This document shows, piece by piece, positions 1 to 64,000 of a stretch of DNA of 64,000 nucleotides. The number at the start of each line of letters is the position of its first letter. The stretch's first letter is position 1. Where the stretch lies: NCBI RefSeq assembly GCF_015354405.1, contig NZ_JADKYP010000007.1, forward strand, positions 162,389-226,388, written 5' to 3'. This DNA is from Nocardia sp. BSTN01. Its GTDB lineage: Bacteria; Actinomycetota; Actinomycetes; Mycobacteriales; Mycobacteriaceae. The position numbers were made by a program, and so were the translations under genes. Under the pieces are notes generated by a model that worked only from the letters and a program-made list of their open reading frames with translations, was not told the origin of the DNA and searched no databases.

Positions 1-561
1 CCCTACTACACCGTGTACCGAACCTCCGACGACAAACACATCGCGATCGCCGCACTCGAAGAACCATTCTGGACCGAATTCCTCCGTGTCCTCGGCCAGG
101 CGGGCGAGCAGCTACCCGACCGGAACGATCCCGCGAACCACCCATTGCTGAGGCAACGGCTGACCGAACTCTTCGGCACCCGCACCCGGGACGAATGGGC
201 GGCGCTGTTCGCCGATACCGATGCCTGCGTCGCACCTGTGCTGACGCTGGAAGAGGCCTCGGCACATCCGCAGCTGGCCGCGCGGAGAAGTCTGCTCACG
301 ACAGCGTCGGGTGAACAACCCGCACCCGCGCCGCGGTTCGATCGCACGCCGGCCGGCCCACCCTCCCCTCCTCCGGTACCGGGCGAGGACACCGATCGGA
401 TACTGCGCCGGCTCGGAATCGACAGCGAGACCCGCAGGCGCCTCCACGAGGACGAGACGGTACAGAGCCCCAGCCGCCCGGCACCCATACCCCCCATCAC
501 AGCCCAGGCACCGATGCCGAAAGAAGAGGAGAGCAGTAATGCGAGTACACGTCAAAGCTGA
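1..561 (+). CDS. CaiB/BaiF family CoA-transferase, C-terminal part (5' end outside window)
   Basis: The frame is open from base 1 (PYYTVYRTSDDKHIAIAALE), which matches the segment of class III CoA-transferases shortly before the C-terminus, so about half of the gene lies to the left. These enzymes move CoA between carboxylic acids or act as acyl-CoA racemases, which would activate a catabolic substrate. The catalytic Asp and CoA-binding part are not in view. The last 60 residues are Pro/Ala-rich and poorly conserved. The stop lies 23 bp inside the next gene, so the two are translationally coupled. The family call is firm; the substrate is unknown. Confidence 0.82.
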   Translation, partial: PYYTVYRTSDDKHIAIAALEEPFWTEFLRVLGQAGEQLPDRNDPANHPLLRQRLTELFGTRTRDEWAALFADTDACVAPVLTLEEASAHPQLAARRSLLTTASGEQPAPAPRFDRTPAGPPSPPPVPGEDTDRILRRLGIDSETRRRLHEDETVQSPSRPAPIPPITAQAPMPKEEESSNASTRQS

Positions 562-739
562 CCGCTGCCAGGGACATACCCTGTGCGCTATGAAGGCACC
601 GGAGGTCTTTCAGCTCGGCGACGAAGACGGCCACTCGTCGGCCCCCGAGCCGCACGTGCCGGAACATCTGCAGGATGCGGTGCGAGCGGCCGCCGCAACG
701 TGCCCCGAACTGGCCATCTCGGTCGACGAGGACGACTGA
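539..739 (+). CDS. Small 3Fe-4S ferredoxin (CxxHxxC type)
   Basis: The 66-residue protein shows C10-x2-H13-x2-C16 and a late C55-P, the pattern of one-cluster ferredoxins that serve cytochromes P450 or oxygenases in actinobacteria. In this subtype the second cysteine of the motif is replaced, here by His, and a [3Fe-4S] cluster is normally bound. The ATG at 539 follows a purine-rich GAAGAGGAGAG stretch and overlaps the CoA-transferase end. Its partner is not next door as a P450; the Rieske and reductase genes of the cluster are possible users. Electron transfer is the family function; the partner is inferred. Confidence 0.85.
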   Translation: MRVHVKADRCQGHTLCAMKAPEVFQLGDEDGHSSAPEPHVPEHLQDAVRAAAATCPELAISVDEDD

Positions 740-756
740 CCGCTAAGCCGGTCCCG

Positions 757-802
757 AACAGTGAATGCCTCCCCACCGACCGGTGGGGAGGCATTCACTG
801 TT
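757..802. terminator. Bidirectional terminator hairpin between convergent genes
   Basis: A perfect 22-bp inverted repeat (757-778 and 781-802) with a 2-nt loop sits between the ferredoxin stop and the stop of the convergent Rieske gene. The arms begin AACAGTG and end CACTGTT, so A/T bases flank both sides. The length and position suit a terminator working in both directions. Confidence 0.85.
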
Positions 803-818
803 ACGGATGTGCCCCCGT

Positions 819-1922
819 TCAGGCTTGCGCCACGCGCGCGTTCTCGGCCTCGTTCTCCGGAACATCGGGCCCGGCGTCGGTGCCGGCCGTCTGCAGTTCG
901 GGCGTGGTGGCACTACCGAGCTCGCCCGCCGGGTAGAACTGCATGGCCCATTTCCGGATGGCCCGGAAGCCCTTTCCTTCCGCGGTCGCCAGGGCCGGCG
1001 GGTCGGAGTACTTCTGGTGCTCCCAGATATTCAGGTCGGCCAGGAACTGGTTGTTCGCCATCCGCTGCCGGCGCTCGAGCGACTCCGGCTGATGCGGGTT
1101 CTCATCGCCGGGCAACCGGTCGAGCCAGACGGTGGATCGGATGTCGGAGGTCTCGTCGTCCACCGGTGTGACCGCGACGATCGTGCGCATGTTGTCGGGA
1201 CCCCAGAACTTCGCGAAACCGAGGCCGATGCCGACGTTGATCGCGTCGACGCCGCCGACCATCGCGCCGTTCGGAGTCATCACGGTCTTTTCCTTGGTAC
1301 CACCGAAGAGCATCTCGAAGGACGCATACGACACCGGGCCGTTGAACTCCTGACGGGTGAACCTGGGCACATCCGCCGCGCGGTGAACGAACTTGAAGTG
1401 CGCGTAGTCGACGCCGTTCTCCATGACATATTGCGGATGGAGCTCTTTTTTCTCGAAATGCAAAATGCCCTCGGGGTAAGCGAGGTAGTAGTCGCCGGCG
1501 CCGCGGCCGTCGTCGTAGACATCGAAGACGTCGGGCACGTCGAAATTGGGCTCAGCGCCGTTCAGATCGTGCCAGATGTACACACTTTCGTTCTTCTCGG
1601 CGACCGGCCACGTCCGAATCCGCCGGACCCGGTTGGGCTTCTCCTGATAGGGGATGCACGCGTTACGTCCATCCTTGTCCCACTCCCAGCCGTGGAACGG
1701 GCAGATGATCCGGTCGTTCTCGACGCGGCCGCCGTACCCCAGGTGAGCACCGAGATGCTCACAGAAGGCGTCCATCACGGTCAGCGAGCCGTCGGCCCGC
1801 CGCCAAGCCACCAGCTCCTGACCGAAATATTTCATCCGATGGACGACTCCGGGCTCGATTTCGGCAGACCACGCCACCTGAAACCACCCCGTCGGCTTCA
1901 TCGACAATGCGGGCTTGACCAT
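819..1922 (-). CDS. KshA-like Rieske non-haem iron oxygenase, oxygenase component
   Basis: The 367-residue protein has an N-terminal Rieske domain with C-x-H (CEHLGAH) and C-x2-H (CPFHGWEW) for the [2Fe-2S] cluster. A catalytic domain follows with the mononuclear iron motif NGVDYAHFKFVH. Order and spacing match the KshA group (3-ketosteroid 9-alpha-hydroxylase and relatives). The start at 1922 is chosen because the reverse strand reads AAGGAGATATAGCACG just before ATG; longer versions run into the GntR gene. It begins 4 nt after the GntR stop, so both are probably one transcript. The KshB-like reductase at 5767 is the likely electron donor. A steroid substrate is possible but not shown. Confidence 0.85.
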   Translation of the reverse strand: MVKPALSMKPTGWFQVAWSAEIEPGVVHRMKYFGQELVAWRRADGSLTVMDAFCEHLGAHLGYGGRVENDRIICPFHGWEWDKDGRNACIPYQEKPNRVRRIRTWPVAEKNESVYIWHDLNGAEPNFDVPDVFDVYDDGRGAGDYYLAYPEGILHFEKKELHPQYVMENGVDYAHFKFVHRAADVPRFTRQEFNGPVSYASFEMLFGGTKEKTVMTPNGAMVGGVDAINVGIGLGFAKFWGPDNMRTIVAVTPVDDETSDIRSTVWLDRLPGDENPHQPESLERRQRMANNQFLADLNIWEHQKYSDPPALATAEGKGFRAIRKWAMQFYPAGELGSATTPELQTAGTDAGPDVPENEAENARVAQA

Positions 1923-1926
1923 CGTG

Positions 1927-2688
1927 CTATATCTCCTTGTCTTCCAGTTTCTCGTCGCCGGGCTGTTCTCGTGCGACGTCGCTCGGGGCCGTGCGCTGGA
2001 CCCGCTCGATGTACCTGCGCAGGCACAGCTGCGCCATTGCCACATCACCGGCGATCACGGCCTCCGCGATCTCGGTGTGACGTGCGTGCAACCACCCCGA
2101 CACCTCGTGATGCTGGGTATGCGGGGCATACACACTCAGCGACAGGTCCGTGAGGGTCTCGATGAACAGTTCCAGGGCGTTGTTATCCGCGAGCCGCGCG
2201 ATCGCCAGATGCAGGTTCGGCACGTCGCGCCAGGTCCGCGCGTCCTGCATCGCGGCCTCCGCCGCGATGATCGATCGCAGCAACCGTGCGCCGTCGGGGT
2301 CGATCGTCCCCGCAACCTTGGCGATCGCCATTTGCTCCAAGGCCAGCCAGACCTCGAACAGATCGGGGCCGGCCACTCCGACATACTCCAAGTACCGTCG
2401 AGCGGCATCGGTGACGAGCGAACGCTCGGGGACCGTAACCAGCAAACCGCCACCCGGCCCCCGTCGCGATTTCGCCAGACCGCGCGCCTCGAGCATACGA
2501 GCGGCCTCGCGAACGGCAGCGACACCGACCCCGAAACGCTCGGTCAATGCCGCTTCCGAGCCGATCAAATGGCCCACCGGCCATCCTTGCCCGACGATGT
2601 CTCGCTCCAGCTCGCGTGCGATCCGGGCCGCCAGAGTTGACCCGACTCGCGAGGAGCGGTCCCAACGCGTGTGCACGTTTATCGCCAT
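1927..2688 (-). CDS. GntR/FadR-family transcriptional regulator (FCD domain)
   Basis: The 253-residue protein has an N-terminal winged helix (residues about 15-85, including SEAALTERFGVGVAAVREAARML) and an all-helical FCD ligand domain with the expected spaced His and Asp residues. FCD regulators bind acyl or organic acid ligands, often the substrate of the neighbouring pathway. It is the first gene of the unit with the Rieske oxygenase. An inverted repeat 8 bp before the start is a likely autoregulatory operator. Specific ligand unknown. Confidence 0.88.
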   Translation of the reverse strand: MAINVHTRWDRSSRVGSTLAARIARELERDIVGQGWPVGHLIGSEAALTERFGVGVAAVREAARMLEARGLAKSRRGPGGGLLVTVPERSLVTDAARRYLEYVGVAGPDLFEVWLALEQMAIAKVAGTIDPDGARLLRSIIAAEAAMQDARTWRDVPNLHLAIARLADNNALELFIETLTDLSLSVYAPHTQHHEVSGWLHARHTEIAEAVIAGDVAMAQLCLRRYIERVQRTAPSDVAREQPGDEKLEDKEI

Positions 2689-2695
2689 GCCTCAC

Positions 2696-2738
2696 ACCCT
2701 TAAGCTTAATTGTTCTACTGATTGAGCTTAAGGGGTGG
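2696..2738. promoter_or_regulatory. Candidate GntR operator / promoter region
   Basis: ACCCTTAAGCTTAAT (2696-2710) and ATTGAGCTTAAGGGGTGG (2721-2738) form an imperfect inverted repeat around a 10-bp centre, in an A/T-rich spot just upstream of the GntR start. The arms share CTTAAGCT-AAT. Autoregulation by the adjacent GntR protein is an inference from position. Confidence 0.5.
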
Positions 2739-2786
2739 TAGCCCGTGATGCAATACCGGGCTCGCCGCCGAAAAACGTCGACGGAA

Positions 2787-3647
2787 TCAGGAGGCGCGCG
2801 CCGCGGCGGCGGTGGTTCCGGTCGCGACGGCGACGACCTTGCCGTCCGAGCCCGCTATTTCGGTCCGAACGGTGCGCAGCCGACGTCCGCCCCGCACGAC
2901 AGTGGATCGGAACACCAGTCGCCCCTCGGACGGAGCGGGCCTCAAGTAGTCGACACAGAGGCGGAGCCTCCGGAAGTCGTAATCGGTGTCCGTCGCGAAG
3001 AATGCGTTCTGAGCTTCGTGCGCCAAACCCATGAGCACGCCACCGTGCACGGCGTCACGGAAATTCAACATCCCGGAGGTGATAGCCGCATATGCCTCGC
3101 CGGGACGGCGCCCATCGACTGCGACATCGCCGAGTTCGAATTCCGCGAAGGTTGCGGATCCGCGTTCCGTCCAGGACACCGGTTCGACCTTCTCGATCGA
3201 CATGATCCCAATGGCGTGGGCTACCGGATTGCCGCGATCATCCCGGAGATCGACTCGTGCCGTGCCGAAATCACCGGTCGTTCCGAGAAACGATCCCGAA
3301 GCCAGCAGGGCTTCGGCATCCGCCGCGGGTTCACCGAGATAATCAACGCGCAATTCGGCAGTCGTGCCGATCGCTCTCCATTCGAGTCCGGAGAAAACGG
3401 AAAGACCGGTGGCAGCGTCGGACATCACTGCCAGCAACGTGCGATGGACAGCCCCGTCGGCGTGCACGACATCGGCGGTCAAAGGCGCGCGTACCAGGAC
3501 CTTGCCCGGGACTTCCACGTCGACCGTCAATCCGAGCTTCGACTCGATGCCTGTCCCGACGATTATTTCGCCGGAATCATCGGGACGGCAATCGTCTACG
3601 CCGGAATCTTCGGACCAAACCGCAACAGCACGGTTCTCAATGATCAT
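2787..3647 (-). CDS. Tandem hotdog acyl-CoA thioesterase (PaaI-like)
   Basis: The 286-residue protein contains two hotdog-like halves. The first carries GAVHRTLLAVMSDAATG (about residues 65-82) and the second GGVLMGLAHEAQNAFFA (about 195-211); in PaaI-type thioesterases the His and the Gly-rich helix in these segments form the active site. It would hydrolyse acyl-CoA intermediates of the surrounding pathway. It is transcribed alone or with downstream genes on the minus strand, from an A/T-rich promoter with an inverted repeat at 3658. Fold call good; substrate unknown. Confidence 0.75.
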   Translation of the reverse strand: MIIENRAVAVWSEDSGVDDCRPDDSGEIIVGTGIESKLGLTVDVEVPGKVLVRAPLTADVVHADGAVHRTLLAVMSDAATGLSVFSGLEWRAIGTTAELRVDYLGEPAADAEALLASGSFLGTTGDFGTARVDLRDDRGNPVAHAIGIMSIEKVEPVSWTERGSATFAEFELGDVAVDGRRPGEAYAAITSGMLNFRDAVHGGVLMGLAHEAQNAFFATDTDYDFRRLRLCVDYLRPAPSEGRLVFRSTVVRGGRRLRTVRTEIAGSDGKVVAVATGTTAAAARAS

Positions 3648-3657
3648 GGCCCTATTC

Positions 3658-3676
3658 TATTTGCTTTGCGCAAATA
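3658..3676. promoter_or_regulatory. Inverted repeat upstream of the thioesterase gene
   Basis: TATTTGC and GCAAATA (3658-3664, 3670-3676) are perfect 7-bp arms around a 5-bp centre, 11 bp upstream of the thioesterase start. Arm length and spacing fit an operator for a TetR- or GntR-type dimer. No binder can be named. Confidence 0.4.
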
Positions 3677-3772
3677 AAGACGTGTCCGGTGACGAATATC
3701 TCCGAATCGTGTAATGGAGGTATTTCAGCGCTGTTGTGTCACCGGTTCGTCGCAACCGGAACGACAAGCCTG

Positions 3773-4207
3773 TCAGCCGGCTTCGGCGACCTTCTTGATG
3801 GCCTTCAGGTTGTCGTTGACACCCTTCGCGATGATTTGCTTCATCATGAATTCGGGAAGGTTGAACTTGAGCCCGAGCAGCATTTCGCAATCGAGATCGG
3901 TACCGCCTGCGCCATTCTCTCGCGCCGCGTACTTGGTGTCGTTCTGCGTCATGGAATCCGCCTCGACGAGGTGCCATTCCACACCACCGTCGCTGTAGGT
4001 CACGGCAATCTCGTAACTCGTCTTCATCCCCATCGCGACGGCGGTCATCTTCGCACGCAACGGACGGCCCTGCTCATCGCGGTCGAGAACCTCGGCGGAC
4101 TCGACCTCCTTCTGCCACTTCGGGTAGTTCTCGAAGTCGGTCACGACCGACAGCACCTGCGCCGGAGGCGCGGAAATCGTGAGGGTCCGCCGGATCGGTT
4201 CAACCAT
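3773..4207 (-). CDS. SRPBCC (START/polyketide-cyclase-like) family protein
   Basis: The 144-residue protein begins MVEPIRRTLTISAPPAQVLS and continues DFENYPKWQKEVESAEVL, the standard opening of SRPBCC lipid- or aromatic-binding proteins (helix-grip fold). Such proteins carry or shield hydrophobic ligands and are frequent in actinobacterial lipid-degradation clusters. It is a single gene with its own promoter carrying the TAACTGATTATAC element. The role is inferred from the fold only. Confidence 0.8.
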   Translation of the reverse strand: MVEPIRRTLTISAPPAQVLSVVTDFENYPKWQKEVESAEVLDRDEQGRPLRAKMTAVAMGMKTSYEIAVTYSDGGVEWHLVEADSMTQNDTKYAARENGAGGTDLDCEMLLGLKFNLPEFMMKQIIAKGVNDNLKAIKKVAEAG

Positions 4208-4241
4208 GACACTCTCCCTTGAGTCGGAAACTGAGCCATCA

Positions 4242-4256
4242 GTATAATCAGTTAGC
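4242..4256 (-). promoter_or_regulatory. Cluster promoter element, copy 1 (SRPBCC gene)
   Basis: The reverse strand reads GCTAACTGATTATAC, containing a TATACT-like -10, about 35-49 bp upstream of the SRPBCC start. The same core recurs before the amidohydrolase, the KshB-like reductase and, weaker, the SDR-NTF2 gene. A shared promoter or operator is inferred. Confidence 0.45.
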
Positions 4257-4316
4257 TATTCGACGCAAGGGGCGGAGCCGCCGGGGCCACCGAGCGGCGA
4301 TGGCCCCGGCGGGGCT

Positions 4317-5522
4317 TTACGAAAGTCCCAGCAACTCGAGACCGTTGTCCCGCAGGAAACGGCGGCGAGTTTCCTCGCCGAGCCCCTCGACCTTGGCGTA
4401 GAAGTCCGCCGGCTCCCGCAGACCTTCGGCATGCGGCCAGTCCGAACCCATCACCAGGCAGTCGACGCCGCCGAGCCGGTCGGCGAGCGAAATCGTGTCG
4501 TCCTCCGGATAGGGCACGACGCGCACATGGTTCTTGAAGATGGTGCTCGGCCGCTCCGTCAGCTGTCCACCCAGCCACGGACCGTTGCGGCCCATCCCCC
4601 GGCTCTTGTCCATATGCCGGATGAAGTGCGGCACCCACTCCGCGCCGAACTCGCTGACCAGCACCTTGATATTCGGGAAGCGGCCGAAGAGGTTGTCGAA
4701 GATCAGGGCCGACAGCGTATCGGTGATCGGGCGCTCACCGTAGGTGTTCTGCCACTGCCAGGCCGAGAACTGGAACGGCGGCACCAGACCCCAGCCCCAC
4801 TGCGAGGCCACGTTGGCCTGGTAGTGGAATTCGGAGATGTGGTACGCGACCGCCACCCCGGCCTCGTTGATCCGCGACCAGAAGGGGTCGAAGTAGGGAT
4901 CTCCGGGAGAGCGTCCGTAGGCGGGTCCCGGAGGAAGCAGGATGAATCGCGCACCGGCAGCCAGCACCCGGTCCAATTCCGCACAGGCACGGTCGAGATC
5001 ACGCAGCGACATCAACGCCGGCGCGAAAATGGTGTTCTGATACGCGAAGCCCCAGTCCTCGGCGATCCATCGGTTGAACGCTTCGATATTGGCGTAGAGC
5101 GCCTCGACGTCATCGAGGTACGCCTCGACCATCAGCGCCCAGCCGCCCGGATACATGATCGCGTGTTCGATCTGCTGCTCGCCCAGCTGCTGGATCCGCG
5201 CATCCTTGTTCCGATACTCGATCTGGATCGGCTCGTAGAAGCGCTCGGCGTCGCTGGCCTCGCCGGACGAACGAGCCTTCAGCATTTCCACCAGCGAACC
5301 GGGGACGTACGCCTGATCCAGATCCGCTTCCAGCGCGGTCACAACACGGTCGTTGGCCAGCAGAATCTTGCGGCCGCTCGCCGAGCGAATCGGGTAGACG
5401 GCCATGTCCAGCTTCGACTTCGGCATGTGCCGGGTGAAGCAGTCCTCGGCTTCGTACGAGTGCTGGTCGAAATCGAGCAGTTTGTACGGCAGCTGCCCCA
5501 CCGTGTCCTTGATCAACGCCAT
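4317..5522 (-). CDS. Amidohydrolase-2 family metal-dependent hydrolase
   Basis: The 401-residue TIM-barrel protein has an N-terminal D-x-D-Q-H segment (LLDFDQHSYEAE) in place of the classical HxH. It has a late VMGSDWPHAEG with the conserved metal-binding Asp. This is the subgroup that includes many C-C bond hydrolases and decarboxylases (ACMSD-like) of catabolic clusters. The start at 5522 follows GAGAGG and gives MALIKDTVGQ; a longer frame from 5597 lacks support. The promoter region carries copy 2 of the cluster element and an inverted repeat. The reaction is probably ring cleavage-product hydrolysis or decarboxylation, by inference. Confidence 0.82.
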   Translation of the reverse strand: MALIKDTVGQLPYKLLDFDQHSYEAEDCFTRHMPKSKLDMAVYPIRSASGRKILLANDRVVTALEADLDQAYVPGSLVEMLKARSSGEASDAERFYEPIQIEYRNKDARIQQLGEQQIEHAIMYPGGWALMVEAYLDDVEALYANIEAFNRWIAEDWGFAYQNTIFAPALMSLRDLDRACAELDRVLAAGARFILLPPGPAYGRSPGDPYFDPFWSRINEAGVAVAYHISEFHYQANVASQWGWGLVPPFQFSAWQWQNTYGERPITDTLSALIFDNLFGRFPNIKVLVSEFGAEWVPHFIRHMDKSRGMGRNGPWLGGQLTERPSTIFKNHVRVVPYPEDDTISLADRLGGVDCLVMGSDWPHAEGLREPADFYAKVEGLGEETRRRFLRDNGLELLGLS

Positions 5523-5598
5523 CGCCGGCGTTCCTCTCTCGCGATGAAAGCCGCGCCCGAATCGACGCGGGGCCTCGACGGCATCTTGCGATGCCATG

Positions 5599-5625
5599 AC
5601 AACATGAGAGACTCTATCATGTTGT
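5599..5625. promoter_or_regulatory. Inverted repeat ACAACATGA-N9-TCATGTTGT
   Basis: Perfect 9-bp arms (5599-5607, 5617-5625) lie between the divergent amidohydrolase and reductase genes, about 77 bp upstream of the amidohydrolase start and about 140 bp upstream of the reductase. This suits an operator serving a divergent promoter region. No regulator gene is adjacent; the GntR at 1927 or an outside TetR are candidates. Confidence 0.45.
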
Positions 5626-5638
5626 AAGGGTGTTGCAA

Positions 5639-5652
5639 GCTATTCAGTTAGA
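5639..5652 (-). promoter_or_regulatory. Cluster promoter element, copy 2 (amidohydrolase)
   Basis: The reverse strand reads TCTAACTGAATAGC, matching the element before the SRPBCC gene at 10 of the 12 positions from CTAACTGATTAT. It sits about 117 bp upstream of the amidohydrolase ATG. Confidence 0.35.
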
Positions 5653-5720
5653 TATATTTCGCCGGAGGCCGCCCAGCGAACGCTTCGACCCCGCAGGCCA
5701 CCCGGACTTGGATCTATTTA

Positions 5721-5736
5721 TCTATCTGATTATACT
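5721..5736 (+). promoter_or_regulatory. Cluster promoter element, copy 3 (KshB-like reductase)
   Basis: The forward strand reads TCTATCTGATTATACT, with TATACT (5731-5736) as a good actinobacterial -10, 31 bp before the reductase ATG. Confidence 0.5.
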
Positions 5737-5766
5737 TTTTTGACCGAGACTAGCGAGGATCTCACC

Positions 5767-6819
5767 ATGCCGGACAACGCACGAAACCCCAAGGTCAGGA
5801 GTCTGACCGTCATCGACGTCGTCGACGAAACACCGGACGCGAAGTCGATCGTCTTCGGCATCCCGCCGGCGGAACGGGACCGGTTCACATACCAGCCGGG
5901 ACAGTTCCTCACGCTACGCATCCCCAGCGAGCGCACCGGTTCGGTCGCGCGGTGCTACTCCCTCGCCAGTTCTCCCGCTACCGATGACAACCTGATCGTC
6001 ACCGTCAAACGCACTGCCGATGGCTACGGATCGAACTGGCTCTGCGACAACGTGGCGCCCGGCACCGTGCTGGACGTGCTGCCCCCGTCGGGCCACTTCA
6101 CGCCCACGTCACTGGACACCGACATGTTGCTGTTCGCCGGCGGAAGTGGCATCACGCCGATCTTCTCGATCCTGCGTTCGGCGCTGACGAACGGCCGGGC
6201 GCGGATCACGCTTCTCTACGCCAACCGCGACGAGCGATCCGTCATCTTCGCCGAGCGGTTGCGTGAGCTGGCCGAGAAGTACCCCGACCGCTTGACCGTC
6301 CTGCACTGGCTCGAATCACTCCAGGGACATCCCCAGCCGGGGGTCGTTCGCGCCCTCGCCGCACAGCACCAGCAACGCCACGCGTTCATCTGCGGCCCGG
6401 GGCCGTTCATGCGCGCGGTATCGGACACCCTCGCGGCGGCAGGGATGGCGCACGAACGAATTCATATGGAGATCTACTCCTCCCTGAGCGGGAATCCGTT
6501 CGACGACGAGGCGGCGCCCGTAGCCACCGCCGAAGCGGATACCCCGACTGTCCCGGCCACCATCGAACTCGACGGCGACGTCCACCAGATCGATTGGCCC
6601 GTGACGGTTCCACTCGTCGACGCGCTGCTCGCTCGCGGGATCGAAGCCCCGTACATGTGCCGTGACGGCGAATGCGGCGCGTGTCAGGCAACCGTGACGT
6701 GTGGAGCGGTGCGGATGCTGCGCAACGACTTGCTCGGCGAGGACGACGTCGCCGACGGATACGTACTCACCTGCCAGGCCGTCCCGGACGGCGACAGCGA
6801 AATCCACATCGCGTACTGA
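5767..6819 (+). CDS. KshB-like ferredoxin-NAD(P)H reductase of a Rieske oxygenase
   Basis: The 350-residue protein has the class IA order: FAD domain (RCYSLASSP, about residues 71-79), NAD(P) domain (FAGGSGITPIFSIL; CGPGPFM), and a C-terminal plant-type [2Fe-2S] domain with C-x4-C-x2-C (CRDGECGAC) and a distant Cys (TCQA). It is the expected electron donor for the KshA-like oxygenase at 819. The ATG at 5767 is preferred over an upstream TTG at 5740 because GAGGAT lies 7 bp before it and the longer version adds only a weak N-terminal tail. It leads a unit with the LLM enzyme and FprB. Confidence 0.88.
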   Translation: MPDNARNPKVRSLTVIDVVDETPDAKSIVFGIPPAERDRFTYQPGQFLTLRIPSERTGSVARCYSLASSPATDDNLIVTVKRTADGYGSNWLCDNVAPGTVLDVLPPSGHFTPTSLDTDMLLFAGGSGITPIFSILRSALTNGRARITLLYANRDERSVIFAERLRELAEKYPDRLTVLHWLESLQGHPQPGVVRALAAQHQQRHAFICGPGPFMRAVSDTLAAAGMAHERIHMEIYSSLSGNPFDDEAAPVATAEADTPTVPATIELDGDVHQIDWPVTVPLVDALLARGIEAPYMCRDGECGACQATVTCGAVRMLRNDLLGEDDVADGYVLTCQAVPDGDSEIHIAY

Positions 6820-6891
6820 CCGCTCGACGGCCCCGACGACGCTCCGATCACATCTTTTCCGCGAATTACCTGCTATCTGCGAGGACCGGTT

Positions 6892-7959
6892 ATGCGCATC
6901 GATATGAAACTGCCGAAACCCGACGCGCTCGGCGGAGACCGCCTGACGCGCCTCGGCGAAGTCGGCGCGGCGGCGGAGCGGAGCGGATACTCGGGCCTCT
7001 GGAGCGCGGAATCCTCGGGCGACCCGTTCCTCCCTCTCGTGCCGGCCGCCGCCGCGACCGAGCAACTCCAGCTCGGAACCGCCATCACGGTGGCGTTCGC
7101 CCGCAATCCGATGTCGCTGGCCTACACCGCACACGACCTGCAACTGCTGAGTTCCGGTCGCTTCCTCCTCGGACTGGGCAGCCAGGTGCGCCCCCACATC
7201 GAGCGTCGATTCGGCATGCCCTGGAGCCAACCGGCCGCGCGGATGCGCGAGTTCATCGAGGCGATGCGCGCCATCTGGAATACCTGGAACACCGGGGAGA
7301 AATTGGACTTCCGGGGCGACTTCTACTCGCACACGCTCATGACGCCGTTCTTCTCCCCGGCGCCCAGCCCGTCGGGGCCGCCGAAGGTCTATCTCGCCGC
7401 AGTGGGCGACAAGATGACCGAGGTCGCCGGTGCCGTCTGTGACGGGTTGCTCCCCCATCCGTTCACCACCGAGCGTTACCTGCGCGAGCACACGCTGCCG
7501 ACTGCTCACCGCGGACTGGCGAGCGCCGGTCGCACTCTGGCGGATTTCTCCGTCAGCTTCTCCGGCCTGGTCGTCAGCGGCCGGACCGAGGAAGAAATGG
7601 AACGGGCTCGCGACGGAGCCCGTGCGCAGATCGCGTTCTACGGCAGCACTCCCGCGTATCACTCGGTACTGGAAACACACGGCTGGGGGGAGCTGGGCCG
7701 TGCGCTGACCGAACTGTCCAAGAGTGACGCCCCGGATCGCTGGACCCAGATGGGCAAACTCATCGATGACGAGGTCTTGGACAGTTTCGCCGTGGTCGCC
7801 GAGCCGGACCGGCTCGGAACGGCGATCGAGGCCCGATTCGGCGACATCGTGGACCGGTTCAGCTTCTACGCACCCTACGACCACGATCCCGAGATCTGGC
7901 TCCCCGCGATCGAGCACCTGCGGCAGACCGGGCCGGCACCACGCTCCACCAGCAAGTAA
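6892..7959 (+). CDS. LLM-class F420/FMN-dependent oxidoreductase
   Basis: The 355-residue protein has a luciferase-like TIM barrel: YSGLWSAESSGDPF near the N-terminus, LGTAITVAFARNPM, and the SSGRFLLGLGSQ motif. It resembles the actinobacterial F420-dependent subgroup (TIGR03617-like), which reduces or oxidises hydride-accepting substrates; FMN use cannot be excluded from sequence. GAGG precedes the ATG. It is 72 bp after the reductase and 10 bp before FprB, in one operon. In M. tuberculosis an LLM gene (Rv3079c) also neighbours pknK. Confidence 0.85.
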   Translation: MRIDMKLPKPDALGGDRLTRLGEVGAAAERSGYSGLWSAESSGDPFLPLVPAAAATEQLQLGTAITVAFARNPMSLAYTAHDLQLLSSGRFLLGLGSQVRPHIERRFGMPWSQPAARMREFIEAMRAIWNTWNTGEKLDFRGDFYSHTLMTPFFSPAPSPSGPPKVYLAAVGDKMTEVAGAVCDGLLPHPFTTERYLREHTLPTAHRGLASAGRTLADFSVSFSGLVVSGRTEEEMERARDGARAQIAFYGSTPAYHSVLETHGWGELGRALTELSKSDAPDRWTQMGKLIDDEVLDSFAVVAEPDRLGTAIEARFGDIVDRFSFYAPYDHDPEIWLPAIEHLRQTGPAPRSTSK

Positions 7960-7969
7960 GGACTCCACC

Positions 7970-9658
7970 ATGGCCTATGTCGTCACTCAGAAATGCTGCA
8001 ACGACGCCAGCTGCGTCTCGGAATGCCCGGTCGACTGCATTCGGCCCCGGCCCGAAGACCCCGAGTTCACCACAGCGGAGATGCTCTACATCGATCCGAA
8101 TACCTGCATCGACTGCCAAGCGTGCGCCGACGCGTGCCCGGTAGGAGCGATCTACGCGGATTCGGAGCTGCCGAGCGAGCTCGCTCGCTTCCAGGAGGTC
8201 AACGCGTCCTATTTCGAGCGGCGACCGCTGGAGATAGCAGACAACGACGGTGCGGCAGCCGCACCTGCCCGGATCGGAAAGGACCACAGCAAGCTCCGGG
8301 TCGCCATTGTCGGCGCCGGGCCGTCCGCGGCGTACGCCGCCGGTGAGCTGATGCGCCGCGCCGACGTCGACATCGACATGTTCGATCGACTGCCGACCCC
8401 GCACGGACTGATCCGCGCGGGCGTCGCGCCGGATCACGCGGCCACGAAGACGATCGCTGCCACCTTCGACGCGTTCGCCCGCCGCAAGAACTTCCGTTAT
8501 CTGCTGAACGTCGAAGTCGGCAAGCACATCACCCACGACGAGCTGACGAAGCACTACCACGCTGTGGTGTACGCCGTCGGGGCCTCGGCCGACCGGCGGC
8601 TGGACATCCCCGGCGAGGACGTTCCCGGTAGCCATTCGGCCACCGAATTCGTGGCGTGGTACAACGGCCATCCCGAATACGCGGACCGCCGGTTCGATCT
8701 GACGGGTGAAACGGCGGTCATCGTCGGCAACGGGAACGTCGCCCTGGACGTGGCGCGCATCCTGACCACCGATCCCGAGATCCTGACCAAGACCGACATT
8801 GCCGACCACGCGCTGGAAGCGCTGCGGCACAGCACGATTCGCGAAGTGGTCCTGCTCGGCCGGCGAGGCCCGCTGCAGGCGGCCTACACCAGCCCCGAAT
8901 TCATGGCCCTCGGCCACCTCCCGGGCGTCGACGTCGTGATCGACCCGGACGAGTTGACCCTGACCGATGCCGGCGAGGCCGCGGTCGGCGACTCCAGCTC
9001 GCACCCGTCTCTGGCGCTGAAATACGAACTCGCCCGCGAGTATGCGGCGCAGGCTCCCGACCCCTCGAACAAGCGAATCGTCTTCCGGTACCTCGTTTCC
9101 CCGACCGCCGTGCTCGGCTCCGACCGCGCCGAGGCAGTGGTAGTGGAGCACAACGAACTCGACGAAGCGGACGGCGTGGCCGTCGCACGGGCAACAGGGC
9201 GTACCGAAACCATCCCGGCCACGCTGGTCCTGCGGTCGGTCGGCTATCAGGGACGTCCGGTCGCGGATCTCCCGTTCGACGACCAGCGGTGCGTCGTGCC
9301 GAACCTCGCGGGCCGAGTGATCACAACCGGTGACACACCTCTGCCAGGGACCTACGTCACCGGATGGATCAAACGCGGTCCCCGCGGCGTGATCGGCACG
9401 AACCGGCTCTGCGCCGAGGAAACGGTGAATTCACTGCTCGATGATTTCGTGGCCGGCAGGCTCAGCGCACCGGCCGAGGATGCCGGCGCTGTTCCCGAGC
9501 TGTTGTCCGAGCGGCGGCCCGAGATGATCGAGCGAGCGGGATGGCAAGCTATCGATACCGCCGAGCGCACCAGCGGCAAAGCGCAACGCCGCCCTCGGGT
9601 GAAGTTCGTATCCGTCGAAGAAATGATCGCCACAGCGCGCGCGGCGACTACGCCCTGA
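7970..9658 (+). CDS. fprB: FprB-type ferredoxin-NADP reductase with fused ferredoxin
   Basis: The 562-residue protein starts with a two-cluster ferredoxin domain (CVSECPVDC; CIDCQACADACPVGA, residues about 1-60). An adrenodoxin-reductase-like part follows with a FAD site (VAIVGAGPSAAYAAGELM, about residue 105) and an NADP site (VIVGNGNVALDVARIL). This is the FprB architecture of mycobacteria, where electrons flow from NADPH through FAD to the attached clusters. The start at 7970 gives the canonical MAYVVTQKCCNDASC. It probably feeds the ferredoxin or oxygenases of this cluster. It is the last gene of the unit. Confidence 0.93.
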   Translation: MAYVVTQKCCNDASCVSECPVDCIRPRPEDPEFTTAEMLYIDPNTCIDCQACADACPVGAIYADSELPSELARFQEVNASYFERRPLEIADNDGAAAAPARIGKDHSKLRVAIVGAGPSAAYAAGELMRRADVDIDMFDRLPTPHGLIRAGVAPDHAATKTIAATFDAFARRKNFRYLLNVEVGKHITHDELTKHYHAVVYAVGASADRRLDIPGEDVPGSHSATEFVAWYNGHPEYADRRFDLTGETAVIVGNGNVALDVARILTTDPEILTKTDIADHALEALRHSTIREVVLLGRRGPLQAAYTSPEFMALGHLPGVDVVIDPDELTLTDAGEAAVGDSSSHPSLALKYELAREYAAQAPDPSNKRIVFRYLVSPTAVLGSDRAEAVVVEHNELDEADGVAVARATGRTETIPATLVLRSVGYQGRPVADLPFDDQRCVVPNLAGRVITTGDTPLPGTYVTGWIKRGPRGVIGTNRLCAEETVNSLLDDFVAGRLSAPAEDAGAVPELLSERRPEMIERAGWQAIDTAERTSGKAQRRPRVKFVSVEEMIATARAATTP

Positions 9659-9690
9659 TCGCAGTTCCGTATCAGCTGTGCCCTTGCCAA

Positions 9691-9704
9691 CGATCATATG
9701 ATCG
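9691..9704. promoter_or_regulatory. 14-bp perfect palindrome CGATCATATGATCG
   Basis: It lies 33 bp after the fprB stop and 123 bp before the pknK start. A perfect 14-bp palindrome in an otherwise G/C-rich leader suggests a dimer-binding operator for pknK or the end of a stem-loop. Confidence 0.4.
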
Positions 9705-9826
9705 AGGGGTCGGGATGATGAGAGTCACGCCTCGAAAACGGTGAAGGATGGTCAGCACAGGGCACGTACGGACCGACGCATCTAGGACGGTGCGCCGCAG
9801 CGGACGCACGCGTGGGCAGGCGCATC

Positions 9827-12800
9827 ATGTCCGGCGATGACGGCGACCGAACGATGCACGATCTGGAACTCGGCGCGGCGGCCGAACTGTCGGCGGCCGG
9901 ATTCGCCGGCGCCGAGGAAGTCGGTAGCGGCGGATTCGGCAAGGTCTACCGGTGCGTCGAGGAATCACTCGACCGGGTCGTGGCGGTCAAGGTTCTCACG
10001 GCAGAAGTCGGGGCGGACAATCGGAACCGGTTTCTTCGTGAGCAACATGCCCTCGCGAAATTCTCCGATCACCCGCATATCGTGCAGGTATACCAGGCCG
10101 AGACCACGCCCGCCGGGCGGCCGTTCATCGTGATGCCGTTCCACTCCCGAGGATCCCTCGACGCCCGGATCCGAGCGAACGGCCCCCTGCCCTGGCAGGA
10201 ACTGCTGTCGATCGGCGTGAAGTTGGCAGGCGCTTTGGAGACGGCACATGCCCACGGAGTGATACATCGCGATGTGAATCCGGCGAATGTATTGATCACC
10301 GACTACGGAGAACCACAGCTCGCCGATTTCGGAATCGCGCGGATGAGCGGCGCCTTCGAAACCGGGCGGGGCCTGATCGCCGGCACACCCGCCTATACCG
10401 CGCCCGAGGTTCTGCGCGGCGGACCGCCCGATGTGCTTTCCGACGTCTACGGGCTCGGCGCGACGCTTTTCACCGCACTCACCGGCCACGCCGCATTCGA
10501 ACGCAAGGCGAACGAATCGATGCTCGCCCAGTTCGTGCGAATCAGTTCCGAGCCGCTGACCGATTTGAACCTCAGTGGCGTACCTGCTCTGTTGTGCAAT
10601 GCGATCGAGTCCGCCATGTCGCACGATCGCTCGAACAGGCCCGAATCCGCCCGCGTCTTCGGCGAGCGGCTCCGCAACATCCAATTCTCGTCCGGTGTGC
10701 CGGTCGACGCGATGGTGGTTCCGGCGCAGGTGGACTCGGTGCGGGCGGAGGATTCGGATGCACATCCGGCGACAGCGCGAGGACCGGCCCGCCCGGCAGT
10801 TTCCGCCGCACCGACAACCAGATACCGGCCGCCGACCTCCCTCCGCCGGCTCGTCGATCGCCCGCGACTGCTGGGCGCGCTACGCGATGGACAGCCACGG
10901 CGTCTGGTCTTCGTCCACGCACCGCCCGGCTTCGGAAAGAGCACTCTGGCCGCGCAATGGGGGGAAGCACTCGAGGCCGAAGGCATACCGGTCGCGTGGC
11001 TGGCCATCGTCTCCGACGACAACAACGTCGTCTGGTTGCTGACCCACCTGATCGAGGCCGTGCGGCGTGTCCGTCCTGCCTTGGCCGGCGAACTGGCGCA
11101 AATACTCGAGGAGCGCTCGACCGATGCCGCCCAGCAGGTCATGACAACACTCATCAACGAGATCCATGCCCGCGGCGAAGTGGTGGCCGTTGTGGTCGAC
11201 GACTGGCATCGCATCACCAGCCCCGCCGCGATCGGTGCGATGGAGTTTCTCCTCGACAACGCCTGCCATCACCTGCGATTGGTCGTCACCAGCCGCGCCG
11301 AGACCGGTTTGCCGTTGGGGCGCATGCGAGTTCGAGACGAGCTCGTCGAGATCGGGGAGAACGAACTCCGGTTCGAATCCGGCGAGGCGGAACGCTTCCT
11401 GATCGAACTCAAAGGCCTGCATCTGGCCCCCGAAGATGTGGACCGCTTGTGCTCGTCGACGGAGGGTTGGGTAGCGGCCCTGCAGTTGGCGGCATTGTCG
11501 ATGCGGGGCAAGAACAATCCCGCCGCCCAGATCAAACAGATCAGCGGCCGGCATTTCGCCATCGGTGAATATCTCATGGAAACCGTCGTCGAGGTTCTCG
11601 AGCCGGACGTCCTCGACTTCGTCATGCGCACCGCGATCACCGACGCGATCTGCGGCGAGCTGGCCGAAGTGCTGACCGGCGTCAAAGCTGGTCAGCAGAT
11701 GCTGGAGCAGGTTTGCCGTCGCGAACTTTTCCTGCGCAGAGTGGACGACGACGAGGGCTGGTTCCAGTATCACGGACTGTTCGCGGATTTCCTTCGCCGA
11801 CGGTTGGCCGACCAGGACACCGAACTGCTCCAGCACCTTCATCTGACCGCATCCGAGTGGTTCGCCGAGCGCCACATGCTGATCGAGGCCGTCGACCACG
11901 CGCTCGCGGCGAACGCGCCGGAGCGAGCTACTCGATTGGTCCGGGAGCACGCCGACGCGTTGATCGAGGACTCCCAGATGGCCACGTTCCTCGGCTTGGT
12001 CGCCAAACTTCCGGCGTCGACGGCCATCGCCGATGCGCGGCTGCAACTCGCCGTCGCCTGGGCCAATGTGTCTCTGCAGCGCACAGACGCCGCGCACACG
12101 GCACTCGAACGGGCCCGCGCCGCGTTGGCGGAGCTCCCGGCCGAGGATGAGACGCGGGCAGATCTCGTGATCGAAGCCGACGTCATCCGGGTCGCGGAGT
12201 CCCTTGTCCAAGACCGTGTCCGGGATATGCCCGCCGCGGCGGTGGAACGCATGCAGCGACCGGTGCGCCCATTTTTCGCGAATGCGGCCGGAACCATGGC
12301 GTCGGTGGTATCCCTGTTCCGTTTCGACTTCGACGGGGTGCACCGCTGGCATGCATGGGCTGCTCCGTATCGCACCCGGGTGAGTGGTCCGTTCGGCGTG
12401 GTCTACGGCGATTGTGTCGCCGGTACGGCCGCCTCCGAACAACTCGACCTCGCGAACGCCGAACGGCTCTACCGAACCGCGACCAGCTTGGCGCTCGACG
12501 CCGGGATCAGGTCCAGCCCGACTCGCCTGGCAGCCGCGCTGCTGGCCGAATTGCTTTACCAGAGAGGCCAATACACCGAAGCCGAGGAGCTGCTCGCCCC
12601 CGGCGAGGGTATCGAAGTCGGCGGCGTCGACTACATGCTCGCCGCGTACAGCACCGGAGCCCGGCTGGCCGCGCTCCGAGGCAGGATCGACACCGCGGAA
12701 GAGGTTCTCGCGGAAGGCCAGAAGGTTGCCGACAATCTGTCCTTGTCTCGGCTGTCGGCACGAATTCTCAACGAACGGATCCGCCTCGGGATTCCGATCG

Positions 12801-13276
12801 GCGAGGCGGAACGGCATTTCCTCGAACAGTCGCTGTCCACGTACCGCAGACAGCCGAACCTCATCCTGGCGACGGCCACCGACCTCGCGCACGACTCCGC
12901 GATCCGGCTGCTCCTGGCCCAAGGCAACCGCGACGCGAGCCGGCAGGCCGGCAAACGGGCCGAGCGGATGCTCCGCGAGATCGGCAAGCAGAATCGGCCG
13001 CGCGCCTTGCTCGAAGCTCAACTCCGCTACGGCTGTTGCCTTTTCGCCGCGGGTGAGTTCGAACGATCGGTGGCGTTGCTGTCACCCGCCCTGTCCCGAT
13101 GCGCCGAACTGGGCGTTGCCCGGCTGGCACTCGACAGCGCACCGACCATGCCGTTCGCCGTCGAGGCCATGTTCGACGCCCCGGAGTCACCCCACCTGCC
13201 GCCGCGGTATTTCCTTCGCCAGTTGCTGGCCGAAATCGATTCGGAGCGGCGCCATAAGCGTGCGGCGGCACAATGA
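9827..13276 (+). CDS. pknK: PknK-like Ser/Thr protein kinase fused to MalT-type ATPase/TPR regulator
   Basis: The 1149-residue protein closely follows M. tuberculosis PknK in layout. The kinase domain spans residues about 25-285 (G-loop GSGGFGKV, K55, HRDV, D167-F-G). A STAND ATPase follows with Walker A PPGFGKSTLAAQWG and Walker B VAVVVDDWH, then a long helical TPR-like tail; no C-terminal LuxR HTH is evident. In M. tuberculosis PknK phosphorylates the regulator VirS and controls the mymA operon. Here an SDR and a LipR-like hydrolase sit next to it. The catalytic-loop Lys is replaced by Asn (N151). GTG 9812, ATG 9827 and ATG 9854 are all possible starts. It ends 1 nt before the convergent SDR gene stop. 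Confidence 0.92.
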   Translation: MSGDDGDRTMHDLELGAAAELSAAGFAGAEEVGSGGFGKVYRCVEESLDRVVAVKVLTAEVGADNRNRFLREQHALAKFSDHPHIVQVYQAETTPAGRPFIVMPFHSRGSLDARIRANGPLPWQELLSIGVKLAGALETAHAHGVIHRDVNPANVLITDYGEPQLADFGIARMSGAFETGRGLIAGTPAYTAPEVLRGGPPDVLSDVYGLGATLFTALTGHAAFERKANESMLAQFVRISSEPLTDLNLSGVPALLCNAIESAMSHDRSNRPESARVFGERLRNIQFSSGVPVDAMVVPAQVDSVRAEDSDAHPATARGPARPAVSAAPTTRYRPPTSLRRLVDRPRLLGALRDGQPRRLVFVHAPPGFGKSTLAAQWGEALEAEGIPVAWLAIVSDDNNVVWLLTHLIEAVRRVRPALAGELAQILEERSTDAAQQVMTTLINEIHARGEVVAVVVDDWHRITSPAAIGAMEFLLDNACHHLRLVVTSRAETGLPLGRMRVRDELVEIGENELRFESGEAERFLIELKGLHLAPEDVDRLCSSTEGWVAALQLAALSMRGKNNPAAQIKQISGRHFAIGEYLMETVVEVLEPDVLDFVMRTAITDAICGELAEVLTGVKAGQQMLEQVCRRELFLRRVDDDEGWFQYHGLFADFLRRRLADQDTELLQHLHLTASEWFAERHMLIEAVDHALAANAPERATRLVREHADALIEDSQMATFLGLVAKLPASTAIADARLQLAVAWANVSLQRTDAAHTALERARAALAELPAEDETRADLVIEADVIRVAESLVQDRVRDMPAAAVERMQRPVRPFFANAAGTMASVVSLFRFDFDGVHRWHAWAAPYRTRVSGPFGVVYGDCVAGTAASEQLDLANAERLYRTATSLALDAGIRSSPTRLAAALLAELLYQRGQYTEAEELLAPGEGIEVGGVDYMLAAYSTGARLAALRGRIDTAEEVLAEGQKVADNLSLSRLSARILNERIRLGIPIGEAERHFLEQSLSTYRRQPNLILATATDLAHDSAIRLLLAQGNRDASRQAGKRAERMLREIGKQNRPRALLEAQLRYGCCLFAAGEFERSVALLSPALSRCAELGVARLALDSAPTMPFAVEAMFDAPESPHLPPRYFLRQLLAEIDSERRHKRAAAQ

Positions 13277-13277
13277 A

Positions 13278-14534
13278 TCAATCCGCTCGGTAGGCGTGCA
13301 TCCGGGAAATTCTCCCGTCCGGGGCGATCGTAAAGAAGTCGGCCATCCGATAATCCGCGCCGTCCAAGTGCAGGGCGATGCGCACGGCGACCTGATCTCC
13401 GTCGGCCATGAGCGGACCGGGAGTGGGCAACGGCGTCGATCGCTCGAACACCCCACGGTAGAAGTCGCGGACCGCGTGGTTACCGGTGAGCCGGGCGCCC
13501 GGCACATCGAAATCGGCATCCTCGGTGAACACGTCGTACAGAGTGTCGGCGTCCTTGCGCCGCACCGCGTCGAAATAGCCGCGCACCGCGCTGTACGGAT
13601 CGGCCCCGTCTCCGTGGTTGGCCTCGATATCGGCCCCCAGGGAATCGGGCACCGTATACCCCGCGCGCGAGCGGATCTCGGCGAGATGCGCGGCAATGTC
13701 CTCGGGTGTGGGTACGGCGCCGGTCGGGCTGCGCCATCCGCGAGTGGTGGCGACGAAGGCGCTGTAGTACCGGCCGGCGGCGGCGGCGAATACTTCATGC
13801 GTATGGGTGCAGCGCTCGCTGACCAGGTAGGTGACCAGCGCGCCGACCATCTCGGCGTCATCAGCGTGCACAGTCGCCGGATCTATCCCGCCGATGGCGG
13901 CAGTGGCCTGTGCGGACATGCCGGCCAGAGCGCGCGATGTGCCGGCCATCGGTAACAGCACGTTGGACAGGATGCCGTTCGGGGCGCCCTCGACAGCCAG
14001 TGCCTGCGACAGGCCGAAAACTCCGGCTTTGGCTGCGGCATAGGAGATCTGCCCGGCATTGCCGAATAATCCGGCAGACGAACTGGTGAAAAGAAACCTG
14101 CCGTACCCCTGCTCTTTCATCACCGCAAAAGCGGGCTGGCTCACATACAACGCACCTTTCAGATGCACGGCCAGAACGGATTCGAGATCGTCCGGGGTAA
14201 TTTCACCGATCGGCGCGTTACGCCGGTTCCCGGCGTTGTTGATCACGATGTCGACCCGGCCGAACTCCTTGATCGCCGTGTCCACGACGGCTCGCCCGCC
14301 GTCCGGTGTGGCGACGCTGTCGACGTTCGCGACCGCCCGGCCACCTGCGGCGATGATATCCGCGACGACGCGGTCGGCAGGATGACTGCCGTCTCGGCTT
14401 CCGTCGACGCTGGTGCCGAGATCGTTGACGACCACCGCTGCCCCCCGTGCGGCAAGGGCACGCGCATAGCTCGCGCCCAGCCCGTTGCCGGCGCCGGTGA
14501 CGATCGCCACTCGATCGGTGAAATCAATTCCCAT
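13278..14534 (-). CDS. Short-chain dehydrogenase fused to a SnoaL/NTF2-like domain
   Basis: The 418-residue protein has an SDR domain (TGAGNGLG, NNAG, and a SYAAAK active site, residues about 1-290) of the type found in (3R)-hydroxyacyl-CoA dehydrogenases/MFE-2. A C-terminal SnoaL-like ketosteroid-isomerase-fold domain follows (residues about 300-418). The fusion suggests oxidation followed by isomerisation or binding of the same intermediate. GGAGGAG stands 5 bp before ATG 14534. Its promoter has a weak copy of the cluster element (TAATTATAC). It recalls SadH of the mymA locus, but the fused domain differs. Confidence 0.85.
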   Translation of the reverse strand: MGIDFTDRVAIVTGAGNGLGASYARALAARGAAVVVNDLGTSVDGSRDGSHPADRVVADIIAAGGRAVANVDSVATPDGGRAVVDTAIKEFGRVDIVINNAGNRRNAPIGEITPDDLESVLAVHLKGALYVSQPAFAVMKEQGYGRFLFTSSSAGLFGNAGQISYAAAKAGVFGLSQALAVEGAPNGILSNVLLPMAGTSRALAGMSAQATAAIGGIDPATVHADDAEMVGALVTYLVSERCTHTHEVFAAAAGRYYSAFVATTRGWRSPTGAVPTPEDIAAHLAEIRSRAGYTVPDSLGADIEANHGDGADPYSAVRGYFDAVRRKDADTLYDVFTEDADFDVPGARLTGNHAVRDFYRGVFERSTPLPTPGPLMADGDQVAVRIALHLDGADYRMADFFTIAPDGRISRMHAYRAD

Positions 14535-14669
14535 AGCTCCTCCAAGGAACGCGATAGTGCGGCAATCTCCACGTATAATTAGTTTTATCTTTCTACTCAA
14601 CTTACTTTACGCCGTCCAGACGGGCGCTTCGCCAGTGCACGTGACGCAACACACTCCCGGAGGAACACC

Positions 14670-15620
14670 GTGACTTTTCACCCGGATCTGCGCGCCCAGC
14701 GCGTCCTTCCCCGCGCCATCGTCCCGCTGCCGTGGCTCATCAAGCCGGTCAGGTGGGTGATGCGGCTCGGTTCGTTCGGCGCCGGCGGTGACGTCGTGGA
14801 ACTCCCCGGCACCCCCGAAGTCTCCGTTCGCGTCTTCCGCCCGGCCGGGCAAGGCGTTCCCGAAGCAGGCTCTCCCAAACCAGCGTTGCTCTGGATCCAC
14901 GGCGGCGGGTTGATCATCGGAGACGCGGGGCAGGACCACGCGTTCTGCCAACGGGCGTCCGACGAACTCGATGCGGTGGTCGCCTCGGTCCAATACCGGC
15001 TCGCCCCCGACCACCCATTCCCGACACCGCTGGAGGACTGCTACAGCGCGCTGCGCTGGCTGGCCGGGCAACCCGACGTCGATCCCGAGCGCATAGCCAT
15101 CGGCGGAGGGAGCGCCGGCGGCGGTCTGACGGCCGCACTCGCCCTGCTGGCCCGGGACCGCGAAGAAGTCCGGCCGGCATTCCAGCTGCTGGTCTATCCG
15201 ATGCTCGACGATCGGACCACGCGTCGCACCGATATCGACGAGCGCGGCTTCCGGCTGTGGAACCAGCGCGCCAATCGAATCGGCTGGCGCTCGTATCTGG
15301 GATCGGCATACGGATCCGCCGACGTTCCCCCGACCGCCTCGCCCGCCCGCAGCACCGACCTGTCGGGCTTGCCGCCGGCATGGCTGGGGGTCGGCGACCA
15401 CGATCTGTTCTACGACGAGGACCTCGAGTACGCCCGGCGCCTCCGGGAAGCGGGCGTCGACTGCGACCTGACCGTCGTTCCGGGGGCCTATCACGCCTTC
15501 GACGGCATCGAGCCGAAGGCTCCGGTTTCCCGGGACTTCACTCAGGCACAGATCACCGCGCTGGGCCGGGCGCTGCACTGCGCCGGTTTCGAGACAGTGA
15601 CCGATATCGGCGACGTGTAG
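14670..15620 (+). CDS. Alpha/beta hydrolase, hormone-sensitive-lipase family (LipR-like)
   Basis: The 316-residue protein has the HSL signature HGGG (oxyanion hole, about residues 75-78), the nucleophile elbow GGSAGGG, and a late D-x-x-H pair (GVGDHDLFYDE; GAYHAFDG) completing the Ser-Asp-His triad. It would hydrolyse short acyl esters, or act as an acetyl-hydrolase like LipR. The GTG start follows CCCGGAGGAACACC. It is divergent from the SDR-NTF2 gene across 135 bp. Good family confidence, substrate unknown. Confidence 0.88.
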   Translation: MTFHPDLRAQRVLPRAIVPLPWLIKPVRWVMRLGSFGAGGDVVELPGTPEVSVRVFRPAGQGVPEAGSPKPALLWIHGGGLIIGDAGQDHAFCQRASDELDAVVASVQYRLAPDHPFPTPLEDCYSALRWLAGQPDVDPERIAIGGGSAGGGLTAALALLARDREEVRPAFQLLVYPMLDDRTTRRTDIDERGFRLWNQRANRIGWRSYLGSAYGSADVPPTASPARSTDLSGLPPAWLGVGDHDLFYDEDLEYARRLREAGVDCDLTVVPGAYHAFDGIEPKAPVSRDFTQAQITALGRALHCAGFETVTDIGDV

Positions 15621-15681
15621 GTCGGCGCCGCACCGGGCATGCGCGACTGGCCGACTGCGGCGGTCGCGCAGCCGGCCTCGG

Positions 15682-16974
15682 TCAGGGGAGAAGTGCGTCG
15701 AGCGGTACCGTGTCGGCCATCATGGCGTAACCCGCCGGGCCGGGATGAATGCCGTCCAGTGTCTCGGTGCCGGGCTTCTGATGCTTATCGGAGGGATCGG
15801 CGAGAGCGCGATCGAAATCGACGACGGTGACGTCGCGCTGGGTCCGGATCCAGTCGTTGAGAATCTGACGCTGGTCGTCACCGAACGTGTCGGGCACGGC
15901 GTCCGGGAGCATGACGGTGCGCGACACACGGGGAAGATACGTTCCCAGAAGCACTTTGACGCCGGCGGCGTGCGCGGCGTCGATCAGTTGGCGCAGTCCG
16001 GTCTCGACCTCACCCGCGGTCCGGTTGCAGTAGCGCAGGTCGTTGCCGCCCTCGTTGATGATGACGGTCTTGATGTTCGGGACAGCCAGCGCGTCACGAG
16101 CGAAGCGAGTGACAGCAGCCTCGCCCACTACCTCCTTCGTCGCCTCCACCGTATGGCACGGCAGCACGGTGTTTCCCGCAATACCGGCATTGACGATCGA
16201 CAGCGGCAGTCCCGCGTCGTGGATCCTGTCGGCGAGGCGATCAGGATAGTCGGCGTGGTTGTCGAGGCCCGACAGTGTCCCTTCGGTGATCGAATCACCG
16301 AAGGCGACAACCGTACCCCGAGTGCCGGGGTCCGCGGCGTCGACGCGGGTGAGGAACGAACGGAACGGCGTAACGACCGGGAATGCGCTGCCGTCGGTAT
16401 CCGAGGTACGGTCGCCGGCTGCAGGTAGTGAGCTGTAACTGCTGATGTCGAATGCGGCGATTCCGCCGCCGGTGGTCAGCGCGCCGACGGTGGGCACGAA
16501 GAACGACACCGCCAGATCGGTACCGTAGCCGAATTCGATGTCCGCCGGGTCGCTGACGACCGAACTGCCGGGGGCGACCGTCACCTCGCGACCACCACCG
16601 AAAGTGATCGCCTGCCCGAGCTCGGCCCGGATCGCGGCTCCGGCCGCGCGCGGCGCTATCGAGGCCGAACGGAAGGTCACCGGGGCGTTGCCGTACTGAT
16701 TGGAGAGGGTGATCCGAACACCCCTGCCAGGCATGGACATCCGGACGATCGCACGGTATGACTGGTCTGCCGCGGGCGGGTAACTCGGACCCGACGGCGA
16801 GGTCTGCCAAGCTCCGGACCACGTATCTCGCTCGCCGGGCGAGGCGACTGCCGGCGGACCGCCGGCGAACAGTGGGCCCGCGGCGAAACATGCGGCGACC
16901 ATCACCGAGACGAGGGCTGTTCCACAGCTGCTCCGCCCGTGCGCCGACCGGCTTCCACCGAGGAACCATTCCAT
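15682..16974 (-). CDS. Secreted SGNH/GDSL hydrolase
   Basis: The 430-residue protein has an N-terminal signal peptide (hydrophobic stretch about residues 19-40 ending near AVASPGE). All four SGNH blocks are present: GDSITEG (Ser), NAGIAGNTV (Gly), NEGGNDLRY (Asn) and DGIHPGPAGY (catalytic His with Asp). The roughly 190 residues before the Ser block form an extra N-terminal beta domain seen in actinobacterial extracellular esterases. It is predicted to act outside the membrane on esters or acylated sugars. It is transcribed alone. Confidence 0.88.
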   Translation of the reverse strand: MEWFLGGSRSAHGRSSCGTALVSVMVAACFAAGPLFAGGPPAVASPGERDTWSGAWQTSPSGPSYPPAADQSYRAIVRMSMPGRGVRITLSNQYGNAPVTFRSASIAPRAAGAAIRAELGQAITFGGGREVTVAPGSSVVSDPADIEFGYGTDLAVSFFVPTVGALTTGGGIAAFDISSYSSLPAAGDRTSDTDGSAFPVVTPFRSFLTRVDAADPGTRGTVVAFGDSITEGTLSGLDNHADYPDRLADRIHDAGLPLSIVNAGIAGNTVLPCHTVEATKEVVGEAAVTRFARDALAVPNIKTVIINEGGNDLRYCNRTAGEVETGLRQLIDAAHAAGVKVLLGTYLPRVSRTVMLPDAVPDTFGDDQRQILNDWIRTQRDVTVVDFDRALADPSDKHQKPGTETLDGIHPGPAGYAMMADTVPLDALLP

Positions 16975-17419
16975 GCGCGACCACTCCCGTCGTGTGCCTC
17001 ATCACTATCTTCACCGGTGCACGAAACTATCACGAACAGTGTAATGATTAGCCCGTTTTGGATCGGCGTTAACTACTGCCGGGTACTGATTTCGTCGATG
17101 TTACGAATCGGTCCGGTACTCGGATCCGATTGTTACCAGTTCACCGGAAACGCCTGGACAACGGTTACACGGCAATGATCGACCGATACGAGATGCAACA
17201 CGTCGCAGCTGCACAGAATCGGCTGAATACCTTGCAGCACAACAGATTAGCCGCCATCTGACGCTGATCCCGGCGGCGAGAACTCAGCAACCTCACCTTC
17301 TTCCGGACGTGACCAACGCGAAATAACTCGGGCGTCAACTTGAGTCATCGGTGAGCCGCACCCGCGCCGGCAAACGCTCCTCCCACACCGATCCACGCCA
17401 ACTCAGCAGGAGATCACTC
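16975..17419. other. 445-bp gene-free region before the Nit1C operon
   Basis: No convincing gene is seen. It must hold the promoter of the Nit1C operon. A diverged inverted repeat pairs GTTACGAATCGG (17100-17111) with CCGATTGTTAC (17126-17136). GTTAC/GAAAC half-sites at 17132, 17147 and 17164 recall GlnR boxes, but their spacing does not match the GlnR consensus. The region is A/T-richer than its flanks. Confidence 0.5.
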
Positions 17420-17965
17420 ATGTCCGCACCCACCAAGACGACCGCCGACATCGACAAGGCGATCGAGGAGAACATCGCGAAGTCGCTCGCCGAGATCCCG
17501 CATCCGGCGCTGCCCAAGGGCACCAACATCTACGGCGCGACGAAGATCTTCCCCGATTATCAGGCCGAGGCCGGCGAAACCTACTTCACCCTCGTCCACG
17601 GCATCGCCCACGAGTCGTCGGTCAGCTTCGTCGCGGTGCTGCAGGCCACGCGGGCGCTGCGCAAGGGCTTCGAATCGGCCATCTACTTCTACGGTCCCGG
17701 CGCGATCAACGCCATCGCCACCCGTGGATTCCCGACCACCGGCGACAGCGGCTTCCCCGGCGAGCAGAACATCAACGAGGCGCTGTCCACCTTCATCAAG
17801 GAAGGCGGCAAGGTCTTCGCCTGCCGGTTCGGGCTGGCGTTGCACGGCGCGCGTGAGGAGGACCTCATCGAGGGCGTCATCCCCGCACATCCGCTGGATG
17901 TGCAGGACGCGCTGATCCACTACGCGCGCAAGGGCGCCATCATCAACTCCACGTACCAGGTGTAG
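17420..17965 (+). CDS. MSMEG_0572 / Sll0783 family nitrogen-starvation protein
   Basis: The 181-residue protein matches the MSMEG_0572/Sll0783 family, the usual first gene of Nit1C clusters. It has a DsrE-like alpha/beta core (AIYFYGPGAINAIATRG and the FGLALHGARE segment). Biochemical function is not established. AGGAG lies 8 bp before ATG 17420. It starts a nine-gene operon; the radical SAM gene follows after 10 bp. Confidence 0.9.
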   Translation: MSAPTKTTADIDKAIEENIAKSLAEIPHPALPKGTNIYGATKIFPDYQAEAGETYFTLVHGIAHESSVSFVAVLQATRALRKGFESAIYFYGPGAINAIATRGFPTTGDSGFPGEQNINEALSTFIKEGGKVFACRFGLALHGAREEDLIEGVIPAHPLDVQDALIHYARKGAIINSTYQV

Positions 17966-17975
17966 GCGGCGGGAC

Positions 17976-19034
17976 ATGACCGAGGTATCCACTCGAGTAG
18001 ACCTCGCGCTACTCGGCATCCGCGTCGATGTGCCGGTGCAGCGCCGTTCCGGGGCCGGGCCCAGCGATGACGGTCATGTGCTGTTCGGGGGTGCCGGCGC
18101 TGCCATCCCCATCCGCTCCGACTCGCCCTACACCCTGCGCGACAACAGGCTGCTCCTCGACGGCGCCGACCTGGGTATCCCGGTCGAGCCGGTGCGGCGG
18201 CCGCGCTTCTACGATCTGCGCACCGCCGACGGCATCGGCTACGAGCAGATCGCCAAGCTGCACGGCGCCGACGTGCTCGCCACCACGGTGGTGCAGACCT
18301 GCATCCGCTATGCCGAGGACCAGCGCTGCCGCTTCTGCGCCATCGAGGCCTCGCTGCAGGCGGGGCAGACCATCGCGGTCAAGCGGCCCGAGCAACTCGC
18401 CGAGGTCGCGGCCGCCGCGGTTCGGCTCGACGGGGTGCGCCAGATGGTGATGACCACCGGCACCTCCGCCGGAAAGGACCGTGGCGCACGGCATCTGGCA
18501 CGGTGTGTGCGGGCCGTGAAGGCCGCGGTACCGGACCTTCCGATCCAGGTGCAGTGCGAACCGCCCGCCGATCTGTCCGTTCTGACCGAACTGCGCGAGG
18601 CCGGGGCGGAATCGATCGGCATTCATGTCGAATCCCTCGACGATCGGGTGCGCGCCCGCTGGATGCCGGGCAAGTCGACTGTTCCGCTGACCGAATACCG
18701 GGCGGCCTGGGCCGAGGCCGTGCGCGTGTTCGGCCGCAACCAGGTGTCGACCTATCTGCTCGTCGGGCTCGGCGAGGATCCGGACGAATTGGTCGCCGGC
18801 GCAACGGAACTGATCGCGATGGGGGTATATCCGTTCGTCGTGCCGTTCCGGCCGTTGGCCGGCACGCTCGCCGTGGACGTCGACCACGTGCTGGCGCCGA
18901 CCCCGGAGCTGCTCGAGGACGTCACCCGCAGGGTCGCCGCCGAATTGCGCCGGGCCGGGATGTCCGGCTCGGACCAGAAGGCCGGCTGCGCCGCGTGCGG
19001 CGCGTGCAGCGCGCTTCAGACCGCGGGAGGCTGA
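17976..19034 (+). CDS. MSMEG_0568 family radical SAM protein
   Basis: The 352-residue protein has the cluster motif C-x8-C-x2-C (CIRYAEDQRCRFC, about residues 108-120) instead of CxxxCxxC; this longer spacing probably belongs to the family. A SAM-barrel follows, and a C-terminal GCAACGAC motif may bind a second cluster. Nit1C radical SAM proteins are conserved but their reaction is not known. It lies 1 nt before the next ATG. Confidence 0.9.
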   Translation: MTEVSTRVDLALLGIRVDVPVQRRSGAGPSDDGHVLFGGAGAAIPIRSDSPYTLRDNRLLLDGADLGIPVEPVRRPRFYDLRTADGIGYEQIAKLHGADVLATTVVQTCIRYAEDQRCRFCAIEASLQAGQTIAVKRPEQLAEVAAAAVRLDGVRQMVMTTGTSAGKDRGARHLARCVRAVKAAVPDLPIQVQCEPPADLSVLTELREAGAESIGIHVESLDDRVRARWMPGKSTVPLTEYRAAWAEAVRVFGRNQVSTYLLVGLGEDPDELVAGATELIAMGVYPFVVPFRPLAGTLAVDVDHVLAPTPELLEDVTRRVAAELRRAGMSGSDQKAGCAACGACSALQTAGG

Positions 19035-19035
19035 G

Positions 19036-20508
19036 ATGACCACCACCGAATCCTCCGACACCACAACCACTCCCACCCACTCGAGAATCGGCCGAGCGGC
19101 CGCACTCGGCGCGTCCCCGCTGGACTACTGCGTGCTGTCCGGGCATTCGTGCCCGGAGCCACGGGACGGTTTCCTGATCCACCCGGCCGACGACCGGCAA
19201 CTGGCCGCCTATCGGGCATTGCGGCGCGAGAACTTCGTCGTCGAGCAAGGCCTGTTCTCCGGCAGCGACGCCGACGATGTGGACGACGATCCGCGCACCG
19301 TCGTGCTGGTGGCCCGGGCACCGGACGGTGCCGTGCTCGGCGGCGTGCGGCTGGCACCGGCCACTGCCGAGGATCTGGGCTGGTGGACCGGCAGCCGCCT
19401 GGTCGTGGACTGCCGGCGACGCACCCGCGGGGTGGGCCAGGCGCTGGTGCGCGCGGCCTGCGCCTACGCGGAAAGCAACAACGTGCTGCGGTTCGAGGCG
19501 ACGGTGCAGACTCGTTACGCCGAGATGTTCACACAGCTGGGCTGGATCGGGCTGGGCGCCACCGAGGTCGGCGGCGTGCCCCATGCCTGGATGCGCTGGC
19601 CCATCAACCGCATCGAACGACTGGCGCAGGCCACCAAGGCGATGCTCGGGCCACTGCTGAACGAATTCGGCGACCACCCGACGATGTTGGGAGGCAACGG
19701 TTTCCGGGGCGACGACGGCGCGCCGGTGCCGGGCAGCGATCTCGTCGCCGCATGCGATTCCATCCTTTCGTCGATGGTGGAACGCGATCCGGAATGGGCC
19801 GGATGGTGTTCGGCGCTGGTGAATATCAACGACCTGTCCGCCATGGGCGCCGAGCCCGTCGGCCTGCTGGACGCGGTCACCGCCCCGACTCGCTCCCAGC
19901 TGACCAGAATCCTGCGGGGACTGGCCCACGCGAGCCGGACGTGGGGCGTTCCGGTCCTCGGCGGGCATACCCAGATCGGCCCCGCCGCATTGTCGGTGAC
20001 AGCGCTGGGCCGCACCGGCCGTCCGGTGCCCGGCGGCGGCGGGCGAGCAGGTGACCAGCTGCGGCTCACCGCGGATCTGGGCGGCGACTGGCGTCCGGGA
20101 TACCGTGGCAGCCAATGGGATTCGTCGTCGCACCGCAGCGGTGCGGAACTGCGACTGATGGGCCGATTCGTCGCCGATACCGCCCCTGCCGCCGCGAAGG
20201 ACGTCAGCATGGCCGGCATCGCCGGCACCGCGGGCATGCTCGCCGAAGCGTCCGGAACGGGTGTCGAGTTGGACCTGGCACGTATCCCCCGACCGGCGAA
20301 AGCCGGACTCGCGGACTGGATCACCTGCTTTCCCGGCTTCGCCATGCTCACCGCCGACCGCCCCGGTGCGGTGACCACCGACCCCGGCCCCGCCACCTCC
20401 GCGGTGTGCGGGGTGCTCATCTCCACCCCCGGCGTGCGATTGCGCTGGCCGGATGGAACAACCACCACCGCGGTGCCCGGCGCCGTTACCGGAATGGGAC
20501 CCTCATGA
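19036..20508 (+). CDS. MSMEG_0567 family GNAT acetyltransferase fused to AIR-synthase-like domain
   Basis: Residues about 45-195 form a GNAT domain (RRRTRGVGQALVRAA acetyl-CoA loop). Residues about 220-490 match the AIR synthase-related Sll0787 family, with an N-terminal Mg/ATP-type segment (NINDLSAMGAEPVGLLDAV) and GGHT. In cyanobacteria the two halves are separate genes (Sll0786/Sll0787), so the fusion argues for consecutive steps on one small molecule. The start overlaps nothing but lies 1 nt after the upstream stop; the stop overlaps the nitrilase ATG (ATGA). Confidence 0.9.
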   Translation: MTTTESSDTTTTPTHSRIGRAAALGASPLDYCVLSGHSCPEPRDGFLIHPADDRQLAAYRALRRENFVVEQGLFSGSDADDVDDDPRTVVLVARAPDGAVLGGVRLAPATAEDLGWWTGSRLVVDCRRRTRGVGQALVRAACAYAESNNVLRFEATVQTRYAEMFTQLGWIGLGATEVGGVPHAWMRWPINRIERLAQATKAMLGPLLNEFGDHPTMLGGNGFRGDDGAPVPGSDLVAACDSILSSMVERDPEWAGWCSALVNINDLSAMGAEPVGLLDAVTAPTRSQLTRILRGLAHASRTWGVPVLGGHTQIGPAALSVTALGRTGRPVPGGGGRAGDQLRLTADLGGDWRPGYRGSQWDSSSHRSGAELRLMGRFVADTAPAAAKDVSMAGIAGTAGMLAEASGTGVELDLARIPRPAKAGLADWITCFPGFAMLTADRPGAVTTDPGPATSAVCGVLISTPGVRLRWPDGTTTTAVPGAVTGMGPS

Positions 20509-21428
20509 CCGAACTGACAATGTCCGTAGCCGCCGCCGAATTCGGCCGCGATATGGAAGCCTGCTACCACACCATCGGCGCGCTGATCGACCAGGCACGC
20601 GAGCGCGGTAGCCGCCTGCTGGTGCTGCCCGAAGCCTGCCTCGGCGGGTACCTGCCCAGCCTGGGCGGGGGCGACGAGAGCGACGAGGCCAAACAGCGCC
20701 GCCTGCGCAGCCTGCCGCCGGCACTCGCCCTGGACGGGCCCGAATTGCGCCGCATCGCCGCGATGGCCGGGGACCTGGTCGTCACCCTCGGCTTCTGCGA
20801 AGCCGACGGCGAGGTGCGCTACAACGCGGCGGTCACCCTGAACGGCGACGGCGTTCTCGGCTCCTATCGCAAGGTGCATCAGCCGCTCGGCGAAAACCTC
20901 TGCTATGCGGCGGGTTCGGAGTACCGCGCGTTCGACACACCGGTCGGGCGGATGGGTATGCAGATCTGCTACGACAAGGCCTTCCCGGAAGCAGCCCGCG
21001 CACTGGCGCTGGACGGCGCGCAGATCATCACCTCCCTGTCGGCATGGCCGACCTCGCGCACCGCCACCGTCGAACGACTCGCCGACGATCGCTGGACCCA
21101 GCGTTTCGACATCTTCGACCGTGCGCGGGCGGTGGAGAACCAGGTGGTCTGGATCGCATCCAACCAGGCCGGTACCTTCGGTTCGTTACGGTTCGTCTGT
21201 AGCGCCAAGATCGTCGGGCCGGGTGGCGACATTCTCGCCACCACCGGTACCGAAGCCGGATTGGCCACCGCCACAGTCGATGTCGAGCACGCGCTCGGGC
21301 AGGCACGCGGCGGCGGCATGTACAACCTGGGCGATCGGCGGCCGGAGATCTACCACAGCGTCGTCGCGCCGTACGGCGTCGTCGGACAGCCTTCGCACCC
21401 CGAGCACCTGGCGGCCGCTCATGCCTGA
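20505..21428 (+). CDS. Nit1-clade nitrilase (carbon-nitrogen hydrolase)
   Basis: The 307-residue protein has the complete nitrilase triad: E43 (LPEACLGG), K123 (YRKVH) and C155 (QICYDKAFPE). It belongs with the Sll0784-like nitrilases of Nit1C clusters, which hydrolyse a nitrile to acid and ammonia; the natural substrate is not known and cyanide assimilation has been linked to one such cluster. It is translationally coupled on both sides (4-bp and 8-bp overlaps). Confidence 0.92.
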   Translation: MTELTMSVAAAEFGRDMEACYHTIGALIDQARERGSRLLVLPEACLGGYLPSLGGGDESDEAKQRRLRSLPPALALDGPELRRIAAMAGDLVVTLGFCEADGEVRYNAAVTLNGDGVLGSYRKVHQPLGENLCYAAGSEYRAFDTPVGRMGMQICYDKAFPEAARALALDGAQIITSLSAWPTSRTATVERLADDRWTQRFDIFDRARAVENQVVWIASNQAGTFGSLRFVCSAKIVGPGGDILATTGTEAGLATATVDVEHALGQARGGGMYNLGDRRPEIYHSVVAPYGVVGQPSHPEHLAAAHA

Positions 21429-21741
21429 GATGACATTCGACATCCGCTGGCCCGACGGTAACGTCCAGTCCTGCTACTCGCCGTCGCTGGTGATCCACGA
21501 CCACCTCACGGCCGGCGCCGACTATCCGATCGACGAATTCCTGCAGCGGGTGTCGACCGCCTTGACCGTCGCCGCCGAACGCGTGAAGGAGAAGTTCGGC
21601 TTCTACTGCACCTCGGCCATGCAGACCCTCGAGGCCATCGAATCGGCTGCGGCGCAAACGCTTACCGAGACCGGCACCGTACGTGTGCTGTCGATGAACC
21701 CATCGTCTGTGCCGGCCGCTACTCCGGGAGGAAAATCGTGA
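21421..21741 (+). CDS. MSMEG_0570 family small protein
   Basis: The 106-residue protein begins MPEMTFDIRWPDGNVQSCYS, the hallmark of the MSMEG_0570 family in Nit1C clusters. No catalytic motif is recognised. Start 21421 is chosen over 21430 because family members begin MPEM. It overlaps the nitrilase end by 8 bp and the flavoprotein start by 4 bp (GTGA). Confidence 0.88.
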   Translation: MPEMTFDIRWPDGNVQSCYSPSLVIHDHLTAGADYPIDEFLQRVSTALTVAAERVKEKFGFYCTSAMQTLEAIESAAAQTLTETGTVRVLSMNPSSVPAATPGGKS

Positions 21742-23009
21742 CTTCGCACACCGATTCGGGAACCACCGTCGAGCATCACGATGTCGTCGTGATCGGCGCC
21801 GGACAAGCCGGACTGTCGATTTCCTGGCATCTGACCGCACGCGAGGTCGACCACGTGGTGCTCGAACGCGACACCGTCGCCCACGAATGGCGTGACACCC
21901 GCTGGGACAACTTCACCCTGGTCACACCGAACTGGCAATGTGTCCTTCCCGGCTACAGCTATCAGGGCAAGGATCCCCACGGATTCATGGCCCGCGACGA
22001 GGTCTATGCCTGGGTCCGGAACTATGCCGACAGCTTCGGCGCGCCCGTTCGCGAACACGTCACCGTCACCGGGGTCACCGTCGCGCAGGACGGCGGATTC
22101 GACATCGAAACGACCTCCGGACCCTTACATGCCGATCAGGTGGTGGTCGCGGTCGGCGGCTACCACACGCCGACGGTTCCGCGCTTCGCCGAGCGGCTGC
22201 CCCGCTCGATCCTGCAGCTGCATTCGGCCGAATATCGCAGCGCCGCGGACCTGCCGGCCGGCGAAGTACTCGTTGTCGGTACCGGGCAATCCGGTGCTCA
22301 GATCGCCGAAGACCTGCATCTGGAAGGCCGGCGCGTCCACCTGGCTGTCGGCAACGCTCCGCGGGTGGCCCGCTTCTACCGCGGCCGCGACTGTGTGGCC
22401 TGGCTACAGGACATGGGTCACTACGACATCCCCATCCAAGACCAGCCCGGCGGGCTGGGCAAACGCGAGAACACCAACCATTACGTCACCGGCCGCGACG
22501 GCGGGCGCGACATCGACCTGCGCCAATTCGCGCTCGACGGCATGGCACTCTACGGCCGGATGGTCGAGGTCGCCGACGGCACAGCGCATTTCGATCCGTC
22601 ACTGGAGGAATCGCTGGACGCCGCGGACGCCGTCAGCGAAAGCATCAAGGACTCCATCGACGCCTACATCGCCCGTGAGGGCATTCAGGCGCCCGTCGAA
22701 CCGCGCTACCGGCCGGTCTGGCGGCCCGAACAGGAGATCACCGAACTCGACCTGACCGCAAGCGGTATCACGTCGGTGGTGTGGTCGGTCGGGTTCCGTA
22801 CCGACTACCGGTGGCTGCAGGTCGGCGTATTCGACGGCGAGGGCCACCCCTGCCACAATCGCGGCGTCACCACGACGCCGGGCCTGTATTTCCTCGGCTT
22901 GCCCTGGCTGCACACCTGGGGTTCGGGCCGCTTCGCCGCCATCGCCCGAGACGCCGAGCACCTCGCCGACCAGATCACCGTCAGCGCGCGCGCCACCGCC
23001 GCCGCGTGA
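21738..23009 (+). CDS. MSMEG_0569 family flavin-dependent oxidoreductase
   Basis: The 423-residue protein has an N-terminal FAD motif (VVIGAGQAGLSISWHL, about residue 18) and a second dinucleotide motif (VVGTGQSGAQIAEDL, about residue 177). This is the two-domain layout of flavin monooxygenases such as YUCCA/FMO relatives. The GTG start overlaps the preceding stop. In Nit1C clusters it is thought to oxidise the pathway intermediate that becomes the nitrile or its precursor; this is inference. Confidence 0.92.
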   Translation: MTSHTDSGTTVEHHDVVVIGAGQAGLSISWHLTAREVDHVVLERDTVAHEWRDTRWDNFTLVTPNWQCVLPGYSYQGKDPHGFMARDEVYAWVRNYADSFGAPVREHVTVTGVTVAQDGGFDIETTSGPLHADQVVVAVGGYHTPTVPRFAERLPRSILQLHSAEYRSAADLPAGEVLVVGTGQSGAQIAEDLHLEGRRVHLAVGNAPRVARFYRGRDCVAWLQDMGHYDIPIQDQPGGLGKRENTNHYVTGRDGGRDIDLRQFALDGMALYGRMVEVADGTAHFDPSLEESLDAADAVSESIKDSIDAYIAREGIQAPVEPRYRPVWRPEQEITELDLTASGITSVVWSVGFRTDYRWLQVGVFDGEGHPCHNRGVTTTPGLYFLGLPWLHTWGSGRFAAIARDAEHLADQITVSARATAAA

Positions 23010-23020
23010 GTCGAGTTGGC

Positions 23021-23875
23021 ATGGCTGTAACCCGAATAGCCGCTGTCGCAGCACATTTCGGTGCCGACATAGGCCGGGCGCTCGACAAGATCACCGGTAT
23101 CGTCGAGCGCCTCGGCCACGACGGCGTGGATTTGCTCGTCCTTCCCGATGCCAGCCTCGGCGGCTACATCGGCGACTTGCGGAATCCGGATCCGACCACC
23201 GGGCCCGAGGCCATCGACTCGGACGGTCCGGAGATCCGCCTGCTGTGCCGGATCGCGGGCGCCATGACCATCTGTGTCGGCTACGCCGAACTCGCCGACG
23301 GCGTCCGCTACAACGCCGCGGTCTGCCTCACCGGCGACGGTGTTCTCGGTCGTCACCGCAAAGTTCATCAACCCGCCGGCGAGCACCTCGCCTACGCCGC
23401 CGGAACGCAATTCTCGGCGTTCGACACCCCGGTCGGCCGGCTCGGCATGCTCATCGACTACGACAAGACCTTCCCCGAATCCGCCCGCACCCTGTCGCTC
23501 GACGGCGCACGCACGATCGCCGCACTGTCCGCGTGGCCGGCCAGCGTCACCGACCGCGCCTCGCGCATGCCCAACGACCGCCAAGCCCTCTTGTTCGACC
23601 TCTACGATCAGGCCCGCGCGGCAGAGAACCAGATCGTGCTCGCTTCCTCGAACCAGACTGGCATTACCGGCAATCTGCGTTTTCTCGGCCAGGCCAAGAT
23701 CGTGGGTCCCGGCGGCGACATCCTCGCCAAGACCTGGTCCAAAGGCGGCCTCGCCGTCGCCGACATCGATATCGACGCCGAAGTCGACCGCGCCCGCCGC
23801 GTGCTTCGGCATCTCGAGGAACGCCGTGTCGACGCCTACCACAACCTGACCATCGACAAGAGCGGCCACCGATGA
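23021..23875 (+). CDS. Nitrilase-like paralogue lacking the catalytic cysteine
   Basis: The 284-residue protein aligns along its length with the nitrilase two genes upstream, including the GGYI, RKVHQP and YDKxFPE blocks. The nucleophile Cys is Asp (D146 in MLIDYDKTFPE), and the general base Glu is Asp (D43 in LPDASLGG); K114 is kept. It therefore probably cannot form the thioimidate/thioester intermediate. A regulatory or structural partner of the active nitrilase, or a different chemistry, is possible. ATG 23021 lies 11 bp after the flavoprotein stop. There are no frameshifts, so it is maintained. Confidence 0.88.
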   Translation: MAVTRIAAVAAHFGADIGRALDKITGIVERLGHDGVDLLVLPDASLGGYIGDLRNPDPTTGPEAIDSDGPEIRLLCRIAGAMTICVGYAELADGVRYNAAVCLTGDGVLGRHRKVHQPAGEHLAYAAGTQFSAFDTPVGRLGMLIDYDKTFPESARTLSLDGARTIAALSAWPASVTDRASRMPNDRQALLFDLYDQARAAENQIVLASSNQTGITGNLRFLGQAKIVGPGGDILAKTWSKGGLAVADIDIDAEVDRARRVLRHLEERRVDAYHNLTIDKSGHR

Positions 23876-23888
23876 AGGACCAGCACTG

Positions 23889-25007
23889 ATGCGGATCGCG
23901 CTACTCACCTACTCCACGAAACCGCGCGGCGGCGTCGTCCACACTCTCAACCTCGCCGAGGCCCTCGCCCGACTCGGTGCCGATGTCACGGTGTGGACGC
24001 TCGGTCGCGGCGGCGACGGCGGATTCTTCCGGCCGGTCGACCCCGCCGTGACCGTTCGGGTCGTCCCGTTCGACGGGATCCACGGCGAAGCGGTCGGTGC
24101 CCGAATCATGCGCTCCATCAGTGTTTTACGGGAAGCGTTCACCCCGGACGACTACGACATCGTGCACGCCCAGGACTGCATCAGCGCCAACGCCGTCGGC
24201 CGCTGCATCCGCACCATCCATCACCTCGACACCTTCACCACACCCGAACTGGCCCGCTGCCACGACCGCGCCATCACCGACCCCTATGCCCACATCTGCG
24301 TCTCGGCTGCCGTCGCCGCGGAAGTGCGCGACGGCTGGGGCCTGCGACCCACCGTTATCCCCAACGGCGTCGAATACCACCGTTTCGCCGCCGCCGGCAG
24401 CGACTCACCCGCCGCAGTCGCCGATCGCGCCTCCTGGAGAGAACAGCTGGGCCCCTATGTCCTGGCCCTCGGCGGCATCGAACCCCGCAAGGGCAGCATC
24501 GACCTGCTCGAAGCATTCGCCGTGCTCCGCCGGGACCATCCGACACTGAACCTGGTATTCGCCGGTGGCGAAACCCTGTTCGACTATCGCGAATATCGGG
24601 CCGAATTCGACACTCGCGCAGCGGCACTCGATATCCAACCCACCATTCTGGGTACCGTCGACCATGCCGATCTGCCCGCCCTGATGGCAGGGGCCGCACT
24701 GGTGCCCTTCTTCTCCACCAAAGAAGGATTCGGCCTGGCCGCGATGGAGGCCCTCGCGGCAGGAATTCCCGTCGTGGCACGGGACCTTCCCGTGCTGCGC
24801 GAGGTCTTCGCCGACAGTGTGCGCTATGCCGTCACCGCAGGTGAGATGGCGAGTGGTATGGCCGAAGCGCTACGGCCGGAACGGGCCCGCAAGACCCGCG
24901 GGCAGGCCCTCGCCGCTCGCTACCGCTGGGAACAGGCGGCACAAGCACATCTCGACTTCTACCGAACCCAGCCCACCGGCGTCGAAACCCCGCTCGCCAC
25001 CGTTTGA
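23889..25007 (+). CDS. MSMEG_0565 family GT4 glycosyltransferase
   Basis: The 372-residue protein has the GT-B layout: N-terminal acceptor domain starting MRIALLTYSTKPRGGVVHTL, and a C-terminal donor domain with the EGFGLAAMEALAAGIPVVA motif (EX7E) that binds a nucleotide sugar. It is the glycosyltransferase of Nit1C clusters and suggests that the product is glycosylated. It starts 13 bp after the nitrilase-like gene. Confidence 0.92.
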   Translation: MRIALLTYSTKPRGGVVHTLNLAEALARLGADVTVWTLGRGGDGGFFRPVDPAVTVRVVPFDGIHGEAVGARIMRSISVLREAFTPDDYDIVHAQDCISANAVGRCIRTIHHLDTFTTPELARCHDRAITDPYAHICVSAAVAAEVRDGWGLRPTVIPNGVEYHRFAAAGSDSPAAVADRASWREQLGPYVLALGGIEPRKGSIDLLEAFAVLRRDHPTLNLVFAGGETLFDYREYRAEFDTRAAALDIQPTILGTVDHADLPALMAGAALVPFFSTKEGFGLAAMEALAAGIPVVARDLPVLREVFADSVRYAVTAGEMASGMAEALRPERARKTRGQALAARYRWEQAAQAHLDFYRTQPTGVETPLATV

Positions 25008-25029
25008 ACAACTCTGAACCGGAGCACGA

Positions 25030-25428
25030 ATGGAAATTCCCACCAATCTCGTCAGCATCCTGTCCGTCGACGCCTCCCGGATTCCCTGGGACACTCTGCT
25101 GGTCGAGCAAACCGGCGCGAAAATCCCGGTCAAACCGCTGTTCTCCGATCCGGACACCGGCATGTCGGTCCAAATCATCAGGTACGCAGCGGGATTCACC
25201 AACATATGGCACTCGCACCCCTGCGGGCACGGCATGTATGTCCTCGACGGTATTTTGAAAACCCATCAGGGCGAATACGGCCCCGGCAACTGGGTCTGGT
25301 TCCCCGAGGGGGGCTGGATGGAACATGGCGCCACCGAGGCCAGCGACGTCACGTTCCTGTTCATCACCAATAAACCGTTCAGCATCTGCTATGCCTTCGA
25401 ACCGAATCCGCCGGCACCTCTGCACTGA
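25030..25428 (+). CDS. Cupin-fold protein (ChrR-like/quercetinase-like)
   Basis: The 132-residue single cupin has the metal motif in WHSHPCGHGMYVLDG and a later EHGA, with a C-terminal FITNKPFSICY strand. Three His and one Glu are available to bind metal. It follows the glycosyltransferase by 22 bp with GGAG close to the ATG. It is a possible oxygenase, isomerase or sensor of the Nit1C product; no specific function can be assigned. Confidence 0.8.
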   Translation: MEIPTNLVSILSVDASRIPWDTLLVEQTGAKIPVKPLFSDPDTGMSVQIIRYAAGFTNIWHSHPCGHGMYVLDGILKTHQGEYGPGNWVWFPEGGWMEHGATEASDVTFLFITNKPFSICYAFEPNPPAPLH

Positions 25429-25457
25429 GTCCGGGTCACCGTCGCGGACCTCTCGAA

Positions 25458-26195
25458 TCAGGTCGGTCGCTCGCCCGTGATCCGATTCGCCACGGTGATC
25501 GCACGGGCACGTTGCAACTGATCCATCGTCAGCGGCGGTCCCAGTGGCCGGCAGATATCCCTGTCGGCGCGAATTCCCATCAACAACAACGTCAGATAAC
25601 GACGCCAGCCGCCCGGCTCGACGGGTTCGGTGAACGCGGCCATCGCGTTCACCATCACCACCATGCCGAACATATCGGCCACGGTGACGTCGGGCCGGAC
25701 GGTTCCGGCCTGCTGCGCACGCGCCAGCACGCCTTCGATCAGCGGGCGAATATCGGCTTCGAAGCCGTCCACAGTGGCTGCGCCCTCGGGCAATCCGGTC
25801 ATCGCCGCACCCAGCACCCGATTCTCCACGACGAGCCCGCAGCTGCGGTCCAGCAGGCCGGCCAGCCCGCGCCACGGGTCGGGATCCCGCGCAGCCGTGT
25901 CGGCATATTCGCGGATTCGATCCAGGTGGTCGGCGACGACCTCGGCAATGAGTTCGTGTTTGTTCGAAAAGCGCCGGTAAACCGTCCCGACGCCTACTCC
26001 CGCGGCAACCGCCACCTCGTCGAGCGTGACATCCATGCCGCGCTCCGCCAGTAACGCGATACCGGCGGCGACGATCCGGCGCCGGTTCCGCAATGCATCG
26101 GCGCGAATACGCGCCGACTTGCGAGACTGGCGCGCGGATCCACAATCACCGGAATTCTCGCCATCGCCGGAATGACGGTCAGCTCGCCGGTTCAC
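25458..26195 (-). CDS. TetR-family regulator
   Basis: The 245-residue protein has a TetR HTH (VTLDEVAVAAGVGVGTVYRRFSNKHEL, about residues 56-80) after a basic, Ser-rich N-terminal extension, and a C-terminal ligand domain of the TetR_C type. The GTG at 26195 overlaps the upstream TetR stop (GTGA), so the two regulators are co-translated. A shorter start inside the extension is possible. It converges on the Nit1C operon with a 29-bp gap. Confidence 0.82.
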   Translation of the reverse strand: MNRRADRHSGDGENSGDCGSARQSRKSARIRADALRNRRRIVAAGIALLAERGMDVTLDEVAVAAGVGVGTVYRRFSNKHELIAEVVADHLDRIREYADTAARDPDPWRGLAGLLDRSCGLVVENRVLGAAMTGLPEGAATVDGFEADIRPLIEGVLARAQQAGTVRPDVTVADMFGMVVMVNAMAAFTEPVEPGGWRRYLTLLLMGIRADRDICRPLGPPLTMDQLQRARAITVANRITGERPT

Positions 26196-26776
26196 CGCTG
26201 CACCGGTCGGAGGTTGTCGAGAAAGAACCGAGTCCTGCGGTCGTAGTCATCGCGCGGCGGCTTGGGAAGGTGACGCAACACGAGTGCGTTCGCGACGGTG
26301 GCGTGGTGGAAGTCTCCCACCGTGAAGTCGGATCGCACCGCCCCGGCGCGGTGCCCATCCTCGATCAGGCTCTCCGCGATCTCCTGCGCCGCGGCGCAGA
26401 TCGCATTGAACCGGGGGGAGTTCGGATACTCCGCCAGAATCACGTCGAGGAATACGGGCTCTCGATACTGCAGGTCACGGTGGTCACGAACGTAGCCGAC
26501 GACGCGCTCCCACGGGTCGGCACACTGCCGGGCGCGACTGATGGCTTCGAAGAAGTCCGGCGCGATCAACTCGTCGATGACCGCGTCGATGAGGCCGTCA
26601 CGCCCGTCGAATCGGTTGTAGATGGTCGCCTTGCTGACCTCCGCGGCCGCCGCGATCTCCCGCAGCGGGACGCCGAGGCCATGGCGCCGGAACGCGTCGA
26701 TCGCCGCCACGCGGATCTGGCCCGCATTGCGGGCGGCATCGGCTCGTAACCTCGCGGCGCCTTCGTCGTCTGACAT
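26192..26776 (-). CDS. TetR-family regulator, likely repressor of the adjacent reductase
   Basis: The 194-residue protein has a clear TetR HTH (VPLREIAAAAEVSKATIYNRFDGRDG). The ATG at 26776 follows GAGGAGGAATCC. It is divergent from the NmrA/QorB-like gene, and the intergenic DNA holds two operator-like palindromes with the same TGACC half-sites, as expected for autoregulation and control of the neighbour. Confidence 0.85.
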   Translation of the reverse strand: MSDDEGAARLRADAARNAGQIRVAAIDAFRRHGLGVPLREIAAAAEVSKATIYNRFDGRDGLIDAVIDELIAPDFFEAISRARQCADPWERVVGYVRDHRDLQYREPVFLDVILAEYPNSPRFNAICAAAQEIAESLIEDGHRAGAVRSDFTVGDFHHATVANALVLRHLPKPPRDDYDRRTRFFLDNLRPVQR

Positions 26777-26805
26777 CGGATTCCTCCTCAACCGACAGTC
26801 TAACC

Positions 26806-26851
26806 TGACCCCCGGGTCATGATATGCTCGGCTAAGTTGACCCCATGGTCA
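26806..26851. promoter_or_regulatory. Tandem TGACC-N4-GGTCA operators
   Basis: TGACCCCCGGGTCA (26806-26819) and TGACCCCATGGTCA (26838-26851) are two palindromes with identical 5-bp half-sites, 32 bp apart start to start (about three helical turns). They lie between the divergent TetR and reductase genes. Confidence 0.65.
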
Positions 26852-26922
26852 GCTTCGCGTGGTCGGACATCCCTACCGCCCTGCGGCACGATCACGCGCC
26901 ACCGACAACAGAAAGGCCCCTC

Positions 26923-27792
26923 ATGACCTCCTTCGCCGTGATCGGCGCGACCGGCCAGCTCGGTCGCCCTACCCTCAGCGCACTGACCACCGCTGGAGTT
27001 CCGGGTGCGGATGTGGTTGCCATCGGCCGCAATACCGCTGCGCTGGAGGAAATTCGCGGGCTGGGTTTCCGCGCGACCGCCGCGGACATGAACGACCCCG
27101 CATCGATCGAGTCGAGCCTGTCCGGCGTCAGCGAGTTGCTGCTGATCTCCGGTAGCGAAGTCGGCAAGCGCCTCGACCAGCACAAGGCGACGATCGACGC
27201 CGCCGTCCGGGCCGGAGTGCGGCGCATCGTCTACACGAGCGTCTTGAACGCCGCCGACCCGGGAGTGCTCATCGCCGCCGAGCACATCGCCACCGAAGAT
27301 CATCTGAAGTCGTCCGGTCTGGCATTCACGATCCTGCGCAACGCGTGGTACACCGAGAACCACCAGCAGGACTTCGCGGCAGCGGTGGCGACGGGCAAAA
27401 TCGTCTCCAACCTCGGGGACGGGCGCATCGCCACGGCCACCCGTCAGGACCTGGCCGAAGCCGCCGCTGTCACGCTCGCCGAGATCGACAAGCACGACAA
27501 CACGATCTACGAGCTGTCCGGCGACACCGCGTGGAACTACGCCGAATTCGCGGCGGCTGCCGGCGAGGCGCTCGGCCGCGAGATCGAGTACATCGCCGTG
27601 GACGACGACACGTACGCACAGCAGCTGCAATCGGCCGGCATCGATGAGCAGACCGCGGGATTCCTTGTCGCGCTCAACGCGAACCTGCGCGCGGGCGCGC
27701 TCAGTCTCACCACCGGTGACCTGCGGACACTCATCGGCCATCCGACCACGACGCTGGTCGACGCTGTCCGCCAATGGAGCATCGACGCCTGA
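26923..27792 (+). CDS. NmrA/QorB-like NAD(P)H-dependent quinone oxidoreductase
   Basis: The 289-residue atypical SDR has the N-terminal GATGQLG nucleotide motif and the LLLISGSEVGKRLDQH region of QorB-type NAD(P)H:quinone oxidoreductases. It carries no classical YxxxK. QorB proteins reduce quinones and are commonly controlled by a divergent TetR or HxlR regulator, as here. ATG 26923 (MTSFAVIGATGQ) is preferred over an upstream in-frame ATG that lies in the operator. Confidence 0.88.
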   Translation: MTSFAVIGATGQLGRPTLSALTTAGVPGADVVAIGRNTAALEEIRGLGFRATAADMNDPASIESSLSGVSELLLISGSEVGKRLDQHKATIDAAVRAGVRRIVYTSVLNAADPGVLIAAEHIATEDHLKSSGLAFTILRNAWYTENHQQDFAAAVATGKIVSNLGDGRIATATRQDLAEAAAVTLAEIDKHDNTIYELSGDTAWNYAEFAAAAGEALGREIEYIAVDDDTYAQQLQSAGIDEQTAGFLVALNANLRAGALSLTTGDLRTLIGHPTTTLVDAVRQWSIDA

Positions 27793-27810
27793 GCCCGCCC
27801 GGTAACCTCG

Positions 27811-28419
27811 CTACCTCACCACGGGGAGCTGGAACAGACCGCGAGCGAACCGGATCAGATGCTCCCGCAGAGCGGCGTCGTCGAGGTCCACGACCATGGG
27901 GTGGACGGCGGCGCCGCCGATGGCGGAGTACAGCATGGCCGCCCGGACGCGCATATCGGTGTCCCTACCGTCGCCGCGCTCGCCGCTCAGCACGGCGAAC
28001 AGTCGTTCCATCAGGTCCTGAAACGACGTATGTTCGGCCAGGAAACGGGCCATATACGGGTCGTTCTGCATCACGCCGTAGAGCCTGCGGCGCTGTACCG
28101 CGATGTCGACGACCCGACCCAGCAGCGCGTCGCGCGCGGCCGGATCACTGTCCTGCGCTTCGGCTTCCGCCAGCGATGCTTCCAATCGAGCCATTTCGGC
28201 GTCCGCGACAGCGTGGACTATGTCGTCCTTGGTTTTGAACTGGTGGTAGACCGCAGCCTTGGTGACTCCGATGACGTCGGCGATCATCTGGAGAGAGGTC
28301 CCACTGACTCCGTGCCGGGCGAACAGCTCGAAGGCGGCCACTATGACACGGCGTTGTGCCGCAGTGTATTTCGCCGCGACCGTCACCGCGGTGCCGACCG
28401 CCTCACAGGAGCTCATCAT
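27811..28419 (-). CDS. TetR-family regulator
   Basis: The 202-residue protein has an HTH (TSLQMIADVIGVTKAAVYHQFKTKDD) and a helical C-terminal domain. It converges with the QorB-like gene with an 18-bp gap. No clear target is adjacent; the FAD oxidase unit lies further downstream on the same strand across 378 bp. An ATG at 28416 is an alternative start. Confidence 0.85.
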   Translation of the reverse strand: MMSSCEAVGTAVTVAAKYTAAQRRVIVAAFELFARHGVSGTSLQMIADVIGVTKAAVYHQFKTKDDIVHAVADAEMARLEASLAEAEAQDSDPAARDALLGRVVDIAVQRRRLYGVMQNDPYMARFLAEHTSFQDLMERLFAVLSGERGDGRDTDMRVRAAMLYSAIGGAAVHPMVVDLDDAALREHLIRFARGLFQLPVVR

Positions 28420-28797
28420 GTGAGGCTAGCCGACCGGCAAGCCACCGCCGAATTGCCCACGGTGGCGCACGAGGTTACTCGCGCCCGGTTGTCGCACTCG
28501 ATACGGTGCGCCATGAAGTGGCGCGGGCGTGACACTTGCTGAGGTACACGTCGTTGTGAGCCGCCATCGGCGCCGTTGCCGCGCAGCGGAGGTCATGAAC
28601 CTCCACCTCGAGAGCGAAATGCCCGCGAGGCCGGAATATCCGAGTGCACTCGATATTCCGGCCACTCCCTTCATGTCGCCGACCGCTGCCGGTCCTCCGT
28701 TGTGTCGTTGGTCCTGCGGGCGACTGATTCAATGATCTCCCGCGCCGGCCACGACGAGCGTCTCAATTTTCGACACGGCCGCGAGGCGGCGCGGAGT
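28420..28797. other. Gene-free region with a nested palindrome
   Basis: No credible gene is seen. Positions 28629-28639 and 28653-28663 are perfect 11-bp arms (GGCCGGAATAT / ATATTCCGGCC) that enclose a second 12-bp palindrome CGAGTGCACTCG (28641-28652). It may be a terminator for the FAD oxidase gene, which ends at 28798 on the minus strand, or a stable RNA hairpin. Confidence 0.5.
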
Positions 28798-30168
28798 TCA
28801 TATCGCGCGCCCGGGATTGAGAATCCCCTTCGGATCGAATACTTCTTTGATCCGCCGCATCAGCTCGCGCTCGGCCGAGCCCACCATGGATTCCAGATAC
28901 CGGCCCTTGAGATCGCCGATGCCGTGCTCACCGGTGATCGTGCCGCCCAGGGACAGACAGCGATTCATCATGTCGTCGAAGGCCCGGTACGCACGGGCGG
29001 TAGCCTCCGGATCCGCCGCGTCGAAGACCACGGTGGGGTGGAGGTTGCCGTCGGCGGCATGGCCGAATGTCCCGATCACGAGCTCGTACCGGTCGGCGAT
29101 CCACTCGATCGCATCCAGCATCTCCGGCAATCGGTGCACCGGTACCGCGAGATCGTCGAGCAACGTGCTGCCACACCGTTCGAGCGCCGGGAGCGCGACC
29201 CGTCGAGCGTGCATGAGCGCCTCGCTCTCGGCCGGGTCGGAGGTGATGTGGACCTCCCCGGCCCCCGCCGCGCGACAGGCATCGGCGCTGCGCTGCGCGT
29301 CTTCCCGTCCGTCGGTCCCGTCACATTGAATCAGGAGCAAGGCCCCGGCCGTCGCGTCGAGCCCCATCCGGGTCATCTCGTCGACAGCCACAATCGTTGT
29401 GCGGTCCATGAATTCGACCAGGCTGGGATCGGCTACCTCCCGAATCGACAGGACCGCCTCGACGGCATGCGCCACCGCGGAGAATACGGCCACAACCGTC
29501 GATGACGTGCGGGGTTTCGTGCGCAGCCGCACCGTCGCCTCGACGATGACCGCGAGCGCGCCCTCGGAGCCGACCAGCAACTGGGTGAGGTTCAGCCCCG
29601 CGACGTTCTTCAGGGTGTCGGCCCCGGTATGAATGATCCGGCCGTCGGCGAGCACGGCCTTGATCCGCGCGACGTGGTTGCCGGTCACGCCGTACTTCGC
29701 GCAGCAGGCGCCGCCGGCGTTGGTCGCCAGGTTGCCGCCGATCGTGCAGATCGCGCGGCTCCCCGGATCGGGCACATACCAAAGACCCCGCCGATCCGCG
29801 GCGGCGGCCAGATCGCCGTTCAGCACGCCGGGTTCCACGGTGGCCGTGCGCGCTCGCACATCGATATCGAGTATTCGGTCGAACCGTTCCGTGCTCAGGA
29901 TTATGCAGCCGTCGATCGCATTGCTGCCACCGGCGAGCCCCGTTCCCGCCCCCCGCGTCACCACCGGCACCGCATAGCGGTTGGCGATGGTGAGCGTCGA
30001 GACGACGTCGTCCGTTGTTCGTGCCCGAACGACGGCGATCGGGCGCCCCGCCGGTGACAGCAACGATTGGTCGCGGCTGTAACCGGCCATCACCTGGGGA
30101 TCGGTTATCACGATATCGCCCAGATTCGCTGTCAACTCCGCGACCGAACCGGTCATCGTCACCGACAT
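28798..30168 (-). CDS. FAD-linked oxidase, GlcD / D-lactate dehydrogenase family
   Basis: The 456-residue protein has an N-terminal PCMH FAD domain (RGAGTGLAGGSNAIDG; the VEPGVLNGDLAAA stretch; TIGGNLATNAGG). A C-terminal FAD-oxidase domain ends in GEHGIGDLKGRYLE and FDPKGILNPG. It oxidises a 2-hydroxy acid and passes electrons to a quinone or ETF. The start at 30168 lies 4 bp after the ABM gene stop, so they are co-transcribed. Longer open frames upstream overlap the ABM gene and are not used. Confidence 0.9.
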   Translation of the reverse strand: MSVTMTGSVAELTANLGDIVITDPQVMAGYSRDQSLLSPAGRPIAVVRARTTDDVVSTLTIANRYAVPVVTRGAGTGLAGGSNAIDGCIILSTERFDRILDIDVRARTATVEPGVLNGDLAAAADRRGLWYVPDPGSRAICTIGGNLATNAGGACCAKYGVTGNHVARIKAVLADGRIIHTGADTLKNVAGLNLTQLLVGSEGALAVIVEATVRLRTKPRTSSTVVAVFSAVAHAVEAVLSIREVADPSLVEFMDRTTIVAVDEMTRMGLDATAGALLLIQCDGTDGREDAQRSADACRAAGAGEVHITSDPAESEALMHARRVALPALERCGSTLLDDLAVPVHRLPEMLDAIEWIADRYELVIGTFGHAADGNLHPTVVFDAADPEATARAYRAFDDMMNRCLSLGGTITGEHGIGDLKGRYLESMVGSAERELMRRIKEVFDPKGILNPGRAI

Positions 30169-30172
30169 TCGG

Positions 30173-30517
30173 CTACACCGAGTTCGCCGGCAGGTCCGAT
30201 ATCTCCAGCTCCGCCATACTCGCCCAATCGGTTTCCGGAATCCGCGTACTGAGTATCCGGGGAGTCGCACGCAGTGCCGGACGCATCGCGTCCAGTCCCC
30301 GCCGGAAGTGGTCGGCGGAGACATGTTCGGCCCCGGCCTGCTCGTCCCGGAAGCCCTCGACGAGAACGAACTCGTCGGGGTTGTCCACATTCCGGTTCCA
30401 TTCGAACCACAGATTGCCGGGTTCGGCCCGAGTTTTCGCGGTGTATTCCTGGGTGATCTGCAGCCAGCTATCGACATATTGCGGGAGAACATTGAACTTG
30501 ACCACGATGAAAATCAC
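30173..30517 (-). CDS. Antibiotic biosynthesis monooxygenase (ABM) domain protein
   Basis: The 114-residue dimeric ferredoxin-like protein starts VIFIVVKFNVLPQYVDSWLQ and has the ABM signature EPGNLWFEWNRN and the EGFRDEQAGAEHVSADHF stretch. These proteins are quinol oxidases (YgiN-like) or haem-/hydroxyl-transforming enzymes. GTG 30517 follows AGGAG at good spacing; a longer in-frame ATG at 30547 has no such site. It is the first gene of a unit with the FAD oxidase. Confidence 0.85.
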   Translation of the reverse strand: MIFIVVKFNVLPQYVDSWLQITQEYTAKTRAEPGNLWFEWNRNVDNPDEFVLVEGFRDEQAGAEHVSADHFRRGLDAMRPALRATPRILSTRIPETDWASMAELEISDLPANSV

Positions 30518-30585
30518 GAAATGCTCCTGATCGACACAGCCGTACATGACACGGCGAAATTCATATCCCCCGCACGCCCGGATTT

Positions 30586-30618
30586 CGGCCGCCTCGTCCG
30601 ATCTGGACGAGGCGGCCG
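30586..30618 (-). terminator. Hairpin terminator after groEL
   Basis: A perfect 14-bp stem (30586-30599 with 30605-30618) and a 5-nt loop lie 29 bp beyond the GroEL stop. The U-run is short, as is usual for high-GC actinobacterial terminators. It ends the eight-gene prm operon. Confidence 0.7.
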
Positions 30619-30646
30619 GTCCCCCACCGCCCGAACGCCGAGGTTC

Positions 30647-32311
<1,665 letters not shown>

Positions 32312-32349
32312 TTACGGGACGAGAATCGCGTTACGGGACGAGAATCGCG
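32312..32349. repeat. Tandem 19-bp duplication at the alcohol dehydrogenase 3' end
   Basis: TTACGGGACGAGAATCGCG occurs twice, back to back (32312-32330, 32331-32349). On the coding strand this is the last six codons and stop of the alcohol dehydrogenase, repeated once immediately downstream, including a second in-frame stop. It looks like a recent slippage or tandem duplication. Confidence 0.95.
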
Positions 32350-33356
32350 CGGCCACGGACGCGGCCGGCGTCGAGATCGTCGAGTGCTTGCTGGAAGCTT
32401 TCGAGGGGATATTTGGTGGTGTGCAGCGTGACTTTGCCTTGGGCGGCAAGGGTCATCAGTTCGCGCAGATCGTTGTAGGAGCCCACGAGATTTCCGATGA
32501 AATTGATCTCGGTGGAAATCACGTCGATCGTCGGAACATCGATGTTCTCGCCGTAGCCGACGACGTAGTAGTTACCGGCACGGCGCAGCATCGCGATGCC
32601 CTCCCGCGTCGCGCCGCCCTCGCCGACGAAGTCGATCACCGCTTCGGCACCGTGCCCCGCGGTCAGATCGAGCACCTGCTGGACATGAGTGCCGTCGGCG
32701 ACGATGCCCCGATCCGCGCCGATCTGTTCCGCCAGCGCGACGGCGTCCGGATTGCGGTCGAGGACGACCACGGTGACACCGGAAATCGCCTTCAGCACCT
32801 GAATACCGATGTGGCCCAGTCCGCCCGCGCCGATCACCACGCACACATCGCCCGGTCGAGTCGTCTTCGCGACCTTGGCGACGGCGTGGTAGGCCGTCAG
32901 CCCCGCGTCGGCGAGCGCGGCGACATCGGCGGGCTCGAGCGAGTCGTCGATGCGAACCACACTGCGGGCGGTGGTGCGCAAGTATTCCGCGTAGCCGCCG
33001 TCGACGTCGATGCCGGGGAATTTGCTGTTCTCACAGTGCACGTCGTCACCGAACCGGCACGCGCGGCACAGTCCGCAGGTGATCAGCGGGTGCAGGATGA
33101 CCTTGTCTCCCACTGCGACATTGGTGACGGCGTCACCGGTCGCCGCCACCCATCCGGCATTCTCGTGCCCGATGGTGTACGGCAGTCCTACGCCGCTCTT
33201 CTCTTCCCACTGTCCTTCGAGAATATGCAGGTCGGTACGGCACACACCGGCGCCACCGATTCGCACGATCACATCCAGCGGCCCCTCGACCGTCGGCTGG
33301 GGGACCTCGGTCAGCTGCAATTTGGTGTGGTATCCGACCACCTGGACGGCCTTCAT
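32331..33356 (-). CDS. Zinc-dependent NAD+-alcohol dehydrogenase of the prm cluster
   Basis: The 341-residue MDR protein has the catalytic Zn ligands (CRTDLH, GHENAG), the structural Zn cysteines (CGLCRACRFGDDVHC) and a GAGGLGHIG nucleotide motif. It would oxidise the alcohol made by the monooxygenase (such as 2-propanol or another secondary alcohol). Its ATG overlaps the DUF59 gene stop (ATGA), so it is translationally coupled. Confidence 0.93.
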   Translation of the reverse strand: MKAVQVVGYHTKLQLTEVPQPTVEGPLDVIVRIGGAGVCRTDLHILEGQWEEKSGVGLPYTIGHENAGWVAATGDAVTNVAVGDKVILHPLITCGLCRACRFGDDVHCENSKFPGIDVDGGYAEYLRTTARSVVRIDDSLEPADVAALADAGLTAYHAVAKVAKTTRPGDVCVVIGAGGLGHIGIQVLKAISGVTVVVLDRNPDAVALAEQIGADRGIVADGTHVQQVLDLTAGHGAEAVIDFVGEGGATREGIAMLRRAGNYYVVGYGENIDVPTIDVISTEINFIGNLVGSYNDLRELMTLAAQGKVTLHTTKYPLESFQQALDDLDAGRVRGRAILVP

Positions 33357-34096
33357 CGGGAGCTCCTTGTTCTCACGTCGTGAATTCGAGGTGTGCCGTC
33401 GACGGATTCGCTGCCGGCATAGCGGGTGGCGAGCAGACCACGGCAGAAGTGGGCGTTGCCTTCCATCGAAATGCGCACGGATTTGGCGAAACGAAGCCGC
33501 ATCGGCACCTGTTCGGGCAGCAGGCGCCTTCCGGCGTCGTCGACGACGACCCGGCTGGCCGGGCACATGCTCAACCCGATGCGCATCCGGCGCCGCAACA
33601 GCGCCTCTTTCTCCTTGCCGGGCGCCAGATCTCCCAGAGTCAGTTTGTGCAGGTCGTCGACGGAAAGATCGGAGTGTTTCAGGTGCGCCTCGACGCACCG
33701 TTCCATCGCGGCCGCATGTGCCTTGACCAGGAATGTCCTGCGCAGTTCGTGCAGACTCTCTTCCGCCTCGACACCGAACGTCCCGACATAGCCGGCATCG
33801 GCCGCCAGGCCCGCATTGATCTTGTCGCTGTCGTGGTGGTCGTCGAGCAATACCCGCACCTCGCCGGCACCGTCGACCATTCGCAGCGCGTCCAGGGCGT
33901 CCGCCGCCATCAGATAGGCGAAGTTCGGCGAGCAGAATGCGGTGGGCAATCGCAGGTGCACAACGACTCCCGCATCGTCGATCGTCATCGAGCGGACGAA
34001 CCCGAGTTCTGTTATCGGAGCGTCCAATTCGGGATCGAGGACGGTCGACAGCGCCGCCACCAGGTCCTGTTCGGTACAGAGAGCAGGGGCGGTCAT
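33353..34096 (-). CDS. DUF59/MIP18-like metal-sulfur cluster assembly protein of the prm cluster
   Basis: The 247-residue protein has an N-terminal DUF59 domain (STVLDPELDAPITELGFVRS) of the type used in Fe-S or diiron centre assembly, and a C-terminal part of about 130 residues with no motif I recognise. It occurs at this place in mim/prm clusters and is expected to help mature the diiron hydroxylase; this role is inferred. It overlaps both neighbours by 4 bp. The reading frame is open upstream to 34699 but ATG 34096 is the coupled start. Confidence 0.85.
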   Translation of the reverse strand: MTAPALCTEQDLVAALSTVLDPELDAPITELGFVRSMTIDDAGVVVHLRLPTAFCSPNFAYLMAADALDALRMVDGAGEVRVLLDDHHDSDKINAGLAADAGYVGTFGVEAEESLHELRRTFLVKAHAAAMERCVEAHLKHSDLSVDDLHKLTLGDLAPGKEKEALLRRRMRIGLSMCPASRVVVDDAGRRLLPEQVPMRLRFAKSVRISMEGNAHFCRGLLATRYAGSESVDGTPRIHDVRTRSSR

Positions 34097-35136
34097 GACA
34101 ACACCTTTTCCGGCTCCGCCACCCCGGTGACCGCCCCATCGGCCGGCGCCGGCGCGAGGCGCGACTGCGCGGGGACCTCGATGTCGTACAGTGCCGCCGC
34201 GTTCAGGCCGAGAATCTTCTTCTTCTGGTCGACGGTGATCGGCGGATACTCGCCCTGCATATCCTCCGGAATCTGGAAGTCGACGAATTCCTCCACCAAC
34301 CACTTCGGGGTCCACAGCGCGTAATCGCTGCCGAACAGGATCTTGTCCTCTTTGATCCAATACAGCAGTTCCCCGATGATCTGAGCGAAGTACCGCGGCC
34401 GGGTGTGGATGAACGGCAGCGCCACAGCCAACCCGCCGTACACGTTGGACTCCTGGGTGGCGATCCAGCAGAAGTCCTCCAACCTCGGCAGCCCGACGTG
34501 CTCGACGACGAAGTTGAGCTCCAGATAGTCGGTGGCGACCTTGTCGATATCGGCGACGTCGAACGCGTCGCGGTCCAGCGGACGAATCGTCGGTCCCTTG
34601 TGGACGTGAATATTCTTGATTCCCAGATCGATACATTCTTCGAGATACCGTCGCGACCACGGTTCGTCGAGCTTGTAGCCACGCGAGTCGCCGTGCCATT
34701 CCGCGGTGTAGAGCTTGACGCCCTGCAAATTCATCCGCTCGGCGTCCCGGCGGAGTTGTTCCAGCCCGGCCTCACCGTACCGGGGGTCGTAGGCGTGGTT
34801 GTAGGTGAGCTTGCCGGGGTGCCGCGCCACCAGCGCGAGCGCCTCTTCGGTTTGCCCGAATCCGTTGCGGTAGAAGTCACTCAGCAGAGTCGCCTGGAAA
34901 ATCGCGTGGTCGACGTATCCGTCCTCGAAGATGTCGCGCTCGAAGCGTTCGCTGCCGTAATAGGTATACGTGTCGTAATCCCATACGACCTCCGCCGGAC
35001 TGAGGTTCCGGTGGTAGTCGTAGAAGCAGTCGATGAACTCCTTGCCGTGCACATTCTTATGGTTCGACTCACGGCCGTCCCAGATGTGCACGTGCCCGTC
35101 GACGATGAAGTACTTTTCGCCGTTCTTCTCATACAT
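34093..35136 (-). CDS. Amidohydrolase-2 family protein of the prm cluster
   Basis: The 347-residue TIM-barrel protein has an N-terminal metal motif DGHVHIWD and a late FGSDYALW Asp. It is conserved between the coupling protein and the DUF59 protein in propane/phenol monooxygenase operons; its role in the pathway is not settled. It is separated from prmD by a 149-bp gap that contains a large stem-loop, and its stop overlaps the DUF59 gene start. Confidence 0.9.
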   Translation of the reverse strand: MYEKNGEKYFIVDGHVHIWDGRESNHKNVHGKEFIDCFYDYHRNLSPAEVVWDYDTYTYYGSERFERDIFEDGYVDHAIFQATLLSDFYRNGFGQTEEALALVARHPGKLTYNHAYDPRYGEAGLEQLRRDAERMNLQGVKLYTAEWHGDSRGYKLDEPWSRRYLEECIDLGIKNIHVHKGPTIRPLDRDAFDVADIDKVATDYLELNFVVEHVGLPRLEDFCWIATQESNVYGGLAVALPFIHTRPRYFAQIIGELLYWIKEDKILFGSDYALWTPKWLVEEFVDFQIPEDMQGEYPPITVDQKKKILGLNAAALYDIEVPAQSRLAPAPADGAVTGVAEPEKVLS

Positions 35137-35230
35137 GGTGGAAACTCCGGATTTCTTCGATTGCGTTGCCGCACAGGCTGGTTCACCGGCGGACAGGACT
35201 TCGAGCGAGTGATGGTCGGCTACCTGCGGC

Positions 35231-35270
35231 CCACCGGCGCCGCCGCCACGAATCTCGGCGGCGCCGGTGG
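35231..35270 (-). terminator. Intra-operon stem-loop between prmD and the accessory genes
   Basis: Perfect 15-bp arms (35231-35245 and 35256-35270) flank a 10-nt loop, 16 bp after the prmD stop. It may be a partial terminator or an mRNA-stability barrier, giving more structural-subunit than accessory transcript. Confidence 0.65.
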
Positions 35271-35285
35271 TGTCGCCCGGCGTCC

Positions 35286-35627
35286 CTACTGAACGCTGAG
35301 GTCGAAACCGATGTATTCGGCCGCGTCCTCGGGGCTGGCGAACAACAGGGTCTTCTCGTCGAGATGCACCATGCGCCCGTAGTGGGTGGAGCTGATCTCC
35401 TCGAAGATCGACCCGTCGAACTCCTCACCCAGGGCTTCGCTGAGTTCGGCATAGTCGAAATCGAGCAGCCGCTGACCGTCGACCCGAATCATCGACGGAT
35501 ACTCGGTCAACTCCACGCCGTCCTTGGCTCCCATCACCTCCGCGACGACACGGCCGACCGGAGTGTTCATCAAGGTGACGCCACACATGTTGGAGAACTC
35601 GGTGGACGATCCGAATTGCATGCTCAC
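35286..35627 (-). CDS. prmD: Propane/phenol monooxygenase coupling (effector) protein
   Basis: The 113-residue protein is of the MmoB/DmpM family ([38 protein letters not shown]). It binds the hydroxylase and regulates electron transfer and substrate access. The GTG at 35627 overlaps the small-subunit stop (GTGA); an ATG two codons later is possible. Confidence 0.95.
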
Positions 35628-36730
35628 TTCTTCAACTCCTCAGGAATGTCGAGACCGAGCTCGTCGAGCAGGGATGAGAACTTCGCGATGGCGGCGTCCA
35701 AACTGGTCGCGAACGTAACCGCCTTCTCGGCCGGCTGTGACCAGATCGGCTGCAGAGCCCGCGCCGCGTCGAGGCACCGCGGCACCCAGATGTCGAGCCA
35801 GCCGGCGAACAGCGCCTTGTTCGCCTCACCGAATTCCGGATCGCGAGTCAGCAGCCGGAACAGGTTGCGCGTGTATGCCAGATCACGGTCGTAATCGTGC
35901 TCGCCGGTGCCGACGATGGTCGGGGTGATGTAGTCGCCGTTGCCGGCCGCTATCTGCATGATCAATTCACTGCGGAACAGCGTGCCGACCAACTGTTCGA
36001 AGACGACGTTCGATCCGAAAAGCAGCTGACACCAATCCCCCACGGCGGTCAGCCGCTCGACGACCTCCCGGGTGGGCTGCCATTCCGGCGCGGACTGCCA
36101 CACCTGCTTGTGCAGCGAACCGTCGAATTCCTCACTCGCCTCGGACAGGTCGAGGTTGAACAGCGCGAGATCCTGCGCGAAGCGGAGCTTGTGAGCGGCG
36201 TTGACGGCCACCGCGGTATTGATCATATTCGTCGGGCACGACCGCTGAATCGACGTGAACACATGCAGCGCCAATCCGTTCTCGGCATGCATCCACGCCC
36301 CGAGATTGCGACTGATGAATGTCAGCCACGTCGTATTCCACCCGTCGTAGACACGGGCCCGCTTCGCATTCGACAAACACAACTCGACCTGATGGACCAC
36401 CTTCGAGTTGTTGCGATAGATCGTCTGGTCCCATTCCTCGTTCGGATCGAGAAAGGCGTGCCAGTTCGACGATTGCGCCGCGGTCCACTCGGGCGGGTAT
36501 CCGCCGGGGCCGTCGCCGAATCCGTAGATCCAGCCCTGGGACAGGTGGCGCTCGGGGTCGGGCTGCACGTCGACGGTGACGTCCTCGTACATCGTCGACC
36601 GCTTCTTGGCCGGCGTGTAATAGGTGAAGGTCCGGCTTCTCGAGCTCGGAAACTCCAGCGCGCCGGCCTCGGAATCGGTGAATTCGATCTTGGGGAAGCT
36701 ACGCTGCTTGGGCCCTGTGCTTGTCGTCAT
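35624..36730 (-). CDS. prmC: Propane/phenol monooxygenase hydroxylase small subunit
   Basis: The 368-residue protein is the ferritin-like beta subunit ([25 protein letters not shown] is cut here to its key part [13 protein letters not shown]). It has no full diiron ligand set and pairs with PrmA in an (alpha-beta)2 hydroxylase. ATG 36730 ([12 protein letters not shown]) follows GAGAAAGAG. The upstream frame to 36889 overlaps prmB and is not used. It lies 50 bp after the reductase stop. Confidence 0.94.
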
Positions 36731-36780
36731 CTCTTTCTCAGTTCTTGTCGATGGAGGAGGGCTGTCGATTCCTGGGGTGA

Positions 36781-37824
36781 CTAGTCGAATGCGGGGCTGG
36801 TGAACTTGTCGTAGAAGATCTGATCGTTCGGGGTGCCGGCGGCGCTGAGTAGTTCCAGCGCGGCATCGACCATCGGCGGGGGACCGCACAAATACGCCTC
36901 CGCGCGACCGAGTTCGGGCTCACGCCGGCTGACCACTTCGGTGACGTTGCCCGCTTCGATCTCGATCGGCCCCGTAGGGGGCGAATCCATCGATTCCGAA
37001 AGACAGGCAACGAAGACGAAGCCCTCCAGCCGGCTTCCGAGTTCGGCGATCTCCTCGAGATAGAAGAGGTCCGCGGACGTGCGGGCGCCGTAATAGAAGT
37101 GCACCGGACGGGTATTGCCCGTCTCGACCAGATGACGAAGCAGCGACAGCAGAGGAGCCATCCCCGCTCCCCCGCCGATGAAAATCATCGGCAGGACGTG
37201 GCCGGCCTTGATGGTGAACGACCCGTACGGCCCGGTCAGAGCAATTTCGTGGCCGACATCGATACCGTCGTCGAGCAGACCGGCGAACTTACCACCCGGA
37301 TATTTCTTGATCAGAAATTCGATGTGCGCGGCCCCGGAGGGGGTCGTGGCCATCGAGAACGAGCGATGTTCTTCTGTCCCAGGGATTTTCAGATCCGAGT
37401 ACTGGCCGGGTTTGAACTCGTATGCCGCGGGTTCCACCGGCTGCAATCGCAACGACACGATGTCTCTGGTCATCGGTTCGATCGCGATCACCCGAGCGCG
37501 CACGTCCTGGATGGGCACCCCGCTCAGGAGTTCGTCCTCGTCGAAATTGAGCAACTCGATCGTGCAATCGCTGTAAGCGGTTGAGCGACAGAGCAATACG
37601 TGACCTTCGTCGACTTCGGCATCGTTACACGCGAATGTCGAGTAGTCATCCATCTGGATATCGCCGTCGAGTACGAACGACTTGCACGCCGAGCACCGCC
37701 CCTCGCGGCAACCATGCATCAGATGGATGCCTTGCCGAAACGCGGCGTCGAGAATGTACTCGTCTTCATCGACTTCCATCTCGATGTCGACGGGTTCGAA
37801 GTGGATACGGTGTTTATCGGCCAC
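36781..37824 (-). CDS. prmB: Propane/phenol monooxygenase reductase
   Basis: The 347-residue reductase has an N-terminal [2Fe-2S] domain (C-x4-C-x2-C in GCREGRCSACK and a late CRS), an FAD motif (RSFSMATTP) and an NAD domain (FIGGGAGMAPLLSLL; CGPPPMVDA). It transfers electrons from NADH to the diiron centre of PrmA. Confidence 0.95.
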   Translation of the reverse strand: MADKHRIHFEPVDIEMEVDEDEYILDAAFRQGIHLMHGCREGRCSACKSFVLDGDIQMDDYSTFACNDAEVDEGHVLLCRSTAYSDCTIELLNFDEDELLSGVPIQDVRARVIAIEPMTRDIVSLRLQPVEPAAYEFKPGQYSDLKIPGTEEHRSFSMATTPSGAAHIEFLIKKYPGGKFAGLLDDGIDVGHEIALTGPYGSFTIKAGHVLPMIFIGGGAGMAPLLSLLRHLVETGNTRPVHFYYGARTSADLFYLEEIAELGSRLEGFVFVACLSESMDSPPTGPIEIEAGNVTEVVSRREPELGRAEAYLCGPPPMVDAALELLSAAGTPNDQIFYDKFTSPAFD

Positions 37825-37860
37825 GGCGGGCTCTCCTGGGCTGGTGGATCGATGGTGAGT

Positions 37861-37900
37861 CGGTGAGTGGCGCCGCGGTCACGCAGGACGCCACCCACCG
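37861..37900 (-). other. Stem-loop between prmA and prmB
   Basis: CGGTGAGTGGCG (37861-37872) and CGCCACCCACCG (37889-37900) pair with one mismatch across 16 nt. It lies in the 85-bp prmA-prmB gap and may tune relative subunit expression. Confidence 0.45.
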
Positions 37901-37909
37901 AGCCTGGAA

Positions 37910-39544
37910 TCACGCGGGAACGGTTTTACCCGCGCGATAGGCGGCGACGTGCGCTTCGCGCTCGGCGTCGGACATCTCGTTCAGGAGCACATTCGGGCTC
38001 TGGAATGTGTTGCCCCGTACGTCGTCCAGCGTCCACAACTTCTTCGGGTCGTCCAGATCGAGATGCGGCTGACCGACGAGAGTCTTGCCGTCGTCGCGGA
38101 CGTAGCCGAGGTCGGAGACGATGTCGGCCAGATCCTTGCCGTGGTGCAGCGTCTCCCATTCCCGGAAACCGGTGAGCCGGCCCATATTCGGAGTCGGACG
38201 GCCCTGATATTCGCCACGGAAGGCCACCGCGTCGGTCCAGTAGCAGGTTTCCGAACAATAGGTCCGCCACTGATCGTCGACCTTCTCCACCACCATGTCC
38301 TCACGAATGAGCGCGGGCACCATGCAGGTCCAGCAGCGGTGCGGGTACTGGTACCCGACCTCCTCGAAGGCGATGGGCTTGTTGCGCCCGGGGTAGGCGA
38401 GCCGGTTGTACTCCTCCCACCACTTGCCGTACTTGGAGTACCAGCCGGGGTATTTGTGCTCGAACCACTCGAAGTCCTTGTCGGTCATCGCGTCGATCCG
38501 CCAGTAGTTGACCGGCCAGCCGGTGGCGAAGAAGCGAGCGACCTCGTGCACGTATCCCTTGTCCACGATGCGCTTCCACGCTTCTTCGACCAGATCGTGC
38601 GGGATCGTCAGACCGTACTTCTCGAGGGGGATGAGGTAGCTGCGGTAGTAGTCGTCGTAGATCCAGCGCCGCCACATCTCGGCGTAGCTCTCACGATCCT
38701 TACGCCGATCCTTGGTGCCGTATTCGATGAACGTACCGATCGCCGCGTCGACCACACAGTGGTTGTTCCACCACGCGTAACGCAGATCTCGTTCCAGCAG
38801 TGGACGATTTCGCTCGTCGGCCAACGCCATGAGCAGAATCGAGTAGCCGTTGGAGATGTGCCGCGACTCGTCGGACTGCACCGAGTGGAAGACCGTCGGC
38901 AGCAAGTAGTCGCCGTTGGCGGCCGCCTCGTCGGGCATGGCCACGAAAAGCGTGTTGGTGAAGGCTGTTTCGGCCACCACGGTCAAGTAGATGTTGGCCG
39001 CGGTGATGGCGTCACCGGTGATGAACCCTTCACCGAACTGCCGGCCGATGGTGCCCGCGTAGTTGTTCGCGAACGCCTTCTCGGTCATATCGAACCCGGC
39101 GGGGTCGATGTAGTTGTTCATGTACAGCTTCTTGAGGTTCATCTGAATCGTCGAGTGACGAACCTCGTCGATCATCTGCACGGCGAGCCCGTTGTGGATC
39201 TCCGGGTTCGGAACCGCGTCGATGGCCATCGGCATGGCACGCGCCGCCGAGATTTCCGGGAACGGAATGATCGACAGGAACAACTTCTGCCATTCCAGCC
39301 AGCGCTGCTGCACCTGACGGAACATGTTGCCGCGGATCGCACCGTCCATGGCGCCGTACACGCGGTTGTCCTTCTCCTCCTCCATCGGGAAGTAGGACCG
39401 CATGATCTGCTTGAGAGGATCCTTCTTCGGAGCCTTCTCGAAGGTGTAGTCCGTACCGAACCGGGTAGCGGGGGTTGCGAAGGTCGGCTCCCACGACAAC
39501 TCCGTGATCTTCGCGTGTGCCTTCGTCAGGCTTTGCCTACTCAA
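37910..39544 (-). CDS. prmA: Propane/phenol monooxygenase hydroxylase large (diiron) subunit
   Basis: The 544-residue protein carries both halves of the carboxylate-bridged diiron site ([24 protein letters not shown]) typical of soluble diiron monooxygenases. The N-terminus [20 protein letters not shown] is nearly identical to known PrmA/MimA proteins. Members oxidise propane to 2-propanol and also phenol or acetone in mycobacteria. It is the first gene of the operon, 90 bp downstream of a palindrome shared with the regulator promoter. Confidence 0.97.
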
Positions 39545-39633
39545 TGTTCGCCTCCTGGGTCACAGCGTCCGGTGGAAGTACCGGCCGCGGGGACGTTGCG
39601 ATATCCATTCCAGCGGTTGCGAGGTGTGGCGAG

Positions 39634-39650
39634 CGTCTCACTCTGAGACG
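39634..39650. promoter_or_regulatory. Palindrome CGTCTCA-N3-TGAGACG upstream of prmA
   Basis: Perfect 7-bp arms with a 3-bp centre, about 90 bp before prmA. GAGCGTCTCA-N3-TGAGA recurs in the katG-regulator intergenic region, so it is the best candidate for the binding site of the MimR-like activator. Confidence 0.6.
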
Positions 39651-39824
39651 GGGGTCACATTGGAGTCAGCGGTCTCGCCGCGGCCATGCCGTTGGCCACC
39701 AACGGAATTCGTTCCACTCGGGATTAATTCGGCATTCCTGACAGCTATCACCGGATCGAGCTCCGTCTCCCACCATTCGCCGGACACCGGCGAGCAGTCG
39801 ACAGCAGATGCCGCACACGCGAAA

Positions 39825-39858
39825 CCGGTGCCTCACGAACGGATTCGCGAGACACCGG
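39825..39858 (-). terminator. Imperfect hairpin after katG
   Basis: Thirteen-base arms (39825-39837 with 39846-39858) pair with two mismatches, 16 bp past the katG stop. No strong U-run is present. The 330-bp gap around it otherwise holds only the prmA promoter region. Confidence 0.5.
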
Positions 39859-39874
39859 ATCGTCTGCTGTCGGA

Positions 39875-42109
39875 TCAGAGCAGGTCGTAACGGTCCAGGT
39901 TCATCACCTTGGTCCAGGCGGCGACGAAATCGTCGATGAACTTCCTCTCGTTGTCGTCCTGCCCGTAGACCTCGGCGAGCGCCCGCAGCTCCGAATTCGA
40001 GCCGAAGACCAAATCCACACGGCTGCCGGTCCATACGGTCTTGCCGGTCGATCGGTCGTAACCCACGTAGGTCCCGTCCTCGGCTGCCGACGGCTCCCAC
40101 CGCGTGCCCATGTCCAGTAGGTTCACGAAGAAATCGTTGGTCAGCGCGCCAGGAGCGTCGGTGAAGGCCCCGAGCCGGCTTCCGTTGTAGTTGGCGCCGA
40201 TCACCCGCAGTCCGCCGACGAGCACCGTCATTTCGGGCGCGGTCAGCGTCAGCAGGTTGGCTCGGTCCACCAACTGATACTCCGACGGCAGGCGGCTGCC
40301 CTTACCGACATAGTTGCGGAAGCCGTCCGCCCCCGGCTCGAGCGCCGCGAACGATTCGACATCGGTCTGCTCCTGGGTCGCGTCCGTACGTCCGGGAATG
40401 AAGGGCACTTCGATATCGAAACCGGCGTTCCTCGCCGCTTGCTCGATACCGGCGCATCCGCCCAGCACGACCAGGTCGGCGAACGACACCTTCACATCGT
40501 CGGTCCGGTCGGCATGGAAGACCGCCTGGATGTCTTCCAGTACGCCGATGACGTAGGCCAGCTCGTCGGGTTCGTTGACCTGCCAGCCGATCTGGGGCTG
40601 CAACCGGATACGCCCGCCGTTCGCACCGCCACGCTTGTCGCTGTCGCGGAACGAGGAGGCCGCGGCCCACGCCGTCTTGACGAGCTGTGCGACGCTGAGC
40701 CCGGAGGAGAGCAACCGGTTCTTCAGCCGGCCGATATCGTCGGCATCGACCAAGTCGTGCGTTACGGCGGGGACCGGATCCTGCCAGAGCAGCGCCTCGC
40801 GCGGAACATGTGGACCCAGGTACCGACCCAGGGGACCCATATCGCGGTGCGTCAGCTTGTACCAGGCTTTGGCGAATTCGTCCGCCAGCTCTTCCGGATG
40901 ATCCAGCCAGCGGCGAGTGATCTCCCCGTAGATCGGATCGAACCGCACCGAGAGGTCGGTTGTCAGCATCACCGGGGCATGAGTCCTGCCCGGGACATGC
41001 GCGTCCGGCACCGCGTCCGCACCGGCACCATCCTTCGGGACCCACTGCTTGGCACCCGCCGGCGAGGTTGTCAGCTCCCATTCATAGCCGTACAGAGTCT
41101 CCAGGAAACTGTTGTCCCAACGGGCCGGAGTCGGCGTCCACGCACCTTCGAGCCCGCTCGAAATGGCGTCCTTGCCGACACCGGTGCCGAAGGTGGACCG
41201 CCACCCCAATCCCTGGTCCTCCAATGCGGCCCCTTCCGGTTCCGGCCCGACATGTTCGGCAGGACCGGCGCCGTGCGTTTTGCCGAAGGTGTGGCCGCCG
41301 ACGATGAGCGCCGCGGTCTCCACATCGTTCATGGCCATGCGCCGAAATGTCTCGCGTATACCGTCCGCGGCGAGCAGCGGGTCGGGATTGCCGTTCGGCC
41401 CTTCGGGATTGACGTAGATCAGTCCCATTTGCACTGCGGCCAAGGGGGATTCCAGATCACGGTCCTCGGTATGACGCTCATCGGCGAGCCACTGGTGTTC
41501 AGGGCCCCAGTAGATATCCTCCTCCGGTTCCCACCGGTCCTCGCGACCGCCGCCGAAGCCGAAGGTCTCGAAACCCATGTCCTCCAAGGCGACGTTACCG
41601 GCGTAGACGATGAGATCGGCCCAGGACAGCTTGTTGCCGTACTTCTGCTTGACCGGCCACAGCAGCCGCCGGGCCTTGTCCAGGCCCGCGTTGTCGGGCC
41701 AGCTGTTCAGTGGGGCGAAGCGCTGCATGCCCGCCCCGGCTCCGCCGCGCCCGTCGTGGATGCGGTACGTCCCCGAGGCGTGCCAGGCCATCCGGACGAA
41801 GAACGGGCCATAGGTCCCGTAGTCGGCAGGCCACCATTCCTGCGAGGTGTGCATGACCTCGATGATGTCGGCCTTGACGGCGTCGAGGTCCAGCGTTCGG
41901 AACTCGGCACGGTAGTCGTAGTCGGGACCGAAAGGGCTGATCTCGGCCGGGTTCTTCCGCAGAATCTTCAGATTTATCCGGTTCGGCCACCACGTGCGGG
42001 TGGTGTTGCCGCCTTCGGCCGGATGCTCGAGGCGACTCGACAGGACGGGACAGCCGGCGACTGCGGGTTCGGATTGGGCCTCGCCGATGGGCGGGTGTTC
42101 CTCGGACAC
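39875..42109 (-). CDS. katG: Catalase-peroxidase KatG
   Basis: The 744-residue protein is a full two-domain KatG. It has the distal haem motif [10 protein letters not shown] (Arg, Trp, His), the Tyr of the Met-Tyr-Trp adduct in [12 protein letters not shown], and the proximal His in [12 protein letters not shown]. It decomposes H2O2 and has peroxidase activity. The GTG at 42109 follows AAAGGAAC; the open frame to 42271 lacks a start with support. Its place between the prm operon and the activator suggests a role in peroxide stress from uncoupled monooxygenase turnover. Confidence 0.96.
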
Positions 42110-42263
42110 GGCGGTTCCTTTCGTGCGGTGAAGCGAATGTCGGTCGCCGGAGCGATGAATGCCTTTCGCCGCTCGCGCACACGCAACGGCTCGTGGCATG
42201 GGCCGGTCCGACCTCGGATGCCGACCGGCACGGACGATCGTGGTCGGCACCGCAGGCACCGAG

Positions 42264-42280
42264 CGTCTCAAAATGAGATC
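42264..42280. promoter_or_regulatory. Second copy of the GTCTCA-N3-TGAGA site
   Basis: CGTCTCA-AAA-TGAGATC lies between the divergent katG (155 bp away) and activator (58 bp away) genes. It shares GAGCGTCTCA and TGAGA with the site before prmA. Autoregulation and control of katG are inferred. Confidence 0.55.
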
Positions 42281-42337
42281 TGCATCACAGGAAAGCCGGG
42301 TAACGTTGTCTCGCGGACCGAAAGACTAGGTGGATCG

Positions 42338-44101
42338 ATGGTGAGCAACGAAGACACCACTTCTCTGCTACAGCGAGCACGGGATCAGTTTTTGAGCTCG
42401 GGCGCTGTGGACGACCGACTCATCTCGGGCACTATTCGCAATTCCTGGCAGCGGTCGGTCGAGCTGCGCATCCACCCCGACAGGGTCGAGCTTCCATTCG
42501 TTCGTGAACCCGATCTGGAGTCACCTCTGGTGACAGCGGCCGCACCGGTGATTCATCGATTGGCCGACGATCTGGCCACCCAGGCGGTCAGCGTCGTACT
42601 CACGTCGGCCGACGGACTCGTTCTCGATCGCATCGCCGCCGACGCCCGCATTCGTGGGGCGCTCGACGCCGTGCAGCTGGCTTCGGGTTACAGCTACGCC
42701 GAAAAGTTCGTGGGTACCAACGGTATCGGCACCGCGGCGGAGACCGGACGGCCCACCTACATCCGCGGCGGCGAGCACTATCTCGGCACCCTGGGCCAGC
42801 TCGCCTGCGTCGGTGCTCCGATCAGGGATCCGATGTCGAGTCGAGTCGTCGGAATCTTGGATCTCACATGCTGGGCACGTAAGTCCGATCCCGTGCTGGT
42901 GGCGCTGGCCAAGACAGCGGGAGCGCAAATCGAGGATCGCCTGCGCGCCCAGGCCACCGAAAGCGAATCCGCGCTGCTGGAAACGTATCTCCAGCAATGC
43001 CGGCGATACCCGGGCGGCGTACTCGCGCTAGGCGACGACATCATGTTGATGAATCGCTTCCTACGGCAGTCCCTCGACGCGCTCGATCAGCACGCGATCC
43101 TCGAACACGCGACCGATCTCCAGCGCTCGCTGACGAACACCGTGAGCGCCGTCCTGCCGAGCGGATACATCACCAAAGTTATTGTCACCGAACGGATCAG
43201 GCCGCGCACCGGTCTCCCGAACATCGTCGCACACGTGACGCTGAGCGACCGTAGCCACAGCAGAGGACAGGTGGTCTCCCGGTCTCCGGGCGTGCCCGGT
43301 CTGGCGGGACGGAGCAGTTCGTGGCGCCGGAGCTGCCAGCAAGTGGAACGCTGCTGCGTCGACCGCAGTTGGGTCGTGCTCGACGGGGAAGCCGGCTCGG
43401 GCCGTGCCAAGCTGGCGGAGATGGTCGCACGGCACCTGCGCCCGGACCGCACCGTTCGCGTCCTGCGTACCGGCCGATACCTCGGCGCCGAGGACCTGAT
43501 CGCCGCCTTGGAGGCCGAGGTCGCGAAAGACGATTTCGACATCGTCCTCGCCGATGTCGATGAACTTCCCGGCGGGAGTGTGGAAGCGATTTCCACCATC
43601 TTGCAGGCCTGTACCGGGCGCGGGTGGATCGCCGCGACGATCTGCTCGACCACCAAGGCGCCGGAGCTCGAGGCGCAGATACTGCCGATGTTCATGCATA
43701 CCGTTCCTGTTCCGGCGCTGCGTCACCGAATCGAGGACTTGGACGAGTTGGTGCCGCATCTGCTTCGGGAACTCACCAAGGGCGGCGATATTCGACTCTC
43801 CCCCGGAGCACATCGCCAGTTGACCAAACTTCCGTGGCCCGGCAATGTGGCGCAGCTGCGGCACGTTCTCGTCGACACCCTCACGCGCCAGCGTTCCGGC
43901 GTCGTCATGCCCGATAAGCTTCCGCCCGAGTGCCATTCGATCACCAGGCGCATACTCACATCGATGGAAGCTCTCGAGCGTGACGCGATCGTGCGCAGCC
44001 TCCATGATCACAACGGCGACAAGCAAGCCGCCGCAATCGATCTCGGTATATCCCGCGCCACGATGTATCGAAAGATCAGGCAGTTCGGCATCGCAACCTG
44101 A
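42338..44101 (+). CDS. MimR/AcoR-type GAF-AAA-Fis transcriptional activator
   Basis: The 587-residue protein has an N-terminal segment with GTIRNSWQRSVE, a GAF domain (YAEKFVGTNGIGTAAETGRP), a degenerate AAA+ region, and a C-terminal Fis HTH (HNGDKQAAAIDLGISRATMYRKI). The Walker A is GEAGSGRA (Lys and Ser/Thr lost), and the GAFTGA loop that contacts sigma-54 is missing. This fits actinobacteria, which lack sigma-54. It is the likely activator of the prm operon. The same frame is open far upstream through katG antisense, but ATG 42338 is the first sensible start outside katG. Confidence 0.88.
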   Translation: MVSNEDTTSLLQRARDQFLSSGAVDDRLISGTIRNSWQRSVELRIHPDRVELPFVREPDLESPLVTAAAPVIHRLADDLATQAVSVVLTSADGLVLDRIAADARIRGALDAVQLASGYSYAEKFVGTNGIGTAAETGRPTYIRGGEHYLGTLGQLACVGAPIRDPMSSRVVGILDLTCWARKSDPVLVALAKTAGAQIEDRLRAQATESESALLETYLQQCRRYPGGVLALGDDIMLMNRFLRQSLDALDQHAILEHATDLQRSLTNTVSAVLPSGYITKVIVTERIRPRTGLPNIVAHVTLSDRSHSRGQVVSRSPGVPGLAGRSSSWRRSCQQVERCCVDRSWVVLDGEAGSGRAKLAEMVARHLRPDRTVRVLRTGRYLGAEDLIAALEAEVAKDDFDIVLADVDELPGGSVEAISTILQACTGRGWIAATICSTTKAPELEAQILPMFMHTVPVPALRHRIEDLDELVPHLLRELTKGGDIRLSPGAHRQLTKLPWPGNVAQLRHVLVDTLTRQRSGVVMPDKLPPECHSITRRILTSMEALERDAIVRSLHDHNGDKQAAAIDLGISRATMYRKIRQFGIAT

Positions 44102-44158
44102 TCGCTTCACCGTTGATTCAGATGCTCGGTGACCGGCCGACGCCGCTCATCGCCCGCC

Positions 44159-44632
44159 TCACCGTGAACTCGTCGACCCGTCCGGCCCCGATGTAGTGGC
44201 GGCCGCATCATGGTGGCCGTGCGCGGAACTCCCACGCAGATTGTCGAGAACGCGCCGAGCGTTGGCATCGCATTCGAGGTCCTCGGGCGTGTTCTCGACG
44301 TCCGCGATCACACTTTCCAGCCGATCTCGGGCCGCCGCCAGTCGCTGCTGCAATTGTTCTATCGCCGCGGCCTTGGTGCGCAATGTCCCGACCAGGGCCT
44401 CCCGATCCCACTTACCCGGCTGCGTCAACGGCAGCAGTGACCGCATTTCCGCAAGGGTGAATCCGGCCAGCTGGGCGTACCCGATGATCTCGAGCCGTTG
44501 GACCGCTTGTTCGTCGTACAGCCGGTAACCCGCGTCCGTGCGCCGCGCCGGGCTGATCAAGCCGGCGGTTTCGTAGTACCGAATCCGAGAGGGCGTCATG
44601 CCGGCTCGCGCAGCGAGATCGCCGATTTTCAT
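44159..44632 (-). CDS. MerR-family regulator
   Basis: The 157-residue protein starts MKIGDLAARAGMTPSRIRYYETAG, the MerR winged-helix signature, followed by a coiled-coil dimer helix (LRTKAAAIEQLQQRLAAARDRL). It has no N-terminal metal cysteines and one late Cys (ECDANARR). An in-frame ATG at 44656 lies inside the operator, so 44632 is preferred. It is divergent from the SDR gene, whose promoter has the 20-bp spacer diagnostic of MerR control. Confidence 0.88.
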   Translation of the reverse strand: MKIGDLAARAGMTPSRIRYYETAGLISPARRTDAGYRLYDEQAVQRLEIIGYAQLAGFTLAEMRSLLPLTQPGKWDREALVGTLRTKAAAIEQLQQRLAAARDRLESVIADVENTPEDLECDANARRVLDNLRGSSAHGHHDAAATTSGPDGSTSSR

Positions 44633-44641
44633 GGAAATCGC

Positions 44642-44673
44642 TTGACCTTCCACCATGGTTGAAAGTTTAGGCT
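44642..44673 (+). promoter_or_regulatory. MerR-type promoter of the SDR gene
   Basis: TTGACC (44642-44647) and TAGGCT (44668-44673) are separated by 20 bp, which is longer than the optimal 17 and typical of MerR-activated promoters. The spacer holds TTCCACCATGGTTGAA, an inverted repeat. A near copy controls the OYE gene at 47676. Confidence 0.75.
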
Positions 44674-44732
44674 GGGCGGGCTCTCAACCCTTCACGGTCA
44701 ACAACTTCGGCTCGACGACACCAGGAAGACCT

Positions 44733-45650
44733 ATGCCATTGTGGACCACCGCCGACATACCGGACCAAACCGGCAGGCTCGCCGTCGTCACGGGTGCAAA
44801 CTCAGGGCTCGGATTCGAGATCGCCAGGGCGCTGGCCGAGGCGGGCGCGCACGTCGTACTCGCTTGCCGCAACGAAGCGAAGGCGTCCGACGCCGCGAAG
44901 TCGATCCGCGACCGACATCCGCGCTCCAGTGTCGAAGTCCGCACGCTCGACCTCGCTGACCTCACCTCCGTCGCGGCGTTCACCGATCAGCTCCTCTCGG
45001 AAGGGAGGCCCGTGGATCTGCTGGTCAACAACGCCGGACTGATGGCGATCGATGCTTCGCGTACCGTCGATGGGTACGAAACCCAATTCCAAGTGAATCA
45101 CCTGGGCCATTTCGCACTCACCGGCAGACTGCTGCCCTTGATGACCGGCCGGCCGGGCTCGCGAGTGGCGACCATGTCGAGTGCCGGACATCGACTCGGC
45201 CGACTGGCCGCGGACGACCTCATGTTCGACCGTCGTCCCTATCGCCGATGGGGCGCGTACATGCAAAGCAAGCTCGCCAACATCCTGTTCACACGGGAAC
45301 TTCAACGCCGTCTGGTCGCGGCCGGAGCCGCAACCATCGCGGTAGCGGCTCACCCGGGCGGCTCACGCACCGATCTCGGATTCGAGGGCACCGCCTTCGT
45401 GAACCGCGTTATGCCTGCTGTGATTCCGCTTTTCACGCAATCCGCGGCCGCGGGCGCGCTGCCGATGTTGCGGGCGGCGACCGATCCGGGCGTCCAGGGC
45501 GGAGAATATTTCGGTCCCCGGCTTTTCGTCTGGGGCAGTCCCGTCCGGGAGACACCGAGTCGTCGTGCCCGCAATGACCGCGACGCCGAGGTGCTGTGGG
45601 ATCTGTCGGCCGAACTGACCGGCGTCGCCCCGCTCACTGCCGCATCCTGA
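44733..45650 (+). CDS. SDR-family oxidoreductase (retinol dehydrogenase-like)
   Basis: The 305-residue protein has TGANSGLGFEIA, NNAG and the YMQSKLAN active site of classical SDRs. It has the RxxxPxxR-free loop and C-terminal tail of the retinol dehydrogenase/light-dependent protochlorophyllide reductase-like group. ATG 44733 follows CCAGGAAGACC; the frame is open to 44655 but that part covers the promoter. It forms a unit with the Ddn-like gene 41 bp downstream. Confidence 0.87.
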   Translation: MPLWTTADIPDQTGRLAVVTGANSGLGFEIARALAEAGAHVVLACRNEAKASDAAKSIRDRHPRSSVEVRTLDLADLTSVAAFTDQLLSEGRPVDLLVNNAGLMAIDASRTVDGYETQFQVNHLGHFALTGRLLPLMTGRPGSRVATMSSAGHRLGRLAADDLMFDRRPYRRWGAYMQSKLANILFTRELQRRLVAAGAATIAVAAHPGGSRTDLGFEGTAFVNRVMPAVIPLFTQSAAAGALPMLRAATDPGVQGGEYFGPRLFVWGSPVRETPSRRARNDRDAEVLWDLSAELTGVAPLTAAS

Positions 45651-45691
45651 CCCTATACGGCCGTCCCCAACCACTTTGCCAGGAGGAACTC

Positions 45692-46129
45692 ATGCCACCG
45701 AACTTCGCGCTGAAGGCGATGAATACCGCCCATCGCGTGCTGTTGAAAGCGAGCCACGGTCGGTTCGGAAACGAATTCGGCGGAATGCCCTCGCTCGAAT
45801 TGACCACGATCGGGCGGAAATCGGGGCAGCCGCATGCGGTCATGCTGACCGCTCCGGTCGCACAGGACGGCAGCTTCGTCGTCGTCGCCTCCCGCGGAGG
45901 TGATCCTGTGCATCCGGCGTGGTTTCTGAACCTCCGGGAAAATCCGGAGGTGACAGTGTCGGTTCGGAGCGGCCCACAGCAGAGAATGCGAGCAACGATT
46001 CTCACATCCGAGCAGCGGGCGCAGCTGTGGCCTGATATCACCCGCCGCTACAGCAACTACGCGGCGTACCAGAAGCGGACCAGCCGAGAAATTCCGCTGG
46101 TGCGATTGTCGCCGATCGAATCCCGGTAA
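45692..46129 (+). CDS. Ddn-like F420-dependent nitroreductase family protein
   Basis: The 145-residue split-barrel protein has the GGMPSLELTTIGRKSGQPHAV motif region (key part TIGRKSG) and HPAWFLNLRENPEV typical of deazaflavin-dependent nitroreductases such as Ddn. It would use reduced F420 to reduce quinones or enones. AGGAGGA stands before ATG 45692. Together with the SDR and OYE genes it suggests an electrophile or quinone response. Confidence 0.87.
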   Translation: MPPNFALKAMNTAHRVLLKASHGRFGNEFGGMPSLELTTIGRKSGQPHAVMLTAPVAQDGSFVVVASRGGDPVHPAWFLNLRENPEVTVSVRSGPQQRMRATILTSEQRAQLWPDITRRYSNYAAYQKRTSREIPLVRLSPIESR

Positions 46130-46269
46130 GCGAGTTCCGCTCGCCCGACCGGCCGCGTGCCGGCAGGGCGGGCATCGGCGGTGCCCGGAGTTCATGCGGC
46201 AGTTCCGGGCGTCCGCCGACCCTACCCGCGCCAGGCTTGTCTACCGCGACAGTCGATCGGCTCGAAATG

Positions 46270-47553
46270 TCATGAAACGCGCGGGATCGTAGCGATTTTC
46301 GCCCCCCGCTCTTCGACCGACCGCGGACCGGACAACCACGCCGAGTACTCCTTCAGATCACGCCGGCGCCGAAGCTGGTCCAGGGCGAACGCGAATCCGG
46401 GGAGAACGCCGGGACGAGGCTCGCGCCCCGCGGCGAGGCGGTGCAACTGATATCGCACCTGGGCTATCCGCGCGGCTGAGCCGAGTGCCTTGTCCTTCCA
46501 TTCGATCGGCTTCAGTTCGGGTGCATCGACCGCGACCACATCTCGCCAGCGCAACGGCAGATCCGGGACGGTGGCGAGCGCTGTCCCCAGGCCCGCTACC
46601 GCAATTCCGCGGTCGATGACCTTCTGCGCTACTTCGCGGCGCCGGATACCCCCGGTGAGAATCAACGGCATCTTCGCTACGCCGAGGAGATCTTCGGCGA
46701 ATTCCAGGAAGTAGGCCTCCCGCGCGAGGGTCCGGTCGTCGGCGGGACGCCCCTGCATGGCCGGGCTTTCGTAACTCCCACCGGACACCTCCACCGCATC
46801 GACACCGAGTGTGTTGAGCATGCCGACCAGTCGTACCGCGTCCGATAGGGCGAACCCGCCGCGCTGGAAGTCGGCCGAATTCAGTTTCACCGCCACAGCA
46901 AACGACGGACTCACCGATTCACGGATGCCGGTGATGATCCGAGTCAGCGCTCGCGCGCGGTTCTCCAGCGGCCCGCCCCACTCGTCGATACGTCGATTCG
47001 TCAACGGGGAAAGAAACTGGGACAGCAGGTAGCCGTGCGCGGCGTGTACCTGGACTCCGTCGAATCCGGCCTGCTCGGCACGCACTGCGGTGGTGACGAA
47101 CCGGCCGATCACATCTTCGATGTCGGCCTCGGTCATCGGAGTCGGCGCGGCGAATCTCTTCGACTGTGCCCCTACATCCACCGCCACCGCCGAAGGTGCC
47201 AGACATACCCCTGGCATATCGGCGTTCGCTTGCCGGCCGGGATGATTGATCTGCATCCATACGTCGGCGTCGCCCGCCTTCGCAGCATCCGCCCACGCCG
47301 TGAACGGGCGAAGCGGCGTGTCCTGCGCGAGGACGATTCCGCCCGGACCGGTCAGCGCTCTCGCGTCGACCATGACATTGCCGGTTATGAGCAAGCCGGC
47401 TCCCCCGTGGCCCCACCGCCGATACAAGGTCAGGACCCGCTTGTCGGGAAGCTGACCAGGGCCCGCCAGGCCCTCCTCCATCGCGGCCTTGGCGATTCGG
47501 TTGGCCAGTATCGAGCCGTTCGGCAGGATCAGAGGCGAAAAAATCGAGGTCAT
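46270..47553 (-). CDS. Old Yellow Enzyme family NADH:flavin oxidoreductase
   Basis: The 427-residue FMN TIM-barrel protein has the OYE motifs MQINHPGRQA, the GVQVHAAHGYLLSQFLSP active-site pair (His-Ala-His) and NRRIDEWGG. It reduces alpha,beta-unsaturated carbonyls or nitro esters. The start at 47553 (MTSIFSPLILP) removes an upstream in-frame extension. Its promoter is an almost exact copy of the SDR promoter. Confidence 0.92.
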   Translation of the reverse strand: MTSIFSPLILPNGSILANRIAKAAMEEGLAGPGQLPDKRVLTLYRRWGHGGAGLLITGNVMVDARALTGPGGIVLAQDTPLRPFTAWADAAKAGDADVWMQINHPGRQANADMPGVCLAPSAVAVDVGAQSKRFAAPTPMTEADIEDVIGRFVTTAVRAEQAGFDGVQVHAAHGYLLSQFLSPLTNRRIDEWGGPLENRARALTRIITGIRESVSPSFAVAVKLNSADFQRGGFALSDAVRLVGMLNTLGVDAVEVSGGSYESPAMQGRPADDRTLAREAYFLEFAEDLLGVAKMPLILTGGIRRREVAQKVIDRGIAVAGLGTALATVPDLPLRWRDVVAVDAPELKPIEWKDKALGSAARIAQVRYQLHRLAAGREPRPGVLPGFAFALDQLRRRRDLKEYSAWLSGPRSVEERGAKIATIPRVS

Positions 47554-47675
47554 AAGCTGCTTTCTCTGCACCCACATCTCAGGCGACAAGGATCGGACCC
47601 TCAGTCAGCGCCGTGAGGTCTGTTCGGACATAGGTATGGCCACCCAACTTGCCGTCGGCCACGTACGACCCGGCA

Positions 47676-47707
47676 AGTCTAAAGTTTCAACTATGGTTCA
47701 AGGTCAA
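47676..47707 (-). promoter_or_regulatory. MerR-type promoter of the OYE gene
   Basis: On the minus strand TTGACC (47702-47707) and TAGACT (47676-47681) are 20 bp apart. The spacer TTGAACCATAGTTGAAACTT matches the spacer of the SDR promoter at most positions (ACCAT-GTTGAAA-TT conserved). This makes the OYE gene a second target of the MerR protein at 44159. Confidence 0.75.
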
Positions 47708-47763
47708 GCCCGAACAGCGGCGCTACCGAATTCATGCTTTGTGCGGCCGCATAGGATGAACAT

Positions 47764-48996
47764 GTGGCGACAACCGCGGGAGTAGACCCGAGCCAGGAAA
47801 GCTCGGCAGCAGGGAGCGCACCCGCTCGGGCATCCGGACATACCACCGCAGCAGCACAGATGGCGGCGTTGCTCGAGGACGCGGGATCGCAACTCGACGA
47901 CCTCGCCACCGATCTCACCCAGCTGTACCGAGCGAACATTCCGGTATACGGCCAGGTGGACGAGCACTCCATCCGGCGTAACACGCGCGCGGTCCTGGAA
48001 CTCGCGGCCGAATCGATGCGTGAACCGGTGCCGGGCACGCGTTTGACGGAGATCGCCGAGTTGGCGCGCGTCTGGGCCCAGCAGCAGATCCCGCTGGAAC
48101 TCGTGGCGCACAGCATCCAGGTCGGCGCCCGCCGCCTGTTCGAGCTGGTCCGAGAACGAGCTTCAGCAGCCGATATCCCGTCCGAGCAGATCAACGACTT
48201 GCAAGATCTCGCCTGGCAATGGGCTACCGCGCACGCGGCCGCCGTACACATGGTCCAGCAGGAACGGGCCGTCGCGGCCGCCACCCGCCGAAGCGACTTC
48301 GTGCGCAAACTCGTCGCCGGAGCGATCACTCCGGCCGCGCTGGCCACCGAAGCAAGCTCCTATCACCTCGATATGGCGCACCGCTACCACGTTGTCTGCG
48401 CGCGTTGGGACGACACGATATCGAGTTCCGACTTGGCCGCTGCCGTGCGCATGCGCGGCGCCACCGCGCAGTTGCCCTCGCTCGACGCCATCATCGATGA
48501 CACCTTCGTCGCGCTACTGCCGCAGCGCCCGCAGCTACGGTCGCTCTCACGCGCAGTGGGCCTGGGGCCGGCTGTTTCCCTCGGCGAAGCGTCGCGTTCG
48601 CACCGACAGGCCCTCGAAGCCATGACGATCGCCGATCGACACGGCCGCACCGGTCTGGTGGATCTCTCGGATCTGGGCTCGCTCCCGCTGCTGGAGCAGT
48701 TGGACGAGGAGACCATACGGATTCTCGACGCCAAACACCTGGGCCCCCTGCGCGCACAAGGCAATGCCGGTCACGAGATTTTGACGACTATCGCCACCTA
48801 TCTCACTCACGATCGGAAGGTCGAGGAAACCGCGCGCGCATTGTTCGTGCACCGCAACACGATTCGCTACCGGCTGACACGCTTCGCCGAAGTCACCGGA
48901 CTCGACACCGACAAGACGGACGATCTGGTCCTCACGTGGTGCCTGCTCCACCGCGACGCAGAGCTGGCCGAACCGGCGAACTCCCCGATTTCGTAG
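47764..48996 (+). CDS. PucR/CdaR-family transcriptional regulator
   Basis: The 410-residue protein ends with the PucR C-terminal HTH (VEETARALFVHRNTIRYRLTRFAEVTG shortened to its core LFVHRNTIRYRL). It has a helical N-terminal sensor region and a GGDEF-like middle region. It is divergent from the OYE gene. The start is GTG 47764 directly after an out-of-frame ATG. The target is not known. Confidence 0.85.
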   Translation: MATTAGVDPSQESSAAGSAPARASGHTTAAAQMAALLEDAGSQLDDLATDLTQLYRANIPVYGQVDEHSIRRNTRAVLELAAESMREPVPGTRLTEIAELARVWAQQQIPLELVAHSIQVGARRLFELVRERASAADIPSEQINDLQDLAWQWATAHAAAVHMVQQERAVAAATRRSDFVRKLVAGAITPAALATEASSYHLDMAHRYHVVCARWDDTISSSDLAAAVRMRGATAQLPSLDAIIDDTFVALLPQRPQLRSLSRAVGLGPAVSLGEASRSHRQALEAMTIADRHGRTGLVDLSDLGSLPLLEQLDEETIRILDAKHLGPLRAQGNAGHEILTTIATYLTHDRKVEETARALFVHRNTIRYRLTRFAEVTGLDTDKTDDLVLTWCLLHRDAELAEPANSPIS

Positions 48997-49157
48997 CCCC
49001 AGGAACGGACTATCCCACCGGCGGGCGAACTCGGGCGCACTGTGCTGAACGGCCGCGTCGAAGAATACCGAGTGCCCCTCGCCCCCTCCACTGCTCGATG
49101 CAGGCCACCACCGACTCTCGGATTCCTTCATCGGATCACACTGTGCCGGATCGGCGA

Positions 49158-50618
49158 TTATCGCGGGCGGGCCCGGAGCGCGGATCGCGGATCGAGCGTG
49201 CCGAGCAGGGCCGCGAAGCCGAGGGCCGATTTCGGCTCGTATCCCGCGCGCCACAGCCCACCGTGCAGCGCCTGGTCGCTGAACAACGCTTCCGGGTGCG
49301 GTCGTGGGTCGCGACGGTGATTGAGATCGTGGACCAGCAGTGCTGCCATGAGCACGCGGCACGTATCGGGTTCGAAAACTTCGATGTCGAAGCGATGTGC
49401 CCCGCGGTAGGCGGCGGCCAGCGCACGATTGCGAGTGACGGAGCGGGTCCACGACGCCGGCGCGACATTGAACGACACCGCATGTTCCTGCTGCTCGGCG
49501 AGAACGCCGCGCCACCGCTGGAGACGTTTGGCCAAGGCATAGCTCGGCCCTTGTTGCGGTACGAGGATATCGGCCAGACCTGTGCCGTCGGCATGCAACG
49601 AGGGGTATGAGGGACGGAAAAGTCTATCGCGGGAGGCCCGCCGCATCGCGGCATCCAAGTATCGAATCGGTCCTCGTTCGCGCCACGTCTTGCGTCCGGC
49701 TGCCACGACCTCGGCCGGGACGACGAAGGCGTCGGTGGGGGTAGCCAGGTAGGCGAGAGCAGTCCGCGGATCAGCGGCACACAGATAGGTAGCCAGCAGA
49801 TCTGTCGCCATCGTGAGACGCACGTGCATACCGCGATCGGCGTACGCGTACATGCCTACCACGAGCTGTGAGCTCCCCGCCTCGGCACGCAACCACGCGG
49901 CAAGTTCGCGAATCTCGGTCGTGACATCCATACCGGGCGCGCCATCGGGCCGAAGTGGCCAGCGCACCTTGCCGGCGCCGTCCTGCGCGGTATCCGCGAT
50001 GCGCAACCACACGTCGCGGACAGGCACGTCGACGGCGAGAATCTCAGCGCCCCAAGCTGACAGCGGCGCGAGCGGACTGAGTTCGGCTCCCGCTCCCAGC
50101 AGTGCGACACGACGGCCCGGCAGCGCCAGCCACTCCGGATGGGCCACCACTCGCGCGATGGCATCTCGGAACGACGGCTCGGCGACGCCGTCCGCAACCC
50201 ACGTATCGAGCTGCTCCAACAGCTGGGCACCGGATAGTTCGCGACCTCGGTACGGCACACTCAGCTGCGTCACCCGACGTGCGCGGCCCGACACGGTCGC
50301 CGTCGTGGGTAACCATTGCGCACCACCGCCCAGCTCGACTGCGTCCAGCGGGATTTCGTGCGCTCCGTCGGCCCACACCATGTTGCGCCGCGCCGAAGCG
50401 AGGCCTCGGGCCGCTATCGTCCGGGCGGCGGCCGCACCGGCGGCCGACGCGGTGGTCAGCTCCGCGAGCAGAGGGACGTAATCGGACCGCCACGCGCGGC
50501 TGCCGAGCACGCGCTCACGCAGGTCGCCGGATACGGATTCGGCGGCGTCGGCGAGTATCCGGGTGAGGGTGGGGGTGGTCGGCCGGGAATCCGACACTTG
50601 TGGAAAGTCGACGGTCAT
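49158..50618 (-). CDS. Conserved actinobacterial protein of unknown function with Rossmann-like segment
   Basis: I do not recognise the 486-residue protein as a known family. A Rossmann-like stretch (RRVALLGAGAELSPLAPL, about residue 167, then EILAVDV) suggests nucleotide binding, as in saccharopine dehydrogenase or methyltransferase-like folds. A late HDLNHRRDPRPHPEALFSDQALHGG is His-rich. The codon use is like the surrounding genes. It starts 1 nt after the APH-like gene stop, so both act together. Confidence 0.7.
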   Translation of the reverse strand: MTVDFPQVSDSRPTTPTLTRILADAAESVSGDLRERVLGSRAWRSDYVPLLAELTTASAAGAAAARTIAARGLASARRNMVWADGAHEIPLDAVELGGGAQWLPTTATVSGRARRVTQLSVPYRGRELSGAQLLEQLDTWVADGVAEPSFRDAIARVVAHPEWLALPGRRVALLGAGAELSPLAPLSAWGAEILAVDVPVRDVWLRIADTAQDGAGKVRWPLRPDGAPGMDVTTEIRELAAWLRAEAGSSQLVVGMYAYADRGMHVRLTMATDLLATYLCAADPRTALAYLATPTDAFVVPAEVVAAGRKTWRERGPIRYLDAAMRRASRDRLFRPSYPSLHADGTGLADILVPQQGPSYALAKRLQRWRGVLAEQQEHAVSFNVAPASWTRSVTRNRALAAAYRGAHRFDIEVFEPDTCRVLMAALLVHDLNHRRDPRPHPEALFSDQALHGGLWRAGYEPKSALGFAALLGTLDPRSALRARPR

Positions 50619-50619
50619 A

Positions 50620-51762
50620 TCATCTGCTCCTGCGGATAATGGTGCGGCAACGCCGTTCCAGTAGAACGACGGCGATACCGAACAAGCGGATGGTGGCGGT
50701 GGGGGCTTGTTTACGGTGATAGCGACGGAAGATCTGCTGGCAGATCACTGCCAACCGGAACAGACCGAAGACTCGGTAGAACGCCCATTCGTGGTCATCG
50801 AGGCCGATTCCCCTTCTGCGACAGTAATGCTCGACGACTTCGTCACGCGTGAGCATTCCGGCCGCATGGGTGGGCTGGCGACGGAGGAATTTGTCCAGCG
50901 GCCCGTCGTCGCACTCGACCCAGTAGGCGAGCGCACTCCCGAGATCCATCAACGGATCGCCGACCGTGGCCATTTCCCAGTCGAGCAGTGCGACAGGCTT
51001 GATCGGACTGCCGCGGTCCAGGGCGATGCTGTCGAACACGATGTTGTCGAAGCGGAATGCGTTGTGCACCATCGCTACTCCACGATCGGACGGCTGATTG
51101 TCGATCAGCCAAGCGATCACCGACTCGAATGAGGCGACGTTGCGGGTACGCACCCGGCGGTACCGCTCACTCCAGCCGGACACCTGCCGAGCCACATACC
51201 CGGGCCCTCGGGACAACCACGACAGGTTCGCCTCGCCCGGGTCGACGGTATGCAGATCGGCGAGGAGGTCGACGACATCGCCGCACAGGAGGGCAAGCTC
51301 ATCCGGAGTGATGTCCCACTCGGCGGGGAGGTCTCTGCGAAATACGAGACCCGGCACCCGATGCATCACGTAGAAGGGCGTTCCGATCACCCCGGAGTCC
51401 TCGCAGAGCGCAACCATGTCCGGCACGTAACCGAGGATCGGTCCGAGCTCGGCCTGGATCCGATATTCGCGGGCCACGTCGTGCGCGCCGCGGGCCCGCC
51501 ATACGCGCGGCGGTCGGCGCAGGACGAGGTCACTGTGGGGAAACGACAGCAGATATGTCAGATTGGATAAACCGCCGGAAAATTGGCGTATCACCGGGAA
51601 TCCGGAGAGGGATTCGTCGGGCACGGCAGCGCGAAGCCAGGTGACCAGAGCATCGATATCGAAGGCGTCCTCCGCACGCACCTCACCCGCATCGGGAAAC
51701 AGCGACCAAGTACGCGACGACGTGTCGCCGACCCGGGGCAGGGTCCTGGTTGCTCCGCTCAT
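50620..51762 (-). CDS. APH-fold phosphotransferase-like protein with altered catalytic loop
   Basis: The 380-residue protein belongs to the aminoglycoside/choline kinase-like family (the FadE36-like actinobacterial branch): IRQFSGGLSNLTYLL glycine-rich loop, LVLRR Lys/Arg strand, and the metal-binding LLDWEMATVGDP (D261, D269). The catalytic HGDxRxDN motif reads HNAFRFDN (H233-N240), with the catalytic Asp replaced by Ala. It may be a pseudokinase or bind acyl-CoA like related proteins. GAGGAGG precedes ATG 51762. It is operonic with the unknown gene downstream. Confidence 0.8.
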   Translation of the reverse strand: MSGATRTLPRVGDTSSRTWSLFPDAGEVRAEDAFDIDALVTWLRAAVPDESLSGFPVIRQFSGGLSNLTYLLSFPHSDLVLRRPPRVWRARGAHDVAREYRIQAELGPILGYVPDMVALCEDSGVIGTPFYVMHRVPGLVFRRDLPAEWDITPDELALLCGDVVDLLADLHTVDPGEANLSWLSRGPGYVARQVSGWSERYRRVRTRNVASFESVIAWLIDNQPSDRGVAMVHNAFRFDNIVFDSIALDRGSPIKPVALLDWEMATVGDPLMDLGSALAYWVECDDGPLDKFLRRQPTHAAGMLTRDEVVEHYCRRRGIGLDDHEWAFYRVFGLFRLAVICQQIFRRYHRKQAPTATIRLFGIAVVLLERRCRTIIRRSR

Positions 51763-52209
51763 CGAACAGCATTCCTCCTCGCACCAACCTCGGGGACCGA
51801 CTCCGCGGTGCCGACGCTCGGCGGACGGTCCATCCGACCCCCGCGCGCGCATCCGGCTCACCGCTGGGCAGGCGTCACCGAGATAAGCCATGGCCGTCTG
51901 CGGTACCTGCGCATATGCATTCTGCGATGCGGCACGAGGAAGTGATATGGGCGTGGAGCCCTGTTCGGGTGTGCATTCGCACAAGCCACGTACGTGCGTC
52001 GGCGCACGGCGACCCGTCCTCCTCGGTGCGGAGCAAACGCGACACCCCGGTCACGCCGACAATGGTTGTATCGAGGCCGCTGTCACCTCGGGCTTCATGG
52101 CCGGGGCAACCGAAAACGGGTAGCGCGGATAGGTGATTTCCCGGGCGCGATCGAGAGCCGAGGGCAGAACACTGTAAGCACCCGACCAGCCCTACGACGG
52201 TGACACGCC
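51763..52209. other. 447-bp region without a supported gene
   Basis: Short frames occur on both strands but none has a ribosome site or recognisable product. It must contain the promoter of the APH-like gene. I see no repeat or strong hairpin. Confidence 0.5.
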
Positions 52210-52710
52210 ATGAACCTACAACTCCGCTCCGACCGATCAGCAACCGCACTGAAGGGGAGTCAGTCCCGACCCTCATCGGTCGCACGACCATTTGGCAACG
52301 GTGAGCGCGCCGGTGAACCGGTTGAGGCGAAAGCGGCAATGTACGGCCCGGAATGGGTCCGGTCCGCACTCAGCCAGCTCGATTTCCTCACCACCACCAG
52401 GGCGATGCCTATGGAGGCCGCTCCCGCGGTGCGATACGCGATCGAGTGGGCACCATTCGGCGGCGCCGGCGCGGGAGACCTGCTTGTCGAGTTCGGCGCC
52501 GACCGCGGACGGTTCCTCGAGATGGTCTACGACGGTCTCCGGATACGACGAGACGACAACTCCGAAGCACGCTGGCTGAAGCAAAGGCTATCGAGCTCCC
52601 TGGCCGTCGCGTGGCTGCCTGACAAAACGACTTCGGTGAGCTCGGTGCGGTCCACCATGCGCCATCGGCCTCACCGAGACGGTTATACGCCCGACCGACG
52701 GCAGCGATGA
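52210..52710 (+). CDS. Hypothetical protein
   Basis: The 166-residue frame has strongly G/C-biased third codon positions, most clearly from MYGPEWVRSALSQLDFL (ATG 52339) to the VAWLPD stretch, which looks protein-like (amphipathic helix, then a beta-rich part). No family is recognised. The basic C-terminal 25 residues look random. The true start may be 52339. It may be an orphan or a fragment. Confidence 0.35.
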   Translation: MNLQLRSDRSATALKGSQSRPSSVARPFGNGERAGEPVEAKAAMYGPEWVRSALSQLDFLTTTRAMPMEAAPAVRYAIEWAPFGGAGAGDLLVEFGADRGRFLEMVYDGLRIRRDDNSEARWLKQRLSSSLAVAWLPDKTTSVSSVRSTMRHRPHRDGYTPDRRQR

Positions 52711-53022
52711 TGCACACACTCCGAGACCTCCCGGCAACGGAGGACGTGCATTTGCGGTTCTGGCTCGGGGAGGTGGCCTTCGATTACAGGGTAGCCGTTG
52801 CCGCGGCCTTCAACCTCGTCCGAGATTGGCAGCGAAAGCGCTGGTTCGCCATAGAATTTGTCATCACGTCGATCGAGGAGCGGTTGCCCGCCGCCCGTTT
52901 GCCGAACGAGCGGTTGTTCCTAGGGCCGTAATCTGCACCGTCGTTCTCGGCCCGCAGCGGGACGAGGCCGCGGCCGCCGGCGAACGCCGCCCCGCGACGC
53001 CAAGATCCCTCAGCGCCACTAC
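52711..53022. other. 312-bp region without a supported gene
   Basis: A 74-codon plus-strand frame at 52707-52931 overlaps the hypothetical gene end by 4 bp but shows no family features. Nothing else is seen before the DUF1304 gene stop. Confidence 0.4.
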
Positions 53023-53385
53023 CTACCCGGCCAGTAGAACCGCGGCCAGCGTAATCGCGCCAGGCAGCGCCTGCGCGAACAGAATCCGGCGACTTACAGT
53101 GGCCGCGCCGTAGAGTCCGGCCACCACGACACAGCCCGCGAAGAAGATCTTCGCGGCCTGCCCGACCGGATCCCCCGCGATCAGACCCCAGATCAGCCCG
53201 GCAGCCAGAAAACCGTTGTAAACGCCCTGATTGGCGGCCAGCACCTTGGTCTCCTCGGCGAATTCCGGCGTGGTGCCGAAGCTCGCCCGCACACGCGGCG
53301 TGGTCCACAGGAACATTTCCATAACCAGGATGTAGACGTGCAACGCGGCGAGTAATCCAACCAGGATCTCCGCGAACAAACGCAT
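53023..53385 (-). CDS. DUF1304 family integral membrane protein
   Basis: The 120-residue protein has four hydrophobic segments (about residues 4-24, 45-66, 72-92 and 99-120) and the family pattern EMFLWTTPR and ANQGVYNGFLA. DUF1304 proteins are small inner-membrane proteins of unknown function. ATG 53385 follows GAAGGCGG. Confidence 0.88.
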   Translation of the reverse strand: MRLFAEILVGLLAALHVYILVMEMFLWTTPRVRASFGTTPEFAEETKVLAANQGVYNGFLAAGLIWGLIAGDPVGQAAKIFFAGCVVVAGLYGAATVSRRILFAQALPGAITLAAVLLAG

Positions 53386-53513
53386 GACCGAACCGCCTTC
53401 CATCAGGTCCCGGCCGATACCGGCACCGTGTCACATCGTGTCAGACATATGGACAAAGCACGCAATCGACGACGGTGTTGGGTTACCTTTGGGCGCATCC
53501 GATTCCACGGTGA

Positions 53514-53640
53514 TGTCCTCGCGCCGCCGCGGGCACCGACCTCGAACACGACAAGATCAACTCCGGCATCCGCCCTCCGCTGCTGGTGTTGTGGGGCGCG
53601 GACAGCTTCGTAGGCCGCCGCTACGCCCCCCTTGCCAACG
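53514..53640 (+). pseudogene. Fragment of a haloacetate/fluoroacetate dehalogenase-like alpha/beta hydrolase
   Basis: The frame AAAGTDLEHDKINSG then PPLLVLWGADSFVGRRY matches the cap-to-core segment of fluoroacetate dehalogenase-type hydrolases (usual form RAxxxxDLEHD and PxLVLWGxxxVVGRxxDPL). A stop lies just upstream in the frame. The nucleophile Asp and the catalytic His regions are absent. This is a decayed fragment. Confidence 0.5.
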
Positions 53641-53718
53641 GCGAGCTCGCCGCGGCCGATCTCGGCCCAGATTCCCGGCCCGTCGCGCTGGGTGTAGCCG
53701 CCGCCCCCTACTCCCGAT

Positions 53719-53802
53719 CTACCCGGCGAGTCCGGTTGCGCCGCCCGCCAGCACCGCCGTCCCGCCGGCGGCGATCGCCTGTAACACACGTCTTCGTTCC
53801 AT
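53719..53802 (-). pseudogene. Orphan Tat signal-peptide start of a lost secreted protein
   Basis: The 27-codon frame begins MERRRVLQAIAAGGTAVLAG after an AGGAG ribosome site and stops after GATGLAG. It has the twin-Arg and hydrophobic core of a Tat or lipoprotein-like signal peptide, but nothing mature follows. It is probably the stump of an exported hydrolase gene truncated by the same event that left the neighbouring fragment. Confidence 0.45.
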
Positions 53803-53883
53803 CTGCTTTCTCGATCTCCTCCTCGTCGCGCCACCTCGGCGACGGACTGGAATGTTCGCGAATTGTCTTGTGCCGGAAGCTTT

Positions 53884-54183
53884 TCAGTGGTACTCGGCGA
53901 TCACCTCGTAGAGTGCGGGGTACGCGGTCGCCACCTGCCGGGCCTCGTCGACGGACGACACCACGGCCGGGTTAAGACCTGCAGCCTGGCAAGCTTCGAC
54001 GCTGTCCCAGTGGGCGACGTTGATCAATTGGAACCGGGCGTCGGGCAGAAGTGCGCGATGCAGGCGGACATCGCGGAAACCGGGTGCCGCGCGCATGATT
54101 CGAGCACGGGCCCGCCACTGTTCGACGAATTCGTCGATCCGGTCGGCAGGGATCTCGATGACGTTGACGAAGGTGACCGTCAT
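53884..54183 (-). CDS. ABM-domain protein
   Basis: The 99-residue protein starts MTVTFVNVIEIPADRIDEFV and has the ABM dimer-barrel signature (APGFRDVRLHRALLPD; FQLINVAHWDSVEA). These proteins are often haem-degrading or quinol monooxygenases. The ATG overlaps the DJ-1 gene stop (ATGA), so it is the second gene of that unit. Confidence 0.85.
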   Translation of the reverse strand: MTVTFVNVIEIPADRIDEFVEQWRARARIMRAAPGFRDVRLHRALLPDARFQLINVAHWDSVEACQAAGLNPAVVSSVDEARQVATAYPALYEVIAEYH

Positions 54184-54767
54184 GCCGACCGCCACACCGT
54201 GCCACGACGCTCGTATTCGAGAATCGTTTCGGCGAACAGCGCGGCCGCACTGCCCAGTAGCCGCTCGACCAGCCACAACCCGAGGTCGATTCCCGAGGTG
54301 ACGCCTCCGGAGGTCACCAGATCACCATCGTCGACAACGCGGCCGGCGACCACGGTCGCGCCCTGATTCCGGAGATCGTCCTTCGCGATCTCGTGGGTCG
54401 TGCACGGCCGTCCGGTCGTGAGTCCGGCCGCGGCCAGCAAGAGGGTTCCGGTGCAGGTGGCGGAGATGATCAACCCGGGCCGGCGCGCCGCGGCCAGCGC
54501 CCGCGGCAGCAACCCGCGATTCACCTGCGCCTGTACGGCGGATTCCGCGCCGTATCCGCCACCGGGGACGATGAGCAGGTCGGCCGACTGCGGCTCCCAG
54601 GCCGAACTCACCGTGACCTCGAGGCCGGACGAGGTGGTGACGACACCGGGCCCGTCGACGGTCACGTAGCTCTGCCGTACTTCGTCCGCCAGACCGAGGA
54701 CGGTCACCGGCCCGACGAAGTCTTGATCTTCCACGCCGTCGTAGAGCACCGTATGTACGCGAATCAT
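54180..54767 (-). CDS. DJ-1/PfpI (isonitrile hydratase-like) family protein
   Basis: The 195-residue protein has the DJ-1 core: LLIVPGGGYGAES then the nucleophile elbow SATCTGTLLLAAAGL with Cys, and TGRPCTTH with His. It resembles the ligand-like domain of GlxA regulators and isonitrile hydratases. The start is ATG 54767 (MIRVHTVLYDGV). It is divergent from the GlxA-like AraC gene across 100 bp, a common pairing. Confidence 0.87.
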   Translation of the reverse strand: MIRVHTVLYDGVEDQDFVGPVTVLGLADEVRQSYVTVDGPGVVTTSSGLEVTVSSAWEPQSADLLIVPGGGYGAESAVQAQVNRGLLPRALAAARRPGLIISATCTGTLLLAAAGLTTGRPCTTHEIAKDDLRNQGATVVAGRVVDDGDLVTSGGVTSGIDLGLWLVERLLGSAAALFAETILEYERRGTVWRSA

Positions 54768-54867
54768 GCGCGAATCCTTCTGAAAACTGTTGTGGGCCAA
54801 CCGAGTATTTCGACAACCGGCAGCGGCCGACAGTGGCTCGAACGCCATACTTGCGTAAGATCCAGCC

Positions 54868-55806
54868 ATGCATCGTGTCGCAGTTCTGGCCATCGACGGC
54901 GTCGTGGGATTCGACCTGAGCATCCCGTGCCAGGTCTTCACCACCGCACCCGGCTACGAGGTCCGCGTCTGCGCCGAGCGCCGCGTGATCGCCACCGCCG
55001 CCGGCCGGCAGCTCTTCCGAATCTCGGCGGATTACCGGCTCGACGACGCACTCGAGGCCGATACCGTGATCGTTCCCGGCGTCGACCCGGACCGGCCGCC
55101 ACCGCCGCGGGCGGTGCGCGTGGTGCGGCAGGCAGCCGACCGCGGCGCCCGCGTCGCCTCCATCTGCACCGGCGCCTTCCTGCTGGCGGCCGCAGGTCTG
55201 CTGGATGGCCGCACCGCGACGACGCACTGGGTCCTCGCCGATCAGCTGGCCGCCGAATACCCGGCGGTCACGGTGGATCCGTCGATCCTGTTCGTGGACA
55301 ACGGAAAGGTGCTGACCTCCGCCGGTGTGGCGGCCGGACTCGACCTGTGCCTGCACCTGGTGCGCCGCGATCGGGGCGCGGTCGTCGCGGCCGATACGGC
55401 CCGGATGATCGTGATGCCTCCCCAAAGAGAAGGCGGCCAGGCCCAGTTCATCGAACGCCACCAACCCATCGACGACACCGACGCCCTGGCCCCAGCACTG
55501 CAGTGGATGCAGGACAACCTCGATACACCGATGACCATTGCCGATATCGCCGCCCGAGCCGCGATGAGCACCCGCACCCTGTCGCGCCACTTCCGCGCCC
55601 ACACCGGCACCACCCCCGCCCAGTGGCTGACCCACCGCCGCCTGCAACGCGCCCGCGAGCTACTGGAAACCACCGACCTCCCGGTGGACCGCATCGCGCT
55701 GACGTCCGGATTCGGCTCCATCGAAACCATGCGGCACCACTTCGCCCGACACGTCGGCACCACACCGACGTCCTATCGCGCCGCGTTCCGCAGCAGGAAC
55801 GCGTAA
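54868..55806 (+). CDS. GlxA-type AraC-family regulator (DJ-1 domain + AraC HTH)
   Basis: The 312-residue protein has an N-terminal DJ-1/PfpI domain (VASICTGAFLLAAAGLLDGR, Cys kept) and a C-terminal double HTH (MTIADIAARAAMSTRTLSRHF; HVGTTPTSYRAAF). It probably senses a ligand similar to the substrate of the divergent DJ-1 enzyme and controls it. Confidence 0.9.
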   Translation: MHRVAVLAIDGVVGFDLSIPCQVFTTAPGYEVRVCAERRVIATAAGRQLFRISADYRLDDALEADTVIVPGVDPDRPPPPRAVRVVRQAADRGARVASICTGAFLLAAAGLLDGRTATTHWVLADQLAAEYPAVTVDPSILFVDNGKVLTSAGVAAGLDLCLHLVRRDRGAVVAADTARMIVMPPQREGGQAQFIERHQPIDDTDALAPALQWMQDNLDTPMTIADIAARAAMSTRTLSRHFRAHTGTTPAQWLTHRRLQRARELLETTDLPVDRIALTSGFGSIETMRHHFARHVGTTPTSYRAAFRSRNA

Positions 55807-55908
55807 TTTCACGGCCGGTCGATTGGATCAATTACCTAGTGTCGCAACGCAATTCGGCAGTACGTTCGACGCCAGCCCGGTGCTCGTAAAAGGTGTTGCG
55901 GCACTTCA

Positions 55909-56481
55909 CTATTCACCCAACTCACCCACAGGGTGCGTGGTCACCGCGCCGACATCACTCGCCGCCCAAAACCTTCCCCATTCCGGATCGACCGCAGGCA
56001 GCGGCGGCCGTCGGCCCATCGTGCCCCAGCTGTCGAAGCCCACCTCTTGGGGCCGCTCGGTGACGTCGGCCGCGTACCAGTGACGCTCACGACGGCGCTC
56101 GAAAAGCCACTCCCCGTCCACCCGACGGTAAGAATCGTCATAACGTATCGCCATGACGATCCAACGGTCGCCGACTTCGTGCTCTGCTCGGCAGTAGACG
56201 CTACCGCGGGCCAGCTCCGGGCCAGCCGGCCCATCGGGGCCGAGTTCGATCCGGTGACCGCAGATCATATGCAACGACCGGTAGAACCACCGCACCTGCG
56301 GTTCGATGTAGGCCTTCAGAGCGTCACGGCCCACGCCGTGTCGGCCGAGGTTCACATCCGGCACGAACAACCGCGTCCACATGTCGAGGTCGCGTTTGTC
56401 CACCGCAAGTGCGTACCGAATCGGGAGTTGCTGGATTTCCGAGTTCGCCTCGAGTCTCGCCAGCCTGGCTTCGACGCTCAT
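55909..56481 (-). CDS. SnoaL/NTF2-like family protein
   Basis: The 190-residue protein opens MSVEARLARLEANSEIQQLP and has the SnoaL_4 features (RYALAVDKRDLDMWTRLF; YRAEHEV-type strand; WLFERRRERHWY). The fold is a dehydratase, isomerase or hydroxylase scaffold. The ATG overlaps the LLM gene stop, so it is coupled downstream of it. Confidence 0.85.
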   Translation of the reverse strand: MSVEARLARLEANSEIQQLPIRYALAVDKRDLDMWTRLFVPDVNLGRHGVGRDALKAYIEPQVRWFYRSLHMICGHRIELGPDGPAGPELARGSVYCRAEHEVGDRWIVMAIRYDDSYRRVDGEWLFERRRERHWYAADVTERPQEVGFDSWGTMGRRPPLPAVDPEWGRFWAASDVGAVTTHPVGELGE

Positions 56482-57497
56482 CGGGGGTTTCCCGTCAACG
56501 CGGATTGGTTGACAGGGTCCATCGTCCGGAGCAGCGGGGCCAGTTCAGTCGCGATGGCGCGAATGTTCGCCGCCACCCGCTCGGCGGACATTCCGGGCAG
56601 GGCTGCCCAGAAGTACACGGTGTCGACCGGCGCTCCGGCGGTGAAGCCGCGCACGAATTCGGCGACCTCAGCCGCTGTACCGAATACGAAGTAGTCCGCG
56701 GATGTTCTGCCTCGAGGCCGCCTGCTTCGCAGCACATCCGGATCAACCGGTTTGTATGGCGGCAAGTCGGCATAACCCATCCGCCCATGCAGTCGATACG
56801 AATTCGCCTGCTCCGCAAGGTGATCCCGGACCGCAGGCCAGTCACGTTCGGGGTCTTCACTGACCCACGCCTGGACACCACCACCCATTCGGGCGATCGA
56901 CGGATCATGTCCGCCTTCGGCCAGGCCCTGTCGGTAGTGCTCCCAATTCCGGGCGTCGGGCGAGAGCAGGAACTCCCCCAGCCGACCGGCTCGTCGAGCC
57001 CCCTTCGGCCCCAGATACCCCATCCAGATCGGCAGCCGCTCCTGCGCGGGCGACGGCGTCACGGCCCGGCTGGCCCACAGTTCGCGGATTTGCCGGGCCC
57101 GATCGTCATTCGCTCGATACCGCGTTCGCAAGTCAGCACCGTAGAGATCGAACTCGGGCGGCCGGTAGCCCGCGCCGAGGCCGAGATCGAGCCGACCTCC
57201 GCTGAGCAGATCGACGACTGCAGCCTGCTCGGCCAGTTCGGCGGCTTCGTGCAGGGGTGCCACGACAATCCCGGTACCAAGGCGAACTCGCCGAGTCCGA
57301 GCCGCGGCGGCCGCCAGCAGTGTCAACGGCGCGGGCAGGTAGTCGTCGGAGAAGCCATGGTGCTCGGTCGCCCAGATGCTGTCCAAGCCCAGGTGCTCGA
57401 CCTCCTCGCACAGCTCGGGGAAGGCCCCGTACATCTCGGCGGGGTCTCGGCGCCATCTGGCCGGGTTCCGCATGTCGAAGTAGACACCGACGTCCAC
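56478..57497 (-). CDS. LLM-class flavin-dependent oxidoreductase
   Basis: The 339-residue luciferase-like protein has DSIWATEHHGF, VRLGTGIVVAPLHEAAELAEQ and LLSGGRLDLGLGAGY, the bacterial luciferase/alkanal monooxygenase layout. The GTG start at 57497 is preceded by AGGGGAAG. The promoter carries a TAGATATCTA palindrome (57545-57554). With the SnoaL-like protein it may oxidise and rearrange one substrate. Confidence 0.88.
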   Translation of the reverse strand: MDVGVYFDMRNPARWRRDPAEMYGAFPELCEEVEHLGLDSIWATEHHGFSDDYLPAPLTLLAAAAARTRRVRLGTGIVVAPLHEAAELAEQAAVVDLLSGGRLDLGLGAGYRPPEFDLYGADLRTRYRANDDRARQIRELWASRAVTPSPAQERLPIWMGYLGPKGARRAGRLGEFLLSPDARNWEHYRQGLAEGGHDPSIARMGGGVQAWVSEDPERDWPAVRDHLAEQANSYRLHGRMGYADLPPYKPVDPDVLRSRRPRGRTSADYFVFGTAAEVAEFVRGFTAGAPVDTVYFWAALPGMSAERVAANIRAIATELAPLLRTMDPVNQSALTGNPR

Positions 57498-57684
57498 GAG
57501 ACTTCCCCTTTCGCCGGGCCGGCAACTGCCAAACCGCCCGTTAATAGATATCTAATTTACCCTTTTCAAGCAACATGGTCCTCGTTGCGACAGAGACGTC
57601 GCGGCTCACTGCCTTCGTTCGCCGGTCAGGCCGAAACCGCGCCGTTGTGCAGCAAAATGCCCCGGACAGTTGTCGATCGGGCGG

Positions 57685-57936
57685 TCATCCGAAGACTTGC
57701 GGTCCACGAAGCACTGCGTCGGCCCCCCTGTCCGCAAAGATCACCTGACCGGTAACGTTCCGGTTGTCGGGGCTTGCAAGCCAGGCCAGAAGGCTTGCCA
57801 CCGCGACGGGCTCCGCCGCCCCATCGAAGGGAGAGGGCACACCCGAGAACAGTCCGGCGCGACCCTCATCCGTGGAGAGGATCTCGGCCGTCATCGGAGT
57901 CACGACCACGCCGGGACCAACCGCGTTCAGGGCGAT
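57685..57936 (-). pseudogene. 3' remnant of an SDR gene
   Basis: The C-terminal 80 or so codons of a classical SDR remain: [19 protein letters not shown] and [20 protein letters not shown]. The nucleotide-binding half and catalytic Tyr are gone. Homology stops at about 57936, exactly where a 5'-truncated Lsr2 gene begins on the other strand. This is a recombination boundary. Confidence 0.75.
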
Positions 57937-57938
57937 AC

Positions 57939-58232
57939 GGCAAATCGAAAGCCGAGGAAACGGTCTCGTTCAGCCTCGACGGCGTCGAGTATGAGATCGA
58001 CCTGTCGACCAAGAACGCAAGCAAGCTTCGTAACGCGCTCGAGCAGTGGACCGGCGCCGCCCGCAAAGTCGGCCGGGCCCCGCGGGGTAGAGCCAAGGCC
58101 GGTGCCCGCACCGCAGCCGACAAGCAGCAGACCGGCGCGATTCGCGAATGGGCGAAGAACAACGGCTACAACGTTTCCAGCCGAGGGCGAATCCAGGCCG
58201 ACATCATCGAGGCCTACAAGAAGGCAAGCTAG
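57939..58232 (+). pseudogene. lsr2: Lsr2 nucleoid protein, 5'-truncated
   Basis: The frame from 57939 reads [20 protein letters not shown] and the C-terminal DNA-binding domain with the AT-hook-like RGRI ([14 protein letters not shown]). It matches Lsr2 to the natural stop. The first 15 or so residues (the MA-KVTVxLVDD dimerisation strand) are replaced by the antisense of the SDR remnant; no proper start codon or ribosome site is seen. Lsr2 is an H-NS-like silencer of AT-rich foreign DNA. Confidence 0.75.
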
Positions 58233-59164
58233 GACAAGTTCAGACGCGGCGCTTCCGATGAAGTCGCGTCATCGACCATCCATCGGGCGCGCCGACCGAA
58301 TCCGTAGCCGGCCCGCGCCACGCCGAGAGGAATCCGCGAAAGTCCGCCTCGCACTCCGCGCTTGATTCGACCGTGCCGCACCCATCACCAAGAAGACCTC
58401 TGAGCGCGCGCGGAAGCCGGACCAGCGTAGCAGTCGACGCGGGCGCTCGGCCAAGGCGATCAGCGCGGACAGGACATCCGCGACCGACCAGTGGGGCGCC
58501 GATTGGTGTCCGCTCTGCTTCACGCCGGAACCGATGGGTCTGATGAAGACCGTATTCGAGGCAAAACTACAAACGCGGCGAAAACACTCGCCCCGATCAC
58601 TGGAACGCCTCCTGCGCGATGTGCGATCCCGGCCTCTGCGAGCCGTGGAAGAGAATCCGCCCGGCACCCGCGTGCCGACCAACTCGGATCATCACACGCC
58701 CCGACACAAAGCAGCCGGAAGAACAGTGGAAATATATTGCCCCCCAACGGATATTCCCGAATCGCAGCATCACCCGCTTTACCGACGCCCCTCGCTGGCA
58801 GCGACCGCGAATGCGGCTGCACTCCGCCGAAGGACCCGGATACTGGCAACTGGAACGCGTGACCCCCTCCAACATGAGGTCCGCCCGGCGGTGGTCGCAA
58901 ACCGTTTCGAGGTGACGAGTAGGGATCAGGCGGACAGTTCGAGTGTCGGGTACTGCTGAACACATCTATCCGGTCAGCAGAACAGGGGCGAGTGGTGATC
59001 GAAGATCGGTGTTCGGTGGTGCTAGCAGCAGCTCGATGAGTGAGGCAAGGTCGGTGAGCCACCGGTGGTGGGACTGGTTCTGCTTTGCGCGGTCGGTCGT
59101 CGTTCTTGGTGCCTTGGCACACTCTTGGCACACTGGCGGACAACCGTGGCCACCTACTGGAACG
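58233..59164. other. Decayed region with zinc-ribbon-like fragments
   Basis: No intact gene is seen. A CPLC motif (58507-58518, one frame) and a CAMC motif (58613-58624, another frame) are spaced like the two halves of a zinc ribbon and suggest a frameshifted small protein. At 58966-59150 the minus strand encodes a protein-like tail (QSHHRWLTDLASLIELLLA) with no clear start. The region looks like decayed flank of an integrative element. Confidence 0.45.
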
Positions 59165-59199
59165 AAAAATCCCCTCCGACGCTGGTCGGAGGGGATTTT
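59165..59199 (-). terminator. Rho-independent terminator after the tRNA-Pro remnant
   Basis: A perfect 15-bp stem (59166-59180 with 59185-59199) with loop GCTG ends in A/T runs on both sides. On the minus strand it lies directly after the tRNA 3' end, so it is the original terminator of the tRNA gene. Confidence 0.85.
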
Positions 59200-59204
59200 C
59201 TCGG

Positions 59205-59246
59205 TCGGGCTGACAGGATTTGAACCTGCGACCACTTGACCCCCAG
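59205..59246 (-). tRNA. 3' fragment of tRNA-Pro(GGG): attachment-site scar
   Basis: The minus strand reads CTGGGGG (anticodon loop with GGG), TCAAG (3' anticodon stem), a full T-arm around GGTTCAAATCC, and CAGCCCGA (acceptor 3' strand and discriminator). Upstream of the anticodon loop the match stops, so D-arm and 5' acceptor are missing. Identity starting at the anticodon loop of tRNA-Pro is what pSAM2-type integrative elements leave as attR or attL. It is not a working tRNA. Confidence 0.78.
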
Positions 59247-59724
59247 CTCCCTGTAGAAGTCGTTTGCTCACGCGCGGAATCGAGCGGAGCTCTTCGGGCC
59301 GAAAAGCGCTGGTCATGTATGCGCGCGCAGGACGTGTGGCCCCAAATTGGCCCCACGGGGCGACCATCTAGTCAGGCAAAACCGGTAAGTGAGGAGCCGC
59401 TGAACGACACGGTGAAGAGCACAGCCTAAGGTGTTTGAGCGGGCGATCACGGTCGAGCGTAGGACAGCCGTGATCGTCAGATAGCGTGTTGACGTGACTA
59501 TCTGAGTCAGCGTTGGCGATGCGAAGAGGGTCGTCCTCCGCAGCTGTGAAGCCGGGCAAGAGCACCTTTGCACAGTGTCAGCGTGGTGGCTCCTTCCGTG
59601 GTTTTCGGCCGACACCAGCAGCGCACGGTTCACGCAATCCGGAGGCCGAGAGGATCGACGTGCTTCTCGTCTTACGCCCGCGATTCAGTCACAAACCCCA
59701 CCTAGCGTTTGCCCCTGCGGCACA
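59247..59724. other. Left end of the integrative island, no intact gene
   Basis: The DNA right of the tRNA scar holds TGGCCCCAAATTGGCCCCA (near-palindromic, 59338-59356) and short frames without ribosome sites. No integrase is seen; it may lie at the other end of the element. Confidence 0.5.
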
Positions 59725-61701
59725 ATGGCTTCCGTGACTTCGCCATATGCCATGACGCTGACCCTCAACGTGCTGAATCACCTCGGTATCAACCTGTACA
59801 GCAATGTTCCAGCGGTCATATCCGAGGTCGTCGCGAACGCCTACGACGCCGACGCCGAGACAGTGAACATCCAGATTGATTCAGGCGCAGGGACAATCAC
59901 GATCTCCGACGATGGTTGTGGGATGACCGCGAGCGAGGTCAACGAGCGGTACCTCTGTGTTGGCTACCAGCGCAGAGACAAGCAGCAGGCGTTGACGCCA
60001 CGATTCCAGCGGCCCGTGATGGGCCGAAAGGGCATCGGGAAGCTCTCCCTCTTCTCTATTGCGCGAGTGATCGAAGTCTTCACGACGAAGAACGGGGAAC
60101 GATGCGCTTTTCGAATGCGGGTCGCCGATATTCAGGCACAAATCGACGATCTAGACTCCGGCAAGTATTATCCGGAACCCATCCCCGCTGAGTATCCAGA
60201 CGATTTGACTCAAGGTACGAGAATTATACTCAGGGATCTGAAAAAGGATCTCAGGAATGTCGCTGCAGGACTACGGAAGCGTACAGCTAGGCGATTTTCT
60301 ATAATCGGGTCTGAATATAACTTCCAAGTATTTATTGGCGGGCGCGAAGTTACTGCGACAGATCGGGACTATTTTCATAAGGCGCAGTTTCTTTGGATCT
60401 ATGATCAAGACCCGGAAGCATCCTTCGTTACGGATCGCTGCACAAATGCAGAAGAGCAAACTATAAGGAACCCGGTAAACCTTCCTGAGGGTCAGATAAG
60501 AGGATGGATTGCGACGGCATTCAATCCGAAGGACCTCAAAGATGAGGGTGAGCAAATTAGCCGGGTTACCCTCATGGTCAGAGGTAAGCTTGCGCACGAA
60601 AATCTGCTGGAGGAAGTGAAAGAGTCCAGCATATTCGAGTCGTATCTGTTCGGTGAAATCCATGCAGACTTTCTCGACCACGATGATGCGCAGGACATTG
60701 CAACAAGTAGCCGTCAAAGAATCGTCGAAGATGACCCACGCTATCTAGCGCTAGTGGAATGGTTCTCCGCTCAGGTCAGGTCCATCGGGTCGAGGTGGAC
60801 CGAGTTGCGAAATAAGAAAGGTACGGCTACTGCCCTTCTAAACCCGCACGTAAAGGCGTGGTTTGGCACGTTAGAAGGTGACACAAAGAAGAGGGCGGAG
60901 CGCCTCTTCGGCAAGATCAACCAACTAACGCTCGATAGCCCAAAAGAACGTGCCGAGTTGCTCGCACACTCAATTCTAGCCTTTGAGGTTTTGCGTTATC
61001 GGGATAACCTAGACGCGATCGAAGAGCTTGACGTCGAGGATCTTCCTGCGCTGAAAGTCTTATTCAGCAACATTGAAGACCTTGAGGCGGTCATGTACCA
61101 CCGGATTGCAGATCAACGCCTCAAAGTAATTGAGAAGTTGCAGCAGCATATCGACGATAATGTTCTTGAAAAGGTTCTGCAAGCGCATCTTTTTGATAAC
61201 TTATGGCTGCTCGACCCTTCGTGGGAGAGGGCAACTGATCGAACAATGGAGGAAGGGATTGGGAGAGCGTTCGCTAACATTACCGAAAATCTTCCAAAGG
61301 AAGTGCGTGACTCGCGCATGGACCTTCGCTACAAGAAGATTTCTGGTGCGCATGTAATTGTTGAGTTGAAACGATACTCGGTGGTTACCAAATCAATCGA
61401 CCTGTACACCCAAGTAGACAAGTATCGGAATGCGCTCTTGTTGCATTTGAGGCAAGCTGGTAGAGGCGACGAGCGAGTGGAATGCGTCTGCGTTATCGGC
61501 AAGGATCCATCTGACTGGTCGGACGAAGACGGTAGGGGAAAATCGGAAAAGTTGCTGAAGACTATAGACACTCGAATTGTAAAATACGAGGAATTGCTGG
61601 CGAATGCTCGCTACTCATACAAGGAGTATCTCGAACAAGACGAGAAGACAACGTACTTGAGAAAACTGCTGACATCTTTGGCTGACGATGGCGGATTCTA
61701 G
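59725..61701 (+). CDS. GHKL ATPase-nuclease protein, BbrUII/HgiDII restriction family-like
   Basis: The 658-residue protein has a MORC/Hsp90-like ATPase domain: EVVANAYDADA (N-box, about residues 34-44), SDDGCGM (G1, 61-67) and GRKGIGKLSLFSIA (G2, 100-113). A long helical middle follows. A C-terminal PD-(D/E)XK-like core reads AHVIVELKRY (ELK at 547-549), followed by a QVDKYRNALLL helix. This layout is that of BbrUII/HgiDII-type restriction proteins and related phage-defence ATPases. Codon use is much more A/T-rich than the genes to the left. No methyltransferase is seen in the window. ATG 59725 has no strong ribosome site; ATG 59752 is possible. Confidence 0.8.
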   Translation: MASVTSPYAMTLTLNVLNHLGINLYSNVPAVISEVVANAYDADAETVNIQIDSGAGTITISDDGCGMTASEVNERYLCVGYQRRDKQQALTPRFQRPVMGRKGIGKLSLFSIARVIEVFTTKNGERCAFRMRVADIQAQIDDLDSGKYYPEPIPAEYPDDLTQGTRIILRDLKKDLRNVAAGLRKRTARRFSIIGSEYNFQVFIGGREVTATDRDYFHKAQFLWIYDQDPEASFVTDRCTNAEEQTIRNPVNLPEGQIRGWIATAFNPKDLKDEGEQISRVTLMVRGKLAHENLLEEVKESSIFESYLFGEIHADFLDHDDAQDIATSSRQRIVEDDPRYLALVEWFSAQVRSIGSRWTELRNKKGTATALLNPHVKAWFGTLEGDTKKRAERLFGKINQLTLDSPKERAELLAHSILAFEVLRYRDNLDAIEELDVEDLPALKVLFSNIEDLEAVMYHRIADQRLKVIEKLQQHIDDNVLEKVLQAHLFDNLWLLDPSWERATDRTMEEGIGRAFANITENLPKEVRDSRMDLRYKKISGAHVIVELKRYSVVTKSIDLYTQVDKYRNALLLHLRQAGRGDERVECVCVIGKDPSDWSDEDGRGKSEKLLKTIDTRIVKYEELLANARYSYKEYLEQDEKTTYLRKLLTSLADDGGF

Positions 61702-61775
61702 CAGCGCTTCGGAACTAAAGTAGGTTGGGGGCTCGACCGAGTATGCGCCCCCGCTGCAACGTCGATGGGTGGATA

Positions 61776-63530
61776 ATGACGCCAGAGGCAGAATTGCTCG
61801 ATATCATTGCCGGCTTCCGGCGGCAGGTTGGCGAGCTCTCGGTCTGGTCAGCAGGCCCGGAGCGTCTTCACGCCTTGCTCATAACAGCGATCACGCCCCG
61901 CGCTGAGGCTGCGCGGCGGGGAACGGAGATTAGCGGGTTTCCTTGGGAATCGTTCGTCGAGTTGCTCGTCAAATGGCATTTTGACAATCCGATTGGCAGC
62001 TCGGCATGCCGTGAAGGCGATGTGATGGAAGCGATGCAACTGGCGATCAAGTTCATGCGAATAGATCCCATCGGGACCGCTTTACGTGTTGGAGGATATA
62101 AAGTTCGCCGAAATGGGGGCGCTTTTCGGATAAGTTATAGATGGGACATGTCGGCGGAGGCTGCAGACCTGTACCTTGAGAGAAGCGTACGTCCACGTAA
62201 AAGACGAGACCCTTCGACTGCAGAGGTCGACTGGGCATCATCGCAGCTTCGCGGAAGGCTCAATCTATTTACGCCTCCGATTGAATTGTTACGTACCGCA
62301 TCATCTCGCGCCTTCGAAACTGTAATTGAACTAAGGAGTGAACGACCCGAGGGGTATCTCCCGGATGAGTTTGATCTCGGTGACGGTTTGAAGGTTGGCC
62401 AGATGATTGCGGTTATTGCCGGATTGATGGGAATTGCCGAGTTGGGCGAGCTTGCACACCAGTCGGTTGATCATCCTGGCATCTCATTGGTCCACGCTCC
62501 AAGAAATCTCTTGGTTGACTGGCTTGTTCAGCTGCGCGAAGGCCTATCTAGCGACACAGTGGAGGCTGCCATCGACCGGCTAATGGTAGGTCCGCGGCGA
62601 TCGCTAAGGACCTCGTTGCTTATCCCTGACGGAGATTCAATCACTTTTCTTCCCTTGTTTATGTTTCCACGCACCCTAGACGCTGTCCTGCTACGAACGG
62701 CAGCTAGCGACGATTCCCGATTCGGCCCAATCGGAAAACGGCAAGGTGGACGATCCGGAGCGTTGTCCAGTTGGTTAAAACAGATCCCCGGAGTAAAGGT
62801 CCTCGAGCGCCTAAAAATCAAGGATGAAAACCGGGTCATACTAGGCGATCTAGATGTTATCGCTTTAGATCCAATTGCACAGAAAGGGATCATATTTGAG
62901 GTGAAGTGGCCGATCGAAGCCGTAACCCTTTCCGATGCGCTGGGTATCGAACGGTGGATCAGCAAAGGGGCAGAGCAATTAGATGCGATTCGAAAAGAAT
63001 TGCGAGAGAGGCCGGAACTGGTTAAGTTTCCTCCTGGATGGCCGAACTTTCGGGATATAGAGTGGAGCTGGGGAGTCTGCACTCCGGATCAACTTACCCC
63101 AAAGCCTTTGACTGTACCGGACATGAAGGCTACTTCATTTCGGTACTTGACCAGCCTTGACGGTGCGTCAAAATTGGAAGATGTTATCAACATCGTCCAA
63201 AATCCGGATTTTCCTAAAAAGAATCTCCACTACGAGATTCGCCCTGCCCGAATGGAATTCGGACGCCATATCGTGAAGATTGATTCCCTTGTCCTTGCAG
63301 ATACTAGTTGGGTACCGACCTTCGGTCGTGTCGGTGACTGGGATTCCATCGAAGGTCGTCGCTGCAGCGCGAGCGGGAGGCGTTGTGTTGCTCGCGGTTC
63401 GTCCGATGACAGTGTTGCCCCGGACGCAGGTCGACGAAAGGATTGGTTGACTACCTTCCTGTCGGGAGCGCGTCGTATCTTCAAAGGGCGCGGAGCAGAC
63501 GAGGCCTGCCCGGCGCGTCAGGAGGTTCTA
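61776..63530 (+). CDS. Unknown PD-(D/E)XK-like nuclease partner of the GHKL protein
   Basis: From ATG 61776 the frame is open to the window end without any stop. The first part (about 510 residues) is not a family I can name. It has a PD-(D/E)XK-like core: GDLDVIALD (D358, D360) and IFEVKWP (E375-x-K377). It is A/T-rich like its neighbour and starts 75 bp after it, so the two form one unit. After about codon 513 the composition changes abruptly to G/C-rich, and a separate gene with its own AGGAGG starts in the same frame at 63531. Either this is a fused protein or its true stop was lost at the junction near 63312. Confidence 0.6.
63313..63450 (+). pseudogene. 3' fragment of an unidentified G/C-rich gene inside the junction
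   Basis: In the +1 frame relative to the nuclease-like gene, 63313-63450 encodes SKVVAAARAGGVVLLAVRP and PRTQVDERIG with a normal TGA stop. The codon use is typical of the host chromosome, unlike the A/T-rich gene upstream. It looks like the last 45 codons of another gene joined by recombination. The family is unknown. Confidence 0.4.
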
Positions 63531-64000
63531 ATGCGCGCGTGGGCGTTGCTGACAAAGGTCGACGATCGGAGTTGGGAAAGCAACAATGGATACCCGGACG
63601 TACTGGGGGCAACCTACATCTATGACAGTGTGGTCAGCAACCATCGTCGGGTTCAGGTCGGCGACATGGTGGTGCTACGAAACTCAACCTCGGTTCTTGG
63701 GGTGTCGCGGATCGACCGAATCGACTCCGAGACAGCCACGAAGGACCGCTATGTCTGCCCGAAATGCCGTCGAGGAGGGCAAGTTCAGCGGACGACAAAT
63801 AGGAAGGGGTTGGCGCGGTATCTGTGCCGACACAGCAACTGTCGCAACGAGTTTGATGTTGCGCTGCACTTTGAACAACCAGTAACGCTATACACCGCCA
63901 GCTACGGTGCTCAGTGGCAATCGTTGGATGGGGCTCTCGCGTTCAGCATGGTCCAGCCATTGCTGGACAGGGCGCAGCAGAGCGCGATCCGCCGGTGTGA
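63531..64000 (+). CDS. N-terminal part of a protein resembling HNH restriction endonucleases (runs off window)
   Basis: AGGAGG lies 6 bp before ATG 63531, and the product starts MRAWALLTKVDDRSWESNNG, followed by a YDSVVSNHRRVQVGDMVVLR stretch and a zinc ribbon (CPKC...CRHSNC). This opening is the one I associate with actinobacterial HNH endonucleases that have an EVE/PUA-like N-terminal domain. The HNH domain itself would be beyond the window, so the nuclease call is provisional. Confidence 0.55.
   Translation, partial: MRAWALLTKVDDRSWESNNGYPDVLGATYIYDSVVSNHRRVQVGDMVVLRNSTSVLGVSRIDRIDSETATKDRYVCPKCRRGGQVQRTTNRKGLARYLCRHSNCRNEFDVALHFEQPVTLYTASYGAQWQSLDGALAFSMVQPLLDRAQQSAIRRC

Follow-up and report, generated by a model that had tools for sequence, protein, structure and literature searches.

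A restriction enzyme of the BbrUII type normally requires an m5C methyltransferase. M.HgiDII is described in the available text of PMC5867850 as an m5C methyltransferase for GTCGAC, and GHKL-S5 ATPases that carry an RE-fold nuclease at the C-terminus, the paraMORC3 group, belong to restriction systems according to the available sections of Iyer, Abhiman and Aravind 2008 (PMC2292703). Two further described proteins serve for comparison: Upx, known from phage defence and credited to Gao et al. 2020 in the available part of PMC10855318 (its ref. 19), and VcaM4I, which the accessible text of PMC7897488 presents as an EVE-HNH modification-dependent endonuclease. We compared these proteins with three genes, A, B and C, at the end of a 64,000-nucleotide stretch of DNA from Nocardia sp. 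BSTN01, hereafter the window (Table 1). The best overall explanation, which we hold to be likely, is that the three genes are neighbouring but independent defence modules at the end of an island.

Table 1. Features at the end of the window, with positions counted from its first nucleotide.
Feature	Position	Strand	Remark
3' fragment of tRNA-Pro(GGG), attR-like end of the putative integrated island	59206..59246	-	41-bp identity to intact tRNA-Pro(GGG) on contig C125
Gene A, BbrUII/HgiDII-family restriction ATPase (GHKL + C-terminal PD-(D/E)XK)	59725..61701	+	NF050001 match
Gene A nuclease core D533...E547-x-K549	61321..61371	+	conserved in 7/7 aligned A-type proteins
Gene B, predicted free-standing nuclease folded like the C-terminal half of Upx	61776..63344	+	frame open to 63998
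Gene B PD-(D/E)XK domain, residues 298-460; D358, D360, E375, K377, Q401	62667..63155	+	
Gene C, first 156 residues of an HNH_2-type endonuclease that is truncated at the contig end	63531..63998	+	relatives in 18 other genomes

The end of a putative integrated island

The tRNA fragment ahead of gene A repeats, without a mismatch, the 3' part of the intact tRNA-Pro(GGG) carried by contig C125, and the 41-bp stretch occurs at these two places only in the assembly. After the intact tRNA on C125 follow an ORF for a putative tyrosine integrase (L005 8945-10150, minus strand) and one for a putative excisionase, both identified by eye. We infer that an element integrated into the tRNA gene and that A, B and C lie at its far end; C125 and the contig of the window, C174, are left unjoined in the assembly. 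In that case the locus would lie at the att-proximal end of a defence island that was gained by horizontal transfer and has tRNA-Pro(GGG) of Nocardia as its integration site. The nearest relative of gene B, in Nocardia vulneris (L071, 62% identical), has an intact tRNA-Pro(GGG) 2.3 kb away, so both Nocardia copies are found near the same site; within the genus, gene B is present in 2 of 151 genomes, this one included.

From ~60 kb onward the GC content drops from ~65% to 51–56%. Genes A (51%) and B (53%) are A/T-rich against most of the window (~65%) and lie, together with gene C, on the plus strand, in agreement with what the first-pass annotation had noticed for A and B. The island end would hold three separate DNA-targeting modules on this one strand; the proximity of A and B, which are 74 bp apart, their common strand and their like composition would fit one operon, too. 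Contig C174 comprises 226388 bases of a 7.8-Mb genome and the 64-kb window stops exactly at its end; consequently, the gene set is truncated.

Gene A is a restriction ATPase of the BbrUII/HgiDII family

Gene A is an intact ORF of 658 amino acids whose product combines a GHKL ATPase domain with a D533...E547-L-K549 core in its C-terminal part. It matches NF050001 over its full length (E 1.3e-237; 790.6 bits at a cut-off of 550; residues 8-652 on positions 1-659 of 659), a family model that exceeds its cut-off in 4 of 397 genomes of the order, this one included; it also matches HATPase_c_3 and carries the PADLOC label REase_II. The GHKL ATP-binding motifs and the D, E and K of the nuclease core are kept in all seven aligned A-type proteins, the present one among them. 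Both early assignments, a MORC/Hsp90-like ATPase with an ELK nuclease core and an enzyme of the BbrUII/HgiDII type, are thereby confirmed. Gene A also fits the paraMORC3 account in the available text of PMC2292703, an assignment made by description, not by alignment. From what is known of the family, the GHKL-S5 ATPase would be the engine of an enzyme that cuts unmethylated sites with its own PD-(D/E)XK domain, and the target might, by analogy only, be GTCGAC, of which the window contains 74 sites (a raw count without an expected value). Three A-like loci were found in viral contigs.

Gene A is ordinary for its family except for one missing component: It shares with the BbrUII/HgiDII enzymes coverage of the whole NF050001 model and the C-terminal D-ExK core, but has no adjoining m5C methyltransferase, and the ~475 bp that separate gene A from the tRNA fragment contain none either. 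By contrast, the gene next to the ATPase encodes such a methyltransferase in 8 of 10 A-type loci (L060, L061, L062, L102-L105 and L123-L125; the NF050001 cut-off was applied to the first three, and the other seven are tblastn hits with 34-43% identity). The remaining two are L061, where an m5C-like ORF 1.1 kb off was not counted as adjacent (24% identical to P0005, the methyltransferase partner of the G298 enzyme, which itself is 70% identical to gene A), and L103, where tblastn brought no methyltransferase into view.

Elsewhere in the genome, a search with P0005 gives one place (29%) and a search with PF00145 gives places on contigs C13 and C166. Three other m5C methyltransferase ORFs of the genome are 26-29% identical to P0005 with E values of 1e-11 to 1e-14, compared with 30-32% and 1e-31 to 1e-40 for the partners in L062, L102, L104 and L105, values that stem from separate small BLAST runs. 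Judged by sequence, the ORFs on C13 and C166 look like poorer candidates for the partner of gene A, though they may still qualify, as even the four partners named reach no more than 30-32% identity to P0005. A methyltransferase remnant within the window was considered and rejected: The best P0005 tblastn hit (22638-22952, 29% over 109 residues) has an E value of 0.007, and the PF00145 search did not flag it.

A lone active gene A should harm the host DNA, and the fact that no clear cognate methyltransferase was found counts against our preferred explanation. The likeliest site of the partner would be the unassembled part of the island. The first-pass annotation had seen no methyltransferase and concluded that the system may recognise modified or phage DNA; the observation stands, as none lies beside gene A, whereas the conclusion does not follow, given the m5C neighbour in 8 of 10 A-type loci and an island cut by the contig end. 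With gene A at the island end and no methyltransferase in view, how the host tolerates this enzyme becomes a question.

Gene B is predicted to be a nuclease built like one half of Upx

The protein encoded at 61776 had been marked as a second PD-(D/E)XK protein with a GDLD...EVK core that may be undescribed, and both points are borne out. It contains the motifs GDLDV (357-361) and ExK (375-377), and its predicted structure has the alpha-beta-beta-beta-alpha-beta core of the PD-(D/E)XK superfamily with D, ExK and Q in register. No named family was found for it, and 15 gene B members matched none of the PADLOC families at E values up to 10, in a library that may hold no Upx model. In the structural model, the fold of gene B is that of the Upx C-terminal half, residues about 752-1271 (structure 9wuf), at a Foldseek TM-score of only 0.38; a sequence-level match between the two was not found, and Foldseek with the N-terminal part of gene B alone returned nothing at E <= 0.001. 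The first ~750 residues of Upx are absent from the gene B chain: Its relatives have about 520 residues, and at most 17 in-frame codons precede its own ATG. Gene B may need a partner. As a further difference from Upx, the relatives of gene B were all found in actinomycetes.

Taken at the level of the model, gene B would represent an undescribed, rare actinomycete nuclease family, an independent effector composed of a helical N-terminal module and a PD-(D/E)XK domain that would cut invading DNA either alone or once activated by a neighbour such as DISARM/MZA. As such it links three defence themes (Upx, DISARM and MZA) and provides a compact form in which the C-terminal half of Upx can be tested. 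Two alternative identities were dropped: MzaA, which is a sigma factor in the available text of PMC9523054, and DrmC, which is annotated as phospholipase-D-like in L104. A third, the RE-fold gene of MZA-like operons in the available text of Iyer 2008, seems less likely, as the operons found here already have MzaD.

As assembled, gene B is disrupted in 5 of 21 other genomes, by an in-frame stop (L081), an insertion (L085), frame breaks (L087 and G295) or decay (G509), so the gene may be dispensable or carry a cost. The breaks of G295 and of the L087/G747 record fall near residues 161-166, and a programmed frameshift was considered and dropped. The broken copies raise the possibility that the locus in the window has decayed as well, with gene A silent after loss of its methyltransferase, the stop of gene B lost and the whole set a defence-island remnant. 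The missing methyltransferase next to gene A and the absence of the expected stop of gene B agree with such a history, yet the ATPase and nuclease motifs of gene A and the core of gene B are intact, and genes that seem missing may be unassembled where the contig ends at 64000; we regard decay as unlikely.

Genomic contexts of gene B and its relation to gene A

The 21 other genomes with gene B comprise 17 from the main search together with G295, G488, G736 and G509, while G527 (= L084), G747 (= L087) and G901 (= L071) were left out as duplicate records. The largest group of relatives resides in DISARM + MZA arrays of Streptomyces and relatives, hosts that include one Kitasatospora, where gene B is inserted between DrmB and MzaB: The order DrmA-DrmB-B-MzaB-MzaC-MzaD-MzaE is present in 10 of 21 genomes, with Vsr in nine and a DrmMII-like methyltransferase in eight of these stretches (the Drm and Mza names come from PADLOC on L076 and were transferred to the other loci by similarity to L076). 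In an eleventh genome, G509, a decayed gene B directly precedes MzaB near a contig end. Elsewhere gene B adjoins PglW (L087), an SduA_C (Shedu) protein (L080) or an MTES_1575 helicase-nuclease (L084, where the surrounding 10 kb also include an m5C-type ORF, an Mrr-helicase, a GHKL protein and a distant MzaB-like stretch), or has two m5C-type ORFs and an FtsK-like protein nearby (L098); no defence neighbour was recognised in L071, L072, L077, L079, L082 and L009, where most ORFs were judged by eye. The window differs from the DISARM + MZA arrays in that it has no match to DrmA or DrmB of L076 or to the Mza genes, the rest of the island not being assembled, and in that gene A belongs to a different GHKL family. 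Gene B flags DISARM-MZA composites whose additional nuclease, lying between DrmB and MzaB, is left unlabelled by PADLOC models; in titles and abstract openings of the literature, a scope outside which most subscription journals fall, no such composite with a gene B nuclease was found.

These contexts bear on the earlier proposal that A and B form one anti-DNA system. In such a pair, the GHKL ATPase A would sense or loop DNA and license B without methyltransferase-based control. The 74-bp gap, the shared strand and the similarly low GC content speak for this idea, as do the lack of a methyltransferase beside gene A, matched by A-type locus L103, and the fact that in 11 of 21 other loci gene B immediately precedes MzaB, itself a GHKL ATPase. 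However, the adjacency of A and B was seen once: Among the 21 other B genomes none exceeds the NF050001 cut-off (highest score 233.5 bits, for the L075 genome), and a gene B profile found nothing in any of the seven A-type loci searched (L060, L061, L062 and L102-L105, with L123-L125 left out of the ten). Moreover, gene A already has its own nuclease core, and the MzaB cases amount to one closely related cluster type, since the seven full-length copies compared are 67-98% identical. Co-occurrence had been set beforehand as the refuting check, and it divides accordingly: The specific A–B pair fails in this sample, while proximity of gene B to some GHKL ATPase holds in 11 of 21 loci of that single cluster type. 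As gene B is known from only 21 other genomes, the A–B linkage is weakly tested. The two genes look like neighbouring defence parts, not a proven two-gene system, and we consider a functional pair quite improbable. We assign an equally low probability to a broader version, in which gene B is a detachable Upx effector half that receives its sensor half in trans from whichever GHKL ATPase is adjacent; in the DISARM-MZA arrays this would be MzaB, in this Nocardia the BbrUII-type enzyme. If true, it would mean swappable nucleases that can be fitted to GHKL machines.

Gene C and the open frame that joins it to gene B

Under the preferred reading of independent modules, gene C is a probable HNH restriction enzyme by sequence, perhaps a modification-dependent one. 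Of 397 genomes, 18 besides its own (19 in all) contain a match to it; the best seven relatives are open frames of 316-419 amino acids, the rest range from 170 to 718. One scanned relative, L063, contains PF13391 (HNH_2), a domain that in gene C would lie past the contig end, and a profile of gene C and seven relatives hits the HNH part of VcaM4I (6yex; E 3.7e-9), in line with the first impression of a gene opening like HNH restriction enzymes. The profile match to VcaM4I is confined to that part, which in gene C itself lies beyond the contig. No EVE match was obtained for the N-terminal domain of gene C, which has conserved cysteines resembling a zinc site and no Pfam match over cut-off.

The frame of gene B is open without a stop from 61725 to 63998, through gene C to the contig end, which would be compatible with one fused two-nuclease protein. 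A random linker-like stretch stays open with a probability of about 0.20, so the open frame is weak evidence for a fusion, and the third codon position is not GC-enriched in the B–C frame. Since, in addition, the relatives of gene B stop at about residue 514-520 and gene C has its own ATG preceded by AGGAGG, we do not read the two as fused; the relatives of gene C are separate ORFs as well, and a fusion appears very unlikely. In L078 and L081, a gene C relative is located about 6 kb from gene B.

Gene B in other genomes

The gene for the B nuclease, a PD-(D/E)XK protein with the fold of the Upx C-terminal half, is broken in five of the 21 other genomes (loci L081, L085, L087, L009 and L101). 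Two of these five disrupted copies share the position of the frame break, at residues 161–166, which could reflect chance, decay or a split gene. DISARM components DrmA and DrmB are joined to MzaB–E of MZA and to the B nuclease in arrays at L073–L076, L078, L081, L083, L085, L086 and L099, most of which also contain Vsr and a DrmMII-like methyltransferase; the hosts are Streptomyces, Kitasatospora and one further genome.

Relatives of gene A

The BbrUII-type ATPase of Deinococcus sp. AJ005 plasmid p96k (L104) is adjoined by an m5C methyltransferase and Vsr as well as by DISARM drmA, a DUF1998 gene and drmC. No m5C methyltransferase was detectable beside its counterpart at the Rubrobacter marinus plasmid locus (L103), whose neighbours are a PD-(D/E)XK protein with no relationship to gene B and a DEAD/DEAH helicase of large size. 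Gene A also has an almost complete relative, with 37% identity, on a contig classed as viral.

Further features of the Nocardia genome

Elsewhere in the genome (G000), two adjacent m5C methyltransferase ORFs have open frames of 381 and 578 aa. At the tRNA-Pro on C125, the contig inferred to carry the other side of the island, a 4785-aa ORF that reads as nonribosomal peptide synthetase-like sits toward the integrase side, either within or outside the island.

Coordinates of the features described
Feature	Location	Positions
DISARM-MZA-B array (example)	L076	4255-21461
Gene A relative, viral contig	L120	1771-3723
m5C methyltransferase ORF pair	G000:C166	28804-30763
Nonribosomal peptide synthetase-like ORF	L107 (G000:C125)	82-14439
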